In this document: in pieces, positions 1-64,000 of the stretch
How positions within the stretch are numbered: position 1 is the first letter of the stretch
Layout of the letters: each line of letters begins with the position of its first letter
Origin: Polytrichum commune
Taxonomy: Eukaryota > Streptophyta > Polytrichopsida > Polytrichales > Polytrichaceae
Direction of reading: 5' to 3'
Assembly: GCA_950295325.1 (NCBI GenBank)
Contig: OX485805.1
Coordinates: 54,834,758 to 54,898,757 of the forward strand
DNA length: 64,000 nt
Made by a program: the position numbers and the translations under genes
Notes under the pieces: model-generated
The model's database searches: none
Seen by the model: only the letters and a program-made list of their open reading frames with translations
Told to the model about the DNA's origin: nothing

Positions 1-3000
1 CTTGACCCAGAAGATTGAAATAATCGCAATAACTTAGTGCGACAGTCATCCACAATTCTCAGCCAGACGTACTCCGTAACTCCAGGATACAGTGGTGACC
101 AAGTCTTTGTACTAACTTAGCATAATGGCAGAGAGGAAAGTGGGTGACAAGCTATGATGGCAGCGGGACATTCATCGACTCTCACTCCCTATGGGATATA
201 ACTCGTATGCTCATGGATGCAAACTATAGGTTATGGATGGAATATCCTATGCATAAATTAAGAAGAGCAAGAGAGTTGTTGGAAGTGGCCTTCATTTGGA
301 TGAGCAACCAATTATGTGAGAATAGGAAATGTTGTAGTGTTGTGGAAAACCAAAAACCGCTTAGGTTGTTCCAACATATTATTAACAACGTATGTTTAAC
401 CTTTTAATATTGCCACTAGGTGCATGAAATGAATTTGGAACCCTCATACCATCCTTGATTTCAATGCCAACTTAGTTCACACTTGCCAACATATTTTATG
501 ATTGGCCACTTGTCTGCAGAAACCAAACTCCATTATGAAGATTTGGGAAGGAAAAACCCCGGGTACACAACTCCCATATTATATGGCCTTGATTATAATC
601 AATAATAATGCATTTTAGTCCAATCACAAGTGATCAAATTCTTTTTAATGTAGGAAGCTCTTGTAGCCCTTCTAACAAGGAATCCAAAAATGTAATTATA
701 TATAGGAAATGAAAATTCCTTGAAACATATAATTGCATTAAAAATATAATTATATGATTCTTAAAATACAGACACCATAGGCCAAACTACCCAATTTTTT
801 GGGTTTTGAATGAAATTTTAATATTTTTAAATATAAATTAAAATTCCAATGACTTTTAAATTTAATGGGAGGCAACTACTCATGTGGTTCTTCTAAAATT
901 AGACACTCTACAAAGATTAAAATGTAGGTGTTTCAATTCTTTATATACATTGTGGAGTTAGTTTTCATTATTAAGTATTCAACCCAATTTTTTCTACATC
1001 TCATTTTATTTAATTTGGCCCTCATCCAACTTTTTGGTCCTTTTCTTTTTATATAATTTCATATCATTTTTACAAAAGCCATCTTCTAAGTTGTTTTAAA
1101 GCAGATGCCCCGCACATATAATATGGAAGTTGCGTACCTGGGGGAAGAACTCTACATGTTAACAAAATTTGAGAAGATTCGATAGTCATAAAGTTTCAAG
1201 AGACTTTCTCATGTTCAGGCATTGATGACAATCTATTTTAAAAGTTTAGATGATGGAATGGATCAACACTCCTCAAATAATTGGAGTTAATACTACATAT
1301 TTAGAATAGATATACATTGGAATTTAAACTTTGGAGTATATGTGCCTATTCTAGAGATGGTCAAAGTTTGTTGATTGGATGATGAGTGTCTCACACAATG
1401 AACTTGAATGCCAAATTTTAAAGCATAATTGATTCGGGGGTGTTGTCTAATACTACTAAAGTTGGCTAATCCTTACAATAAGCAACAATGGTAAGAAAAT
1501 TAGTTTCTCATTCAAGTCTTGGTGAACTTCTATAAGTTTCGAAATCACTTTGGAGCATCAATATGATATCAATCTCCTTTAAAAAAAATTAAAAATCAAA
1601 CAAATTTTGCACCTAATTAATTTTAAAACATAAAAGAATCTTTATGCCGCTTGGAGGCCTAGATGTTTAGACATAATTTGGCTTTACTGTCACACCACTC
1701 CTTTTTGAGTGGCAACAAAGGGTTAAGGTATTTGCTCCTAGTTTAGTTGGTGACCTATTATGGACACTCAATACAGGTCCCCCATTGAAAGAGGTACTAG
1801 CTTGCGAGCAAATATACTCTTTGTTCATGCTTGCTTCATCAAGAAACTAACAATTTATTTTATTTTTCTTTCTTTGACAATGATTATTTACACTTTATTG
1901 CTCTAAAAGTTGACTTGGCAAGAGACTAACACCTCCTCACATCATCATGCAAGACTCCCACTTGACAAGATAGGCTCAAAAGAGCAAACACGATAAAGTA
2001 TACTATGGCAAACACCTTGCTAACTTGGATCCCAAGTAAGAAAGTAACCTTTGGGGAGAATGTGAAGTATTGAATTTGATAGGGTGCAGGATGGGCGGTA
2101 AGGAGCGTGGACCGGCGGCAAAAACCAAGTCAGGTTTATTGCCAATGGGAGGGTGCCGCCATGAAAGTGTCAAGTGTTGTAATGAATCCTTGGTGATATT
2201 GCAACAACAAAGTGCATAATTGTTTGGTGGGCTATAATGATTAAACCCGACAACATGAGTTGTTTGGGTTGTGTTTGGTTCTTGGCTTCCACAACAAATA
2301 TGTGCAAGCATGGTAAAATGGTCTAAAACCAATGCTCCCATTTACGAGAACCCCGTTTTGTAAGGTCAAACACCTAAAAGTAGTAGTAGAATGTTGCTTA
2401 AACTGGGTCTTTTTGGGTGCCCTTCTAATGTTGTGTTTAGTGCTCGATTATAGAATATCAAAATGACATCTTCAAAACTTATCATTAAAAGCAATGCTAA
2501 AAAAAATGATTAGAGCTTGTTAAATAGATGTAAATTTCATAACCTTAAATATTTTGCACTTGGATTTTTCATATTCCTTTAATTCATTATTAACTTGGGG
2601 GCATCATCATAAAGAAACTGGAAATTCATCAATTTAGTATCATACTATCATATTTTAAAAAAGGTTTAGACATTAACTTGACATTCAATAAATCCTACTT
2701 GCACACCACTTGCACCATCTTCCATAATATGTTTTTTTTTAATTTGGTTTTTCCAACATAAAATGTTTTGGTTGTGTAAATCGATATGTTGTTCTTAATA
2801 ATCCATGATTTTTGTTTTCACAGAATTCAAAGTTACTATGTGTAGTTTGAATCACTTTCGCTTAATTTTTGAGGGATCAAGAGTTGTCTAATTTATTGTG
2901 GTTGCACTCATATGTACAGTGTTTGAAGATTAGAGTGCACATCTAGAGGATCTTGTAGATGATATTTTTTAGGAAAAAATTATAAGCAAATACCATTGTG

Positions 3001-3360
3001 AGCACATTCAGTGGGTTGTGAGTTGAATGTTGGGTTTTACAGATTCCCCTCGAGCCCTACCTTTGGTTAGGGTTTACCGTTTACCACATGCCAACTAGCC
3101 ATCTCTCTCACTGAGCACTTAGACATTTAATGAGGTTGTAAGTTGAATGTTAGAGTTTTTGGATTCTCCTCAAGCCATGTCCTTTTGTTAGGATTTACCA
3201 CATGTTGGCCATTGTTTAAGAATAATTTATTCTATCCCTAGTAGAACAAGGCGTTATTTGTTAAATCTTGCATGTCTTCCTTCCTAATCCTCTACCGTGC
3301 TACTGATTCTAACATGCTACAAAGTACGGCTACAATTATTGCATCTATCGATTATGTCCC

Positions 3361-3382
3361 CTACTACTACTACTACTACTAC
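3361..3382. repeat. (CTA)n trinucleotide microsatellite
   Basis: About seven CTA units in a row. The same tract, with the same length, is at 58151-58172 in the second copy of the segment. Confidence 0.9.
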
Positions 3383-4512
3383 CATATCTACTTGAGATTA
3401 AGACTCTCTATTGGGGTTCATCCAAAAGAGAAAAGAAAAACAAGAAAAAAGGAATCTCCATGTCTTTACACTGACGTGCAATGTATGTTCACCACATCCA
3501 TTTCATGTCCGCGTGACGATGGACTTAGCAGTGGTTAAATGTCTATTCTTTTTATAGGTGAATCATAAGTTAGTTTGTTGGTAATCATAAACATAAATAT
3601 AGTTTGCTTACTAAATGTTTGTAAAGGGGGGAGGATTTTAGTCTAGGGGAATCGGGGCCTTGTTGTTTCTAAAGCTTACATTTATTAAGTATGATGTGTG
3701 TGAAGTAGTGGTTAGAGATTTTGGAGAAGGTTTCCATCAATTTGTGTTTTTTTTATGTGGGATCTTAAGTTCAATAAGCTTTTGTATGGTGGGTGTGTAG
3801 ATGGTGCCTCAAAAGCATGTGGTTATAATTATTATAAGTAGGACCAACCATCCTTGTTGGCTTAAGGCAATTTGGAGTGTGTCATATTTTCCTAGATTTT
3901 ATGTTATGGCTTCTTGGGGCAATCTATCATAGTAGTAGGTGAACTCTATGATTTTTACTTTGAGGTTTTGGTTAGGTGTGAGTGGGGGTTCGGTCATGAG
4001 TATTGTTCCCCATTATGCATAATATATCCAAGCATAGCCAGATGAGACAATTGCACCTCATGAGGTAGCAAGTGCAAAGGAGTAGCTATGAGGGTAGAGT
4101 GTTGTCCAATGTTGTATTGATGAGTTTGCATGCATTTGTTAATGTGAAACATTTGGTTGTTGGGTGGGCAAGGAGGGTGTCAACTAGCGCATGCATTGCT
4201 TTGTTGCGCTTATTGGCTTGAAGGTTGTTTATATGTTTATTAGTGAAGCATGAGAGTAGGTGGAGGTAAGTGACATTTGTTTAGGAGAGTATAAGTTGCA
4301 TATATAAAATATACATATTGAAATCAACACATTAATTTACTTTTCATTTTAGAATGACAAGGACCCCTTCAAATGGTAAGGCACAAAAGCTATAACATCA
4401 ATGCTAATGAGGATTTTGCAATGTTTTGACTTCTGAATTAATTACATGCTTTATTGATACTTTCACCGTCGGAATGAAATCCCAGCCAATTGCTTCTTTA
4501 CTGAGTGAAGTT

Positions 4513-4558
4513 CACACACACACACACACACTATATCTATCTATCTATCTATCTATCT
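4513..4558. repeat. Compound (CA)n / (TATC)n microsatellite
   Basis: About nine CA units are followed directly by about six TATC units. The partner tract at 59303-59348 has the same length, which matters because such tracts normally change length quickly. Confidence 0.9.
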
Positions 4559-5013
4559 GTACATATATTGATTGGATTTTGAACCTTGAAGTTGAAGTGC
4601 ACTCAATATAGGATGTGTGGATAAGTGGCCTTTAAAAATGAGCACCAAGTGCAATGGTTTTTTTGAAGTCCAACGGGGCGGGCAAAAGTTTCCGGTCGGG
4701 TTCAAAAAATCTCGATTTCTTTCTAGGGGTTGCCCCTACTAGCATCTACCTCCCCTGAAAAGCTCGTAGGGGGAGTTTTAATGTCCCCCAAAAAGATTGT
4801 GTTCTTGATTTATGGCAATTGCCTCTCCCATGGAAGTGCTTCTAGATTTCTTTCATGGGACCCGACCCCACCAAGGACAACACACCAACCCACGCAACCA
4901 AGGACAACCCACATACCAAGGAACCTAGATATGTTGCGGTGTGACACGTCCAGAGGATCCGCCTCCCCTCAAAGTGGGTGCGTCATTCTTGGATCTTCAT
5001 TCATTTTGGTGTT

Positions 5014-5181
5014 GGCTTTGTGGCATAAAATTATTCAAATTCATAATAGTGTTCTATGGGACCGACAATATTTCATGGATTAATCTTGGATATTCCCCAC
5101 ATTTCGTATGAATATGGGGAACATTACATGGAATATCCGTCCCACAGAACACTGTTATGGATTTGAATAATGTGCCAAGCC
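5014..5181. mobile_element. Foldback / MITE-like inverted repeat, 168 bp
   Basis: The two ends are imperfect inverted repeats of about 50 bp: the left arm starts GGCTTTGTGGCA and the right arm reads back as GGCTTGGCACA. Both arms share an AGTGTTCT core followed by GTGGGAC or ATGGGAC. It has no coding capacity. I could not define a clean target-site duplication, so the superfamily is open. It is also present at 59804-59971 and therefore predates the segmental duplication. Confidence 0.65.
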
Positions 5182-6489
5182 TTATATCTAATTATTATTA
5201 TTATTATAATTCCTTCATGGAGATGGGCTCCACCTAACTCCGACACCTCCCCTCCCTTATTAGTTTGAGAACTTTGAGAATCCTAGGACCTTATTTCTTG
5301 AATTTGTTCCCTAGAGTTCAACGAAAGGACACCCCCTCGGTGGTAGGACAACTTACTTCACTACTTTTGCTTTGTTGTGCTTCTTTCATGTATGTTGCCC
5401 TTGATATACTTCACATAAAGGTCAAAGAGAGTTTCATTCTTATAAACTCGTGTGTTGTTTTTGGGTATGCCCAGAACCTTGAAGTCACAGCACCTGCTTG
5501 CAGCATACACACACCAATAGCAACCAGTCTCGGAATCTTCATCTACGGTGTATATTGGAAGATCACTGGATTTCTCTTATTTGAGCAGCCATAATGGTTT
5601 CTTCGAAAGGTCCCCACAGAGCATGGAGCGAGATGGCAGTTTGAAGTCACAGACTGCAACCTCCACGCATCTCAAACCCACTCAAACAAAAACGTACTCA
5701 CTGAATCTTCAACCACACACCTTGTTCTCGTTTTTTCACTTCAAGTTATGAGTAAGGTAGAATGCAATGATTATGCAAGGGCAAGTTCAGAGAGTCCAAG
5801 CTCATGTGTTCTAACAATCGTATCATTATAAAACAAAATGAAGAAAGCATGAGCTTTGAATGCCGAGCTCTTCTTTTAAAAGTCTGATGCTCACAGACAA
5901 TATATATCTGCATCCATAGATCCATAGACATGTTTTGAGAAGCTCTTCATGAATAAGAGCATGTGCGTGAGGTTTGAGCAAGATTCAGAGGAGCAGAGAT
6001 TGTCATGTGAAAATTTCAGAAGTGTTTGCTGATCAACAAATTCTGACATTTGGTGGTGAATGTTCCAGTTTGCTCCTGACTTGGACTATTTAGACATGGG
6101 CAATTCACCTTGATCTCAACTCGTCAGTCAATGGTATTCGAAGTACCTTGGAGGTGGGTGACCCTTCTGACACTTATGTCTAAGCATGTTCTACCTCCTG
6201 AACAACTACCAAGTAAATTCTTTAACCAATTCTTGGTTTTGTGTCATCAGATATAATCAGGCCTATTTATAGCGAACTTACATTTCAGTTTGCATCCAAC
6301 AAACTTGGGTCCAAACACCCCTTCATGGACCTTGGTTTTGGACTCAAGATTGGACCCAAGTTTAGAGCTTGGTTTCTCAAATTGGATGAAGTATTTTTTT
6401 TTTGAGTCAAGATCAACAAGAATTGGTGGAAAAATGTTACCAAATTAGTGTCATGATTTCTTTTCTTCATACTTTGGACTTGGACCTCA

Positions 6490-7567
6490 GTGTTGTCGCA
6501 ACCCTTGCTAGCCCGCTAACAATCTTGCCAATTTTCATTTCTAGCAAAGGTTACGAGCGCTAATCGGTGCATTCCGCCATGCTAATGGTTAGCTCCTCCT
6601 ACCCCGGACCTTATACTGTAGTTGATAAGAGGGAACCAACCCTCCTACTTTGCTTTCGGGACTCACCCCTTAATCGGTAACCAATCCTTAGATGTGGACT
6701 TCCATCCATGGAAGTCCAATCCTATGTTGATCATCGCGTTGCCAGAGCAACACTAGAACAACCTGAACCATACTAGGCAATTATGGCCTCACATTGGGCC
6801 AATGCCCATGGAGGCCGTGCCGTTCGGCCTCGGGTGGGTGAGGCCACACCACCTCACCTATATAAGCCTCTAGCATTCTAGGCCGGACCCCTACCCCACC
6901 GTCAAGAGACCTTTTGTCTCTCTACCAAGAGTTCGGGCCAAGTAGACATTTTCCTTTAGCTGTTGGGCCTAGAAGCCCCCAGCAGCTTAAGACCATCGTA
7001 ACTTCCTTGTATGATGTTTGATGCGGACAGCCAACCACTCCATCTTCATCTACGCTTCACGTAGATACCAATGGACTCCTCACTTGCCTCATTCGGCCAA
7101 GTATTGAGGAAGTCAGGCATGTTCAAACCTTGGCAGTCCCGGGAATCACTCCCAGGCACTGCTGGACCAGGGCGCTATCCCGGGACAGCGTCCCACTCAA
7201 ATTGCCATAACTCCTAGCTCACACCTCTGATTGAGGTGTTCTTGAGCTTTATGGAATCACCACGCCATGAGCTACGCATAGCTCATGGCCCTACCCTCAT
7301 GCCTTCTAGTTTCCGTGGGTGGGAGGCGTTTCCAACTCCCGGGGCCCTCACCCACACTAGGATCACTTGGGCCCTCTCACCAACGGCGCCACAAGTCCCG
7401 GGTGTCACTCCGGGTCCCCCTTGTGCCCATGGTGTTTCGGGCAATCCTCATGGAGAAGTGCGCGACAAGTGTAAACTACTTGGGTCAAATTATTTTGCCC
7501 TTGACCAATTAAGTTTGCTCGATATCATCATTTCCACAGTCTTGGACCTTAAAGTAAACTGCCCTTA
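6490..7567 (+). repeat. GC-rich block with LTR-like features (possible solo LTR)
   Basis: Base composition changes sharply from AT-rich flanks to about half GC. The block opens near TGTTGTCGCAACCC and contains a TATA-like CTATATAAG at 6859-6867, followed by a pyrimidine-rich stretch, as LTR promoters often have. I could not find a matching target-site duplication, a primer-binding site or any internal retroelement coding, so a solo LTR is only a candidate. An alternative is a decayed gene exon. The copy at 61280-62322 has the same content minus a 35-bp piece. Confidence 0.3.
6681..6723. repeat. Hairpin between 8-bp direct repeats; deletion site in copy B
   Basis: Two CCAATCCT direct repeats (6681-6688 and 6716-6723) enclose an inverted repeat with 11-bp arms (TGGACTTCCAT / ATGGAAGTCCA). 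Copy B, near 61471, keeps a single CCAATCCT and lacks the 35 bp. This is the classic footprint of slipped-strand or microhomology deletion at a hairpin. Gain in copy A cannot be excluded without an outgroup. Confidence 0.9.
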
Positions 7568-7568
7568 G

Positions 7569-9347
7569 TGTCAGGTAGCCAACTATGCCCATTTACAAAG
7601 TTTCAAGGTTATCATATATGTAGAGGGGTTGTTCCATATGAATGGCTAAGATTCTTTTTGTCCACTGAGTTGTGGATATTAGATAGATGATCCGGATCTA
7701 GAACAAATCATATTGTTACTTTTTTCTGATCATTCAATTGTGCTCGACATTGATGACACTGAGAGTGCACAGGTTCAAATTCTTCATACATGATTCCTTA
7801 GAAATAAAATGAAATAATTGCTGCTCCAGATGAATCAAAGTTGCTGGCAACATTTTTAATAACGCACAGATGATAATAAAATTTCAGGCTGGGCTCATGC
7901 TATTCAAAGATTCATCTACAAAATATTTAATCAACATATCTTACTCAAAATTCACATGCCACATGACTATAACTGCTAAAAATTCTATGAGCATGTTGAT
8001 CAAGATTGTTTATAATAACAGGCCGGGTCATGAAAAACTTCCAATCACAAATTTTCATGTACAACCAAAGCCCCATCAACAAGTAAGGTTGAGGTATCCA
8101 TAGTCGACTAGGTTTATTTTACCGCTCACTTGGGTCATGTAATGTCGACATGGATGAGATCTATATTTTTCAGGCGAACATAGTTTCAGTTTATGTGATG
8201 TTGGATTATGATTGATTACCCTCATAAGAGTTTATGTGGATTCTGAGAGGTTTACAAAATCTTAAATATTTCCTAGTATTTGCAAGTCTATAAATTGCTT
8301 TTGTAGAGCTCACAAAGTCCCATGATGGAAGCAGGGACCATTGTGATGCGACTTATACCCTGATGCCAACATCAAGTTTGCTTTACAGGTAGACGAACTT
8401 TTGATTTTGGACCCTACAACCTTTACCGGGCATTACTCTTGAACAGGATTCACTGGTCAGCAAGAGGTTTATTAACATTTGGGTGTGATTGCAGTAATCT
8501 TGTCTCAGGATGCTATCCAGAGTCCACACATCTTCTCTTAACCATCCCGAATAACTGAGCCATGTACCTTTTGGACTTGATTTTGAACAATTTGCAAGAA
8601 TTTGGCAAGGACCAGCATAAACAACCTACAACTTGATCCAACTCTGGCCAAAGAGTGATCAAGCCTCTTCGCACAAGTTTAATTGGAACTGCACTTCCAG
8701 GTACATATTCCAATTACTCAACCCAATCCTTAAAAGCAGATTGCAAACATACTGGGTAATTTAGTTCATGGATGATTTTCAAGATTTGGACTCCTTCATA
8801 TCTACCATGCCTTTGTATATGCCCATACGGAGGGTACATGTGATTCTGATGATCTAGGGCAATCTTCAGTTTTTTAGTTCTGCTTGTTCCAGCATGGAGC
8901 TGCAAATAGGCATTTACTATTAGCAACCACACCGTTTACGGTATTTGGTGTCATGTACACTATACGTGAAGGGCCTAAACTAGATGCCTAGAATCATATT
9001 GGCAATCAATTGCTAATACAAACTAGTTTTGGTATAATACGCTTGTAGTGGATGACCGTATGATGGTATTCATAGAATTTTCATATCAAGTGCAACTTGC
9101 ATTTGAAGCTTCAAGCTTGTAGTGTCCAATAATCATATTTGTTATCCAACCATCTAGATGTGCACTCATCTTTCAACTTTGTGCCCCTAAACTTATATGA
9201 TGCATGCTCTTTCTTGAACCAACATGAATTTCTTGCAAAACCATTAACAATCTCGGTGATATTCAGGAAATTTGTGGGAGGTCTTTATTCTTTTACAAAT
9301 TCAACGACTAGTGTGCCAACTTCCTTTTCAACTCACTGGCAAATACA
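7569..9347. other. Upstream region of the TPR-kinase gene
   Basis: There is no supported gene here. The stretch 8060-8250 recurs in inverted orientation at about 25990-26210. On the minus strand 8932-8513 reads open for about 139 codons except for one TAA at 8714-8716; both copies of the segment keep this arrangement. I do not recognise the product and treat it as a relic or chance reading frame. The promoter and start site of the kinase must lie here, but I could not place a convincing TATA box. Confidence 0.4.
8060..8250 (-). repeat. Dispersed repeat, related to 25990-26210
   Basis: Read on the minus strand, this segment aligns by eye to 25990-26210. Shared blocks include CTCTTATGAGG, GTTCGCCT, ACATGACCC and a track of similar bases between them. 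Identity is clearly below that of the recent duplication, so it is an older dispersed repeat. Its nature is unknown. Confidence 0.55.
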
Positions 9348-11708
9348 ATGGAAGATATTCATAAGGACCTGCTCGAGGGTCCAATGATTGATGGTTCCAA
9401 TCTTGAGATTGAAGAATCCGCCAAAACCAAATATTTCAATAGTTGTTTGGTTTTAGGTCCTGACAACTCTCAAAATCTTCTTGAATCAAGTTGCAATACT
9501 TCCACATTGATAGAGTATGCAAGGAGAAGGATTGATTTGCAAGATTACAAAGGAGCATTGGTGTACCTTGAGAGAGCCAATGATCTTGACCCTAAATGTG
9601 CAGTGACCTTGGAATATCTTGGAGAGGTGAAGAGAAATTTGAAAGATTTCTCTGGGGCCTTGGAGAAATTTAACTGTGCTAACCTATTGAAAGGTGACCA
9701 GTCTTCCATTCTCTCCCTTCGAGGCGTGGTGCAACGAGAGCTAAACAATTATCGTGCAGCACTCGAAGATCTTGATAAGGCTAACGATCTCGACCCCGAC
9801 AATGCATTCATTCACCAACAAAGAGGAGTTGTCAAGAGATTGATGAACGACTTCAAAGGAGCTTTAGAGGATCTTGATAAGGCCAATAATTTGATGCCCA
9901 AGAATGCTTTCACTCTTACACAACGAGGTGCAGTGAAAAAAGAAGTAAGAGATTTCGAAGGAGCACTCCAAGATTTGAATGATGCCAACACTCTTAATCC
10001 CACAGATGCCTTCAATCTCAGGCAACGGGGATCCGTAAACAAATCGTTGATGAAATACGAAGAAGCCCTTGTTGATTTGAATAAGGCAAATGAGATCCAC
10101 CCTAATCATGGTTACACATTGGGGGTTCGAGGGATAACCAGAAAAGAGCTACACGATTATGAAGGTGCTCTAGAAGACTTCAATAAGGCTAATGAATTGG
10201 ATGCCAATGATGTCTTTGTGTGTGAAAGGGGTGTGACCAAGAAAGCATTGGAAGATTTTGGAGGAGCGCTTGAAGATTTTGACTTGGCCAATTCCATCAA
10301 TCCAAAAAACGCGTTCATCTTGAAGCAACGTGGGGCAGTAAGAAGAGAAATGAAGGATTTTGAAGGAGCTTTGAAAGACTTAGATATGGCCAACAATTTG
10401 GAACCATTTGATGCATATTGTTTGGTAGAACGAGGCATGACAAAGAAAGAATTGGACGATTTGACAGGTGCCTTGGCTGACTACAACATGGCCAATGAGC
10501 TTGACCCCACAAATTCATTCATACTTCGTCAAAGAGGATCCTTGAGAAGACTATTGAAGGATTACAATGGGGCACTCAAAGACTTGAATGCAGCAGATGA
10601 GAATCAACCAAACAACGCTCATATTTTAAAGGAAAGAAGTCGTGTTAAACTAGAATTGAAAGATTATTTTGGAGCCAGGGAAGATTCAAGCAAATCTTTT
10701 AGATTGGGAAGCAATCACGAGTTTTCTTTCAAACATGGACCCCAAAGGTTACCTATACAATCATCCATTCATGTAAACCCAAGGACACCATACAAAAAAA
10801 AAGTGAAAACATGTGTGCCAAGCGCATTGTGGATTGATCATAAAGAATTAATAACCCAAAAGCCTTTGGGCCACGGGAGTTATGGGCATGTACATCAATG
10901 TAAATGGAAAAACCAAATAGTCGCTGTAAAATATTTGGAAACAAGTCCCAATTCGCAAGAGTTGTTTGAACATGAGGCAACAATGTTGGCTACACTTCAG
11001 CATCCACGGGTTGTAAGGTTGCTTGGTTGTGGATTTGACAAAGAAAATAATGGAGGCATTTTGGTTATGGAGCTCATGACTAACAACCTTCGCAACACTT
11101 TAAACCATCATAAACTGAAAGAAGGTTGTTCTTTTAGTCTTGATGTGGCAGTTGACATCATGACCAAAATTGCTGAAGGTATGGAATTCCTACATGGTGA
11201 AACGGTTTTACACAGAGATTTGAAATCCAACAACATCCTTGTAAGTCCATTGGACAATGGGTTCTATGATGTGAAGATTGCAGACTTCGGCGTCTCAAAA
11301 TGCAACCCTTTTGCATCTAAATTTTACTCAATGCAAGTTGGAACCACGCTATGGAAAGCACCAGAGACATTCAAAGTTGTTTCATGTGGACAATATTCAT
11401 GGGCTGCTGATGTTTGGAGTTTTTCCATCACTTGCTACGAGATTTTAAGTGGAGAACTCCCATATCATAATGAGGAAATTTCCTTTGAAGATTTTGGGAA
11501 GAAATTACAACTCGGTTTGCGCCCTAAATTAGATCCAAGTTTTTGCCCCCCGGTTTTATCATCATTGCTCCAAAAATGTTGGTCCCTCAACCCACAAACT
11601 CGACCAAAATTCTCAAAGATATGTAAAGTACTTAAACTGTATCGAAATTTAATATTGGAGGACCTTAGTTGTGACTTTAGAACAGGAGATGTATTCTATA
11701 TGAAGTAA
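9348..11708 (+). CDS. TPR-repeat protein kinase, 786 aa, single exon
   Basis: Predicted protein kinase with an N-terminal TPR array. Residues 52-465 hold twelve tandem 34-residue TPR units. Their conserved D-F/Y-x-G-A-L signature recurs at residues 66, 100, 134, 168, 202, 236, 270, 303, 337, 371, 405 and 439, so the spacing is exactly 34 except one unit of 33. The kinase domain spans about 500-768: glycine loop GHGSYGHV (508-515), ATP-anchoring Lys528 in VAVK, catalytic loop HRDLKSNN (622-629), DFG at 646-648, APE at 671-673 and DVWSF near 688-692. All catalytic residues are present, so an active Ser/Thr or dual-specificity TKL-like kinase is likely. It has no signal peptide or membrane segment, which suggests a cytosolic or nuclear protein whose TPR array binds a partner. 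ATG 9348 is the first in-frame Met before the repeats; an upstream exon cannot be excluded. The substrate is unknown. Confidence 0.92.
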   Translation: MEDIHKDLLEGPMIDGSNLEIEESAKTKYFNSCLVLGPDNSQNLLESSCNTSTLIEYARRRIDLQDYKGALVYLERANDLDPKCAVTLEYLGEVKRNLKDFSGALEKFNCANLLKGDQSSILSLRGVVQRELNNYRAALEDLDKANDLDPDNAFIHQQRGVVKRLMNDFKGALEDLDKANNLMPKNAFTLTQRGAVKKEVRDFEGALQDLNDANTLNPTDAFNLRQRGSVNKSLMKYEEALVDLNKANEIHPNHGYTLGVRGITRKELHDYEGALEDFNKANELDANDVFVCERGVTKKALEDFGGALEDFDLANSINPKNAFILKQRGAVRREMKDFEGALKDLDMANNLEPFDAYCLVERGMTKKELDDLTGALADYNMANELDPTNSFILRQRGSLRRLLKDYNGALKDLNAADENQPNNAHILKERSRVKLELKDYFGAREDSSKSFRLGSNHEFSFKHGPQRLPIQSSIHVNPRTPYKKKVKTCVPSALWIDHKELITQKPLGHGSYGHVHQCKWKNQIVAVKYLETSPNSQELFEHEATMLATLQHPRVVRLLGCGFDKENNGGILVMELMTNNLRNTLNHHKLKEGCSFSLDVAVDIMTKIAEGMEFLHGETVLHRDLKSNNILVSPLDNGFYDVKIADFGVSKCNPFASKFYSMQVGTTLWKAPETFKVVSCGQYSWAADVWSFSITCYEILSGELPYHNEEISFEDFGKKLQLGLRPKLDPSFCPPVLSSLLQKCWSLNPQTRPKFSKICKVLKLYRNLILEDLSCDFRTGDVFYMK

Positions 11709-11728
11709 ACAATTGACCAATATTGATA

Positions 11729-11954
11729 CTCCCTCCTCCCAAAATGATTGCCCTACCCCCTAGAGTAATTTGTCCCACAATGATTGTCCGAGATCAAATA
11801 TTTATAGATTTTTTTGATGTCGAAATTGTTTGGCACACCAGATTGTTTGGCAAAATTTTCTACATCAACAAATTCAAGAAACAGTTGAACTCGGACATTC
11901 ATTTTGGAACATAAAACTCTGGGGGGTAGGACAATCATTTTGGGACGAAGGGAG
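11729..11954. mobile_element. Stowaway-like MITE (Tc1/mariner type), 226 bp
   Basis: The left end starts CTCCCTCCTCCCAAAATGA and the right end reads back as CTCCCTTCGTCCCAAAATGA. These are Stowaway-type termini, flanked by a TA target duplication (11727-11728 and 11955-11956). The two halves are inverted repeats over nearly their whole length (arms of about 105-110 bp), so the transcript could form a long hairpin. It lies 20 bp after the kinase stop codon, so it almost certainly falls in the 3' UTR of that gene. It has no coding capacity. Confidence 0.88.
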
Positions 11955-11956
11955 TA

Positions 11957-14030
11957 CAAAAATGTACAAGCACTTACTTGCATGAAGCATATGAAACCTT
12001 TTGCATATACTATAGACTATCATTTTAGTGGTGGATATACATTATTTTTGTAAAGTGAAAAGCTTGAATTATTGATCCAAGTGTTACTATATGGAGAGGG
12101 GATGACACTAGATGCGTGTCAATGTGATTAGCATTCTAGAGTTAGAGGGCTAAAACCAGTTCATTGCTCATTGATTGTTTTCCATAAGTAATTGAAGAAT
12201 TTTGTTTGGGTATTAAAAGATTGAGCGGTGTTGGATATTTTATATTGTAATCCCAATATGGATTTTGTATAGATTTATCTTGAATAATCAAAAAATTGGA
12301 TAAAATAATGAATTGTTCACTATATTTGAGATCTCCATTTATTTTTATATTTTAGGCCTTTGTATGGTAATTTCCATCAAATGATATTTAGTATTTACTT
12401 CGTTTGAGGTTTGAAAGTTTGAGTGTGGGGATGCTTGTTACATGTACTTTGAATGAGAATCGGGTGTCCATGAATAACGATCTCTACAATTTTTGTCATT
12501 GAAAGACGAGTGTTTTCCCATATTAATGTTATTGTTCCAAATTAATGAGATTTTTGGCGTTGAAGTTGCAAACATGGAGATTGTGGTTGATCATAATAAA
12601 GAGGTTTAGTGGAAAGGAAAGAGAAGAGTGCTATGCATATGTTCTTGTGATACGATTTTTTGGATAAAGCAGTTTAATTTTCGAATTCTAATGAAGTTTA
12701 GGTTCAGATTTGTAGTTAGAACTTTGAATTCGTAAAAGAAGTAGGAAATTATTCATTTGTTAGTTGAGGTTGTGTGTGAAGGGTTCTTTCTAACTCACTA
12801 ACCATAATCCAAAACTATAAAATCATATAAGAGAGACAATAAACATGTGATTAATTGTTCAGGACTTACGGATCTAGCTATAGAAAGACATAACATTCGA
12901 GCCCATAGCCTGGTAACAATGTCAATATATTGAGGTTGGAGGAGAGAAGGGTGTGTGTCTTGAGAATTTTTCTTATGTCAGGGATTCCCTCTTGAGAAGA
13001 GAGAGGACTTTGTTATTTATCAAATTGTTTTCAACTATACTTTGAGTACAGTACAGGGTGTGAAACCCTTGTTGTTCTTCATATATGTTTGATTGATTTA
13101 TATTTGTGCGTGGCCATTGCCTTGGTGTAAGTGAATGAAATCATATTCAAAACTCTCATGTGGAGGGTGAATCGCCGTGATCATCAAAATTGGTGGATGC
13201 CATAGTGTGAGCCAAGTAACGTGTCTGAATGTATGCCAAGGTATGAAGCCTTTGAGTCATCTAAAGAAATCCATGTGAGAAGTGTCGTCCAATTGACTTG
13301 AGAAGTGCGAGACCATAATCAAGTTTGAGTAATTAGGTGTGAAGCTCTATCCATAACCATTGTCCCCCCTTGAAGGTGACCAAAAACTATAAATATGTGT
13401 GATCAAGATGTGGGTCCTCGAGAAGAGAATGTACATTGGAATTGAAAGTTTGCTTGGGTGTATAATGTTTGTTGTCTAAATCATGAGTACATGGATCAAA
13501 GTATCTTGGAAATGTGGGGACAATAGTCTTAACGAGATTAATGTAGATGTCAAGGGTGTCTTGTGAAGAGACCATATTCTCCATTATCATGTGATCAAGA
13601 AATACAGTTTGGGTTCAAGTTTGGTAATTCCCTATCGACATGAAACTCACATCCGACCATTGTCCAACGAATTGAAAACCCACAAGGATAAAAATGTGTT
13701 GCTTATATTTACACGATTCAGTCACCGTAATAAAGTGGAGCATTCATAAGTGTGAATGAATCAATATGATATAGCCTTCGGTGCGGAGAGAAACATTGTT
13801 TGAATTACTTTTGATCAAGACGATTGTCTGTAGGTAAAGACCTAGGAAGTAGAATTCCTCTGAATTAGGAAGTGTAAGAAATAGATTAAGAAGTATGGAA
13901 TGATCTCAATGAAAATAATCACTATATAAAGCGGCCTAGTGCTCGCGGCTTTGAGGAGGACCATAGTCTAGGTTCCAGACAATAGTATGAAGGCGACGGA
14001 AAGTCATGAGAGAAAAAAAAACGAACCGAG
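11957..14030. other. Intergenic, nothing recognised
   Basis: AT-rich sequence without a supported gene, RNA gene or clear repeat. Short open frames on both strands show no recognisable domain. Confidence 0.5.
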
Positions 14031-14035
14031 TTGTG

Positions 14036-14052
14036 GAGAGAGAGAGAGAGAG
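14036..14052. repeat. (GA)n microsatellite
   Basis: A run of about eight GA units in otherwise unremarkable intergenic DNA. Confidence 0.85.
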
Positions 14053-15345
14053 TGGACCTTATCCTATGTCAAATGGGTGACAACTCAAGAGTCGGAATAT
14101 AACGAAGTAAAGTTAGGTAAGTCTTTGAGAATCACTAGACGTTGACCAGTTACTAAGAGTACAGCCTGCATTACACTACTTGGACTCGATACTTGGACTT
14201 AAGTGACTGGACATTGAGACTTGGATACTTGGAACTTAATTTTGGACATTCATTTACGCTTCTCTTAGGACTCGGTAGACGCGACTTAGGACACACTCAC
14301 TAGAATATAATATTTTAATAATTTCCCTTTGTTGTTTAATTGAATTATAATCCGGAAAGAGATTTCTTTTGTGCACTTGGGAATGTTACTCGAGGAAATG
14401 TCTAGATAATTATAATTTCTAGTGAATAGATAAGTAAAAGGGAAGTACTACTAATACAACTAAATTAGATAGAGGGTAGAAGAACCGAGTTATAGTTGTG
14501 GATGCTCATATGATTTGGCCTATAGTCAATGAATATTTATAGGGATGATACTTTGCATTAAACATGCAAGGACGATGGTCCTACTACCTCATTAAAAATG
14601 AAGATAAATTAAGGAATTGAACAACCCGTGGGGTTGAACTACAATATTTTTTGATACATTAAATTATCATTTAATGTAGGAGAGACTATGGATTGAATCA
14701 AGGTGCCCTTGGTTTTATGTGGTTATTGGCTGCTCAAAGGACTATTGTTGAGTTGTGACTCCTTGCATTGCAAATCCATGGTAGAGAGGGATGTTATTGT
14801 TGAGCGATGGTTGTAAGGAGAGATTGCGCAATTACATGTATTGCATTGAGAGACCCTAATAATCCCCTTTTTGATCTTTTAATTACATGAAACTCACATT
14901 ACACAAGATTTTATGTAGGTTTTACACTCCAATCTCACTTTAAAGTCATTGTGGTTTATCGATTAACCTAATAATGACACTTAGAGTTCAATCTGACACT
15001 TATTTAGTCTTCCTTGTGTGTTTTTGTTAATCGGAACCCAATCCAAAAACCTATCTACGGTTCTTCAAATCCAAAGACAAGGGAAATTTGTGTTAGAATT
15101 TAGTGGGTGTGGAAATAATTCCCGAAAAGCTTGTCAAGGGTGATGGGTGCACATATTGCACACGTGTGACGATGCTAATGCAAAATGTAGCCTTAATAAG
15201 TTGGTGAGACCTCTATGGTTGCACAATTGATTGTAAGGGATGCAATGACATTCGAGGGTGTTGGGGGTGACTATTCTAGTCTCCGGGATTGGACAACATT
15301 CAAGCTCCCTTTCAACCAACATAAATTTTGGTTCAATCCTTAAAA

Positions 15346-15382
15346 GTGTGTATGTGTGTGTGTGTTGAAGGGGGGGGGGGGG
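15346..15382. repeat. (TG)n tract followed by a run of 13 G
   Basis: TG repeats with one TA interruption are followed at 15370-15382 by 13 consecutive G. A matching run of 14 C lies at 15787-15800, about 400 bp away. Such homopolymers are prone to assembly error. Confidence 0.85.
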
Positions 15383-15786
15383 CAACCCATGCCAGGAACC
15401 CCCAAGCCTCTCAAATGAAAGAAATTTAAAAGAGACCCAAATCTATGCATATGCTCAACATGATGGCCAAGAAATGAGCTTGATAGGCTTGAATTAGTCA
15501 CCAACCCTTCAAATTGCAAGGAAATGTGCAAACACGTATAAACAACACTGTACAAGAGAGATTAAAAATGAGAACAATACCAAAAAAATATTCTATTTGT
15601 CTCTTACCTTTACAGCTTTTGTGTTTTGATTCAACACAATTGGACAAATGGAAGGGTTGGGACCAAGCCCCCCTTCGATGCCTTCATCCTCTTGCTTTAG
15701 CTCTTCCAACTACAAATGGACACCCTCCACCATCGGCCATACTCCTCGGTCATCCCTTTGCATTCCCTCACTCCATCCCCCTTAGT

Positions 15787-15800
15787 CCCCCCCCCCCCCC
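15787..15800. repeat. Run of 14 C
   Basis: An uninterrupted C homopolymer, able to pair with the G run at 15370-15382. Confidence 0.9.
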
Positions 15801-17925
15801 AAGTGAATACCAATTGGGGTCTCAATATAATGTCCATGGTGTATATTGTTCAACACAACAAGAAACAAATTTTAATTACATATGTCCATGAGTAGAGTTA
15901 GTCAATACATGATTTTTAATTTTGTCAACATGCACAAAGTTTGAAACAAACGCATTGAAATAATAATTGACTTGAAATCTAACTTATTTTCAATCCCATA
16001 AAACATGCACACTTTACTTGCATGCTTTGATATCTTCTTCTTTTTGCCACTATCAAATTCATTATGAGTTGTGTCGCTAACAAAATCCTCATCATCCTCC
16101 ACAAAATTGTTGGTTGTTTGTTTCCCAATCCCCCACTTGCTTTACTAAGAGTACTAGTGTTGGACGTGAATCAAAGTTCACACGTGATGTTTGCGGTGTC
16201 TACTTACTCTATTGTACGCACTCTTTTGGATCTGTCTAATTGTTTGCAGGTGCAAAATTCAAGATCATTCTTCCTTCTCCTTCTTTTGGGGGGTTTTACA
16301 TATCCCACCTCATGCATTTGCAATCCTTCTTATAATCTCAATATTTGTTCCCTATGAATTTGCTTTGAACTCTATGCTTACAATAATTAAAATTATATAT
16401 CATGTATTGCCCATCTCTGATTGATAATTAAAGAGGATTTTTTTTCTCCCTTTATTCATGTTGATAATGTATACATCATCTTGTGCTTAGGGTTTTGCGT
16501 ACAACAAGACAAACTAGGGCAAGTTTTATCTTCTAATTTGGGCAGTCACAAAGGTTGAAAGGATGTAAATACATATTTTAATAAAAAATAGTTTTTAGTA
16601 GATTGTTTGGAATTGTTTATTTTATTGCTCGCAATTTTCATGGAATTCTCTTGCGTTTAGTTTCATGTCATGATTTCATACCACCATGGCTTCTATTGAG
16701 CTCCTAGATCTTTGGTGTCTTTCACATTGCCCTTTGCCGATGATGGATCTATTCTAGTTTCGAAGGATTTGCTCGGGTTGACATTCAACTTCTAAATTGG
16801 CACTATGTATGTGGAAAAATAACTTTTTGTTGAGAGTGGATTGGTATCCAAAACAATTTATGATCAAAAAAATGTTGATAACTATTCACTTTGGACACTG
16901 AGGCCAAGTTGCTTCACGGTCATTGGTCTATTCCAAATCTCAAATGTAAGCAACCTTTGTTAGAATGACACACAAGTCCGGTATGTCTAAAGTTCAATTT
17001 CCAATAATGAAACTATGAATTTGGAACCTAGTGACAACAATGTGTTTATGTTGTTGGATTTCAACGATGTTGTATGCCCTACAGTAGATTTGTCTAACAC
17101 CTTCCCATTCCCATTTAGGGATGCACAATCGATGCCCTCCAAGTATGGTGTGGATATAAATGAATCTCCTTACGATATCATATGCAAGAATTGGGCTTTG
17201 CCCACATATCTTCGCAATGCCCATTTTTGCATTCTTTGTCTTCAGCATGGGGTTTGAATATAGTTATAGATTCACTAAAAACTTAATAGTAAGTCTACAA
17301 AACAGTCAAAGTCATATCTTGCTTTTATTGATTTTGACAACATTGAAGTTCACAATGTGAACTACCTACTAGCATCTTTTGATGATGATGTCATCTTTGT
17401 GTTGCAAGCCTTGCTGGATGGGGTACCAAGTTCCTATGGAAGGGGATGGATGGAATGTGCAAAATTTATGATGCTCATGCATGATGCACCACTTAACCAT
17501 AGGTATTGAAAATGATTTTGGTTTGGCATTCCACCGTTCTCAACATTTGCCAGTCATCTCCAATGCCCTAATGATTTCATGACTACCTTCACCATATGTC
17601 GGTGTCCAATATTGTAGCTAGTGAATTGATTTAACCATTGCTTTATTTTATGCAGGGAGTGTGACCTCAAACAAATCACAGTTGGAATGTAAGGTATGCC
17701 ATTTAATGCATATGTATTGTGGTATGCCATGCTCACTATAGTGACACAAGTATGCGGAGGAGACGGACGAGGAGGGTTTTGCAATGTGCAAAAACATGGA
17801 AGCAACTATAACAAAGAAGTTGGAACATGAGCACAACAACGGAAGAAGATAAGGCTTCCCTCCGGGATTGCAATGGGAACAAAAAGGAAGCTTGGGCGCG
17901 AGCGACCAAGATTTGTCACGTAAAG
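15801..17925. other. Intergenic, no supported gene
   Basis: Several open frames of 60-97 codons occur on both strands, but none has a recognisable domain, a splice structure or a homologue elsewhere in the window. The frame at 17015-17257 has a DFNDVVC string that faintly recalls a HAD motif; I do not consider it supported. Confidence 0.4.
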
Positions 17926-17929
17926 GAGC

Positions 17930-18120
17930 CACATGAGACCTTGGGTCTTGGGAGAACCACGAAGACCCTAGGCTTTAATAATGGTTTGAAGACCCTAGCC
18001 TCGGAGGTCATGTTGAAGACCCAAGCCTTAAAAAGTCATTGAAGACCCTTGGCCTTACAATCGCACAAAGACCCTAGTTTTTGAAATAATAAAGACCAAA
18101 ACTTCAAGGAAGTCCTAGAC
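17930..18120. repeat. Degenerate minisatellite, GAAGACCCTAG-type unit
   Basis: The phrase GAAGACCC followed by TAGGCTT, TAGCCTC, AAGCCTT or TTGGCCTT recurs five to six times at intervals of roughly 30-37 bp. The copies are diverged, so this is an old tandem array. Confidence 0.65.
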
Positions 18121-18436
18121 TTAGAAGCAGTTAGGAGAAACTTCTTGACCGTCACATGTTAATGGAAAAGAAATATTATGAAATAGTTAGGCTCTCATCT
18201 TTAAATGGTAGACCATTGATACTAAATTTAGAATGTAGATACATAATATTTTTATATGTAGTAAATCTAGAATTTAGAGACAATTATATTTTGAAGACTA
18301 TATAAAAAAGGGATTCCCACTTCATTTGGCCCCGCAAGATCACACATGAATGTCTCTTTAACCCCAAGCTCTTGAAAACTTTACTCGGAACTTGGAATTG
18401 TTACCTTGTTGCCTAGGAGTGTTACCTTGCTACCTC

Positions 18437-18625
18437 AAAATGGATACTTGAGACTTTTGAAGAAAATTGAAGAATTTGGAAATATGAGAACCTGGATACT
18501 TGAGAATGCAAGAACTTGGATACTTGAGAAGGTGAGAACTTGGACACTTAAGAATGTGTAATTTTGAACACTTGAAATCTTGAGGACCGGAACACTTGAG
18601 ATTTTGAAAGTTTGAACATTTGAAA
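18437..18625. repeat. Degenerate minisatellite, about 24-bp unit
   Basis: Units resembling AACTTGGATACTTGAGAATG are repeated about seven times with growing divergence to the right. A short relative of the same phrase is seen at about 14170-14250 (ACTTGGACT, GATACTTGGAACTT). It is non-coding. Confidence 0.7.
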
Positions 18626-19930
18626 CAATCATAGAAATCGATTTGATTTTTTATGTATTTTTGTGGTAACCGGAAAGAAAAGAAATTGAGTTACTTTGGA
18701 GACTTGTGACAACCATAAAGAAACTTGGAGATTGAATTATTTTGAGACTTGTGGTAATTGGGAGGGAAGTTGGAAATATAATTACTTTTAGACTTGAGAA
18801 ATTCGCAAAGGACAGTAGATATCATGTCACTTGAAAACTTGAAATTAATTTATGCACATGTAAGAAAAACTTAACTAGAAAGATATTTAAAGAATAATCA
18901 ATTAACCCGATCAATGAAGATAAAAGAGAGGTTTCTCATTTTGAATGGGTAGTCCAAAGCATGGATGTCCAAATCTAAGTCTCGACAATTGGACTCACTT
19001 GTGACATGAAACAAGAGATTTAGATGCCGTATTCAACTATTAAGGTATGCAGTATCCCCACATATGAAATTGAAAAGATAAGGATAGAACAAACCTACAA
19101 AATTATTTTAAAAAAATAACAAAAAATCTTAAGGGGCCAGATATTTATGGGTGGAGGTCAACAACTTAATCATGTGGGAGGCCACCAAGAGGGCTTGAAT
19201 CCCATCCCACTAGGTTCTCTACATAAGATATCACCCCATGAATGACCACATTCTAATCAAGGGTAATTGGAAATCCAAAAGAAAAAGAGAGATATACATC
19301 AATCATGAAAAGGTCACGATTAATCAGGTGAATGAATCCAAGATTAGAACAAAAGTAGTTGAACAATTGATCTAGGAGTTAGTCATAAACTCTCCTATTA
19401 GATATTATGTGAAAATTGAAGGTTTTTAGAAATATATACACTTTTTTTTAAGAAAAACTCTAAAAGACATTTAACTTTGACAATAAGATTTTAGGAGAAC
19501 ATAAACTTGTAAAACTGGTGCACATAATTTTATAAAGTTTTCAAGGGCTTTCCAAAGGATAAAGTTTGGACCATGTTAAAGTTTTACAAACCAAGTGAAA
19601 GGACATATATACAGAGTGATTATGGAATATTGAAAGGAGTTCAAAGTACATCCGGAAGGTACCACTGCTCAAACAAATCATGTGCAAAAGAATTGAGACA
19701 TCAAAGTTTTAGAGCTCACCTATTTCTCAAGAGTTATAAGATTTGTGTTCACCGGTGAGTAGCGAGTTACACCATCTAAGGCTGGGAAAGTCTACTACTT
19801 TAAAGCCAATTTCAACACTAACACGATATTCAATATTTTGAGAGAGTGGGATCCTCTCAAAATAATATTGGCCATTTGGACACCTAAAAGTCATGTTAGG
19901 TTGATAAATACTAGATTATACTTCAAACGC

Positions 19931-20113
19931 GTAGTTTCCATTAAAATGAGAGTATGTTAAGCTGGGAAATCGACGCATTTAGGTTGAGTCGACCTAAATG
20001 AGGACATTATGTTGTCAATTTAGGTTGAGTCGACCTAAATGAGGACAATATGTTGTCAATTTAGGTTGAGTCGATTTCCTAGCTTAACATACTCTCATTT
20101 TAATGGAAACTAC
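19931..20113. mobile_element. Foldback element, 183 bp, with internal palindromic tandem repeats
   Basis: The left arm from 19931 (GTAGTTTCCATTAAAATGAG onward) and the right arm ending at 20113 are inverted repeats of about 45 bp with one mismatch. Between them an ATTTAGGTTGAGTCGACCT unit of about 41 bp is tandemly repeated two and a half times. That unit is itself an inverted repeat (ATTTAGGT / ACCTAAAT). No target duplication was found. The structure suggests a foldback-type or MITE-like element. Confidence 0.7.
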
Positions 20114-21010
20114 GGCGGAATTTACGGCGGAAAATCAAATGTTATTTTTTTACTTGTACTCTACAACTTTCTAGTGGTTTTCATTTCATTCTTGGATTAA
20201 TAGTTTGCTTTATGTACTCTCAATTCACTGGAAAACTCTCATTTTAATGAATATTGTGTTCACTCACATTGTTTATGTTCATACAACATCTCTTGGGAGG
20301 TCACGGACTTGCATTGATCTAGGTGTGCATGACCAAACATGTATCAAACAAAAAAATTGGGGGTTTTTAGACATAACATACTAGTGTGTTTATCAAATGG
20401 GTGATGAAAAAATCCATTGGGAAGAAAAAAATGTTGTTGTGATATCAACGAGCAAACAATTATTGGCAATTGACCTTCTTAAATCTCCAACACATGATGA
20501 AAGCCATCACCTTCAAGGAGCTTTACTAAATGATGTTATGGACAAATTCATGGCATTGACATTGCCTAATTGTGGTAACTTTGTGCCTAGGTTAAAGCGC
20601 TTTAATGTGAATTGGAATAGGTACCATGGATAATATCATAGCGCATAAAGATCATTGGCTTTCATGTTTATCCACAACAACCGTTTCCCAAGGTTGTCAA
20701 AAGACAAAGTGTTTGTGTATAAAATATTGGTGGATCTTCCATATAGTGGAGTGGAGTTTGTGAAGCATGTTGAAGGGAATATGAACAACTTGTAGATTGT
20801 GTCAGATCATGTAAAATATTTGAAGGACTAAACAACGATGGCATTTCATGTTTGCAATAGTAAATATTTTAAGGTTCTTACATATGCAACCACGGTAAAG
20901 TGGACAACTCTTGATCCTTGCACATGTTTAAGTGGAAGTGATTTAAAAATATATATTAAAATTTAATTTTGTGAAAAATGAGATGTTGATTGGAAACATA
21001 TTGATCTACA
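20114..21010. other. Intergenic; one unrecognised open frame
   Basis: A 78-codon open frame at 20397-20633 starts MGDEKIHWEEKN. I do not recognise it, and downstream sequence quickly meets stops in that frame, so it may be a remnant of a retroelement gene. Nothing else is supported. Confidence 0.3.
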
Positions 21011-21013
21011 AAG

Positions 21014-21015
<2 letters not shown>

Positions 21016-21087
<72 letters not shown>
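21016..21087. repeat. (TA)n-(TG)n compound microsatellite, about 72 bp
   Basis: About twenty TA units run straight into about sixteen TG units. The tract can form cruciform or Z-DNA and is likely to be length-variable. Confidence 0.95.
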
Positions 21088-21088
<1 letters not shown>

Positions 21089-21112
21089 ACATAAACAATC
21101 TATGAAAAAAAT

Positions 21113-21262
21113 CTACATATTTTAAAAGATGGTGCAAGTGGGTGTACACGTGATGATATTAAACAAATATTGTCTAAAATATGACAAAGTTACATTGAAT
21201 TGGTGAATTTCTACAATAGTATTTGATGATGACCTCAAATGTACAATGAATTCAAGGAATAT
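21113..21262 (-). repeat. Dispersed repeat, inverted relative of 2576-2733
   Basis: On the opposite strand this aligns by eye with 2576-2733 and its duplicate near 57366. Shared stretches are AAGATGGTGCAAGTGG, AATTGATGAATTT-like text, and GGAATATGAAAAAT. Divergence is substantial. The repeat class is unknown. Confidence 0.6.
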
Positions 21263-21292
21263 GAAAAATTACCAAGTTCAAAAATGGTTACC

Positions 21293-21877
21293 GTAGCACC
21301 ATAGGTGGTTCATGCAAAAACAATTTCCAAATAAATAACCGAAAGAAATTAGAAATTATGAGCCCAATCAAACGAATAAGTGAAAAAATATATTAGAAGA
21401 AACTAATTGATGGAAAATTTGGACTCTTCTAAGCTCCAACCACGTCAACACACCATAAAAGGATGCATGCTAACGTGTTAATGGCTTGGCTCCTTGTTCA
21501 CAAGCTCCACGAGGGATAATAGGGATGAAAACAAATCAATCCGTCCTTGTTTTGGTGCCATTTCTAACACTCTTCTCACACATGTCAAAGTGCAAATACA
21601 TACAAAAGACCTAACACATATATTGTGCAAAGACAAACAAAAGCCACACTAAGTAAGGTTAAGGTGGATACTTAGGTTTAAGGCCAAGAAGCCGCCACAA
21701 ATGAATGAAAAAAAAACAACAACCTACTTGCATTACTGTTGGACCTTACCGAATTAGGTTTTTCAAAATCATAGGACTGATGAAATTTCATAAATTATAT
21801 TTTTAGTTGATGAACCTGATTTTTCAAATAAAAAATAATTATTCATTTTGAGGTGCACGAACCAGCTATGGTGCTAC
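21293..21877. repeat. Sequence bounded by about 23-bp inverted repeats (MITE candidate)
   Basis: The left end reads GTAGCACCATAGGTGGTTCA and the right end reads back as GTAGCACCATAGCTGGTTCG, giving a roughly 585-bp unit with no coding capacity. No convincing target duplication was found. A non-autonomous DNA element is the simplest reading. Confidence 0.5.
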
Positions 21878-22906
21878 AATAGGTCATGAAATTTATGTCC
21901 ATAACCAAATGTAGTCATTTGCTTTGATGCATTATTTTTTAATGAAAAGTTTTTAAGATCTCAACTTGGTATTCTATTTTTGAGTGCTTAACACAACTAT
22001 AAAGATCACAATGAAGGATTTTTTAATTTAGACAATATTTTGCTATTATTTTTAGGCATTTGACAAAAAAAATATTGTCTTAAGATAATAGATCATTTTT
22101 TTGGTTCACCTTACCATGCTTGCATCCTTACAATAACAAGGATGGAGCAACCAAAACTTTGTTTTGAGAAAACTAAATGTTTTTATGATAGCAATAATGC
22201 GGCAATTATCAACTTCAAGGGGCTCATAGTGGACAATGCAAAAACCAATTAGCATGATTTGAGAAAAATCTACAAAAACAAGGACCCGAGTTTGCCCATG
22301 GAGGACCATGAATGTATATGTATGTTTCATGGGTCTACAAATTTGGACAAGGTCATTTAGAAGTACAATACATACTTAAGTTATGCCCCATTCCCACCTA
22401 ACTTTACCAAATAACCAAAGCATTTCCTAAAAACCAGGTAAAGCTCTCTCGGTTGTAGCAGAGGCATCTGGCTATCCCAATGCACCTACAAGAACTTGCT
22501 TCAAAGATTTTCGAGTAGGTTTTAGTTAAGTAGTTTTCACACATGTTCATTGTTTTATCTACCAAGCAATGACATGTTGGATAGTTTTTGTCCCATTCCC
22601 AAATGCCTTACTACTCATCTATCTTATCATTGGGTTTTGTTAACGAAACTCCTTGTGCCCTCATAGCTAAGACTAAAAGCAACCAACCACAAGGGTGGGA
22701 GGCAACACTTTTGAAGGTCCTGCATTCTTGCCTCATGTTTGGGTGTTGATGGGAGGGTCGATGCTTGAGGCTTAAAACCTTCACTTTTAAACCATGCCAC
22801 ATCATTTGCCAACCAAGCTCGGGACTAGGTAGTGTCGATGGTGTGAAGGCCGTGGTTTTAGAACCAACTTTTAGGCTTAGCTAAAATCAAGTGGGAAAGG
22901 GGCATT

Positions 22907-23310
22907 AGCAGTGATCGGGGAGATTTTTGGGCATAATCAATTGAGATCCTAGTGTTTGCAAGTCCAACTAGTTACATTTTGACATCCTTCGGTTTTTTAT
23001 ATTCATTTAAGGTATATTCCATAAATTCCTCTAAAGTGATCGATAATTGTCTTGAAGTCTTGGACTTCAACCGGTTATTTTTCAAACTCAACTGGTTCAC
23101 CTGTAACTAACTGCCGGTTCTCCCCGATCATTGGGCATTAGCTCCATGTAGTAAGTTTGGCCCAAGTAAGGTACAGTGTCCGGGGAGGATTTTGGGCATA
23201 ATCAATCAAGATCCTTATGTTTCCAATACAAGCAGTAGAATGTTGACATCATTCGGTTTGTCTTTAATATTGAATTGTGGAATATTTTGCAAATTCCTCT
23301 AATTGGGTCA
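22907..23310. repeat. Two diverged direct repeats (22907-23045 and 23172-23310)
   Basis: Both copies carry CGGGGAG followed by TTTTGGGCATAATCAAT, then GATCCT, a TTGACATC or TTTGACATC block with TTCGGTTT, and AAATTCCTCTAA. The period is about 265 bp. They are non-coding and of unknown origin. Confidence 0.7.
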
Positions 23311-24054
23311 GTAAGTCCACATGAATACACAGACCATGAGCTTCTCAATATTATGCTTCAGGTTACAACACACACCCACGACCAGGATCTACCTTACGAG
23401 GATACATTCAATTAAGAAAGTTCCCAATTTTTCCGATTCGGTAAAGTATGAAGGACTTGTTTGTTTAGTGAAGTTGGTGCAGATCTTTCACATTGCACTT
23501 GCGGTTTGTGAAGTCAAGAATTCCAGTAGAACCAACTCCTTAACACCCTTCACAAGTAATCATCCATGACAGTCAAGGAGCTTTGCAGGATTGTAATCGT
23601 TTAAAGAGAGTGGAAAAATGTAGATTGAGGAATGCCACATGTGCGCAATCTTATGCCCTCAATTCTTGCAATAAGTTCAATGTTGGTACAAAATCAAGGT
23701 TCAAGCTGAAGCAAAACCAATTTTAGCAGAAAACATAGGAACATGTAGCATAGACGAAATATTGACATTGGCCATAGTTGAATTGGAGAAAAAACCTGAC
23801 CGACGCATGTCCGTCATGGGCATCAAATTATGATATAATCATCACTTAAAGATGAGCATTTTAGCATCTTCTGCCTTAGCAAAAAAAAAGGAAAATTTCC
23901 TAGCATTCATTGATTAGAAGCAACGAAGCAATGAAGCAGAAGACGGGTGAGTTCACCGGTGTAGCACAAGTGTTCTATCTCAGTTGTATTACTACATTGA
24001 AGGATCCTCATATTCTCTTGTGTTTTAAATTTTGACCCACCTTTAGAGGACCCC

Positions 24055-24086
24055 AAGTGTGTGTGTGTGTGAGAGAGAGAGAGAGA
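24055..24086. repeat. (GT)n-(GA)n microsatellite
   Basis: About seven GT units run into about eight GA units. Confidence 0.85.
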
Positions 24087-24089
24087 CAC

Positions 24090-25985
24090 CACCATGACTG
24101 GATCCAACTAAGAAAGAACTGCCAACCTTGAAAGAAAACACTTGCCAAGCTACTTCTGCATTATTGGACTTGGCGGGGTCACAAAATCTTTTTCTCCTAC
24201 CTACCTACAAATTTAAAAGGAACCGGGTAGGTGGGAGACTATGCAACACACTAGGTAACATGATGGGAAACCCACCATAGACACCGAGACAGGTGGCAGG
24301 CCTCACCCAAGCCCATTACTCTCAATTGAACACACCTCATCAACTAAATAACGTTATGTTCAAATCCTCAATAATAAGTTAGAGGAAGTGGTTGCAAAGC
24401 TAGATATAGTTATTTTACATCAACTTTGACAAGAGTCTGTGAACCCAATTGCCTCTTAAATTGCTATAAATATGATGCCTTTCATACCTTTAAGGATTAT
24501 ATAAGTGCCAAATGTAGTCTCTATGTTTGACCACTAGAGACTTGGTCATAGCGTAAACCTCATATTATAAAGGATGCGTTGGTCTATGTCAATATAGTTG
24601 TTTGTAAAATGGCAAAAGAGAGGGTCAAAGTCTTGAGTTTTAGGGGTTCATTCTCTTCAAATCCCATTTACAATATCCTTTGTTAGGCTCTTAATAACAC
24701 TCAACACTCATGCAAAGAAATTCAGTCATGGGTCAAGATGAGAGCGCCCATGAGTTTGGGGCCAATCTTAAGTTTGAGCCAATGAACAACCCACTCAATA
24801 TAAATGATTACCTTCCTCCATGAGGCCGAGCTGATATACCCTCTTGTTATTCAAATACTATCACATAAGCTACAAAAATTACATATGGAATTCCAAAATG
24901 TGTTGTTTGAGTTATGAATAAATTCATTATGACCCCAAAACCCACTTAGAGGGTATGGATTCCCTCAAAATACATGGAGATTTAAAGGACAATTTTATAT
25001 GTATAAGTGTGTCAAGTTTTTACTGAAAATAAAATCTAAACCATCATATTTTTTAATAAATTGGAGCTAATAACTTACTTATTTTAAGAAGGGCACTACG
25101 GATTTCCAAGTTTGCAATCATTTTCCTATCTCATATGCACTTAATCAAGTGATTGAGTATTACATCATCTCAAAATTCCAAAATTTCCAAGTACCTCTCA
25201 AAGCTTCACAAAGTTGTGTATAGAAGGATCATGCTTTGTGGTATTAAGTTGAAGGGTTATACCTAGAAACACAAGCCATATAACTTATAGTTTCTTGTCA
25301 ATATATTTTATTCTAATATGTAGTACGATATCATTACATGCTTCAATTTATATGAAAATAGAACACATGCAATTTTTCAAGTTTAAATTTATTTTTAAAT
25401 GTTAATTCGATTGAGATTGCAATTACAATTTCTTGTCTATAATTTTATTGTAAGTACTTTTGTAACATCTTAGTATCTTTATCCATTGTTGTTAGTAATA
25501 ATATGTCGTCACTTCATTTTTGTGGTCAAAATTACATTCAATGCATTATAATATTTTATTGAATAGATAATTATTACATTTAAATTATCCCATTCAAAGT
25601 TTCTACTACTTAAGATCTTCATCATTGTTCTCAACCCCTTGCCATGTTGCCCATCTCCCCAAGCCCGCTACACTTTCCTAATGGATACCACCCGCCACCG
25701 TGATGGCTTCCCTAGCCCACCACATGGCCATTTCAGGAGGAGTGTCATTTGTTTTTGGAATGGTGGGAACGCCACTACCACCACCATCACATCGTTCAGT
25801 GTATATAAGGTTGAGGCATCATATAATAATAGAGTTTTCATCTATTTAGGAGGAGTAATAGCATATAATTATTTCTCTTGTGAAGAAACCATATTCTAAG
25901 GAGAATGCAATCATTTAAAAAAAAAATCATGAATATGAGAATTGCTACAAATTTTGAAGCGTAAATATTAGGTTACACTAGTCTA
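24090..25985. other. Intergenic, nothing recognised
   Basis: AT-rich sequence without a supported gene. Short open frames on both strands have no recognisable domain. Confidence 0.45.
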
Positions 25986-25989
25986 GGTT

Positions 25990-26210
25990 AACCCATAATT
26001 GCTCATCTCAATGCTACTCCTTGGCTACGACAATTGTCAAAACTCTTATGAGGTTAATTAATCAGAAGCTGCTACCACACTAAATTTGACTTTGTTCGCC
26101 TAAAGAATATAGACCTTATCTATGTTGACATCACATGACCCTAGTGAGTGGTTAAATGAACATGGTTGACAATGGATGCCTCGACCTTAGACTAGTTGGA
26201 CCCATAACAA
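25990..26210 (+). repeat. Dispersed repeat, related to 8060-8250
   Basis: Inverted relative of the segment upstream of the TPR-kinase gene, shared at moderate identity. It is not coding in its present form. Confidence 0.55.
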
Positions 26211-26916
26211 TCACGCACGGTTACAAAACAATGAGGAAAAAAACAAGGATGTTTGTTAGTGTGTCCTTCCCAATTGTTTTATTTAGCTTGGACTTGTGTC
26301 GTCCCAACTCATGGCACACCTACGTATGAATTGTGACTTACAATTAAAGATGATGTAGTTGAGGATGTTTTAGTATTTTCCCTCTTATTTCAGACTATAC
26401 CTCTCGAGCCCCTACCCCGTAAACCATGACTTTTAGCACTCATACCCCCTTTACCCCTTCAATCCCTAACCCTACTCTATGTCTACCTAGTACCTTGATT
26501 GTGTGCCATCCAACCAAACAACATACTTGGGTAAAGGATTCATGTCAATCATGTAGGTTGAAATTTGAAGATGAAAAAGTTGAATTTAACAGTTTGGAAA
26601 TGTCTATAAGTAGTGTAACCAATCACGAAATTATTGTCAAAGACCCCATAACAGTGTAGTGATAAGTTCTTACAAATAAGAGCAAGCGTAAAAGGAACTT
26701 GATATTTGTGAAAACGTCACATGACACCCAAAAATGTCACAAATGTCATTTTTTGAATACAAAAAGATCAACTTAAATTGGTCTAAGAGGCAACTTTTGC
26801 CAACTACTACATCTAGATTACATTATTTACAAAATGCTAGTAGCATGCGCAAGTGAAAATATAAAAAGAGTTACTCTTTTTATATTATGAATATTATATT
26901 ATGTAGTTTTACTTCA

Positions 26917-27579
26917 ACACTCTTGAGAGCAATCAAAACATAACATTGATGATATAAAATGAATTTTTCCATACTCATGAACTTGTACAATAGATGCCCA
27001 TACATAATCAGTTTTTCCAAAGTTGCAGTGCATTCCAAAAGACTAGAAATTGAGTTGGCCCTAGAAGGAAAAATGAAAAAATAAACAAACTATCACATGT
27101 GAATGCAATGTTTTTATGAATACTACAATAAGGACTTGTTACCATCGAATGATGAATATCACACGCTCTTGGCTTTAAATGGATATTTTTAGCTTTGCAA
27201 TCATTTCTTATAGGATATGAAACACATAATTTGACGAACCAAAATCGTATTTGTATGAATTTTTGTTGATTATCAAAAGAAATTTTCTTGAGTTCATTAG
27301 TTTGCCAATACAGGTCCCACCAATATGTATTCACTATTGAACCTAGTATGATTAATAAATTTTAAACATGTAGTCCATACTCTTGTATTTTTTCATGTCG
27401 ATTCTTAGATATATATTAAACCATATACCACTCAAATAGTTATATGAGTAAGTGAGGACAATAGTTCTGACCTTTAACCCTCTAGAATATAGAACTTGAT
27501 CCCCTTGTAACGTAAAGTAAACACTTTGTAGGTTTCTAAGCCAAAGGTTGGTTTGCATTTAGCTTTAGTTTACAAATAA
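26917..27579. repeat. Left half of a 1.1-kb repeat split by the transposon
   Basis: This aligns with 53003-53667 at roughly 95% identity (shared start ACACTCTTGAGAGC). The alignment then jumps over the 16-kb insertion and resumes at 43853. The last four bases, ATAA (27576-27579), are the left target-site duplication. Confidence 0.92.
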
Positions 27580-27607
27580 AACACTATATTCGTTAATTGG
27601 AGACTTT
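27580..27607 (+). repeat. Left terminal inverted repeat of the transposon
   Basis: Starts AACACTATATTCG and matches the reverse complement of 43825-43852 over 28 bp with one mismatch. It overlaps a small hairpin (GAGACTTT / AAAGTCTC). Confidence 0.93.
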
Positions 27608-28030
27608 GGAAAGTCTCAAAATAAATTGGATCCGTAGTTTCGGATGTGAATATTGTGAACGTATCGAACATGGGGAACAATGGCAACATAATGTTTTAAA
27701 GATCCATATGTGATGAATATATATGTTTCTAAATATAGTAATTATTTGGGGGATAATCAAAACTACGCCAACACAATATTCCAATGTCACAAATTCACAA
27801 TTATTTTGTATTTTTTATTTTGTATTGAACAAAATTAACGAATCTATAAATAGACATCTGATTTTATATCTAGGGACTCTTGGATGCGTATCCCAAACAT
27901 AGAGGTCTTAGCCTATTGTGGTTGAATTGAACGGCACATCCTAAACGCAACAATACTTAAAATAATTTGACAGTGTGCATAAGAGATTGCAAATTAGCAT
28001 CTGCAATATAATCATACAGTTTAGGGTCCA

Positions 28031-28080
28031 CATCCGTAAAAACAAAAATATAAAAAACATTTGGATTCCACATCCGTAAA
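28031..28080. repeat. Two half-palindromes CATCCGTAAA near the left terminus
   Basis: CATCCGTAAA occurs at 28031-28040 and 28071-28080, each preceded by TCCA. It is the right half of the element's palindrome and lies between the left end and the 3' end of the transposase gene. Confidence 0.7.
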
Positions 28081-28220
28081 TCAATGCATCCATGCACTAT
28101 AATTGTAATCTATATAATTGCTATAAAATGTGTCTAATATAGTATTCGACCCCAATGTCATATATTTCATGAAAAACCAAGACACATTTCAAATATATTT
28201 CGTCCAAACCCACGTCAATA

Positions 28221-31200
28221 TCATTCACCATCTTCATCTTCAGCTTCATTTCCATTCTCGACATTGTTTTCTGCAGCAGCAATACGTGCCAAGTTGTCTT
28301 TGGCAAAATCTATATGTTTTTGGGGGATGGTCATTGTCTCAGTTTTGGAACCTTTGCGTGGTTTCCAAGCACAAAGTATGGTATCCGTGTTTATCCAAAT
28401 TGGTTCGTATGCTGAGTCCATTGTCCATTTGAAACATTTTTTCGTGTCCCACCCTAAATATGTGCGGAGCACATTTTGATCTTTGGTGCTTGGACGGCAA
28501 TATTCCACCTCAATTTGACGAAAATTTGGGCTAGTTGGAACAAAATTTGGTGATGACAATGCTTTCACCAACCAAACCGGTTTTGGATGCTCCTCATCTC
28601 CAGGACGTACGAGGACCATATAACCTTCGTAGCAATCAATAGCCACACGGAATGATGGAGCCGGACAATTACGAGCAGGGCCAACATAATGGTCGTCTGC
28701 CGCGAACTCTTCACGGACGTCCCCATTGTTGAAGAACATGGCCTCAGATTCCACGATTGTCACTCGGCTTTGTGGCCAAAAACCTTGTGTCAAACATGAG
28801 TGTCTATCGACATCGGGTGCTAGCAACGCTGAGCGGATGCGATCCCAATACGCAATCAATGGTTCGTGGGTATCCCGAACACGTCTTGTGATGTCTTCCT
28901 CGCACAAATCTTTCCAGTACTGGATGAATCCAGATATACCTTTGATGATTTCTGGCCCATTCCTCATGGGGTTGGGTTTGCAAGGCTTCGGCTCCCCATC
29001 AGTTAGCATACATTTGCCATCTTCGTTTTGGCGCCAGACGAGTATCCCTTCCTCTGGACCCCAATTTGGGGAGGTACACAAAACTTTGAATTGCATGGCC
29101 GGCAGACCATCATCACGCATATAGAACCGGAATTGTTGAGCCTTGGTATGGCCCACTAAGCGATCACCTCCCTTAAGAATGAATGGTTTGATAAACGCTT
29201 TGAAATCGGACACTTCTTCAATCAAATGCGGGATGACTGGCACATTATCCAAATCCATGTACGATTTCATGAGAAGAGGAATTGTGGGAAAATCCTCCTC
29301 GTGCAACTTCATACTCCAACGTCCGAATGAAGCGTCAATGTCATCGTGCGTGTGGCCAACCATCAAAAAAGACACAAACACTTCTTTGAAAATGTCCTTG
29401 GCTACGAGCAATGACCAAAAACAAAATACGTATCGACATTTGTTGTCCTTGGTACAATTATCAAGTTACACGTGTAGAGTTGGAGGCAAAGGTTTGGCAA
29501 GAACGGGTTGTTCAGGCGGTTCTTGCAGTGAAGATAGGCAAACCTCCTTCCCCTCTAGCACAGCCTCATAAATCGGTGTTGTTCCACATCCAACAAAAAG
29601 AGCACGAGAGGATGATGTTGGCGGACTCTCAAGATCTCGTAGAAGTTTTGCAAAAGACCCTACGGTATGATTGGCGTCACCAGGATAAAAATCCAAGCCA
29701 TAATGTGCATATTTCACGTCCACATGGCCATGTGCGATCATACCTGCATTTAGGGACACACATGAAATAGTCATTCCAAAATCATATATATGAATGAAAT
29801 TCAAAATTTCCACAAGCAAGCCAAAAAATGTACACTAACGGACGTACATCCGTAAATCTTAACAATGAGTATGTGGGCACGCAAAAAATAAATGTGAAAA
29901 CCAACAAACCTGTGACAGATATTGGAAGCTTGAAATATCCATCTGTAGCTTTTATTTTCCGTGCATAACAAGGGCACGCCGTCTTTGCATGGTCCATTTT
30001 GTCATGAATGATTGTCAAAACCTCATTCGGCCTCATTATCGATAATGCGCGATTCTTGTAGTAGTCTTGACGGTGTGCCTCCTGGTTGTTGACATGCTCA
30101 ATGTATTTCAGTTGATGTCTGTTGTGCGACTCAGTACCTATGGGATGTGCATCTCGAAGGCCTTTATATTTCTCACAAGCAGAACACCTGGCAAACTTAT
30201 CCCCGGGTCTCTTCGTAATGTATTCTGCGAATTGTTGATTCTTAATCACACTCAATTTTGACAACGAAATCGGCCCACATCCAGCCTTTTCGCCAACTTC
30301 ATTAACATCCATAAGTATGTTCTTCCATTTTGTCCCTGTAGGCAAAACCATCTGAACAACCTTTTCCCCCGACGGTAGAGTCCGCGTCTTGTGTGGCATC
30401 GCATCTGCCAATGGCATAATGATGGTTGATAGTGTTGCAGCCGCTTGGAGTGTTGCCTCCCTAGGCTTTTTTGTGCCAGAGTTGCCATGGAACCGAGAAC
30501 GGCGTCCTTGCATCGAATAGTTCCGGAACCTATAAAAATCTGCCTTTGAAACTGCATGTATAATGTACCATGCCTTGCAACATACCTCTACATTCTCCAA
30601 GGTCACAACCTTACGACCTTCGGCATCAAGGTGCATGTTGCGATGGACTTCAAGTTTCTTTGCAGATCGCATACGAAAGTCCGCGAGCCACATCTCTTGT
30701 CTCAAAGATTTGATTTTGTCACGGGGAAATAGTTGGCAACATCTCTTTGCACAACAATCCTTTGTTGCTACGGACCTAATAGATGCGTCTCCCAATGTTT
30801 GATCTCGACGACGTTGCGTGGGTTCACGAGGCAAACGAACGGAATCATATTTACGGCGACCTATTCTAGGGCGCATTGTGGCGAACAAAGCCGATTGCAT
30901 TTGATCAAAACGGCGGGAATGATTCCACAAGCTAACACCATCATGAAGAACACTGCGCAACGGCCATCGACGAAGAGAGAATCTCCAACCAGTAGGCACT
31001 TCCAACGGATGTAAGGAATTCAAAATGCATACCCCCACATCTTCTTCCCCAAGGGGATTTGCATCAATACAATCCGTAGGATTCGAGTTCCGACAAACAC
31101 CATCCGCCACGGGGACGCCACATCCATTGAGTAGGACGACATCCAGATCAATCCACTGCTCCCGCGAATAACCCTGACATGGTGGAAGGAATTCATCCTC

Positions 31201-31314
31201 TACATTGGCGACACCAATTGTAGTATCTTGTTCCACGACAACTTCAAACTCGCTAGCATAGCTTGACGCTTCCGAAGAAAAATCAACCCAACTATCACCG
31301 ACGTTGGAATCCAT
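28221..31314 (-). pseudogene. GHTHDDID-type transposase, two exons, one in-frame stop
   Basis: Exon 1 is 31314-29910 and exon 2 is 29743-28221; intron 29909-29744 (166 bp) has GT-AG ends and keeps the frame. The product would be 975 residues. Motifs: Cys cluster CCAKRCC (about 187-193), CSAC with nearby His residues (about 377-400, zinc-binding-like), HDKMDH (about 437-442), LDNCTKDNK (562-570) and GHTHDDIDASFGRW (598-611), then an acidic C-terminus. I associate this motif set with the DUF7869-like proteins common in moss, lycophyte and algal repeats. The acidic residues at 438/441, 563 and 605 are candidate DDE/D catalytic residues by inference. One TAA at 29466-29468 replaces codon 561, probably a former CAA, directly before LDN; otherwise the frame is open. 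The start at 31314 (MDSNVGDSW) is chosen because upstream in-frame residues look intergenic. Confidence 0.85.
29744..29909 (-). other. Transposase intron containing a degenerate palindrome
   Basis: Donor CAG|GTTTGT and acceptor TGCAG|GTATG on the minus strand; splicing joins SVTG to MIAHGHV. A degenerate copy of the palindrome (AACGGACGTACATCCGTAAA) lies inside at about 29836-29857. Confidence 0.8.
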
Positions 31315-31458
31315 GGCCACTACAAGAAAGCCCAATGAAGAGTATGTCAAAATATCCCATTCAATAAATGTCATGGATAGCCCTAACGCTTATTATTGTC
31401 AATGAAACACAATGTGAACACTAGTGGCTTTCATGGCTTGGAAACAAAGCTAGCATTG

Positions 31459-31671
31459 GTATACGAACGTGCGTCCGTATACCTCCATGTAACAACATCA
31501 GCAGCGCAAGCACACGCGCATACGGATACATTTATGTGTTCATAGGAGCGGAAAGGTGGAGGCAACAAAAACATCACTGGTTTATGGACGCGCATCTGTT
31601 AATCGGCTCGTGCACAGAGTTCAGTATCATGCTCAACCACAACATAGGTATACGGACGCGCGTCCATAAAC
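31459..31671. repeat. Three diverged palindromes 5' of the transposase gene
   Basis: Copies are at 31459-31482, 31580-31602 and 31648-31671, each within a few changes of TTACGGACGCGCGTCCGTAA. Several of the changes are CG to TG or CG to CA. A half-site, CATCCGTATG, follows at 31671. Confidence 0.85.
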
Positions 31672-31960
31672 ATCCGTATGACAAACATCAATGTAGTCCT
31701 AGACACAGGTTCAAGGAAGCAAGACGTCCTCCAAAAACGGCCATGTGTACACAGCCCTGACGACTCATGAAATCTGAGGAGGATTGAACACGGCCATACG
31801 CGCTTCCTAAAATGTTTAATCAATGTCAAAATATTTTACTATGACATAGGGTGATGTAGGCTAAGGGATGCGAGCTCCCAACCCTTCCTGACCGTACAGT
31901 CTCAGTGCAGTCTCAGTCTACATGGCACATGGTCAACATTATGGTAACAAAGGTTTCCAG

Positions 31961-32308
31961 GTTTACGGACGCGCGTCCGTAAACCTCTGTGGACCTCATT
32001 TCTAGCATAAAGACAGTGCTCGACGGAATACACCTCTGTGGACATCATTACTAGCCTAAATACAATGTCCAACGCGCCAAGGAGTTTACGGTTTACGGAC
32101 GCGCGTCCGTAAACTTCCATGGTAATATATTGTCGTTGTGGTACTCTACACGACAGGTGGTGTAGGTGACCTACAGAACTATGGCACCAAAGGTATGCAG
32201 GTTTACGGACGCGCGTCCGTAAACATCCACGTACACGAGTATTGGCTCAAACAAATAAAGGTTCAATGAACCAATATGTTTAAGGTTTACAGACGCGCGT
32301 CCGTAAAT
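31961..32308. repeat. Four palindromes upstream of the transposase gene
   Basis: Copies at 31961-31984, 32091-32114 and 32201-32224 are perfect 24-bp inverted repeats (GTTTAC arms around the CG-rich core). 32285-32308 has one CG-to-CA change. Spacing is 130, 110 and 84 bp. They lie 0.65-1.0 kb 5' of the transposase start, where promoter or regulatory sequence would be expected. Confidence 0.93.
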
Positions 32309-32381
32309 CTCCGTGATTTGCGGCGTTAAAATAGGATCATTGCACCAGAAAGGATAACTGTCCGAAATTTTAAAAAAATCA

Positions 32382-32640
32382 GCACACTACAAGGAGAGTG
32401 CAACCCAAATACAAATTGTCTACCCTAATGGGCTCAGGATTTGGGGTTTAGGGTATAACAGGATCTTAACCTGCACAAAATCTGTAGCAGGAGCACACTA
32501 CAAGAGCGCAACCCACAGCTGAGATGCAAAAAGAGTCCCGACGGTGGGGGGTGTCCCCTTAAGTATTGATCGCTTTCCCTTGGATCCGTTTTCCAACATA
32601 GGATACCAGCCACCAACTATGTCCTATAAATACAAACCTA
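32382..32640 (+). promoter_or_regulatory. Possible promoter-like segment
   Basis: It contains CTATAAATAC at 32624-32633, resembling a TATA box for rightward transcription, and a direct repeat of GCACACTACAAG at 32382 and near 32492. No gene starts immediately downstream, so its role is uncertain. Confidence 0.2.
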
Positions 32641-33361
32641 GCATTACTACATTCCGTGTGCCAGCCTTACAATGGAATGTGTATTCATGTGGACAACATG
32701 CATAGACCATGAGTCCACATAATGACAAAGAGAAAGGCATCTATGTATTTGTGGTATACAACAAAGTAAATTGGCTAATATTATATGAGCAATAAACATT
32801 GTTGAGGGGTGGTTTATAGGATTGGAGTACATAATATGAAGAGTACATTTTAAAAAACGTAGACAAAAAATTATAGAATCTTGTGAAAAATCAACCACCA
32901 CAACAACAATAGTACATGGAGTATAAAAATACATGTAATCAAAATTAAATTAGCAACTACTTTATTATTTTGCATACAATGTAATGGTATTGACCATAAT
33001 ATCATGCTATCTCCTCTCATCTTGCATTTAATATTATAATTACATTGGCCACCGCCTTACCATCCAACGTGTTTAATGTACCCAACTATACACACCTATA
33101 CATAATTGTATTGATATCTTATACACAAACTTTGATTACCGTAAGGCCATGATAGTAGCACATCTATTGTCCTAGGTAACATGGGTTGCATTCAATTCAA
33201 TATTGTCAATTTCTCTCTAAACCTTAGGGGCCCCTTCCGTACATCAACATTTACTTCAAAAAAACTAATTATACTAGCCTTCTTCATGTACTATACGTGA
33301 GGAAAAACAATTTTTAGTACCTCATGTACATTACCTACATTAATTAATACTCAAACAATAC

Positions 33362-33800
33362 CAATTGTTGCTCCAAGTAACATTATTAGCCCAAAAAAAC
33401 ATAATGGAGAGAAAGGAAGGGTAGGGTATCCACATAGTAATAAGGCAAGCAATATTAAGTTGGTGACGCAAGGGGGATACTCACATGCGTTCGTACGTGG
33501 TACCCTAAACCCTAAACCCTATAACCACCCAACCCTAAACAAGCATGTGGACATATAGGGGTGCAAGCATGGTTAACTGAACAACTCCTGATACATGTCA
33601 AGGCTTAAATGGAAAGTAATTCAAAACAAGCAAGCAAACAATTATACCAATTGTTGTTCTACGTAACACTATTAACCCATAAAATATAATGGACAGAAAG
33701 GGAGGGTAGGGTATCCAAATAGTAATAAGGCAAGCAATATTAAGTCGGTGACACAAGGGGGATACCCTAAACCCTAAACCCTAAATCCTAAACCCTATAA
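33362..33800. repeat. Tandem duplication ending in telomere-like CCCTAAA repeats
   Basis: 33362-33520 and 33646-33798 are about 85% identical direct copies with a period near 284 bp. Each ends in plant telomere-type repeats: CCCTAAA twice plus CCCT at 33503-33520, and four units, one mutated, at 33764-33798. The tract is interstitial and lies inside the transposon, between its two divergent genes. Confidence 0.85.
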
Positions 33801-35690
33801 ACGACTCCCCACTCATGTCAAGGCCCAAAATTATCTAAAATAAAACCATAAACATTTCAAAAGTCAAGCAAATTTATGTTCACAAATTATACTTCAAGAC
33901 AGTAAGTGGTGAAAAAGTAGGTGACATAGAACAAAGATTTATCAAATTGTCAATGGCAATCCTAATTACCCTATATGCGTAACCTTACCTTTCATTTTTT
34001 TAATCTTTATTTGGCTGGGTAAAATATACCCCTTAGAGGCAAGTACAAGATTTAGCCGGGACTTGTTATCCTTTGATGTGACCTCAAGTTTATAATGAAA
34101 TGAAGGGATACAATATGAAAACAATTAAGCCTTCAAAACATTTAAGATCATCAAAGTGATGTTCTGAGTCATATTTATCCATTTGCTTTAAACCTTTACT
34201 TTTGAAGATAGGTTTTGAACAGCATTAACACAACCATACATGTCACCATCATGGAAACAAAACTCCAATATAAACAACAATTTGCTACTACTTATAGGCG
34301 ATAATACAAGCTCTTGCCTAGGTTTGGAAGGATAGGATGAATCCTGAACGTTGTTTAATGTACAAGAGGGATGTAAATTCAACACCTACCCATGCCTTTT
34401 GTTTTAATGCAAGCTTAGACCTATGTGCAGAGGGATTGAATTAAACCCCAACGTTGTTTAAGATTTTATAAGCATTTGATCTTAACCCATATTATCTCGA
34501 TGTTTGGTTTTGTTAATTGTGTTTCAAATGTGCATAATTTAAATATCATTATTTATAATGATATTCGCATCAAAGCATCCCACGTGTCGAACTTCAATAA
34601 AGTTTTCAAGTTGCTATTGATAGTATAATGTAGGGTTGAAAATCCCCTTACACAAATTATTGCGATAATTGAAGGATTCATAAGGGCGTAGGGGCAACGT
34701 TTCATGAGAATTTGTGGCCAATGGGTAATGCAATTGTCCCAATTGCATTTGAATCCCACCTTTGTGAAAAAAAAATTATACTTAACTTAATCAAGAAGAC
34801 ATCCTTTATATTCAATATTATTACTATTCTTAAAATATAAAGTCCCCTCCATACTTGCTACACTAGAAATGGTATAATTTAGTTTCACTCATTGTTTGGA
34901 GTTACAAAAGGCTTTATCTTTTTATTATTGATGTTATTTAATTGATGCCAATGACATATTAATATACAATGAATAGTTAATATAGCAATCCATAATTCTA
35001 AATATTAAGCAATACTACTTATAATAGTTAGTGTACTAGTAATTTAAAGCCCGCTTACCTTCATATTACAACAAGTCCACAAAGAAAATCTTACACTTGA
35101 GTTACTCAACCTCAACCTATACTTCAGAATTATGTTTACTATTGGGCCTAGATGGTTATTATACATTGAGCATTGAGATTCCTTTATTTTTGGTCAGCAA
35201 TTGTTTTTGGTATACGTTCTTGGACTCAAACAACATACAATCCATCCTCTATAAATGTTAGGCTCTAGAATATAATGTTCCTAACATTTATTGTGAGTTG
35301 ACATTGTAACAATTATAAAGGGAGCTTTTTGAATGCTTAACAAATTTCATTCATTACAATTATGAAGGGAGAGTTTTGCAAAATTATCAAACATAAAATA
35401 TGTGTATCAATCACAATATAACCCATATTAATAATTTGATCACAAATTTGGTGGCTTTTGCCACTTTGGAAGGTTGTGACTCAATGTAATGGATGTCATC
35501 TCACAATATTGGATGTAGTTTGTAGGTTAACATTTATAAGTGGCAAATTAACAAAGAGGGGAATAAATTATTCTTAACATTTAACAAAGTTAACATTCTA
35601 GTTAGCAATATGAGAGGAGTATGAATTTGTTAACAAATACAATTATGAGTTAACATGTGGAAGTGTGACATTTATCGAGGGTAGACTCTA
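33801..35690. other. AT-rich spacer inside the transposon
   Basis: No gene, palindrome copy or clear repeat was found in this stretch. It separates the two divergent genes of the element and contrasts with their roughly 50% GC coding exons. Confidence 0.5.
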
Positions 35691-35714
35691 GCACTCTAAT
35701 ATAGACCAATAGAC

Positions 35715-35830
35715 ATATGCCACGTAAGGGGAACGCGTGGCCTTTGGGCGCGGGGTGATGGGACGTCTAGGTAGGGGCGTTTGGGAGGGAGTGGATGCAA
35801 CGTTTTGGGTTTAGGGTTTCGTGCATTCGC
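35715..35830 (+). promoter_or_regulatory. Candidate promoter of the rightward transposon gene
   Basis: A locally GC-rich stretch carries CCACGTAA and ACGCGTGG (G-box-like) and a telo-box TTAGGGTTT at 35811-35819, which in plants is typical close to transcription starts. A second telo-box lies at about 36278-36286. The CT-rich leader follows directly. No TATA box was identified. Confidence 0.4.
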
Positions 35831-35839
35831 CCTTGCCTT

Positions 35840-36120
35840 TTTTGCTTTCACCCTTTCACCCTTTCCTCCTTTCGCTCCTTTCCTCCTCCTACATTCCTTT
35901 GTTGCTCGCCCTTGCTCCTCGCCCTTGCTGCTCGCCCTTGCTGGTCCTCCTTCTCCTCCTTCTCCTCCTCCTCATTCTCCTTCTCCTTCATTCTCCTCCT
36001 CAATCTCCTTCTACTTGTTGTTTCTCCTCATTCTCCTCCTCCTTCTACTTGTTGTTTCTCATCCTTCTCCTCTTACTTGCTGTTTCTCCTCTTTCTCCTT
36101 CTTGCTCTTGATTTGTTGCT
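35840..36120 (+). repeat. CT-rich low-complexity tract
   Basis: About 280 bp almost purely pyrimidine on the plus strand. It is built from CTCGCCCTTGCT units and then TTCTCCTCC / TACTTGTTGTTTCTCC units. All three plus frames are open across it only because CT-rich codons avoid stops; these are not genes. It may be part of the 5' leader of the rightward gene. Confidence 0.85.
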
Positions 36121-36925
36121 TTGTGTCTTAGTTGCATAAGAGCGCCAGGAGCTCTAGACAGGTGTTTTTTTCTTTCCTTCACTCCAAGATGTGCTGTTCC
36201 AGGTGCTTATTAGGTGATTTCAGTGTATGTTTTGATGCACAAGAGGGGGATTGTAAGATTGTAAGATTGTAGCTGGTTTAGGGTTTCTAAGATAATGTAT
36301 GTGAAGAAATCTGAGTATGTTTGTGAAGAAATTGAGTAGTTTTTTGCTTGCAGTCTCATTAGGACATAATTGGAGTAGTTTCAGTTGGAAGGGTTTTAGG
36401 GTTGGAGTAGTTTTAGTTGTTTCAGATTGCTCTTCCCTTCATATTGTAATTGTCTTCACTTCACTTCAATTCACTTTGTCCAAGTTCTAAGAAGTTTTAC
36501 TTTGTTCACTTCAATCTGATGTCAATGTTGAATCCAATTCAATCTTTGTAGTAGGGTTTTTTTGTGGGTTTGATGCATTTTAGGAGCAACACAAAAGTTA
36601 GTTGATTCTTGAATGTGCACATTGCATTTGCAGAGGTTTCTAACTTCAATTTTATTGTTAATTTGCAGTCTCTCCTAGCTGCAGCTGTGGTTTAGGAGCA
36701 AACATTGTACAAAGGTAAGTGTTTCCTACAACATTGCAATTCTGAAATGATACAGTCTTCTTAGTTTGGAGTGTAGAATCTGCTATTGCAATGCAACACC
36801 TCATACATTCTAAACTGGAGTGCAAATCCATGTTGCATTCCAAGTTAAGATGAACATTGCACATGAATGTAATGCACAGAAAAAGTTCTTCCGAAAATTT
36901 CGGAACAATATCCAAAAACACATTA

Positions 36926-37275
36926 ACAATAATTGTACAAAGTACTTAAATTCACAGTAATTAAAAAATGGTCTGAAGTTTACGAACGCGCGTCTGTAAA
37001 CTTCAGGGAACCCTGGGAATAAGCATCGCAAATTGTGTGAAAACATTAACAATAATTGTGCGAAGTAATTAAATTCACAGTAATTAAAAAATGGTCTGAA
37101 GTTTACGGACGCGCGTCCGTAAACTTCAGGGATCCCTGGGAATAAGCATCGCAAATTGTGTGAACACATTAACAATAATTGTGCAAAGTAATTAAAATCA
37201 CAGTAATGCCTGAAGTTTACGGACGTGCGTCCGTAAACTTCATGGAACCCTGGGAATAAGCATCGCAAATTATAG
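36926..37275. repeat. Tandem repeat, about 120-bp unit, three copies, each with a palindrome
   Basis: The unit holds ATTAACAATAATTGTGC, AATTAAATTCACAGTAATT, then the palindrome and CCTGGGAATAAGCATCGCAAA. The third unit is shorter. Each palindrome here is extended to 32 bp by TGAAG / CTTCA (for example 37097-37128). Confidence 0.9.
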
Positions 37276-37764
37276 AGATATTTTAAAATAACTATTAATA
37301 AACTTGAGATATACAAAAATCTTGAGATATACTTGAAATCTAATACATGACACATGTGCAGAGTTTACGGACGCACGTCCGTAAACTAAGCATAGAAAAC
37401 ATGAGAATCTTATAACATAATACATGCCATGGGTTTTCAAAATAAGTTCTACAAAATATACAAGTTCTACACAACAAAAACAAACATATTTTCCAAAAAT
37501 TTACGGACGCACGTCCGTAAATAAGGGCTACATAAGAATAAAAAACCTATTATATTCCAAAATATAGAACTAAAAACTTTTGGATGATATATCCGCATGA
37601 GTTTACGGACGCGCGTCCGTAAACTCTGCACATATATCATGTATGAGATTCCTTTTAATAAGATATTTCAAGTTTACGGACATGTACTCTAACATAATAC
37701 ATGTGTAGAAACCCACATTCTATATGAGAATGAACGCATAAATTTACGACTGCGCGTTCGTAAG
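36978..37764. repeat. Seven palindromes and one half-site in the leader intron
   Basis: Copies at 36978, 37101, 37215, 37363, 37499, 37601 and 37742 (each about 24 bp), plus a left half-site at 37673. 37101 and 37601 are perfect; 37215, 37363 and 37499 differ by single CG-to-TG or CG-to-CA changes in the centre; 37742 is degenerate. Confidence 0.93.
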
Positions 37765-38318
37765 ATAGGCTCTGCATCCCTTGACCATAATATTGATTTA
37801 TATATTTCACATTTGCAGATGGAATCTACAAAAAGACCAGCTATTGATATATTCGCAGAGCTTGTCCATCTTCCGCTTCCAAAAGCCATCAAAGACATAA
37901 GCCACAACGACCATTACAAGCCACGCGAAGACATTGTAGATAACTGGACAGTTATCGTAGAAAAAGATGAAAAGGAGATATTTGTCCTTAGATTTGCCTA
38001 TCAAATAAAAGCAGATATAGATGAAACCGAAAAGTGGATCAAGGTCAAAAGTTGGACAGTAGAGTGTGCGGTAGCCCAAGGTGATTATGTTGTCATTGAC
38101 CTTGAAAAGAAAAATGATAGGATCACATTTATTTTGCACGAGTTGTACCATCCGTTCAACAAAAATGAATGTGAGAATGCTAGCCCAGATGCGTCTTGCT
38201 TCATGGGTTGCCAACATCGTGGCTGGAAGGACCTTGTGGGTGGAGCACGATTGTCCCCCAAAAGAGAGGGAGAATGCAGTCATCAAAAATCCCAAATGGC
38301 AGGTATGTCTCAGTATAA

Positions 38319-38342
38319 TTTTACGGACGCGCGTCCGTAAAC
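38319..38342. repeat. Palindrome in intron 1
   Basis: A near-perfect copy, 16 bp after the donor of intron 1 (38303-38426) of the rightward gene. Confidence 0.93.
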
Positions 38343-39788
38343 TTCTTCCCATCTCCTTCCAAATTGAATTCCTTTAATTTCTTCGATTTAAACTCTGCTG
38401 ATTTCTTGTAATACATGGCATTGCAGACATTCAGCAATGCCATCTTGACAAAGTTCTCCAGCATTGACTTGAAGACAAGCGGCATGAAGACGGTGCAGGA
38501 GCTGAAGGGGGAACTTAAGCTCATCACCGCCACAGAAGAGACATGGGCAATTTGGTTGCGCCTATTCGATGCCCACAACAACGGAGACCTTATCAATCCG
38601 GATACAGAAAACACGTACAAGAGCGATTCGAAGGTTAAGGTGCCACCTATCCTGAGAGAGTTCTTTCGTCCCCTCCAAGGATTGCTCGACTCCGAACTGT
38701 ACAGAGCGGCACAACACATCCTATTGGAGACTCCGAGGAGGACACTGCCCTACCCCAAAATCTTCCTGAAGCGACCGAAGCACATGAAGCCTTCTACGTA
38801 CCACATTAAGGAATGGTGCGAATACAGGAAGAAGAAGACCATGGCTATAAGGGAGATAAGCAAGTTGCTGTCCTCCCACAACCTCACTAATACAGATGGG
38901 GAGATAATGTGGGAAAACTGGAGGACGCTCAAGGAGGAGTATCACATCAATGGGGTCTCCATGCGATCATTGATAAGAGGCGCATCTCCCTTCCTAGCCC
39001 AAAGATCTAGGAGGAACGAGAAGAAAGGGTCTATCGACGAAAGAGAGACGGCGTTGTACGTCCATTTCCTTGATAGAAAAAAGAAAGCAAAATTCGGAGG
39101 GGTCGCAAGATTCTGCACTGTTACAACGGCCTTGAAGTTTGGCACATGGGACACACATGCTTCAAGAGCCTCTGTGAGAGATGACCCCCGGGGTTGTCCA
39201 TTCACACTATTTGATTTCCGTGCATTTCCCGGATCTTGGAGACAAAACGCTAGCGGGACCGCTTTCTATGACAACTTCTTCAAGGCCTTCAAGAGCTATC
39301 GGTCGCCTACCCTCTTCGAGCCAAATGTGTGGCTCTGGATCGTAGATCAAGAGAGGTCCGCATCGGTCGTCCAGCTTTACACATCGACGATGAACCTCCA
39401 ATACGATCTTTACCACAGCACATACATCCCTGCGAAGACGGAAGGGATCAGTGTTATTGAAGAGGCAAGAGGGGCGAAGCAGGTCGGGGCTTTGGCACTT
39501 TATTTCTTGACACACAAGTCTTCACCAAGTGGGCGGATGCTTATAAAAGCGCAGAACGTGTTCAAGAAAGTATACTCGTTGCCACCACCACACCCAAAGG
39601 AGCTTGTCGCGGAGACTATGTATACAATCTACCCAGCGTACGAGCTCCGAATGGATTTTTATATTGGAGTCTTGAAGGCTGTGACTGTGATGAGTGAAAC
39701 AGTTTACAACGTCTTCGGAGGCACCAAATTTGTTTATGCGGCATTGGTAAGTACTTGTATGCACCTCTTTCCATGCTTCATCTGAATT

Positions 39789-39915
39789 GAAATTTACGGC
39801 CGCGCGTCCGTAACATTGGCCACACAAATATGCAGTGTAAATTTACGGCCGCGCGTCCGTAAACATTGCGCAACAAATCTGCAGTGCAAATTTACGGCCG
39901 CGCGTCCGTAAATTG
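39789..39915. repeat. Three palindromes in a 49-bp tandem repeat, intron 2
   Basis: Copies start at 39792, 39841 and 39890, all with the private variant TTTACGGCCGCGCGTCCGTA. The shared G-to-C change shows local amplification inside intron 2 (39747-39992). Between copies is AAATCTGCAGTG-like text. Confidence 0.93.
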
Positions 39916-41198
39916 CAGTGTTTCATGATTATATTTGTCCTCATACTTGCTCGCAACAATGGAATGACTATAATTTCCTTGTTTTGGTGCAGATGCTTGG
40001 GTTGCAGGTAAATTCGTTTGTGGAGGCTCGCGACATGGATGAGGCGAATACTCATAGGTTTCTTGCCTCGAAAATGGATATCGAAGACATCATCGATGTC
40101 CTTACCCCCCATCCTGTGGTGCCTCTTGCCTCAAGAGAAGAGGGAACTCCTGCGACGGAGTGGGACAGTGACGGAGACCGAGAGCCCGTCTCCCCAAGAG
40201 AGCAGCCAGCCAGACAAGATCACGTGCCCGGCCTTGTTCGTGATCCTGTTCATCCTCATCAATTTGTCTTGGGCGAAGACCGCATGGATACAGAGGGGGC
40301 GCATGAAGACTTCACTCCAATAAGGGTCCATCCTACCCCTATTTCCTCTCCCTTTGGGACTCCCACTTCTCGAGTTGGGTTTCCTTCCACTGCGGGTCCA
40401 TCGCGTGCTGCTGGGCTTATGGCAGAGAAGGATGTGGACGTTGCGACAGAAGCCGGATGCACAGCCTCATCTGGAGGGGGATCTGAACAGGCAGAGCTAC
40501 CACCTATGGAGGGTAGAGATGTGTTGGAGTTGATTTTGAGGCCGGATATCGCCTCATACCGTGAGAGTTGTCGACAGAGGAAGAAGACTCCTTACAACGA
40601 GTACCCTGAAGGCGCCGTCTTGGAACTCTCTGATGAAGACAAGGATGAGGTTAGGATGTACAATGCCCTCTCTGCGTTGCCTTCTGAACCTGGCAAGGTG
40701 AAGAAAGAGCCGATGTCTGTGGCCGAATTGGACGAGAAACTGGAGAAGAGAATGAAGGAAGAGCTTGACCAACGGCTTCGAGAAGCTAACGAGGAGCACG
40801 TCAAAAAGATGGCCGCCATCCAAGCTGAGATGGAGGAGGCTAGGTTGGAGTCTGCTCGAAGGCACGCCGATCTCATGGCTCAAAATCAACAATTGTTGGC
40901 CCAGAGCCAACAATTTATGAGCCTCATGCAGAGCTTGCAAGCAAGACCCCCAGTAATGTATGCAGCTCCCGAAGCCGGCATGTCGATGCCTCCCACTCTC
41001 ATGCGGCCTCCGTCTAGTAGCCATACGGTGTACATACCAGAGCATACCTATCCAGCCCCCGCCTTGTATGTCCCGCCCTCTCCCCAGGTTGCCGCCACCC
41101 CAGAGCCCTCTTCTCATACCGTACGAGAGGAGGAGAGACCTGCACGTTAGACGGCAGGTGCTCACGAGAAAGGCGCCATTGAAGACATCACAACCATT

Positions 41199-41291
41199 GG
41201 CAGCCAAGAAGATGAAGATATGCGGGGCAGCCAGGAGGATGAACATATGCGGGGCAGCCAAGAAGATGAACATATGCGGGGCAGCCAAGAC
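41199..41291 (+). repeat. In-frame 27-bp minisatellite in exon 3
   Basis: Three full units and a partial fourth encode GSQEDEDMR, GSQEDEHMR, GSQEDEHMR and GSQDTTDED. The array lies just after the in-frame TAG yet has kept its frame, which supports the view that this region was coding until recently. Confidence 0.9.
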
Positions 41292-41377
41292 ACCACAGAT
41301 GAAGATCAACCTCATGTAGATACCCAGGGGTCGCAAGCGGCTGGAGGCTCCTTCGTGGTGGAGGATAGCTTGCACAA

Positions 41378-41400
41378 TTTTGCGGACGCGCGTCCGGAAC
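41378..41400. repeat. Palindrome inside coding exon 3
   Basis: A TTGCGGACGCGCGTCCGGAA variant, translated in frame as part of NFADARPEP. It is the only copy I place in coding sequence. Confidence 0.85.
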
Positions 41401-41490
41401 CTGTGCCCACGATGGGGCCTGGTGAGGGAGGCACTGCTGGCGAGGGCCTCTCCGCTGAAGAGGTAATCCACCTTTGAGCTTGCCTCCCAC

Positions 41491-41511
41491 GTTACGGACG
41501 CGCGTCCGAAA
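41491..41511. repeat. Palindrome in intron 3
   Basis: GTTACGGACGCGCGTCCGAA, 28 bp after the donor of intron 3 (41463-41802). Confidence 0.9.
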
Positions 41512-41802
41512 CTTCCTTGTCTGCCAACTTCGTGGCGTGTGCATATTGTCGAGTTCAATGCTCGACTTCGCCCGGCGGGTGGATGCAATTTTGCCAGCAT
41601 AGATTCAATTAGTTTTAGGGGAGACCTTTTGTGACAATGTAAATTATTCGCGAAATGTATTAAACCAATCACATTAATACAAATTTTTTGAACTGCGTAT
41701 TCGTATTCTTTTTGCCTTATATTTGTTTGTTGAGTTTGTGCATGCTTGTCAATTGGTTTTCATGGGTAGTACCATTCACCTAGATAGTATTTTCCATCAC
41801 AG

Positions 41803-42570
41803 GGTCCGTCGGAGATATGTCGCAACCCCGCTGAAAGACCAAGCCGGCCCATGAGGAAACCGTTCATAATATTTGACCTCAATGGGGTGCTTTGTCATTC
41901 CATGCATATCTCCAATAGTGCGTCGAAGGGTCCCTTCCGTAGTCCACAAGACATGGATTACGGCGGACAGTTCGATACTCTCATTAACAAGAAGGTTGTA
42001 CGGGCCCGGCCGGGGTTGAGGTGCTTCCTTCGTGATGTCCTTGGCTTGGCCCATGTCATCATCTGGAGCTCTATGCTCATGGACAACACGAAGGCCATCG
42101 TCGGTTTCCTTTTCCGAGAACTCGCAATGCCATGCTTGCTTCTCGGTCAAGAACACTGCGATGACCTTTATGACCGTAATGGCAACATTGTACCCAAGGT
42201 CGGAGGAGGCCGAGGGCCTCAATTCCTAAAGGAACTGAGGAAGAACCTTTGGGTGGGCGTCCCTATGTTGGAGGGGGTGCCCCACGGTTGTTGGCCCACC
42301 CCGGAGAACACGCTCCTCATTGACGACAGCCTGGCAAAGAGTATTCTCAATCCCCCGGGCAGTTGCATATTCCCGGATCCTTGGGAGAGTGATAGAAATG
42401 ACAACTTTCTAGAGAATGAACTAGGACCCTACATTAGGAGGCTTGCCTATCACCCCGGAAGTGTCCCGGATTTTGTCCTCTCCAACCCCATTGGCAATAG
42501 GCCTCTAGGCCCAAGAGATGAGGAATTTAGGAGGTTGTACGGCTATGCCAAACTCAATAAATTAATATGA
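41803..42570 (+). CDS. Exon 4: FCP1/NIF-like HAD phosphatase domain
   Basis: This uninterrupted exon encodes 255 residues; from the Met at 41851 it reads MRKPFIIFDLNGVLC. HAD motif I is DLNGVL (Asp9, Asn11), motif II is IIWSSM (71-76), a candidate motif III lysine is in ELRKNLW near 131, and motif IV is LLIDDS (Asp158-Asp159). The order and spacing fit the NLI-interacting-factor / FCP1-homology group, which dephosphorylates phosphoserine, classically on the RNA polymerase II CTD. Motif I has Asn where the general-acid Asp is expected, so activity is doubtful. Acceptor CACAG|GGT at 41803 is in phase with exon 3. If translated alone, the start would be 41851. Confidence 0.8.
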   Translation, partial: GPSEICRNPAERPSRPMRKPFIIFDLNGVLCHSMHISNSASKGPFRSPQDMDYGGQFDTLINKKVVRARPGLRCFLRDVLGLAHVIIWSSMLMDNTKAIVGFLFRELAMPCLLLGQEHCDDLYDRNGNIVPKVGGGRGPQFLKELRKNLWVGVPMLEGVPHGCWPTPENTLLIDDSLAKSILNPPGSCIFPDPWESDRNDNFLENELGPYIRRLAYHPGSVPDFVLSNPIGNRPLGPRDEEFRRLYGYAKLNKLI

Positions 42571-42658
42571 GAACTGCTTTTTGGGTTTGTACTTGGACTC
42601 TCCATGTTTATATCTAACATTTCTCCCCGTATTTTGTAAATGTATTTTTGTGTCTTAG

Positions 42659-43543
42659 TTGCCTCACCAAGCATCCCAAAGTCTCGTCCATGGCATGTGT
42701 GCATCTAAACCGGGCCCCAGCTCCCCTTCCATCGGTGTGACCGACATTTCAATGCCTTCACTATTTCAATTTTCAGCCGTCGATGCCGCCTCTGCTGTTG
42801 ATTACTCCAAAGACTCGGGGTTTGAAGACGGAGTTGTCGATAGCCCTCCTCCAAAGGTTGCAAAACTCAATTACGCTCCATCTCCATCTCCATCTCCCCT
42901 CCGCAATGAGAAGCACGTTCGAAACCCGCGGTCGACCAGACGCCTTTGTATGGATGAACCCCAAATTGGTGTCCCGGCGTTTACGAGCGTCCCTGTTGTG
43001 CTTGTGGCCCCCCTCGATGTCGCAGAAGCTCAAACCACCGCCCCGCAGGCCAAGGTGCCCACTTATTGGCATTCTCAAGTTTTTTCTTCATGATTTCCGT
43101 GGATTAGTGCATTTCATATTCTTGGGTTTTTCGGACATCCATCCGTAACTTATACTAACCCACGTCATTATATGTATTTATGGTCATTGTTTCAGACCCC
43201 AATACACATGAATGTGGGCCGTTCATCCTCGACTTCGTCATTGGATAGGCGAACACTGAAGACTGCTTCTTGCGAGTCTGATCGTTGTTTGGCCCTACGG
43301 AAGAGTGAAAGACGTTCGTTTTCCCAATCGCATTCGTATTCCACTTATTCGGTAGGGGGTCGGCAAATATGGGCAAATGGCACATATTCGGGGTCGACAA
43401 ATACACAAGGTTTTAGCCGCGGACCCGAGATCTTTAGAGCCATGGAGGCCATGAAAGCAAAAGAACGTGAAACGGCCATAAATGCTAATAATAGTATTGC
43501 AAAAGCAAAAGTAGTGAGTCGTAATCATGATCCGAACGTATAG
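42659..43543 (+). CDS. Two-exon reading frame at the 3' end of the element, unknown product
   Basis: Exons 42659-43054 and 43196-43543 join in phase 0 (AAG|GTGCCC donor, TTTCAG acceptor), giving about 247 residues. An acceptor-like GTCTTAG stands immediately before 42659 and no good ATG opens the frame, so these may be 3' exons of a longer transcript. I could not find a matching donor before the TGA at 42568-42570. The protein is Ser/Pro-rich with a basic RNPRSTRRLC stretch (possible nuclear signal). I do not recognise a family. Confidence 0.45.
43128..43149. repeat. Degenerate palindrome in the last intron
   Basis: TTTCGGACATCCATCCGTAA, inside the intron 43055-43195 of the 3' reading frame. 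Confidence 0.75.
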
Positions 43544-43824
43544 GCTATATTAACATACATGTAGTTGTGGAATTATGTTTCTAGGACTTTCGCCTAATAT
43601 TGGATATTCCACTTGTATTTTGTACTTCAACCCCTATTCAATAAATATGATATTGATTTTCCATATGCAAATGTTTTCATATATCCCATTTTCTTATTTT
43701 TATGTGTGGTTCCATGCATTTGAGTCTCTTATTTGTTTCCAAAATTGGGAACATAGCATATTTTTAGTGTTTTCCTTCCTACAAATGTGAAAGCCACGTC
43801 CTTAAATAGTCTCAAAATCAACAA

Positions 43825-43852
43825 AAAGTCTCCAATTACCGAATATAGTGTT
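43825..43852 (-). repeat. Right terminal inverted repeat of the transposon
   Basis: Reverse complement of the left terminus with one mismatch, ending CGAATATAGTGTT and followed by the ATAA target duplication. Confidence 0.93.
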
Positions 43853-44308
43853 ATAAACTATTCTAAGATTTTGAAGTTTTAGTGAGTAAAAAGATCATAA
43901 TTAGTCTTCCTAAACGTCTAACTAGTCCAATACAAGTTTAGTTACTTTGGAGTAGGCAACTTAAACCATTTTAATATTTTTTTTTTACTATAATTCAATG
44001 TAAGGTGATTATCAAATGAATACGATCCTTTAAAATTCTACACTATTGTAAAGAAAAGATGAGAATAAGAGGTTTTTATAAGGGGTCTCACAAAAAAATT
44101 TATAACTTCATGTGAGAATTTTAGATTGAAACAATACTAGTTAGACTAGAGAAATAACTTCAATATTTATCTAAAATTATAAGACTCGTATTAAATGCAT
44201 ACTCTAGAAAACCGTGTTGAAGCTACAAAGTTTGTGATACCAAAACAAAGGCTATCTTACGGAAATGCTCATAACTTCTTTAAAAAGCTGTAAATTGTTA
44301 TAAAATTA
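43853..44308. repeat. Right half of the interrupted 1.1-kb repeat
   Basis: Starts with the second ATAA target duplication and aligns with 53664-54128, ending at TGTAAATTGTTATAAAAT in both. Confidence 0.92.
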
Positions 44309-46975
44309 ATTTTGTTAGAAATTTTTTTATAGGAATTTATAGAAACAAGACATGATAGGATTGAATTTAAGATCAAAATGTACTAAGCTTCTAAAGTCTA
44401 TTTGTTTTCAGCCTAAAACTACTACTTGATGTGACACTTTGTAAAAAATATAATTTATCAACAAAAGAAGAAAAATTAGTGTGCAACTTCAATAAAAAAA
44501 TTAAATTAAATAAACTGGTTTAATTATTTTAATTTAATAAAGACAATAATTTTATTATTTGTTAATAAAAGATTTTTATTTACAATGACAAAATAAACTA
44601 AACAACGGATCTTTTGATTAAAAATGAGATCGATCGAGTTAAAGGGGTTGGGGTTGGAGAAAATAAAACTAGAATTGAAGGAGTTTGATTTTGCAGAGGT
44701 CCGAGACCGAGAAGACGACTGAAATCAAAGAATAAGAGATAATTCGATAAAAATCCGACACCCTTAGGTGGAGTTATCTCACGCGGCGGGGGTTAAGTTT
44801 ATTTGTTGACTATTTTCACCATGTCTCACTTGCATTGGATCATCTTCTTGAAGATTTAGACAACATCAAGTTTTTTAATCTAAATATTTAATCTATTTTT
44901 GGTTTTTTGGTTGAAAGAGAATTATCAAAATGAATATTACATTGTCAAGACGAATTGGCTAAATTAATATTTTTTAATGTTATTCATTTTACTTGTTTGA
45001 TCATTTTGGCATATCGTTATATTGGATCCTCGAAATATTTTCTATGATTATCATTTTTTACCACTTATTATTTGACTTTAGCTTTATCAATCATAATAAA
45101 AATCATCTAATAATTCTTTGGCACTCATTATCTTAGGATTTTATTTATTAGGCTAGTTTCTAAATCTAATTTTTTCTAACCGATCCAATCCTAATAAAAG
45201 TCAGTAATGCCAACCCTAGAAGTTCTTCTCACTAAGGTGTCTAGGTAGCATACGGAAGGTTGATATCATCTTTTAACTTTAGTTTTTATAAATAAATAAG
45301 TATTTGGGCATTTTTTGGTTCTGTCAATTGGTACAATCATAATTTTTTTTAATTTTTTTCTATGCTAATTTAATACAACGAGAAGGCAATGGTGGTGGTG
45401 GGCAAGAAATCATGATAAACAATTGTCATATTTTGGACAAGACTTTTGATACAAACATGCTCTAAATGTTGAGACATGATATATGTTATGAGGTGCAGAT
45501 GATATTAGAATTCTAGGGTCATGTCGGACATGCCTTGAATCCATCACAAATTGTGACAAAGGGAGAAATGCCATAGCATTTTGTTGAAATTAGATTAGGT
45601 TACAATTGTCATTGTTGATAATCACCAAAGTAAATTTAATTTTATCATGACAGATTATAGTATGTAAATTCATATTATTACTAAGATACTTTCATATTAT
45701 ATATTTTATTATTGTTACTAATGTTATGTTTAGAAGGATTTTTTTACAACTCTGTATATTTCCAGTTCTCCATATATTACCTTTAATGTGATCAACTTAC
45801 TAGGTCAAGGAAATGAACATTTATTACCCTCACCTTATGGCTTCCAGAGGAACTACACAACATATGGTATTTAATGTCACTATGTTAATTTGTTGGATGA
45901 CACTTCTTGTGAATAAGTGAACAAATATTTTCATGGATGATTGAAATTTGGATGAAAAATCATTTGGTAAGTAACAATAATATGCAATTTTAGAAAGTTT
46001 GATATTTGGATTTCACAAGTTTCATCAAATTCTCAAACTACTGAAAGTTTAGCTAGTGTAAAGTGGCCATGTTCAATGTGATATAGAAAGAGGGCCCACA
46101 AAATGAAAGGGCAAATTCCACAAGGTAAGACACAATTTATGGTCATTAGTTTCACTTACTGTCCAAAGTATTGTTGTGCTATAATTTCTTAGTTAGAATG
46201 GAAGTTTTTCCTGAGTAATGCCATCAATGTTCTATAATGTCTAAACCAATTGTTTGGCCTTTGTAAGAAAAAAATGAACCCTATAGCAAGAATTTGAAGC
46301 ATTGTGTAATTCCAAATAATGTGTAACAATGATTACCATAAATGGTACAGTGGCTTAGGATTATGACCGAAAAAACCTTGTAAAAAATGACTGTGAGGTC
46401 ATATTTGTAATCATTTCACAACATAATGCACAAAAATGTTTTTTATTTATTTAGTAGAAACACAAAGGAGTATAGAGACTTGTGAAATGGAATAGAAAAA
46501 TGAAGACCAAAAAAGTAGACCTTGATGTAGATGTAATCCATGATATTGTAGAAGAATTCCATATTCAAAACGAGGAAGAGGAAGAAAGTGACAACAATAG
46601 GAGCTTTGAAGAAAACGAAAACAACACCAATGACAAACACAAAGCAAATGAAGGAGGAGGTGATTTGCGAAGCGTAAGTATACAGTTTGAATCTATTTTA
46701 TTAGAAGCAAATCAAAGTGCTACAAAGATCATAAGGAATTTAACAACAAGTTCTAGATTTCCAACTAATAGGCATTAACAATATAACAAAAATGAAATGA
46801 CTATATTGGTATGTAAATCAATATAATAATGAATGCACGTAAATAGCTTGGGAAGGTGACTTTCATTAACATATATGCACAAGGTCTTGTTTTTGAAAGA
46901 GGAGAACCTAGATAAAAAAGATCCCTAAACTAAACTAGAATATGACATTCCTCAATGCACATTAAATAATACACA
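44309..46975. other. Intergenic, no supported gene
   Basis: Strongly AT-rich. A 98-codon acidic open frame at 46482-46778 (runs of Glu and Asn) is the longest; it looks like low-complexity sequence and is not supported as a gene. Confidence 0.45.
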
Positions 46976-46982
46976 CAATCTA

Positions 46983-47319
46983 CACTAAGTATGATATTTA
47001 GTGTTAGATACACTAAATACAAACACTACACTAAATATCACGAACGCTATGAAAGTAAGTAACATTAAATGTAAACTCAAACACTAAATATCATCTATGA
47101 TAATATGTGAAAATTACATGCACGAATTTAGTGTTTAGTAGGAAAGAGGTGGCAACAAGGAAAGCGATTGATTGTTTCTAGGAAAGAGGTGGCAATAAGG
47201 AAGGCGGTGGCGGCGCATTTATGTCTAACACTAATTATCAAAGAATTGAAAATTAGTATTGAGCAGAGTGGGGTGGTAAAACACTAAATCTAATCAAACA
47301 CTAAATATCATATTTAGTG
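46983..47319. mobile_element. Mini-element with CACTA-type palindromic ends, 337 bp
   Basis: The left end is CACTAAGTATGATATTTAGT plus G (46983-47003) and the right end is its near copy (47299-47319). Each end is itself an inverted repeat, so direct and inverted readings both fit. Interior CACTAAATA motifs recur. No coding and no clear target duplication. A CACTA-derived MITE is plausible but unproven. Confidence 0.5.
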
Positions 47320-47439
47320 TAGTGAGTATGTGGCTTGAAAATCTTATAAGTATCCCAAAATGTGACACACCTTCTGCATGACACTGTCATGACACAACTC
47401 CCATATCTCCCATGATTGCCGACGACAAGGATGAATTGT

Positions 47440-47913
47440 GTGTCATGGGCAAGTGACCAAAACACCGGCTTGAACCCTCCTACTAAGGTATTCCATCAGA
47501 CGATTTACTACCAGGTGATCCATTATCACCCGGACTTCCTTGATTCTTTGGTGGATCCTTGTCCTCGCTGCACGCCAATTGTTCTGATTCAATACCCCAG
47601 TCCGGTGATGAGTTGCAGGGAGGTGTCTCCTGCATGCACTTTGCATCATCTCCAGCGTCCCCAGATCCACCCATGTTTCGCGATCAGATGCACAAGGACG
47701 CAATTAGTTGATGGCGGTTGTCCACTCTAATACGCAAGCCGGCACTGACTCCTTGAGGCTCAAATCATCCTCAGCATGTTGCCTTGTTAAACCGATTTTC
47801 TGCAGCTGACACACAGAAAATCCTGTTCTCGATCGCTGGTGGTTGCAACTTCTGAACATGTACGCTGCCACCAACTCTGATTCAATTGCTGTAAGGATTA
47901 TTTGTGATGACAC
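47440..47913 (-). pseudogene. Possible gene relic, minus strand
   Basis: A GC-richer stretch is open on the minus strand from 47913 (MSSQIILTAIESELVAAYMFRSC...) to a stop at 47704. A Gly/Ser/Pro-rich frame follows at 47674-47483 (MGGSGDAGDD...). Composition and length suggest exons of a decayed gene, but I recognise no domain and could not build a continuous spliced frame. Confidence 0.3.
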
Positions 47914-48063
47914 CTGCTCCTTGGATTTCTCAAAGCAGATTCCCTCATAGCTTTATGATACAACTAGACATTGCAAAGGGTGATCAACTTCCCAGGTTCT
48001 ACGTGAAACAGGTGATAGCACATGAGAAGAGTAACAAGATAACCAAATTTTCCAACACATATG

Positions 48064-48430
48064 ATTATAAGCTTCTCACGAAGACTTTCACCTTGCAGGC
48101 ACTCACAAACCACGGGTTAGGATTTACACATCTCCCAACAGATTTGTGTGTGTCTCAGAACGCAAATACCAGTCCAATTCTTTATCCAGAGATAGTATCC
48201 CAAAACACATTCAATGAGATTGGGATCCGAAATTAAGCCACCCCCTTCAAAATATCTAGCAACGTTCCCAATATGTCTCAAAAATATTCGATTTCAATTT
48301 CTCTCCGGACTTTCTTGGAATCTTTGACAATCTCAGAAGAAGACAAATGTCAGGTTTGTCGTAAGCACCGACGGATCTAGCCAAAGAGCTTGATTCATGG
48401 AAACTTCAGTGCCCCACTCGATGCAGAAGG
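48064..48430. repeat. Older paralogue of 54135-54790
   Basis: Shared blocks in the same order include ATAAGCTTCTCA, CACCTTG, CTCCCAACAGATTT, GTCTCAGAAC, TCCGGACTTTCTTGGAATCT or its near copy, CTCAGAAGAAGAC and GCTTGATTCATGG. Identity is about 80%, with indels. It represents an older duplication than 1-9245. Confidence 0.8.
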
Positions 48431-48535
48431 TTGTTTTTTTTTTCCAGGGCTGTCGTAATTGCTGACAGATCTAGCCAAAAGAGCTTGATTCATGACAACT
48501 TCAGAGCCCCACTCCATGCAGAAGGTTTTTTATTT
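48357..48535. repeat. Two 94-bp tandem units
   Basis: Units begin TGTCGTAA at 48357 and 48451 and share GATCTAGCCAAA, GAGCTTGATTCATG, ACTTCAG and GCAGAAGGTT. Confidence 0.85.
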
Positions 48536-48540
48536 TATTT

Positions 48541-51500
48541 TATTTTATTTATAGTTTTTTCGGTTTTTTAGTTTATGTATATTATAGTTTTGTTTTATTT
48601 GTGTGGTGGTGGTGAGACAGAAGGCCAAAAAGCCAACGCCATATGAATTAAGAACACGGGAGAGCATGCCGAGTTCAAGGAGAGGTGGAGCCCTTCGGAC
48701 CCGTAACATTGCCATGTAAAGAGCAACAAAGGAACCAGGACCCCACCTAGGACAACCCACCAAGCCACCCAACCAAGGACAACCCTTGTTCCACCACTGT
48801 TGATTTGACAAAGGGTCATGGCTTCCATATGACGGTCATATTTTATGGGTTGGTCAAATTTCAACATGTCTTTGGACACCTAATTTTCAAATTAATAGCT
48901 TCATAAACTCTTATTATTTTTCAAGTTTTTCAAGTTTTTTAATCACAACAACATTTAGAAGTACAACAAGATTGACATTATGCAATCAATTCACTTTCAC
49001 TATGTAGTTGTCAATGACCTCTATAATTATCACTTTGTGGAAATTGGAATTATGCATTTGTGAGCCTATGTACAAAAAACCTCCCTTACCGTTTAGTGCT
49101 TCCTCAAAATTAACACCAAAATCTATTCACGCTTCAAATACATTACAATGCTAATAAACCACCGGTGATTGGAAAGATAACCCACTTGCTCTTGAATAAC
49201 AAGCAAAAACATGTGAAATGCGAGCTTAATAAGTTTTAACCTCCAAAAAAAATTGCAAAGGTGGATGCACGGAGCTCCAAGCACACTATATTGACAAATC
49301 TTGGTGATAAAATGTTGACAAATATTAAGACTTGATTATTAAGAACTATTAAGAACACATCCATAATTAGATTACCAAAAAAAACCAAATGGTGAGTATT
49401 CTAGGCTTCCAATGGCTATTTAATTAGAGCACGTACAAGTCCAACATATCATATTTTAAATATAATTGTGTTGAATGAAATTCACGGGGGGGTCACTCCA
49501 TTGTCAAGTTGAACACTATGTGCGAACAATGTTTGCTACCCCTATATTACATGCCATAGATAATTTTAGAATTTATGATATTTTTTTCTACATATACATA
49601 ACCATTGATAGTATAATTTTTAATTTTTTTTAATTTTTAGTCATATTTATTTTTGTGGTAATGTTTTGTGTTCAATTATGCATCATTCTAGTTAGAAACG
49701 GTATGTTTTTTTTGTATTAAAAAAACAAATCATCAAATTTAGTTACCATTTTTTTACTATGTAATAGGTACCGTGTATATTCTACTCATGAAGAAAATCT
49801 GATAAAAGTTTGACCCATTTTGGTAATGCTTTATGTAAAAAGTAGGATTTTTTACATGTAAAGTGTTTGCACGTGGTTGTTCAACTTTACAATGAAGTGA
49901 CCTCCCCGTGATAAAATTGGACCATGTGGTCAAAATATGCTAATCATTGTAGGCTCTTAGTCACTATAATTAGTGGGACGTACATGATCATGTGGAATGC
50001 ATGAGAATCTTGATCAAGTAGACATATAGATCCATTCTATCATGTTTCATGGACAAATTTCAATGTTAATATGGGATTCATCCATAGGATCTTGGAACAT
50101 GGAAGAATCACTAATTTGAGGTTAAAAAAGGTCATGAATAACCCTTTGGATTTTACATTATAACAAATGAAGGAAGGGATGCACCAAAAATTGTCATGTT
50201 ATATCCCTAGAAAAGACCTTTGGCCAAACAAAGAAGGACATATAATAAGTGGAATGTTTGTGTGATCCATTAGATGAGAACAACTCAAAAACATGAGCAC
50301 CTCCACCAATTCTTCGTGCAATAAATTGTGTAAACCTCAATAGGGCCTAGGCCAGCCACCTTGCATTTTAAGTATGTAAATGTCCCATATTTAAGGACTA
50401 CATATATGCAACGAATCTCTTAAAAATCAAAGAGTGTCTAAAAGTTAAACTAAACATTTCATGTAAGCACAAAGGCCGTTTTTACATGAACATCAAGAAA
50501 TATGCCACTTATACCAAAATAACCATCATTGATGCTCATGCACAAGTGGCCATATATTAATGATATGTGGTTAGGTGTGGAACTAGGAATGATACGTGTC
50601 TAGAGCTATTGGACTCAAACATGACACATGTTTAAGGAGATTGGATTAGGGCTCAAAATATGTGGAACATTGCGAGAATCTTAGAGGCAACATAATTGGT
50701 TGAAAATTAACCAATTAAAGTGATTATTTATCCAAATTTCAACCATCCATGAAAATATTTCATTGTGTAAATGTGAGGATGTAGGATATACCAAACTTGG
50801 TTTCAATGTTTTGCATTTGAATGAACTAAAAAGTAAGTTGGGATGGCAGTACTTGTAAACATATCTCTAAGAAGTGTCATTAGAATTGATATCACAATGA
50901 CATGAAATACCATCTGACACTAAATACAATATTTAGTGTAGTATTAACTTAGTAGGGTAGGTTCACCTGAAAGACCAAGATCAAAATCAAGTAATCGTAT
51001 TGCTCGAGAGTGGTTTTTTTTCTTTAAAAAAATTATTTAAAAAATAAATATTAATATTAATATTAAAAAAAACTCAAGGAGTTTACATGTGGGTCTAGGT
51101 GTAAGGAATGAAAAAATGAAGCAGAGCTACTCAGTAGCACCACTTTCTCACCTAATCTCGACATTGACATTCCCAAGTAATTATCCTCTTAGCTAGGGTG
51201 GGTAAGTCTATCGGGTCTTGTGCTCAAAAACCTTGGTGCCCAAAAAAGACCTTTTGATTGGACTCACGATTGAAGCAAACTTGGAAATTGTTTCTCAATT
51301 TTAGGTAGAGTATTTTTTTGAGTGGAGACCTCTAGTGCCCAATTTAAGGCATGTGCTAGGTTACACCAATGATCAAAAAAATTACACTCAATGTCACCTC
51401 ATAACACTTGGCGTTCAAGTGCACTTGCTAGTTTCTTGGCATGACTATATTCGATATTGTTATGAGGTGTATGCCCATGTTACATAATGGTCTACAAGGT

Positions 51501-52995
51501 GACTAAAGTGTATATAAATGACACTTGACAATAGTATGTTTAAGAATATCTTTGCAACGATGTGAGAGATGTCTCCAACGGGTTATCATTTGTGGGACAT
51601 TTCTTGTTATGTAGAAGGAGGTAATAGTTGTATAAATATGGTGATGATACTAAAAATTTGTCTCTATACATTGGTGGGTGCACAATTTTGTTTAGATAAT
51701 GTTTCGAGCCGTTCTAGAAATATGTGTTGAAAGGTGAAATGAGCCATTTGGGCATTCCAAGGCACACTAATACCATTTCTCTGTGGACCCTCAAAGAGTG
51801 TCGTTGATGTTATACAAAGAGTTTTGTATATATGTAAGCTAGGTGCTTGGAGGAGGAATTCTACTTTGGAATTTGGACCCTATCACGAGAAAACCATGTT
51901 TTTGACAAGTTAGCATGTATTTTGTTTGTGTAGATGTAGAAGTGCATTAGAAAAATATATGGTGTCATCACGGTACCTACAAGTGATCACGTGCGATTTG
52001 CCCGCACGTGATATTGCACTGAGCTCAATGTACGTTTATTTTTGCAGGGTGTTCCCATTCCGTTCCGAGAAGGGTGATGAAATATTCCATGAAGATAAAG
52101 CTTGGCGTAAAAATTTCTATTAAGTTTGGAAGGATACAACAAATTGAGACAATACAGTTCAATATATGAAGTCCATTGTGCCAACAATCTTGTATTGGGA
52201 GATTATGCTTGTTGGTATGGACAAGTGATTTATGACCCTAATTTGGCGCATTTCAGGTCATCATGCTCATTCATTGGGATTGTGCAGTATGCACCGGTCC
52301 TTAGATGAACAAACAAGAAGACCGTGGACCACTTTTATGAGGAATGGGACATGGCAATATCATTAAGATGGACGACACTCAGTGAGTACGCTCAAGCTTA
52401 TCAGTCCCTAGACTATGTTGTGGCATCTTGGGAGAGACATAATAATGCATCTGATGACAATGCAATGATTATTTTTGTAAAATGTAATTTAGAGAGATGC
52501 ACAAGAGGGGAGACAATTACGAGTAGAGGTCAATCCGAGAATGGGGTAGGGGGTACCAACTGCAAACATCTAGATTGAAAATGCATTGCCCATTGAACCC
52601 TGGTAGCCACATGTGAACTCCTATGGTTGGGCATCCAAGGTTGCCATTGATCATTATTTTGTATATGAAGCACTATGGAGGTCAAATTGTTTGGTGCTAC
52701 ACTTTTTTAATATTTTACATCGTGAAAAAATTGTTTCTCCCATTTCTTCATAGTAACTAGTCAAAGGTTTCTTGTAGTTGGTAGTATGGGTGTACCCTTG
52801 TTGTCATTGTTTATCCACAGTGGACACTCGTGGTTGGCTACATTTGTAGACATCGTCAAAGATGGACCTGATTATAATTTACTATATTTATTTTGTGAGT
52901 ATAGATTGGGGGCCCCATACTTTGACACTTGTCTAGGATATTGAAATTCCCATGTGCAATGACATCATTGATGATGAACTTCAATGTGCATTCTT
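48541..52995. other. Intergenic, no supported gene
   Basis: AT-rich. Short frames at 51926-52578 on the plus strand are close together but show no domain and cannot be joined convincingly. A 21-bp palindrome of the CACTAAATA...TATTTAGTG type, like those bounding 46983-47319, is at 50918-50938. Confidence 0.45.
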
Positions 52996-53002
52996 ATATT
53001 TT

Positions 53003-54128
53003 ACGACACTCTTGAGAGCAATCAAAACATAACATTGATGATATAAAATGACTTTTTCCATACTCGTGAACTTGTATAATAGATGCCCATTCAAAATCAG
53101 TTTTTCCAAAGTTGTAGTGCATTCCAAAAGACTAGAAATTGAGTTGGCCCTAGAAGGAAAAATAACAAAATAGACAAACTATCACATGTGAATGCAATGT
53201 TTTTGTGAATACTACAATAAGGACTTGTTACCATCGAATGATGAATATCACACACTCTTGGCTTTGAATGGATATTTTATAGCTTTGCAATAATTCCTTA
53301 TAGGATATGAAACACATAATTTGTCGAACCAAGATTGTATTTGTATGAATTTTTGTTGATTATCAAAAGAAATTTTCTTGAGTTCATTAATTTGCCAAAC
53401 AAGTCCCACCAATATGTATTCACTATTGACCCTAGTATGATTAATAAATAAAAAACGTGTAGTCCATACTCTTGTATTTTTTCATGTCGATTCTTAGATA
53501 TATAGTGAACCATATACCACTCAAATAGTTATATGAGTAAGTGAGGACAATAGTTTTGACTTTTAACCCTCTAAAATATAGAACTTGTTCCCCTTGTAAC
53601 GTAAAGTAAACACTATGTAGGTTTCTAAGCCAAAGGTTGGTTTGCATTTAGCTTTAGTTTCAAATAAACTATTCTAAGATTTGGAAGTTTAAGTGAGTAA
53701 AAATTAAATCATAATTAGTCTTTCTAAACGTCTAACTAGTCCAATACAAGTTTAGTTACTTTGGAGTAGGCAACTTAAACTATTTTAATATAATTTTTTT
53801 ACTATAATTCAATGTAAGGTGATTTTCAAACGAATATGATCCTTTAAAATTCTACAATAATGTAAAAAAAAAAGATGAAAATAAGAGGTTTTTATAAGCC
53901 GTCTCACATATTAAGTTTTTATAACTTCATGTGAGAATTTTAGAATGAAACAATTATACTAGTTAGACTAGAGAAATAAATTCAATATCTATCTAAAATC
54001 ATAAGAGTCATATTAAATGCATATTCTAGAAAACTGGGTTGAAGCTATAAAATTTGTTATACCATAACAAAGGCTATCTTACGGAAATGCTCATAACTTC
54101 TTTAAAAAACTGTAAATTGTTATAAAAT
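53003..54128. repeat. Intact copy of the 1.1-kb repeat: related empty site
   Basis: The left part (53003-53667) matches 26917-27579 and the right part (53664-54128) matches 43853-44308. A single ATAA at 53664-53667 marks the point where the other copy holds the 16-kb transposon. The repeat has no coding capacity and its own class is unknown. Confidence 0.93.
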
Positions 54129-54134
54129 GGTATT

Positions 54135-54790
54135 AAGCTTCTCAGGAAGACTTCACCTTGTAGGCGCTCACAAAATGTCAGAAATAATATTAGACACCTC
54201 CCAACAGATTTCTGTCTGTCTCAGAACATAAAATATCCGAAACATCGGTACAGTAACCTCCCGCTTAAGTACGCACCCGTTTAAGTACGCATCCCGGTTA
54301 GGTACGCATTTTTTGGAAAAAAAATTAGGGTTCAAGATTTCTTAGTTGAACATGTCGTGAATCGTCATTTGGTGTAAGTTTTGAAGTTTTTTTGCGTTTG
54401 GCTTTGAGGTCGACCGCTCGCGATTTGGGAAATCCTAAATCCTAAAGTACGCACCTACCAGCTAAGTACGCACAAACTGCACATGTTCAAGTTGCGTACT
54501 TAAGCGGAGGGTTACTGTACCTCCAATTCCTTATCGAAAGATAGAATCCCAAAGCACTTTTTTTGAGATTAGGATCCAAAATTGAGCTAGGCCCTTCAAA
54601 ATCTCAAGATACGTTCCCAATACGTCTTAAAATTAATATATGATTCCAACTTATCTGCACCGGACTTTCTTGGAATCTTGGAGTTAATATTGAGTCACGC
54701 AAAGACTTCCTTGACAATTTCAGAAGAAGACATAAATCAGGACAGATCCAGCCGAAGAGCTCGATTCATGGTTCAAACTTCAAAGCCCTA
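54135..54790. repeat. Older paralogue of 48064-48430, carrying a MITE
   Basis: Same order of blocks as 48064-48430, interrupted by the 267-bp element at 54251-54517. It directly adjoins the start of the recent segmental duplicate at 54791. Confidence 0.8.
54251..54517. mobile_element. pogo-like MITE (Tc1/mariner type), 267 bp
   Basis: Terminal inverted repeats begin CAGTAACCTCCCGCTTAAG at the left and, read back from the right end, CAGTAACCCTCCGCTTAAG, about 26 bp in all. The element is flanked by the TA duplication expected for Tc1/mariner (54249-54250 and 54518-54519). The CAGT...ACCTC...TTAA pattern resembles pogo/Tigger ends. Next to the left repeat the phrase TTAAGTACGCA is repeated in variant form three times. 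No coding. Confidence 0.88.
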
Positions 54791-57700
54791 CTTGACCCAG
54801 AAGATTGAAATAATCGCAATAACTTAGTGCGACAGTCATCCACAATTCTCAGCCAGACGTACTCCGTAACTCCAGGATACAGTGGTGACCAAGTCTTTGT
54901 ACTAACTTAGCATAATGGCAGAGAGGAAAGTGGGTGACAAGCTATGATGGCAGCGGGACATTCATCGACTCTCACTCCCTATGGGATATAACTCGTATGC
55001 TCATGGATGCAAACTATAGGTTATGGATGGAATATCCTATGCATAAATTAAGAAGAGCAAGAGAGTTGTTGGAAGTGGCCTTCATTTGGATGAGCAACCA
55101 ATTATGTGAGAATAGGAAATGTTGTAGTGTTGTGGAAAACCAAAAACCGCTTAGGTTGTTCCAACATATTATTAACAACGTATGTTTAACCTTTTAATAT
55201 TGCCACTAGGTGCATGAAATGAATTTGGAACCCTCATACCATCCTTGATTTCAATGCCAACTTAGTTCACACTTGCCAACATATTTTATGATTGGCCACT
55301 TGTCTGCAGAAACCAAACTCCATTATGAAGATTTGGGAAGGAAAAACCCCGGGTACACAACTCCCATATTATATGGCCTTGATTATAATCAATAATAATG
55401 CATTTTAGTCCAATCACAAGTGATCAAATTCTTTTTAATGTAGGAAGCTCTTGTAGCCCTTCTAACAAGGAATCCAAAAATGTAATTATATATAGGAAAT
55501 GAAAATTCCTTGAAACATATAATTGCATTAAAAATATAATTATATGATTCTTAAAATACAGACACCATAGGCCAAACTACCCAATTTTTTGGGTTTTGAA
55601 TGAAATTTTAATATTTTTAAATATAAATTAAAATTCCAATGACTTTTAAATTTAATGGGAGGCAACTACTCATGTGGTTCTTCTAAAATTAGACACTCTA
55701 CAAAGATTAAAATGTAGGTGTTTCAATTCTTTATATACATTGTGGAGTTAGTTTTCATTATTAAGTATTCAACCCAATTTTTTCTACATCTCATTTTATT
55801 TAATTTGGCCCTCATCCAACTTTTTGGTCCTTTTCTTTTTATATAATTTCATATCATTTTTACAAAAGCCATCTTCTAAGTTGTTTTAAAGCAGATGCCC
55901 CGCACATATAATATGGAAGTTGCGTACCTGGGGGAAGAACTCTACATGTTAACAAAATTTGAGAAGATTCGATAGTCATAAAGTTTCAAGAGACTTTCTC
56001 ATGTTCAGGCATTGATGACAATCTATTTTAAAAGTTTAGATGATGGAATGGATCAACACTCCTCAAATAATTGGAGTTAATACTACATATTTAGAATAGA
56101 TATACATTGGAATTTAAACTTTGGAGTATATGTGCCTATTCTAGAGATGGTCAAAGTTTGTTGATTGGATGATGAGTGTCTCACACAATGAGCTTGAATG
56201 CCAAATTTTAAAGCATAATTGATTCGGGGGTGTTGTCTAATACTACTAAAGTTGGCTAATCCTTACAATAAGCAACAATGGTAAGAAAATTAGTTTCTCA
56301 TTCAAGTCTTGGTGAACTTCTATAAGTTTCGAAATCACTTTGGAGCATCAATATGATATCAATCTCCTTTAAAAAAAATTAAAAATCAAACAAATTTTGC
56401 ACCTAATTAATTTTAAAACATAAAAGAATCTTTATGCCGCTTGGAGGCCTAGATGTTTAGACATAATTTGGCTTTACTGTCACACCACTCCTTTTTGAGT
56501 GGCAACAAAGGGTTAAGGTATTTGCTCCTAGTTTAGTTGGTGACCTATTATGGACACTCAATACAGGTCCCCCATTGAAAGAGGTACTAGCTTGCGAGCA
56601 AATATACTCTTTGTTCATGCTTGCTTCATCAAGAAACTAACAATTTATTTTATTTTTCTTTCTTTGACAATGATTATTTACACTTTATTGCTCTAAAAGT
56701 TGACTTGGCAAGAGACTAACACCTCCTCACATCATCATGCAAGACTCCCACTTGACAAGATAGGCTCAAAAGAGCAAACACGATAAAGTATACTATGGCA
56801 AACACCTTGCTAACTTGGATCCCAAGTAAGAAAGTAACCTTTGGGGAGAATGTGAAGTATTGAATTTGATAGGGTGCAGGATGGGCGGTAAGGAGCGTGG
56901 ACCGGCGGCAAAAGCCAAGTCAGGTTTATTGCCAATGGGAGGGTGCCGCCATGAAAGTGTCAAGTGTTGTAATGAATCCTTGGTGATATTGCAACAACAA
57001 AGTGCATAATTGTTTGGTGGGCTATAATGATTAAACCCGACAACATGAGTTGTTTGGGTTGTGTTTGGTTCTTGGCTTCCACAACAAATATGTGCAAGCA
57101 TGGTAAAATGGTCTAAAACCAATGCTCCCATTTACGAGAACCCCGTTTTGTAAGGTCAAACACCTAAAAGTAGTAGTAGAATGTTGCTTAAACTGGGTCT
57201 TTTTGGGTGCCCTTCTAATGTTGTGTTTAGTGCTCGATTATAGAATATCAAAATGACATCTTCAAAACTTATCATTAAAAGCAATGCTAAAAAAAATGAT
57301 TAGAGCTTGTTAAATAGATGTAAATTTCATAACCTTAAATATTTTGCACTTGGATTTTTCATATTCCTTTAATTCATTATTAACTTGGGGGCATCATCAT
57401 AAAGAAACTGGAAATTCATCAATTTAGTATCATACTATCATATTTTAAAAAAGGTTTAGACATTAACTTGACATTCAATAAATCCTACTTGCACACCACT
57501 TGCACCATCTTCCATAATATGTTTTTTTTTAATTTGGTTTTTCCAACATAAAATGTTTTGGTTGTGTAAATCGATATGTTGTTCTTAATAATCCATGATT
57601 TTTGTTTTCACAGAATTCAAAGTTACTATGTGTAGTTTGAATCACTTTCGCTTAATTTTTGAGGGATCAAGAGTTGTCTAATTTATTGTGGTTGCACTCA

Positions 57701-58150
57701 TATGTACAGTGTTTGAAGATTAGAGTGCACATCTAGAGGATCTTGTAGATGATATTTTTTAGGAAAAAATTATAAGCAAATACCATTGTGAGCACATTCA
57801 GTGGGTTGTGAGTTGAATGTTGGGTTTTACAGATTCCCCTCGAGCCCTACCTTTGGTTAGGGTTTACCGTTTACCACATGCCAACTAGCCATCTCTCTCA
57901 CTGAGCACTTAGACATTTAATGAGGTTGTAAGTTGAATGTTAGAGTTTTTGGATTCTCCTCAAGCCATGTCCTTTTGTTAGGATTTACCACATGTTGGCC
58001 ATTGTTTAAGAATAATTTATTCTATCCCTAGTAGAACAAGGCGTTATTTGTTAAATCTTGCATGTCTTCCTTCCTAATCCTCTACCGTGCTACTGATTCT
58101 AACATGCTACAAAGTACGGCTACAATTATTGCATCTATCGATTATGTCCC

Positions 58151-58172
58151 CTACTACTACTACTACTACTAC
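58151..58172. repeat. (CTA)n microsatellite, copy B
   Basis: Duplicate of 3361-3382 with identical length. Confidence 0.9.
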
Positions 58173-59302
58173 CATATCTACTTGAGATTAAGACTCTCTA
58201 TTGGGGTTCATCCAAAAGAGAAAAGAAAAACAAGAAAAAAGGAATCTCCATGTCTTTACACTGACGTGCAATGTATGTTCACCACATCCATTTCATGTCC
58301 GCGTGACGATGGACTTAGCAGTGGTTAAATGTCTATTCTTTTTATAGGTGAATCATAAGTTAGTTTGTTGGTAATCATAAACATAAATATAGTTTGCTTA
58401 CTAAATGTTTGTAAAGGGGGGAGGATTTTAGTCTAGGGGAATCGGGGCCTTGTTGTTTCTAAAGCTTACATTTATTAAGTATGATGTGTGTGAAGTAGTG
58501 GTTAGAGATTTTGGAGAAGGTTTCCATCAATTTGTGTTTTTTTTATGTGGGATCTTAAGTTCAATAAGCTTTTGTATGGTGGGTGTGTAGATGGTGCCTC
58601 AAAAGCATGTGGTTATAATTATTATAAGTAGGACCAACCATCCTTGTTGGCTTAAGGCAATTTGGAGTGTGTCATATTTTCCTAGATTTTATGTTATGGC
58701 TTCTTGGGGCAATCTATCATAGTAGTAGGTGAACTCTATGATTTTTACTTTGAGGTTTTGGTTAGGTGTGAGTGGGGGTTCGGTCATGAGTATTGTTCCC
58801 CATTATGCATAATATATCCAAGCATAGCCAGATGAGACAATTGCACCTCATGAGGTAGCAAGTGCAAAGGAGTAGCTATGAGGGTAGAGTGTTGTCCAAT
58901 GTTGTATTGATGAGTTTGCATGCATTTGTTAATGTGAAACATTTGGTTGTTGGGTGGGCAAGGAGGGTGTCAACTAGCGCATGCATTGCTTTGTTGCGCT
59001 TATTGGCTTGAAGGTTGTTTATATGTTTATTAGTGAAGCATGAGAGTAGGTGGAGGTAAGTGACATTTGTTTAGGAGAGTATAAGTTGCATATATAAAAT
59101 ATACATATTGAAATCAACACATTAATTTACTTTTCATTTTAGAATGACAAGGACCCCTTCAAATGGTAAGGCACAAAAGCTATAACATCAATGCTAATGA
59201 GGATTTTGCAATGTTTTGACTTCTGAATTAATTACATGCTTTATTGATACTTTCACCGTCGGAATGAAATCCCAGCCAATTGCTTCTTTACTGAGTGAAG
59301 TT

Positions 59303-59348
59303 CACACACACACACACACACTATATCTATCTATCTATCTATCTATCT
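59303..59348. repeat. (CA)n / (TATC)n microsatellite, copy B
   Basis: Duplicate of 4513-4558 with identical length. Confidence 0.9.
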
Positions 59349-59803
59349 GTACATATATTGATTGGATTTTGAACCTTGAAGTTGAAGTGCACTCAATATA
59401 GGATGTGTGGATAAGTGGCCTTTAAAAATGAGCACCAAGTGCAATGGTTTTTTTGAAGTCCAACGGGGCGGGCAAAAGTTTCCGGTCGGGTTCAAAAAAT
59501 CTCGATTTCTTTCTAGGGGTTGCCCCTACTAGCATCTACCTCCCCTGAAAAGCTCGTAGGGGGAGTTTTAATGTCCCCCAAAAAGATTGTGTTCTTGATT
59601 TATGGCAATTGCCTCTCCCATGGAAGTGCTTCTAGATTTCTTTCATGGGACCCGACCCCACCAAGGACAACACACCAACCCACGCAACCAAGGACAACCC
59701 ACATACCAAGGAACCTAGATATGTTGCGGTGTGACACGTCCAGAGGATCCGCCTCCCCTCAAAGTGGGTGCGTCATTCTTGGATCTTCATTCATTTTGGT
59801 GTT

Positions 59804-59971
59804 GGCTTTGTGGCATAAAATTATTCAAATTCATAATAGTGTTCTATGGGACCGACAATATTTCATGGATTAATCTTGGATATTCCCCACATTTCGTATG
59901 AATATGGGGAACATTACATGGAATATCCGTCCCACAGAACACTGTTATGGATTTGAATAATGTGCCAAGCC
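59804..59971. mobile_element. Foldback / MITE-like element, copy B
   Basis: Duplicate of 5014-5181, carried along by the segmental duplication. Confidence 0.65.
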
Positions 59972-61279
59972 TTATATCTAATTATTATTATTATTATAAT
60001 TCCTTCATGGAGATGGGCTCCACCTAACTCCGACACCTCCCCTCCCTTATTAGTTTGAGAACTTTGAGAATCCTAGGACCTTATTTCTTGAATTTGTTCC
60101 CTAGAGTTCAACGAAAGGACACCCCCTCGGTGGTAGGACAACTTACTTCACTACTTTTGCTTTGTTGTGCTTCTTTCATGTATGTTGCCCTTGATATACT
60201 TCACATAAAGGTCAAAGAGAGTTTCATTCTTATAAACTCGTGTGTTGTTTTTGGGTATGCCCAGAACCTTGAAGTCACAGCACCTGCTTGCAGCATACAC
60301 ACACCAATAGCAACCAGTCTCGGAATCTTCATCTACGGTGTATATTGGAAGATCACTGGATTTCTCTTATTTGAGCAGCCATAATGGTTTCTTCGAAAGG
60401 TCCCCACAGAGCATGGAGCGAGATGGCAGTTTGAAGTCACAGACTGCAACCTCCACGCATCTCAAACCCACTCAAACAAAAACGTACTCACTGAATCTTC
60501 AACCACACACCTTGTTCTCGTTTTTTCACTTCAAGTTATGAGTAAGGTAGAATGCAATGATTATGCAAGGGCAAGTTCAGAGAGTCCAAGCTCATGTGTT
60601 CTAACAATCGTATCATTATAAAACAAAATGAAGAAAGCATGAGCTTTGAATGCCGAGCTCTTCTTTTAAAAGTCTGATGCTCACAGACAATATATATCTG
60701 CATCCATAGATCCATAGACATGTTTTGAGAAGCTCTTCATGAATAAGAGCATGTGCGTGAGGTTTGAGCAAGATTCAGAGGAGCAGAGATTGTCATGTGA
60801 AAATTTCAGAAGTGTTTGCTGATCAACAAATTCTGACATTTGGTGGTGAATGTTCCAGTTTGCTCCTGACTTGGACTATTTAGACATGGGCAATTCACCT
60901 TGATCTCAACTCGTCAGTCAATGGTATTCGAAGTACCTTGGAGGTGGGTGACCCTTCTGACACTTATGTCTAAGCATGTTCTACCTCCTGAACAACTACC
61001 AAGTAAATTCTTTAACCAATTCTTGGTTTTGTGTCATCAGATATAATCAGGCCTATTTATAGCGAACTTACATTTCAGTTTGCATCCAACAAACTTGGGT
61101 CCAAACACCCCTTCATGGACCTTGGTTTTGGACTCAAGATTGGACCCAAGTTTAGAGCTTGGTTTCTCAAATTGGATGAAGTATTTTTTTTTTGAGTCAA
61201 GATCAACAAGAATTGGTGGAAAAATGTTACCAAATTAGTGTCATGATTTCTTTTCTTCATACTTTGGACTTGGACCTCA

Positions 61280-62322
61280 GTGTTGTCGCAACCCTTGCTA
61301 GCCCGCTAACAATCTTGCCAATTTTCATTTCTAGCAAAGGTTACGAGCGCTAATCGGTGCATTCCGCCATGCTAATGGTTAGCTCCTCCTACCCCGGACC
61401 TTATACTGTAGTTGATAAGAGGGAACCAACCCTCCTACTTTGCTTTCGGGACTCACCCCTTAATCGGTAACCAATCCTATGTTGATCATCGCGTTGCCAG
61501 AGCAACACTACAACAACCTGAACCATACTAGGCAATTATGGCCTCACATTGGGCCAATGCCCATGGAGGCCGTGCCGTTCGGCCTCGGGTGGGTGAGGCC
61601 ACACCACCTCACCTATATAAGCCTCTAGCATTCTAGGCCGGACCCCTACCCCACCGTCAAGAGACCTTTTGTCTCTCTACCAAGAGTTCGGGCCAAGTAG
61701 ACATTTTCCTTTAGCTGTTGGGCCTAGAAGCCCCCAGCAGCTTAAGACCATCGTAACTTCCTTGTATGATGTTTGATGCGGACAGCCAACCACTCCATCT
61801 TCATCTACGCTTCACGTAGATACCAATGGACTCCTCACTTGCCTCATTCGGCCAAGTATTGAGGAAGTCATGCATGTTCAAACCTTGGCAGTCCCGGGAA
61901 TCACTCCCAGGCACTGCTGGACCAGGGCGCTATCCCGGGACAGCGTCCCACTCAAATTGCCATAACTCCTAGCTCACACCTCTGATTGAGGTGTTCTTGA
62001 GCTTTATGGAATCACCACGCCATGAGCTACGCATAGCTCATGGCCCTACCCTCATGCCTTCTAGTTTCCGTGGGTGGGAGGCGTTTCCAACTCCCGGGGC
62101 CCTCACCCACACTAGGATCACTTGGGCCCTCTCACCAACGGCGCCACAAGTCCCGGGTGTCACTCCGGGTCCCCCTTGTGCCCATGGTGTTTCGGGCAAT
62201 CCTCATGGAGAAGTGCGCGACAAGTGTAAACTACTTGGGTCAAATTATTTTGCCCTTGACCAATTAAGTTTGCTCGATATCATCATTTCCACAGTCTTGG
62301 ACCTTAAAGTAAACTGCCCTTA
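61280..62322 (+). repeat. GC-rich LTR-like block, copy B
   Basis: Duplicate of 6490-7567. It lacks the hairpin-bearing 35 bp and carries substitutions at the equivalents of 6756 and 7116. Confidence 0.3.
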
Positions 62323-64000
62323 GTGTCAGGTAGCCAACTATGCCCATTTACAAAGTTTCAAGGTTATCATATATGTAGAGGGGTTGTTCCATATGAATGG
62401 CTAAGATTCTTTTTGTCCACTGAGTTGTGGATATTAGATAGATGATCAAGATCTAGAACAAAGCATATTGTTACTTTTTTCTGATCATTCAATTGTGCTC
62501 GACATTGATGACACTGAGAGTGCACAGGTTCAAATTCTTCATACATGATTCCTTAGAAATAAAATGAAATAATTGCTGCTCCAGATGAATCAAAGTTGCT
62601 GGCAACATTTTTAATAACGCACAGATGATAATAAAATTTCAGGCTGGGCTCATGCTATTCAAAGATTCATCTACAAAATATTTAATCAACATATCTTACT
62701 CAAAATTCACATGCCACATGACTGTAACTGCTAAAAATTCTATGAGCATGTTGATCAAGATTGTTTATAATAACAGGCCGGGTCATGAAAAACTTCCAAT
62801 CACAAATTTTCATGTACAACCAAAGCCCCATCAACAAGTAAGGTTGAGGTATCCATAGTCGACTAGGTTTATTTTACCGCTCACTTGGGTCATGTAATGT
62901 CGACATGGATGAGATCTATATTTTTCAGGCGAACATAGTTTCAGTTTATGTGATGTTGGATTATGATTGATTACCCTCATAAGAGTTTATGTGGATTCTG
63001 AGAGGTTTACAAAATCTTAAATATTTCTTAGGATTTGCAAGTCTATAAATTGCTTTTGTAGAGCTCACAAAGTCCCATGATGGAAACAGGGACCATTGTG
63101 ATGTGACTTATACCCTGATGCCAACATCAAGTTTGCTTTACAGGTAGACGAACTTTTGATTTTGGACCCTACAACCTTTACCGGGCATTACTCTTGAACA
63201 GGATTCACTGGTCAGCAAGAGGTTTATTAACATTTGGGTGTGATTGCAGTGATCTTGTCTCAGGATGCTATCCAGAGTCCACACATCTTCTCCTAACCAT
63301 CCCGAGTAACTGAGCCATGTACCTTTTGGACTTGATTTTGAACAATTTGCAAGAATTTGGCAAGGACCAGCATAAACAACCTACAACTTGATCCAACTCT
63401 GGCCAAAGAGTGATCAAGCCTCTTCGCACAAGTTTAATTGGAACTGCACTTCCAGGTACGTATTCCAATTACTCAACCCAATCCTTAAAAGCAGATTGCA
63501 AACATACTGGGTAATTTAGTTCATGGATGATTTTCAAGATTTGGACTCCTTCATATCTACCATGCCTTTGTATATGCCCATACGGAGGGTACATGTGATT
63601 CTGATGATCTAGGGCAATCTTCAGTTTTTTAGTTCTGCTTGTTCCAGCATGGAGCTGCAAATAGGCATTTACTATTAGCAACCACACCGTTTACGGTATT
63701 TGGTGTCATGTACACTATACGTGAAGGGCCTAAACTAGATGCCTAGAATCATATTGGCAATCAATTGCTAATACAAACTAGTTTTGGTATAATACGCTTG
63801 TAGTGGATGACCGTATGATGGTATTCATAGAATTTTCATATCAAGTGCAACTTGCATTTGAAGCTTCAAGCTTGTAGTGTCCAATAATCATATTTGTTAT
63901 CCAGCCATCTAGATGTGCACTCATCTTTCAACTTTGTGCCCCTAAACTTATATGATGCATGCTCTTTCTTGAACCAACATAGATTTCTTCCAAAACCATT

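Follow-up and report, generated by a model that had tools for sequence, protein, structure and literature searches.

Several related transposon families in the genome of Polytrichum commune each carry their own 20-bp inverted repeat (hereafter dyad), repeated many times through the promoters and introns of the element. Comparison of sister families shows that these dyads differ in sequence but share one geometry (9-bp half-site, 2 bp, 9-bp half-site). The most likely explanation, inferred from sequence alone and in our view only somewhat more likely than not, is that a protein made by each family binds the dyad as a dimer and counters silencing of its own copies.

The dyad is confined to one element of the window

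To determine whether the repeated palindrome is a real feature we searched the window, the whole 64,000-nucleotide stretch of DNA analyzed, with the 20-mer TTACGGACGCGCGTCCGTAA. Allowing up to 3 mismatches we found 17 matches, all between 31650 and 41511, six of them perfect, whereas 100 dinucleotide shuffles gave 0. When a 22-mer was used with up to 6 mismatches exactly 22 sites were found in the element (Table 1), at the positions given by an earlier sequence-only reading shifted by 0-2 bases. The observation of that reading, about 22 copies in one transposon and none in the rest of the window, therefore holds. Its description of the copies as perfect or near-perfect is however generous because five of them are clearly degenerate (4-6 mismatches of 22). 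Degenerate half-sites also lie near 28031 and 28068. Outside the element the nearest resemblance is one match with 7 of 22 mismatches at 23796, and when scored by half-sites both flanks (47.7 kb) gave 0. Several copies are local tandem duplicates (123/114-bp and 49-bp units) so that the 22 sites are not 22 independent events.

The exact 16-mer core occurs at 1,097 places genome-wide (reversed control 0), and the 20-bp dyad with any centre at 1,310. Frequent occurrence outside the family had been named as an observation that would refute the reading, and we looked for it in the first 50 of the 1,097 places, all on contig C1. All 50 were assigned to elements of this family. Out of these, 43 fall in the spans of five copies (three spans have both sides, and two, holding 14 places, use an assumed length of about 17 kb), 4 lie in family sequence checked by alignment (loci L047 and L054) and 3 (37108829-37109234) were assigned only because they lie 5 kb from the cluster of L054.

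Table 1. Features of the window element. 20-mer, found with up to 3 mismatches; 22-mer, found only with the 22-mer and up to 6 mismatches.
Position	Strand	Feature	Basis
27580..43852	.	whole element (family C), between 4-bp duplications ATAA	ends and duplications; borders also from an inverted repeat
27576..27579	.	left target-site duplication ATAA	element ends
43853..43856	.	right target-site duplication ATAA	element ends
27580..27607	+	left terminal inverted repeat AACACTATATTCGTTAATTGGAGACTTT	inverted repeat; element ends
43825..43852	-	right terminal inverted repeat	inverted repeat; element ends
28221..29465	-	transposase gene, DUF7869 part (open frame)	Pfam PF25273, E 7.8e-32
29782..31389	-	transposase gene, upstream part (open frame, exon borders putative)	no Pfam match
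37819..38304	+	gene 2 exon 1, shorter than in other copies (lacks the GQH part)	borders from letters, not transcripts
38418..39749	+	gene 2 exon 2, 444 aa	no named family
39990..41461	+	gene 2 exon 3 (coiled-coil-like, acidic), in-frame TAG at 41148-41150 in this copy	
41803..42570	+	gene 2 exon with NIF/HAD domain, motif I DxN	PF03031, E 9.2e-12
29836..29855	.	dyad site, degenerate, transposase intron	22-mer
31461..31480	.	dyad site, degenerate, upstream of transposase	22-mer
31582..31601	.	dyad site, degenerate, upstream of transposase	22-mer
31650..31669	.	dyad site, upstream of transposase	20-mer
31963..31982	.	dyad site, perfect, upstream of transposase	20-mer
32093..32112	.	dyad site, perfect, upstream of transposase	20-mer
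32203..32222	.	dyad site, perfect, upstream of transposase	20-mer
32287..32306	.	dyad site, upstream of transposase	20-mer
36980..36999	.	dyad site, gene 2 5' region (tandem unit 1)	20-mer; tandem repeats
37103..37122	.	dyad site, perfect, gene 2 5' region (tandem unit 2)	20-mer; tandem repeats
37217..37236	.	dyad site, gene 2 5' region (tandem unit 3)	20-mer; tandem repeats
37365..37384	.	dyad site, gene 2 5' region	20-mer
37501..37520	.	dyad site, gene 2 5' region	20-mer
37603..37622	.	dyad site, perfect, gene 2 5' region	20-mer
37744..37763	.	dyad site, degenerate, gene 2 5' region	22-mer
38321..38340	.	dyad site, perfect, gene 2 intron 1	20-mer
39794..39813	.	dyad site, gene 2 intron 2 (49-bp unit 1)	20-mer; tandem repeats
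39843..39862	.	dyad site, gene 2 intron 2 (49-bp unit 2)	20-mer; tandem repeats
39892..39911	.	dyad site, gene 2 intron 2 (unit 3)	20-mer; tandem repeats
41380..41399	.	dyad site inside coding exon 3 (spells FADARP)	20-mer; in an open frame in the distant copy g549
41492..41511	.	dyad site, gene 2 intron 3	20-mer
43129..43148	.	dyad site, degenerate, late intron or 3' region	22-mer; comparison with g549 and the C7 copy

The element is not a CACTA transposon

We next examined the ends and coding regions of the element. A 4-bp target-site duplication was found in all six elements of which both ends could be read, with ATAA in the window element, TTAG in g549, a distant copy, and TCAT, AGTG, CCAT and ATTA in four others. 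These four come from eight further elements that were tried, the other four giving no left end because their estimated position missed it. CACTA elements have 3-bp duplications and terminal repeats beginning with CACTA; here the ends are AACACTATATTCG, in which CACTA starts two bases inside the end fixed by the duplications. A Pfam scan of the two transposase frames at E up to 1 gave DUF7869 in one (110.9 bits against a cut-off of 26) and nothing in the other, and thus no Tnp2-type transposase domain.

Sister families carry different dyads of the same geometry

To determine whether the dyad is a general feature we analyzed other DUF7869 families of the same genome. The half-sites are TTACGGACG in the window family (C), TTACGAACG in C', TTTGGGTCG in B, CCACGGGTG in A, CCACGGGCG in A' and a looser GGTGNGGCA in D. 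Genome-wide these dyads occur at 1,310 (C), 3,737 (C'), 10,011 (B, inner 18 bp), 819 (A), 208 (A') and 485 (D) places, and every reversed-pattern control is 0. Perfect 9-2-9 repeats number 9 in the window element against a shuffled mean of 0.10, 33 against 0.07 in B, 18 against 0.17 in A, 9 against 0.03 in C', 7 against 0.03 in A' and 6 against 0.07 in D, while the window flanks have 1 and 0. In a cross-comparison allowing up to 2 mismatches over the 18 half-site positions, samples of B, A/A', C/C' and D share no sites. C with C' and A with A' overlap because their half-sites differ by one base. However, B arrays and A sites also occur in repeats that are not recognizable B or A elements, and three of 15 further DUF7869 loci (L021, L022 and L026) showed no dyads in the 3.7-3.8 kb examined. 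CpG richness is not the general feature, as the D family shows no CpG in the half-site and two families have one.

The placement of the sites is shared by families A, B and C although the dyad sequences are unrelated: upstream of the transposase, in the gene 2 5' region, in introns 1, 2 and 3, and with one or two sites inside coding exon 3. In several families the centre is free, self-complementary centres being 19 of 59 in B, 10 of 55 in C', 1 of 34 in A and 5 of 21 in A', while the half-sites hardly vary (3 changed positions of 531 in B, for sites chosen with at most 3 mismatches). In contrast, the centre is self-complementary in 64 of 84 sites in C and 71 of 90 in D. The flanks of C and C' sites are complementary beyond the core with variable sequence (0 and 17 of 2000 permutations as good, respectively). 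In A this holds for the nearest six bases (0 of 2000) but not for positions 3-8 (162 of 2000), and it was not seen in A' (614 and 164 of 2000), B (558 and 1999) or D (1997 and 1868).

We then compared the sites, taken from one copy only, with their flanks. Against g549, 17 of 260 site positions differ against 163 of 499 flank positions for the 13 sites passing a gap filter, and 54 of 440 against 225 of 632 for all 22 sites. Seen from g549 the figures are 58 of 440 against 357 of 850, although in this distant comparison the aligner may anchor on the repeats. Against the close copy at 20.37 Mb on contig C7, sites are no better conserved than flanks (19 of 439 against 34 of 871) and, in a separate count, differ more than the non-coding average (4.3% against 2.1%). 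CpG transitions were 10 of 99 at sites against 24 of 133 in non-coding DNA for the close pair, and 7 of 62 against 33 of 94 for the distant pair, but these sites were chosen by resemblance in both copies, so that this count is biased and we do not rely on it.

A second, faster-evolving gene is linked to the dyads

Gene 2 was found in families C, C', B, A and A', but not in 8 kb of family D. It encodes a 444-aa domain of no named family, a region with an invariant GQH, a coiled-coil-like exon and a NIF/HAD domain (PF03031, E 9.2e-12 in C, 4.5e-15 in B and 4.6e-11 in A). The motif DxDx(T/V), catalytic in NIF/FCP-type HAD phosphatases, is absent, with DxNG in all 4 aligned sequences (two C, one B and one A). 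The window copy of gene 2 is broken, so that the protein would have to come from other copies. Gene 2 diverges faster than the transposase: identities are 89-90% and 75-79% for the C/C' transposase against 42, 52 and 59% for gene 2, 65 and 64% against 32, 36 and 41% for B/C, and 88% against 68, 65 and 79% for A/A'. The transposase is also the more conserved protein between C and g549. Faster evolution is however also what any less constrained accessory protein would show.

The DGQHS/NGQHT stretches of exon 1 fall on the G-x-R-R region of ParB, which suggested a ParB-like protein. PHROGs gave phrog_1033 (ParB-like) at E 0.016 and 0.024 for two of four sequences, but Pfam and NCBIfam gave no ParB match, a PDB profile search gave nothing better than E 1, and hhalign against P1 ParB and three plasmid ParB proteins was not significant (probability 0.2%, E 0.35), lower than the unrelated exon 2 profile (1.6%). 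We therefore do not claim kinship with ParB. Likewise, a YEATS match at the exon 1 start (Pfam E 0.02, 15.2 bits against a cut-off of 22) is not claimed; the predicted model of this region is all-beta but of low confidence (pLDDT 55.5). The exon 2 model (pLDDT 38) gave no usable fold either.

Interpretation

We propose that the dyads are a family-private address. In this view, a symmetric dimer of the gene 2 protein would be loaded at many sites on its own promoters and introns and would recruit an activity that keeps the chromatin of the element open or its genes expressed. This would be the logic of VANC of Arabidopsis VANDAL elements, and of TNPA of Spm, evolved separately on an unrelated transposon with an unrelated protein. 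When a new subfamily arises, half-site and protein would change together, so that sister families would not use each other's sites. What the analysis establishes is the sites, their geometry, family specificity and shared placement, their conservation against the distant copy, their linkage to gene 2 and the faster evolution of gene 2 than of the transposase. That gene 2, rather than the transposase or a host factor, encodes the reader, that this protein binds the dyad and dimerizes, and that the outcome is anti-silencing, with loss of DNA methylation at its own copies, or activation are inferences.

The interpretation given by the sequence-only reading is thus partly supported. A motif confined to its own family in all places examined, spread over the whole element and best read as a putative dimer-binding site for an element-encoded protein, by VANC/TNPA logic, agrees with our data: the motif differs in sister families, is non-coding, is tandemly multiplied and is paired with a faster-evolving second protein. 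Four points need correction or qualification: the element is not En/Spm-like CACTA, the general feature is the 9-2-9 repeat and not CpG richness, the gene 2 of the window copy is broken, and the TTTGGGTCG and CCACGGGTG dyads are not restricted to recognizable family members.

Other explanations appear unlikely. The best surviving one is that the dyads are sites of the transposase itself, used in transposition (assembly, bridging) or in autoregulation of its promoter, because a cluster lies directly upstream of the transposase gene in C, B and A, and transposases also differ between families. However the sites are internal, the first 9-2-9 site being 2.2 kb from the left end with only degenerate half-sites nearer, C and B have nearly the same terminal repeats but unrelated dyads, and C and C' differ in dyad although the transposase is 75-90% identical. 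Slightly less likely is that the dyads have no cis function and multiplied with tandem duplication, gene conversion or template-switch correction of quasi-palindromes. The tandem units, the flank symmetry in C and C', the self-complementary centres in C and D and the lack of constraint in the close pair speak for it, whereas the free centres in B, C', A and A', the same compartments filled in three families with different sequences, the conservation against g549 and the sites kept inside coding exon 3 in three families speak against it. It is also doubtful that the dyads bind a host transcription factor or insulator protein captured by each family to drive its genes. Sites do sit in promoters and introns, and B-type and A-type sites occur in other repeats, but six different half-sites, nearly exclusive by family, would need as many host proteins with the same geometry, and no excess outside repeats was seen for C in the 50 places listed. 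A role in RNA, as hairpins in introns and 5' leaders that affect splicing or give double-stranded RNA, is very unlikely even if many sites lie close to splice sites, since sites also lie upstream of both genes and would be recognized on either strand, and a 2-base centre cannot close a full hairpin.

It is about as likely as not that these elements represent an independently evolved self-recognition code, a lineage of two-gene transposons, neither VANDAL nor CACTA, in which each family writes a private dyad through its own non-coding DNA and reads it with a rapidly diversifying dimeric NIF/HAD-domain protein. TTACGGACG versus TTACGAACG and CCACGGGTG versus CCACGGGCG would then be natural one-base steps of protein-DNA co-evolution, each applied to many sites per element and hundreds to thousands per genome. 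Sequence-specific anti-silencing by transposons has been described mainly for VANDAL/VANC, with TNPA as a forerunner. A second, unrelated lineage with the same logic would show that private addresses are a general way for transposons to escape host silencing without waking their rivals. With five related dyads and their proteins in one genome, and 77 of the 101 listed transposase matches free of stop codons, it becomes directly testable how a DNA-binding protein and its many sites change specificity together. Small symmetric dyads with separate readers could also serve sequence-targeted epigenome work.

Comparison with known systems

The transposase gene matches the uncharacterized domain DUF7869 (PF25273), on which no literature was found, so that the transposon superfamily cannot be named here. 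A literature search on NIF with transposon and transposase returned only an unrelated paper, one on TnpA, Spm, demethylation and subterminal sites returned none, and further searches showed no description of such dyads, which is not proof of absence. Bacterial ParB-parS also has palindromic sites, but the profile comparison of gene 2 exon 1 with ParB was not significant.

En/Spm (CACTA) with TNPA is likewise a two-gene element with a repeated motif for its second protein, TNPA being an activator that lowers methylation, and CACTA letters lie near the ends of our element. It differs by 3-bp instead of 4-bp duplications, a Tnp2-type instead of a DUF7869 transposase, subterminal instead of internal sites, and the lack of dyad symmetry.

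The closest parallel is the VANDAL/VANC anti-silencing system of Arabidopsis (PMC5735166; PMC10398659). The VANC21 motif is a 9-base non-symmetric YAGTATTAY arrayed in one orientation, and not a 20-bp dyad. VANC proteins have DUF1985/DUF287, neither of which was found by Pfam scans of gene 2 exons from C, B and A. VANDAL is Mutator-like, whereas our element has DUF7869 and 4-bp duplications. The published layout is nevertheless the same (PMC5735166), with family-specific short motifs, many per element, in introns and upstream regions and spread by tandem repeats, sister families using different motifs, and a transposase more conserved than the second protein. An unrelated repeat, AT9TSD1, also carries one motif, comparable to the B and A sites outside family members here.

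Distribution of the palindrome within the window and the genome

To determine whether the palindrome proposed in the sequence-only reading is real, we searched the window for the 20-mer TTACGGACGCGCGTCCGTAA and compared the result with shuffled sequences. Seventeen copies were found within 3 mismatches, whereas 100 dinucleotide shuffles gave none, and 22 sites were obtained in all when degenerate copies were counted. The observation of about 22 copies restricted to one transposon therefore holds: all the sites lie in one element, and the 47.7 kb of window flanks score zero by half-sites. In the 408-Mb genome the exact 16-base core occurs at 1,097 places, against 0 for the reversed pattern, and the 20-mer with any centre occurs at 1,310 places. 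Of the 1,097 places the first 50, all on contig C1, were listed and compared with the positions of family copies. All 50 were assigned to copies of this family, 43 by element spans (two of the five spans having an assumed length), 4 by alignment and 3 by adjacency to an aligned cluster.

Structure of the element

The element is bounded by inverted repeats starting AACACTATATTCGTTAATTGGAGACTTT and is flanked by ATAA on both sides. Five other copies show 4-bp duplications as well (TTAG, TCAT, AGTG, CCAT and ATTA). The leftward gene encodes a DUF7869 protein, for which a protein search listed at least 101 matches including the window itself, 77 of those listed having no stop in the match. The rightward gene, here called gene 2, has an exon 1 that in other copies ends in a region with DGQHS, a 444-aa exon 2 without a named family, an exon 3 with a coiled-coil-like stretch and an exon with a NIF/HAD domain whose motif I reads DxN in all four sequences aligned. 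In the window copy gene 2 is broken, because exon 1 lacks the GQH region and exon 3 holds a TAG. Structure prediction gave no usable model. The element is not an En/Spm element. The coordinates of these and other features observed during the analysis are collected in the table.

Table. Coordinates of the element, of the NIF/HAD domains and of further features.
Location	Feature	Observation
window 27580-43852	Element carrying the 22 dyad sites	ATAA on both sides
window 27572-43852	CpG content of the element	Observed/expected 0.79, against 0.42 and 0.45 in the flanks; 0.72 with dyads masked
window 29836-43148; L014, L015, L018, L043	Dyad flanks in families C and C'	Bases just outside the dyad core stay complementary although their sequence varies
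window 41803-42570; L006:5850-6611; L008:5673-6389; L011:7660-8298	NIF/HAD domain	Asparagine at the second motif I position in all four aligned sequences
L003/L004 (C7:31678900-31696000)	Copy from a recently multiplied subgroup	Gene 2 exons on the - strand at 10510-13919 of the joined sample; gene 2 region inverted relative to the window copy; NIF exon not found in the 17.1 kb read
L046, L048, L055, L056	Arrays of the B dyad in other repeats	About 32-bp spacing; no recognisable family genes
L049, L058	A dyads in other repeats	No recognisable family genes
window 6494-7470 and 61284-62225	Two copies of one other repeat	Also present close to the B arrays at C1:475 kb
window 9312-11708	Open frame with TPR repeats followed by a protein kinase domain	Plausible host gene

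Related families carry different dyads of one geometry

Next we asked whether related elements carry the same sites. A family search listed at least 150 DUF7869 places of several open-frame lengths, from which we fetched five larger samples and 15 further loci that we chose to represent these groups (a sixteenth region fetched with them continues one of the samples). All five larger samples and 12 of the 15 loci carry inverted repeats of two 9-bp half-sites separated by 2 bp (9-2-9) of one family type, from 2 to dozens per sample. In contrast, three loci (L021, L022 and L026) carry none in the stretch fetched. The half-site depends on the family: TTACGGACG in C, the family of the window element, TTACGAACG in C', TTTGGGTCG in B, CCACGGGTG in A, CCACGGGCG in A' and GGTGNGGCA in D. 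Genome-wide, these dyads occur at 1,310 (C), 3,737 (C'), 10,011 (B, inner 18 bp), 819 (A), 208 (A') and 485 (D) places, the controls being all 0. When the sites of each family were counted in the samples of every other, B sites occurred only in B-type samples, D sites only in D, A-type sites only in A-type and C-type sites only in C-type samples. Perfect 9-2-9 repeats far exceed dinucleotide shuffles in each family sample. The B-type arrays and A-type sites that occur in repeats without recognisable family genes may belong to decayed or non-autonomous relatives, or to other repeats using the same reader.

Half-sites hardly vary within a family. In B (nine centres among 59 sites), C' (eleven among 55), A and A' most centres are not self-complementary, as expected for two separate half-site contacts at fixed spacing and not for a hairpin. 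In C (64 of 84) and D (71 of 90), however, most centres are self-complementary, so that this argument does not apply to those two families. The A, B and C half-sites share G at positions 5 and 9, as expected if the readers are homologous.

Placement and conservation of the sites

In C, B and A alike the sites occupy the region upstream of the transposase, the 5' region of gene 2 and introns 1, 2 and 3 of gene 2, with one or two sites inside coding exon 3 that spell different peptides (FADARP in C, FGSSDPN and FGSADPN in B, HGCSPVG in A). The same positions are thus filled with unrelated sequences. In the window one of the 22 sites lies in coding sequence according to our exon borders, which rest on frames and splice-like letters and not on transcripts.

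To examine conservation we compared the window element with a distant copy, g549. The 13 of 22 sites that pass a gap filter differ at 17 of 260 positions and their flanks at 163 of 499. For all 22 sites the values are 54 of 440 against 225 of 632, and seen from g549 they are 58 of 440 against 357 of 850, although the aligner may anchor on the repeats. Against the close copy at C7:20.37 Mb there is no such difference (19 of 439 against 34 of 871). This counts against strong constraint on single sites in the short term, even if redundancy and the broken gene 2 may explain it.

Gene 2 as the putative reader of the sites

Gene 2 evolves faster than the transposase in the comparisons made. Between C and C' its identity is 42, 52 and 59% (exon 1, exon 2 and NIF), with the transposase at 89-90% (over 183-196 aa) and 75-79%. 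Between C and B it is 32, 36 and 41%, with 65 and 64% for the transposase, and between A and A' it is 68, 65 and 79%, with 88%. Within one dyad (C against g549, exon 1 being from the burst copy) it is 77, 77 and 86%, with 92 and 88%. In addition, families C and B have nearly the same terminal repeats but unrelated dyads. Both facts favour gene 2 as the reader, but neither proves it, and no gene 2 was seen in 8 kb of family D.

We think that gene 2 protein binds the dyad as a dimer and keeps the element expressed against host silencing. The sites, their geometry, their placement and the faster evolution of gene 2 were established directly from the sequences, whereas the identity of the reader, its binding and dimerisation, and its effect on silencing are inferred. 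A role through the NIF-like domain is conjecture, its DxN motif suggesting binding rather than catalysis. The proposal of the sequence-only reading, that the palindrome may be a dimer-binding site for an element-encoded protein with parallels in VANC and in TNPA of Spm, is partly supported.

The work on VANC describes motif arrays in introns of VANB and VANC and upstream of VANA, multiplied in tandem repeats, with different motifs in sister families, a more conserved VANA and one unrelated repeat carrying a motif (PMC5735166). The layout here is the same, while the element, the protein and the form of the motif differ. In all, the dyads form a real and informative system which, on the evidence of its layout, appears to be a form of transposon self-recognition that works like VANC but is a member of neither VANC nor CACTA.
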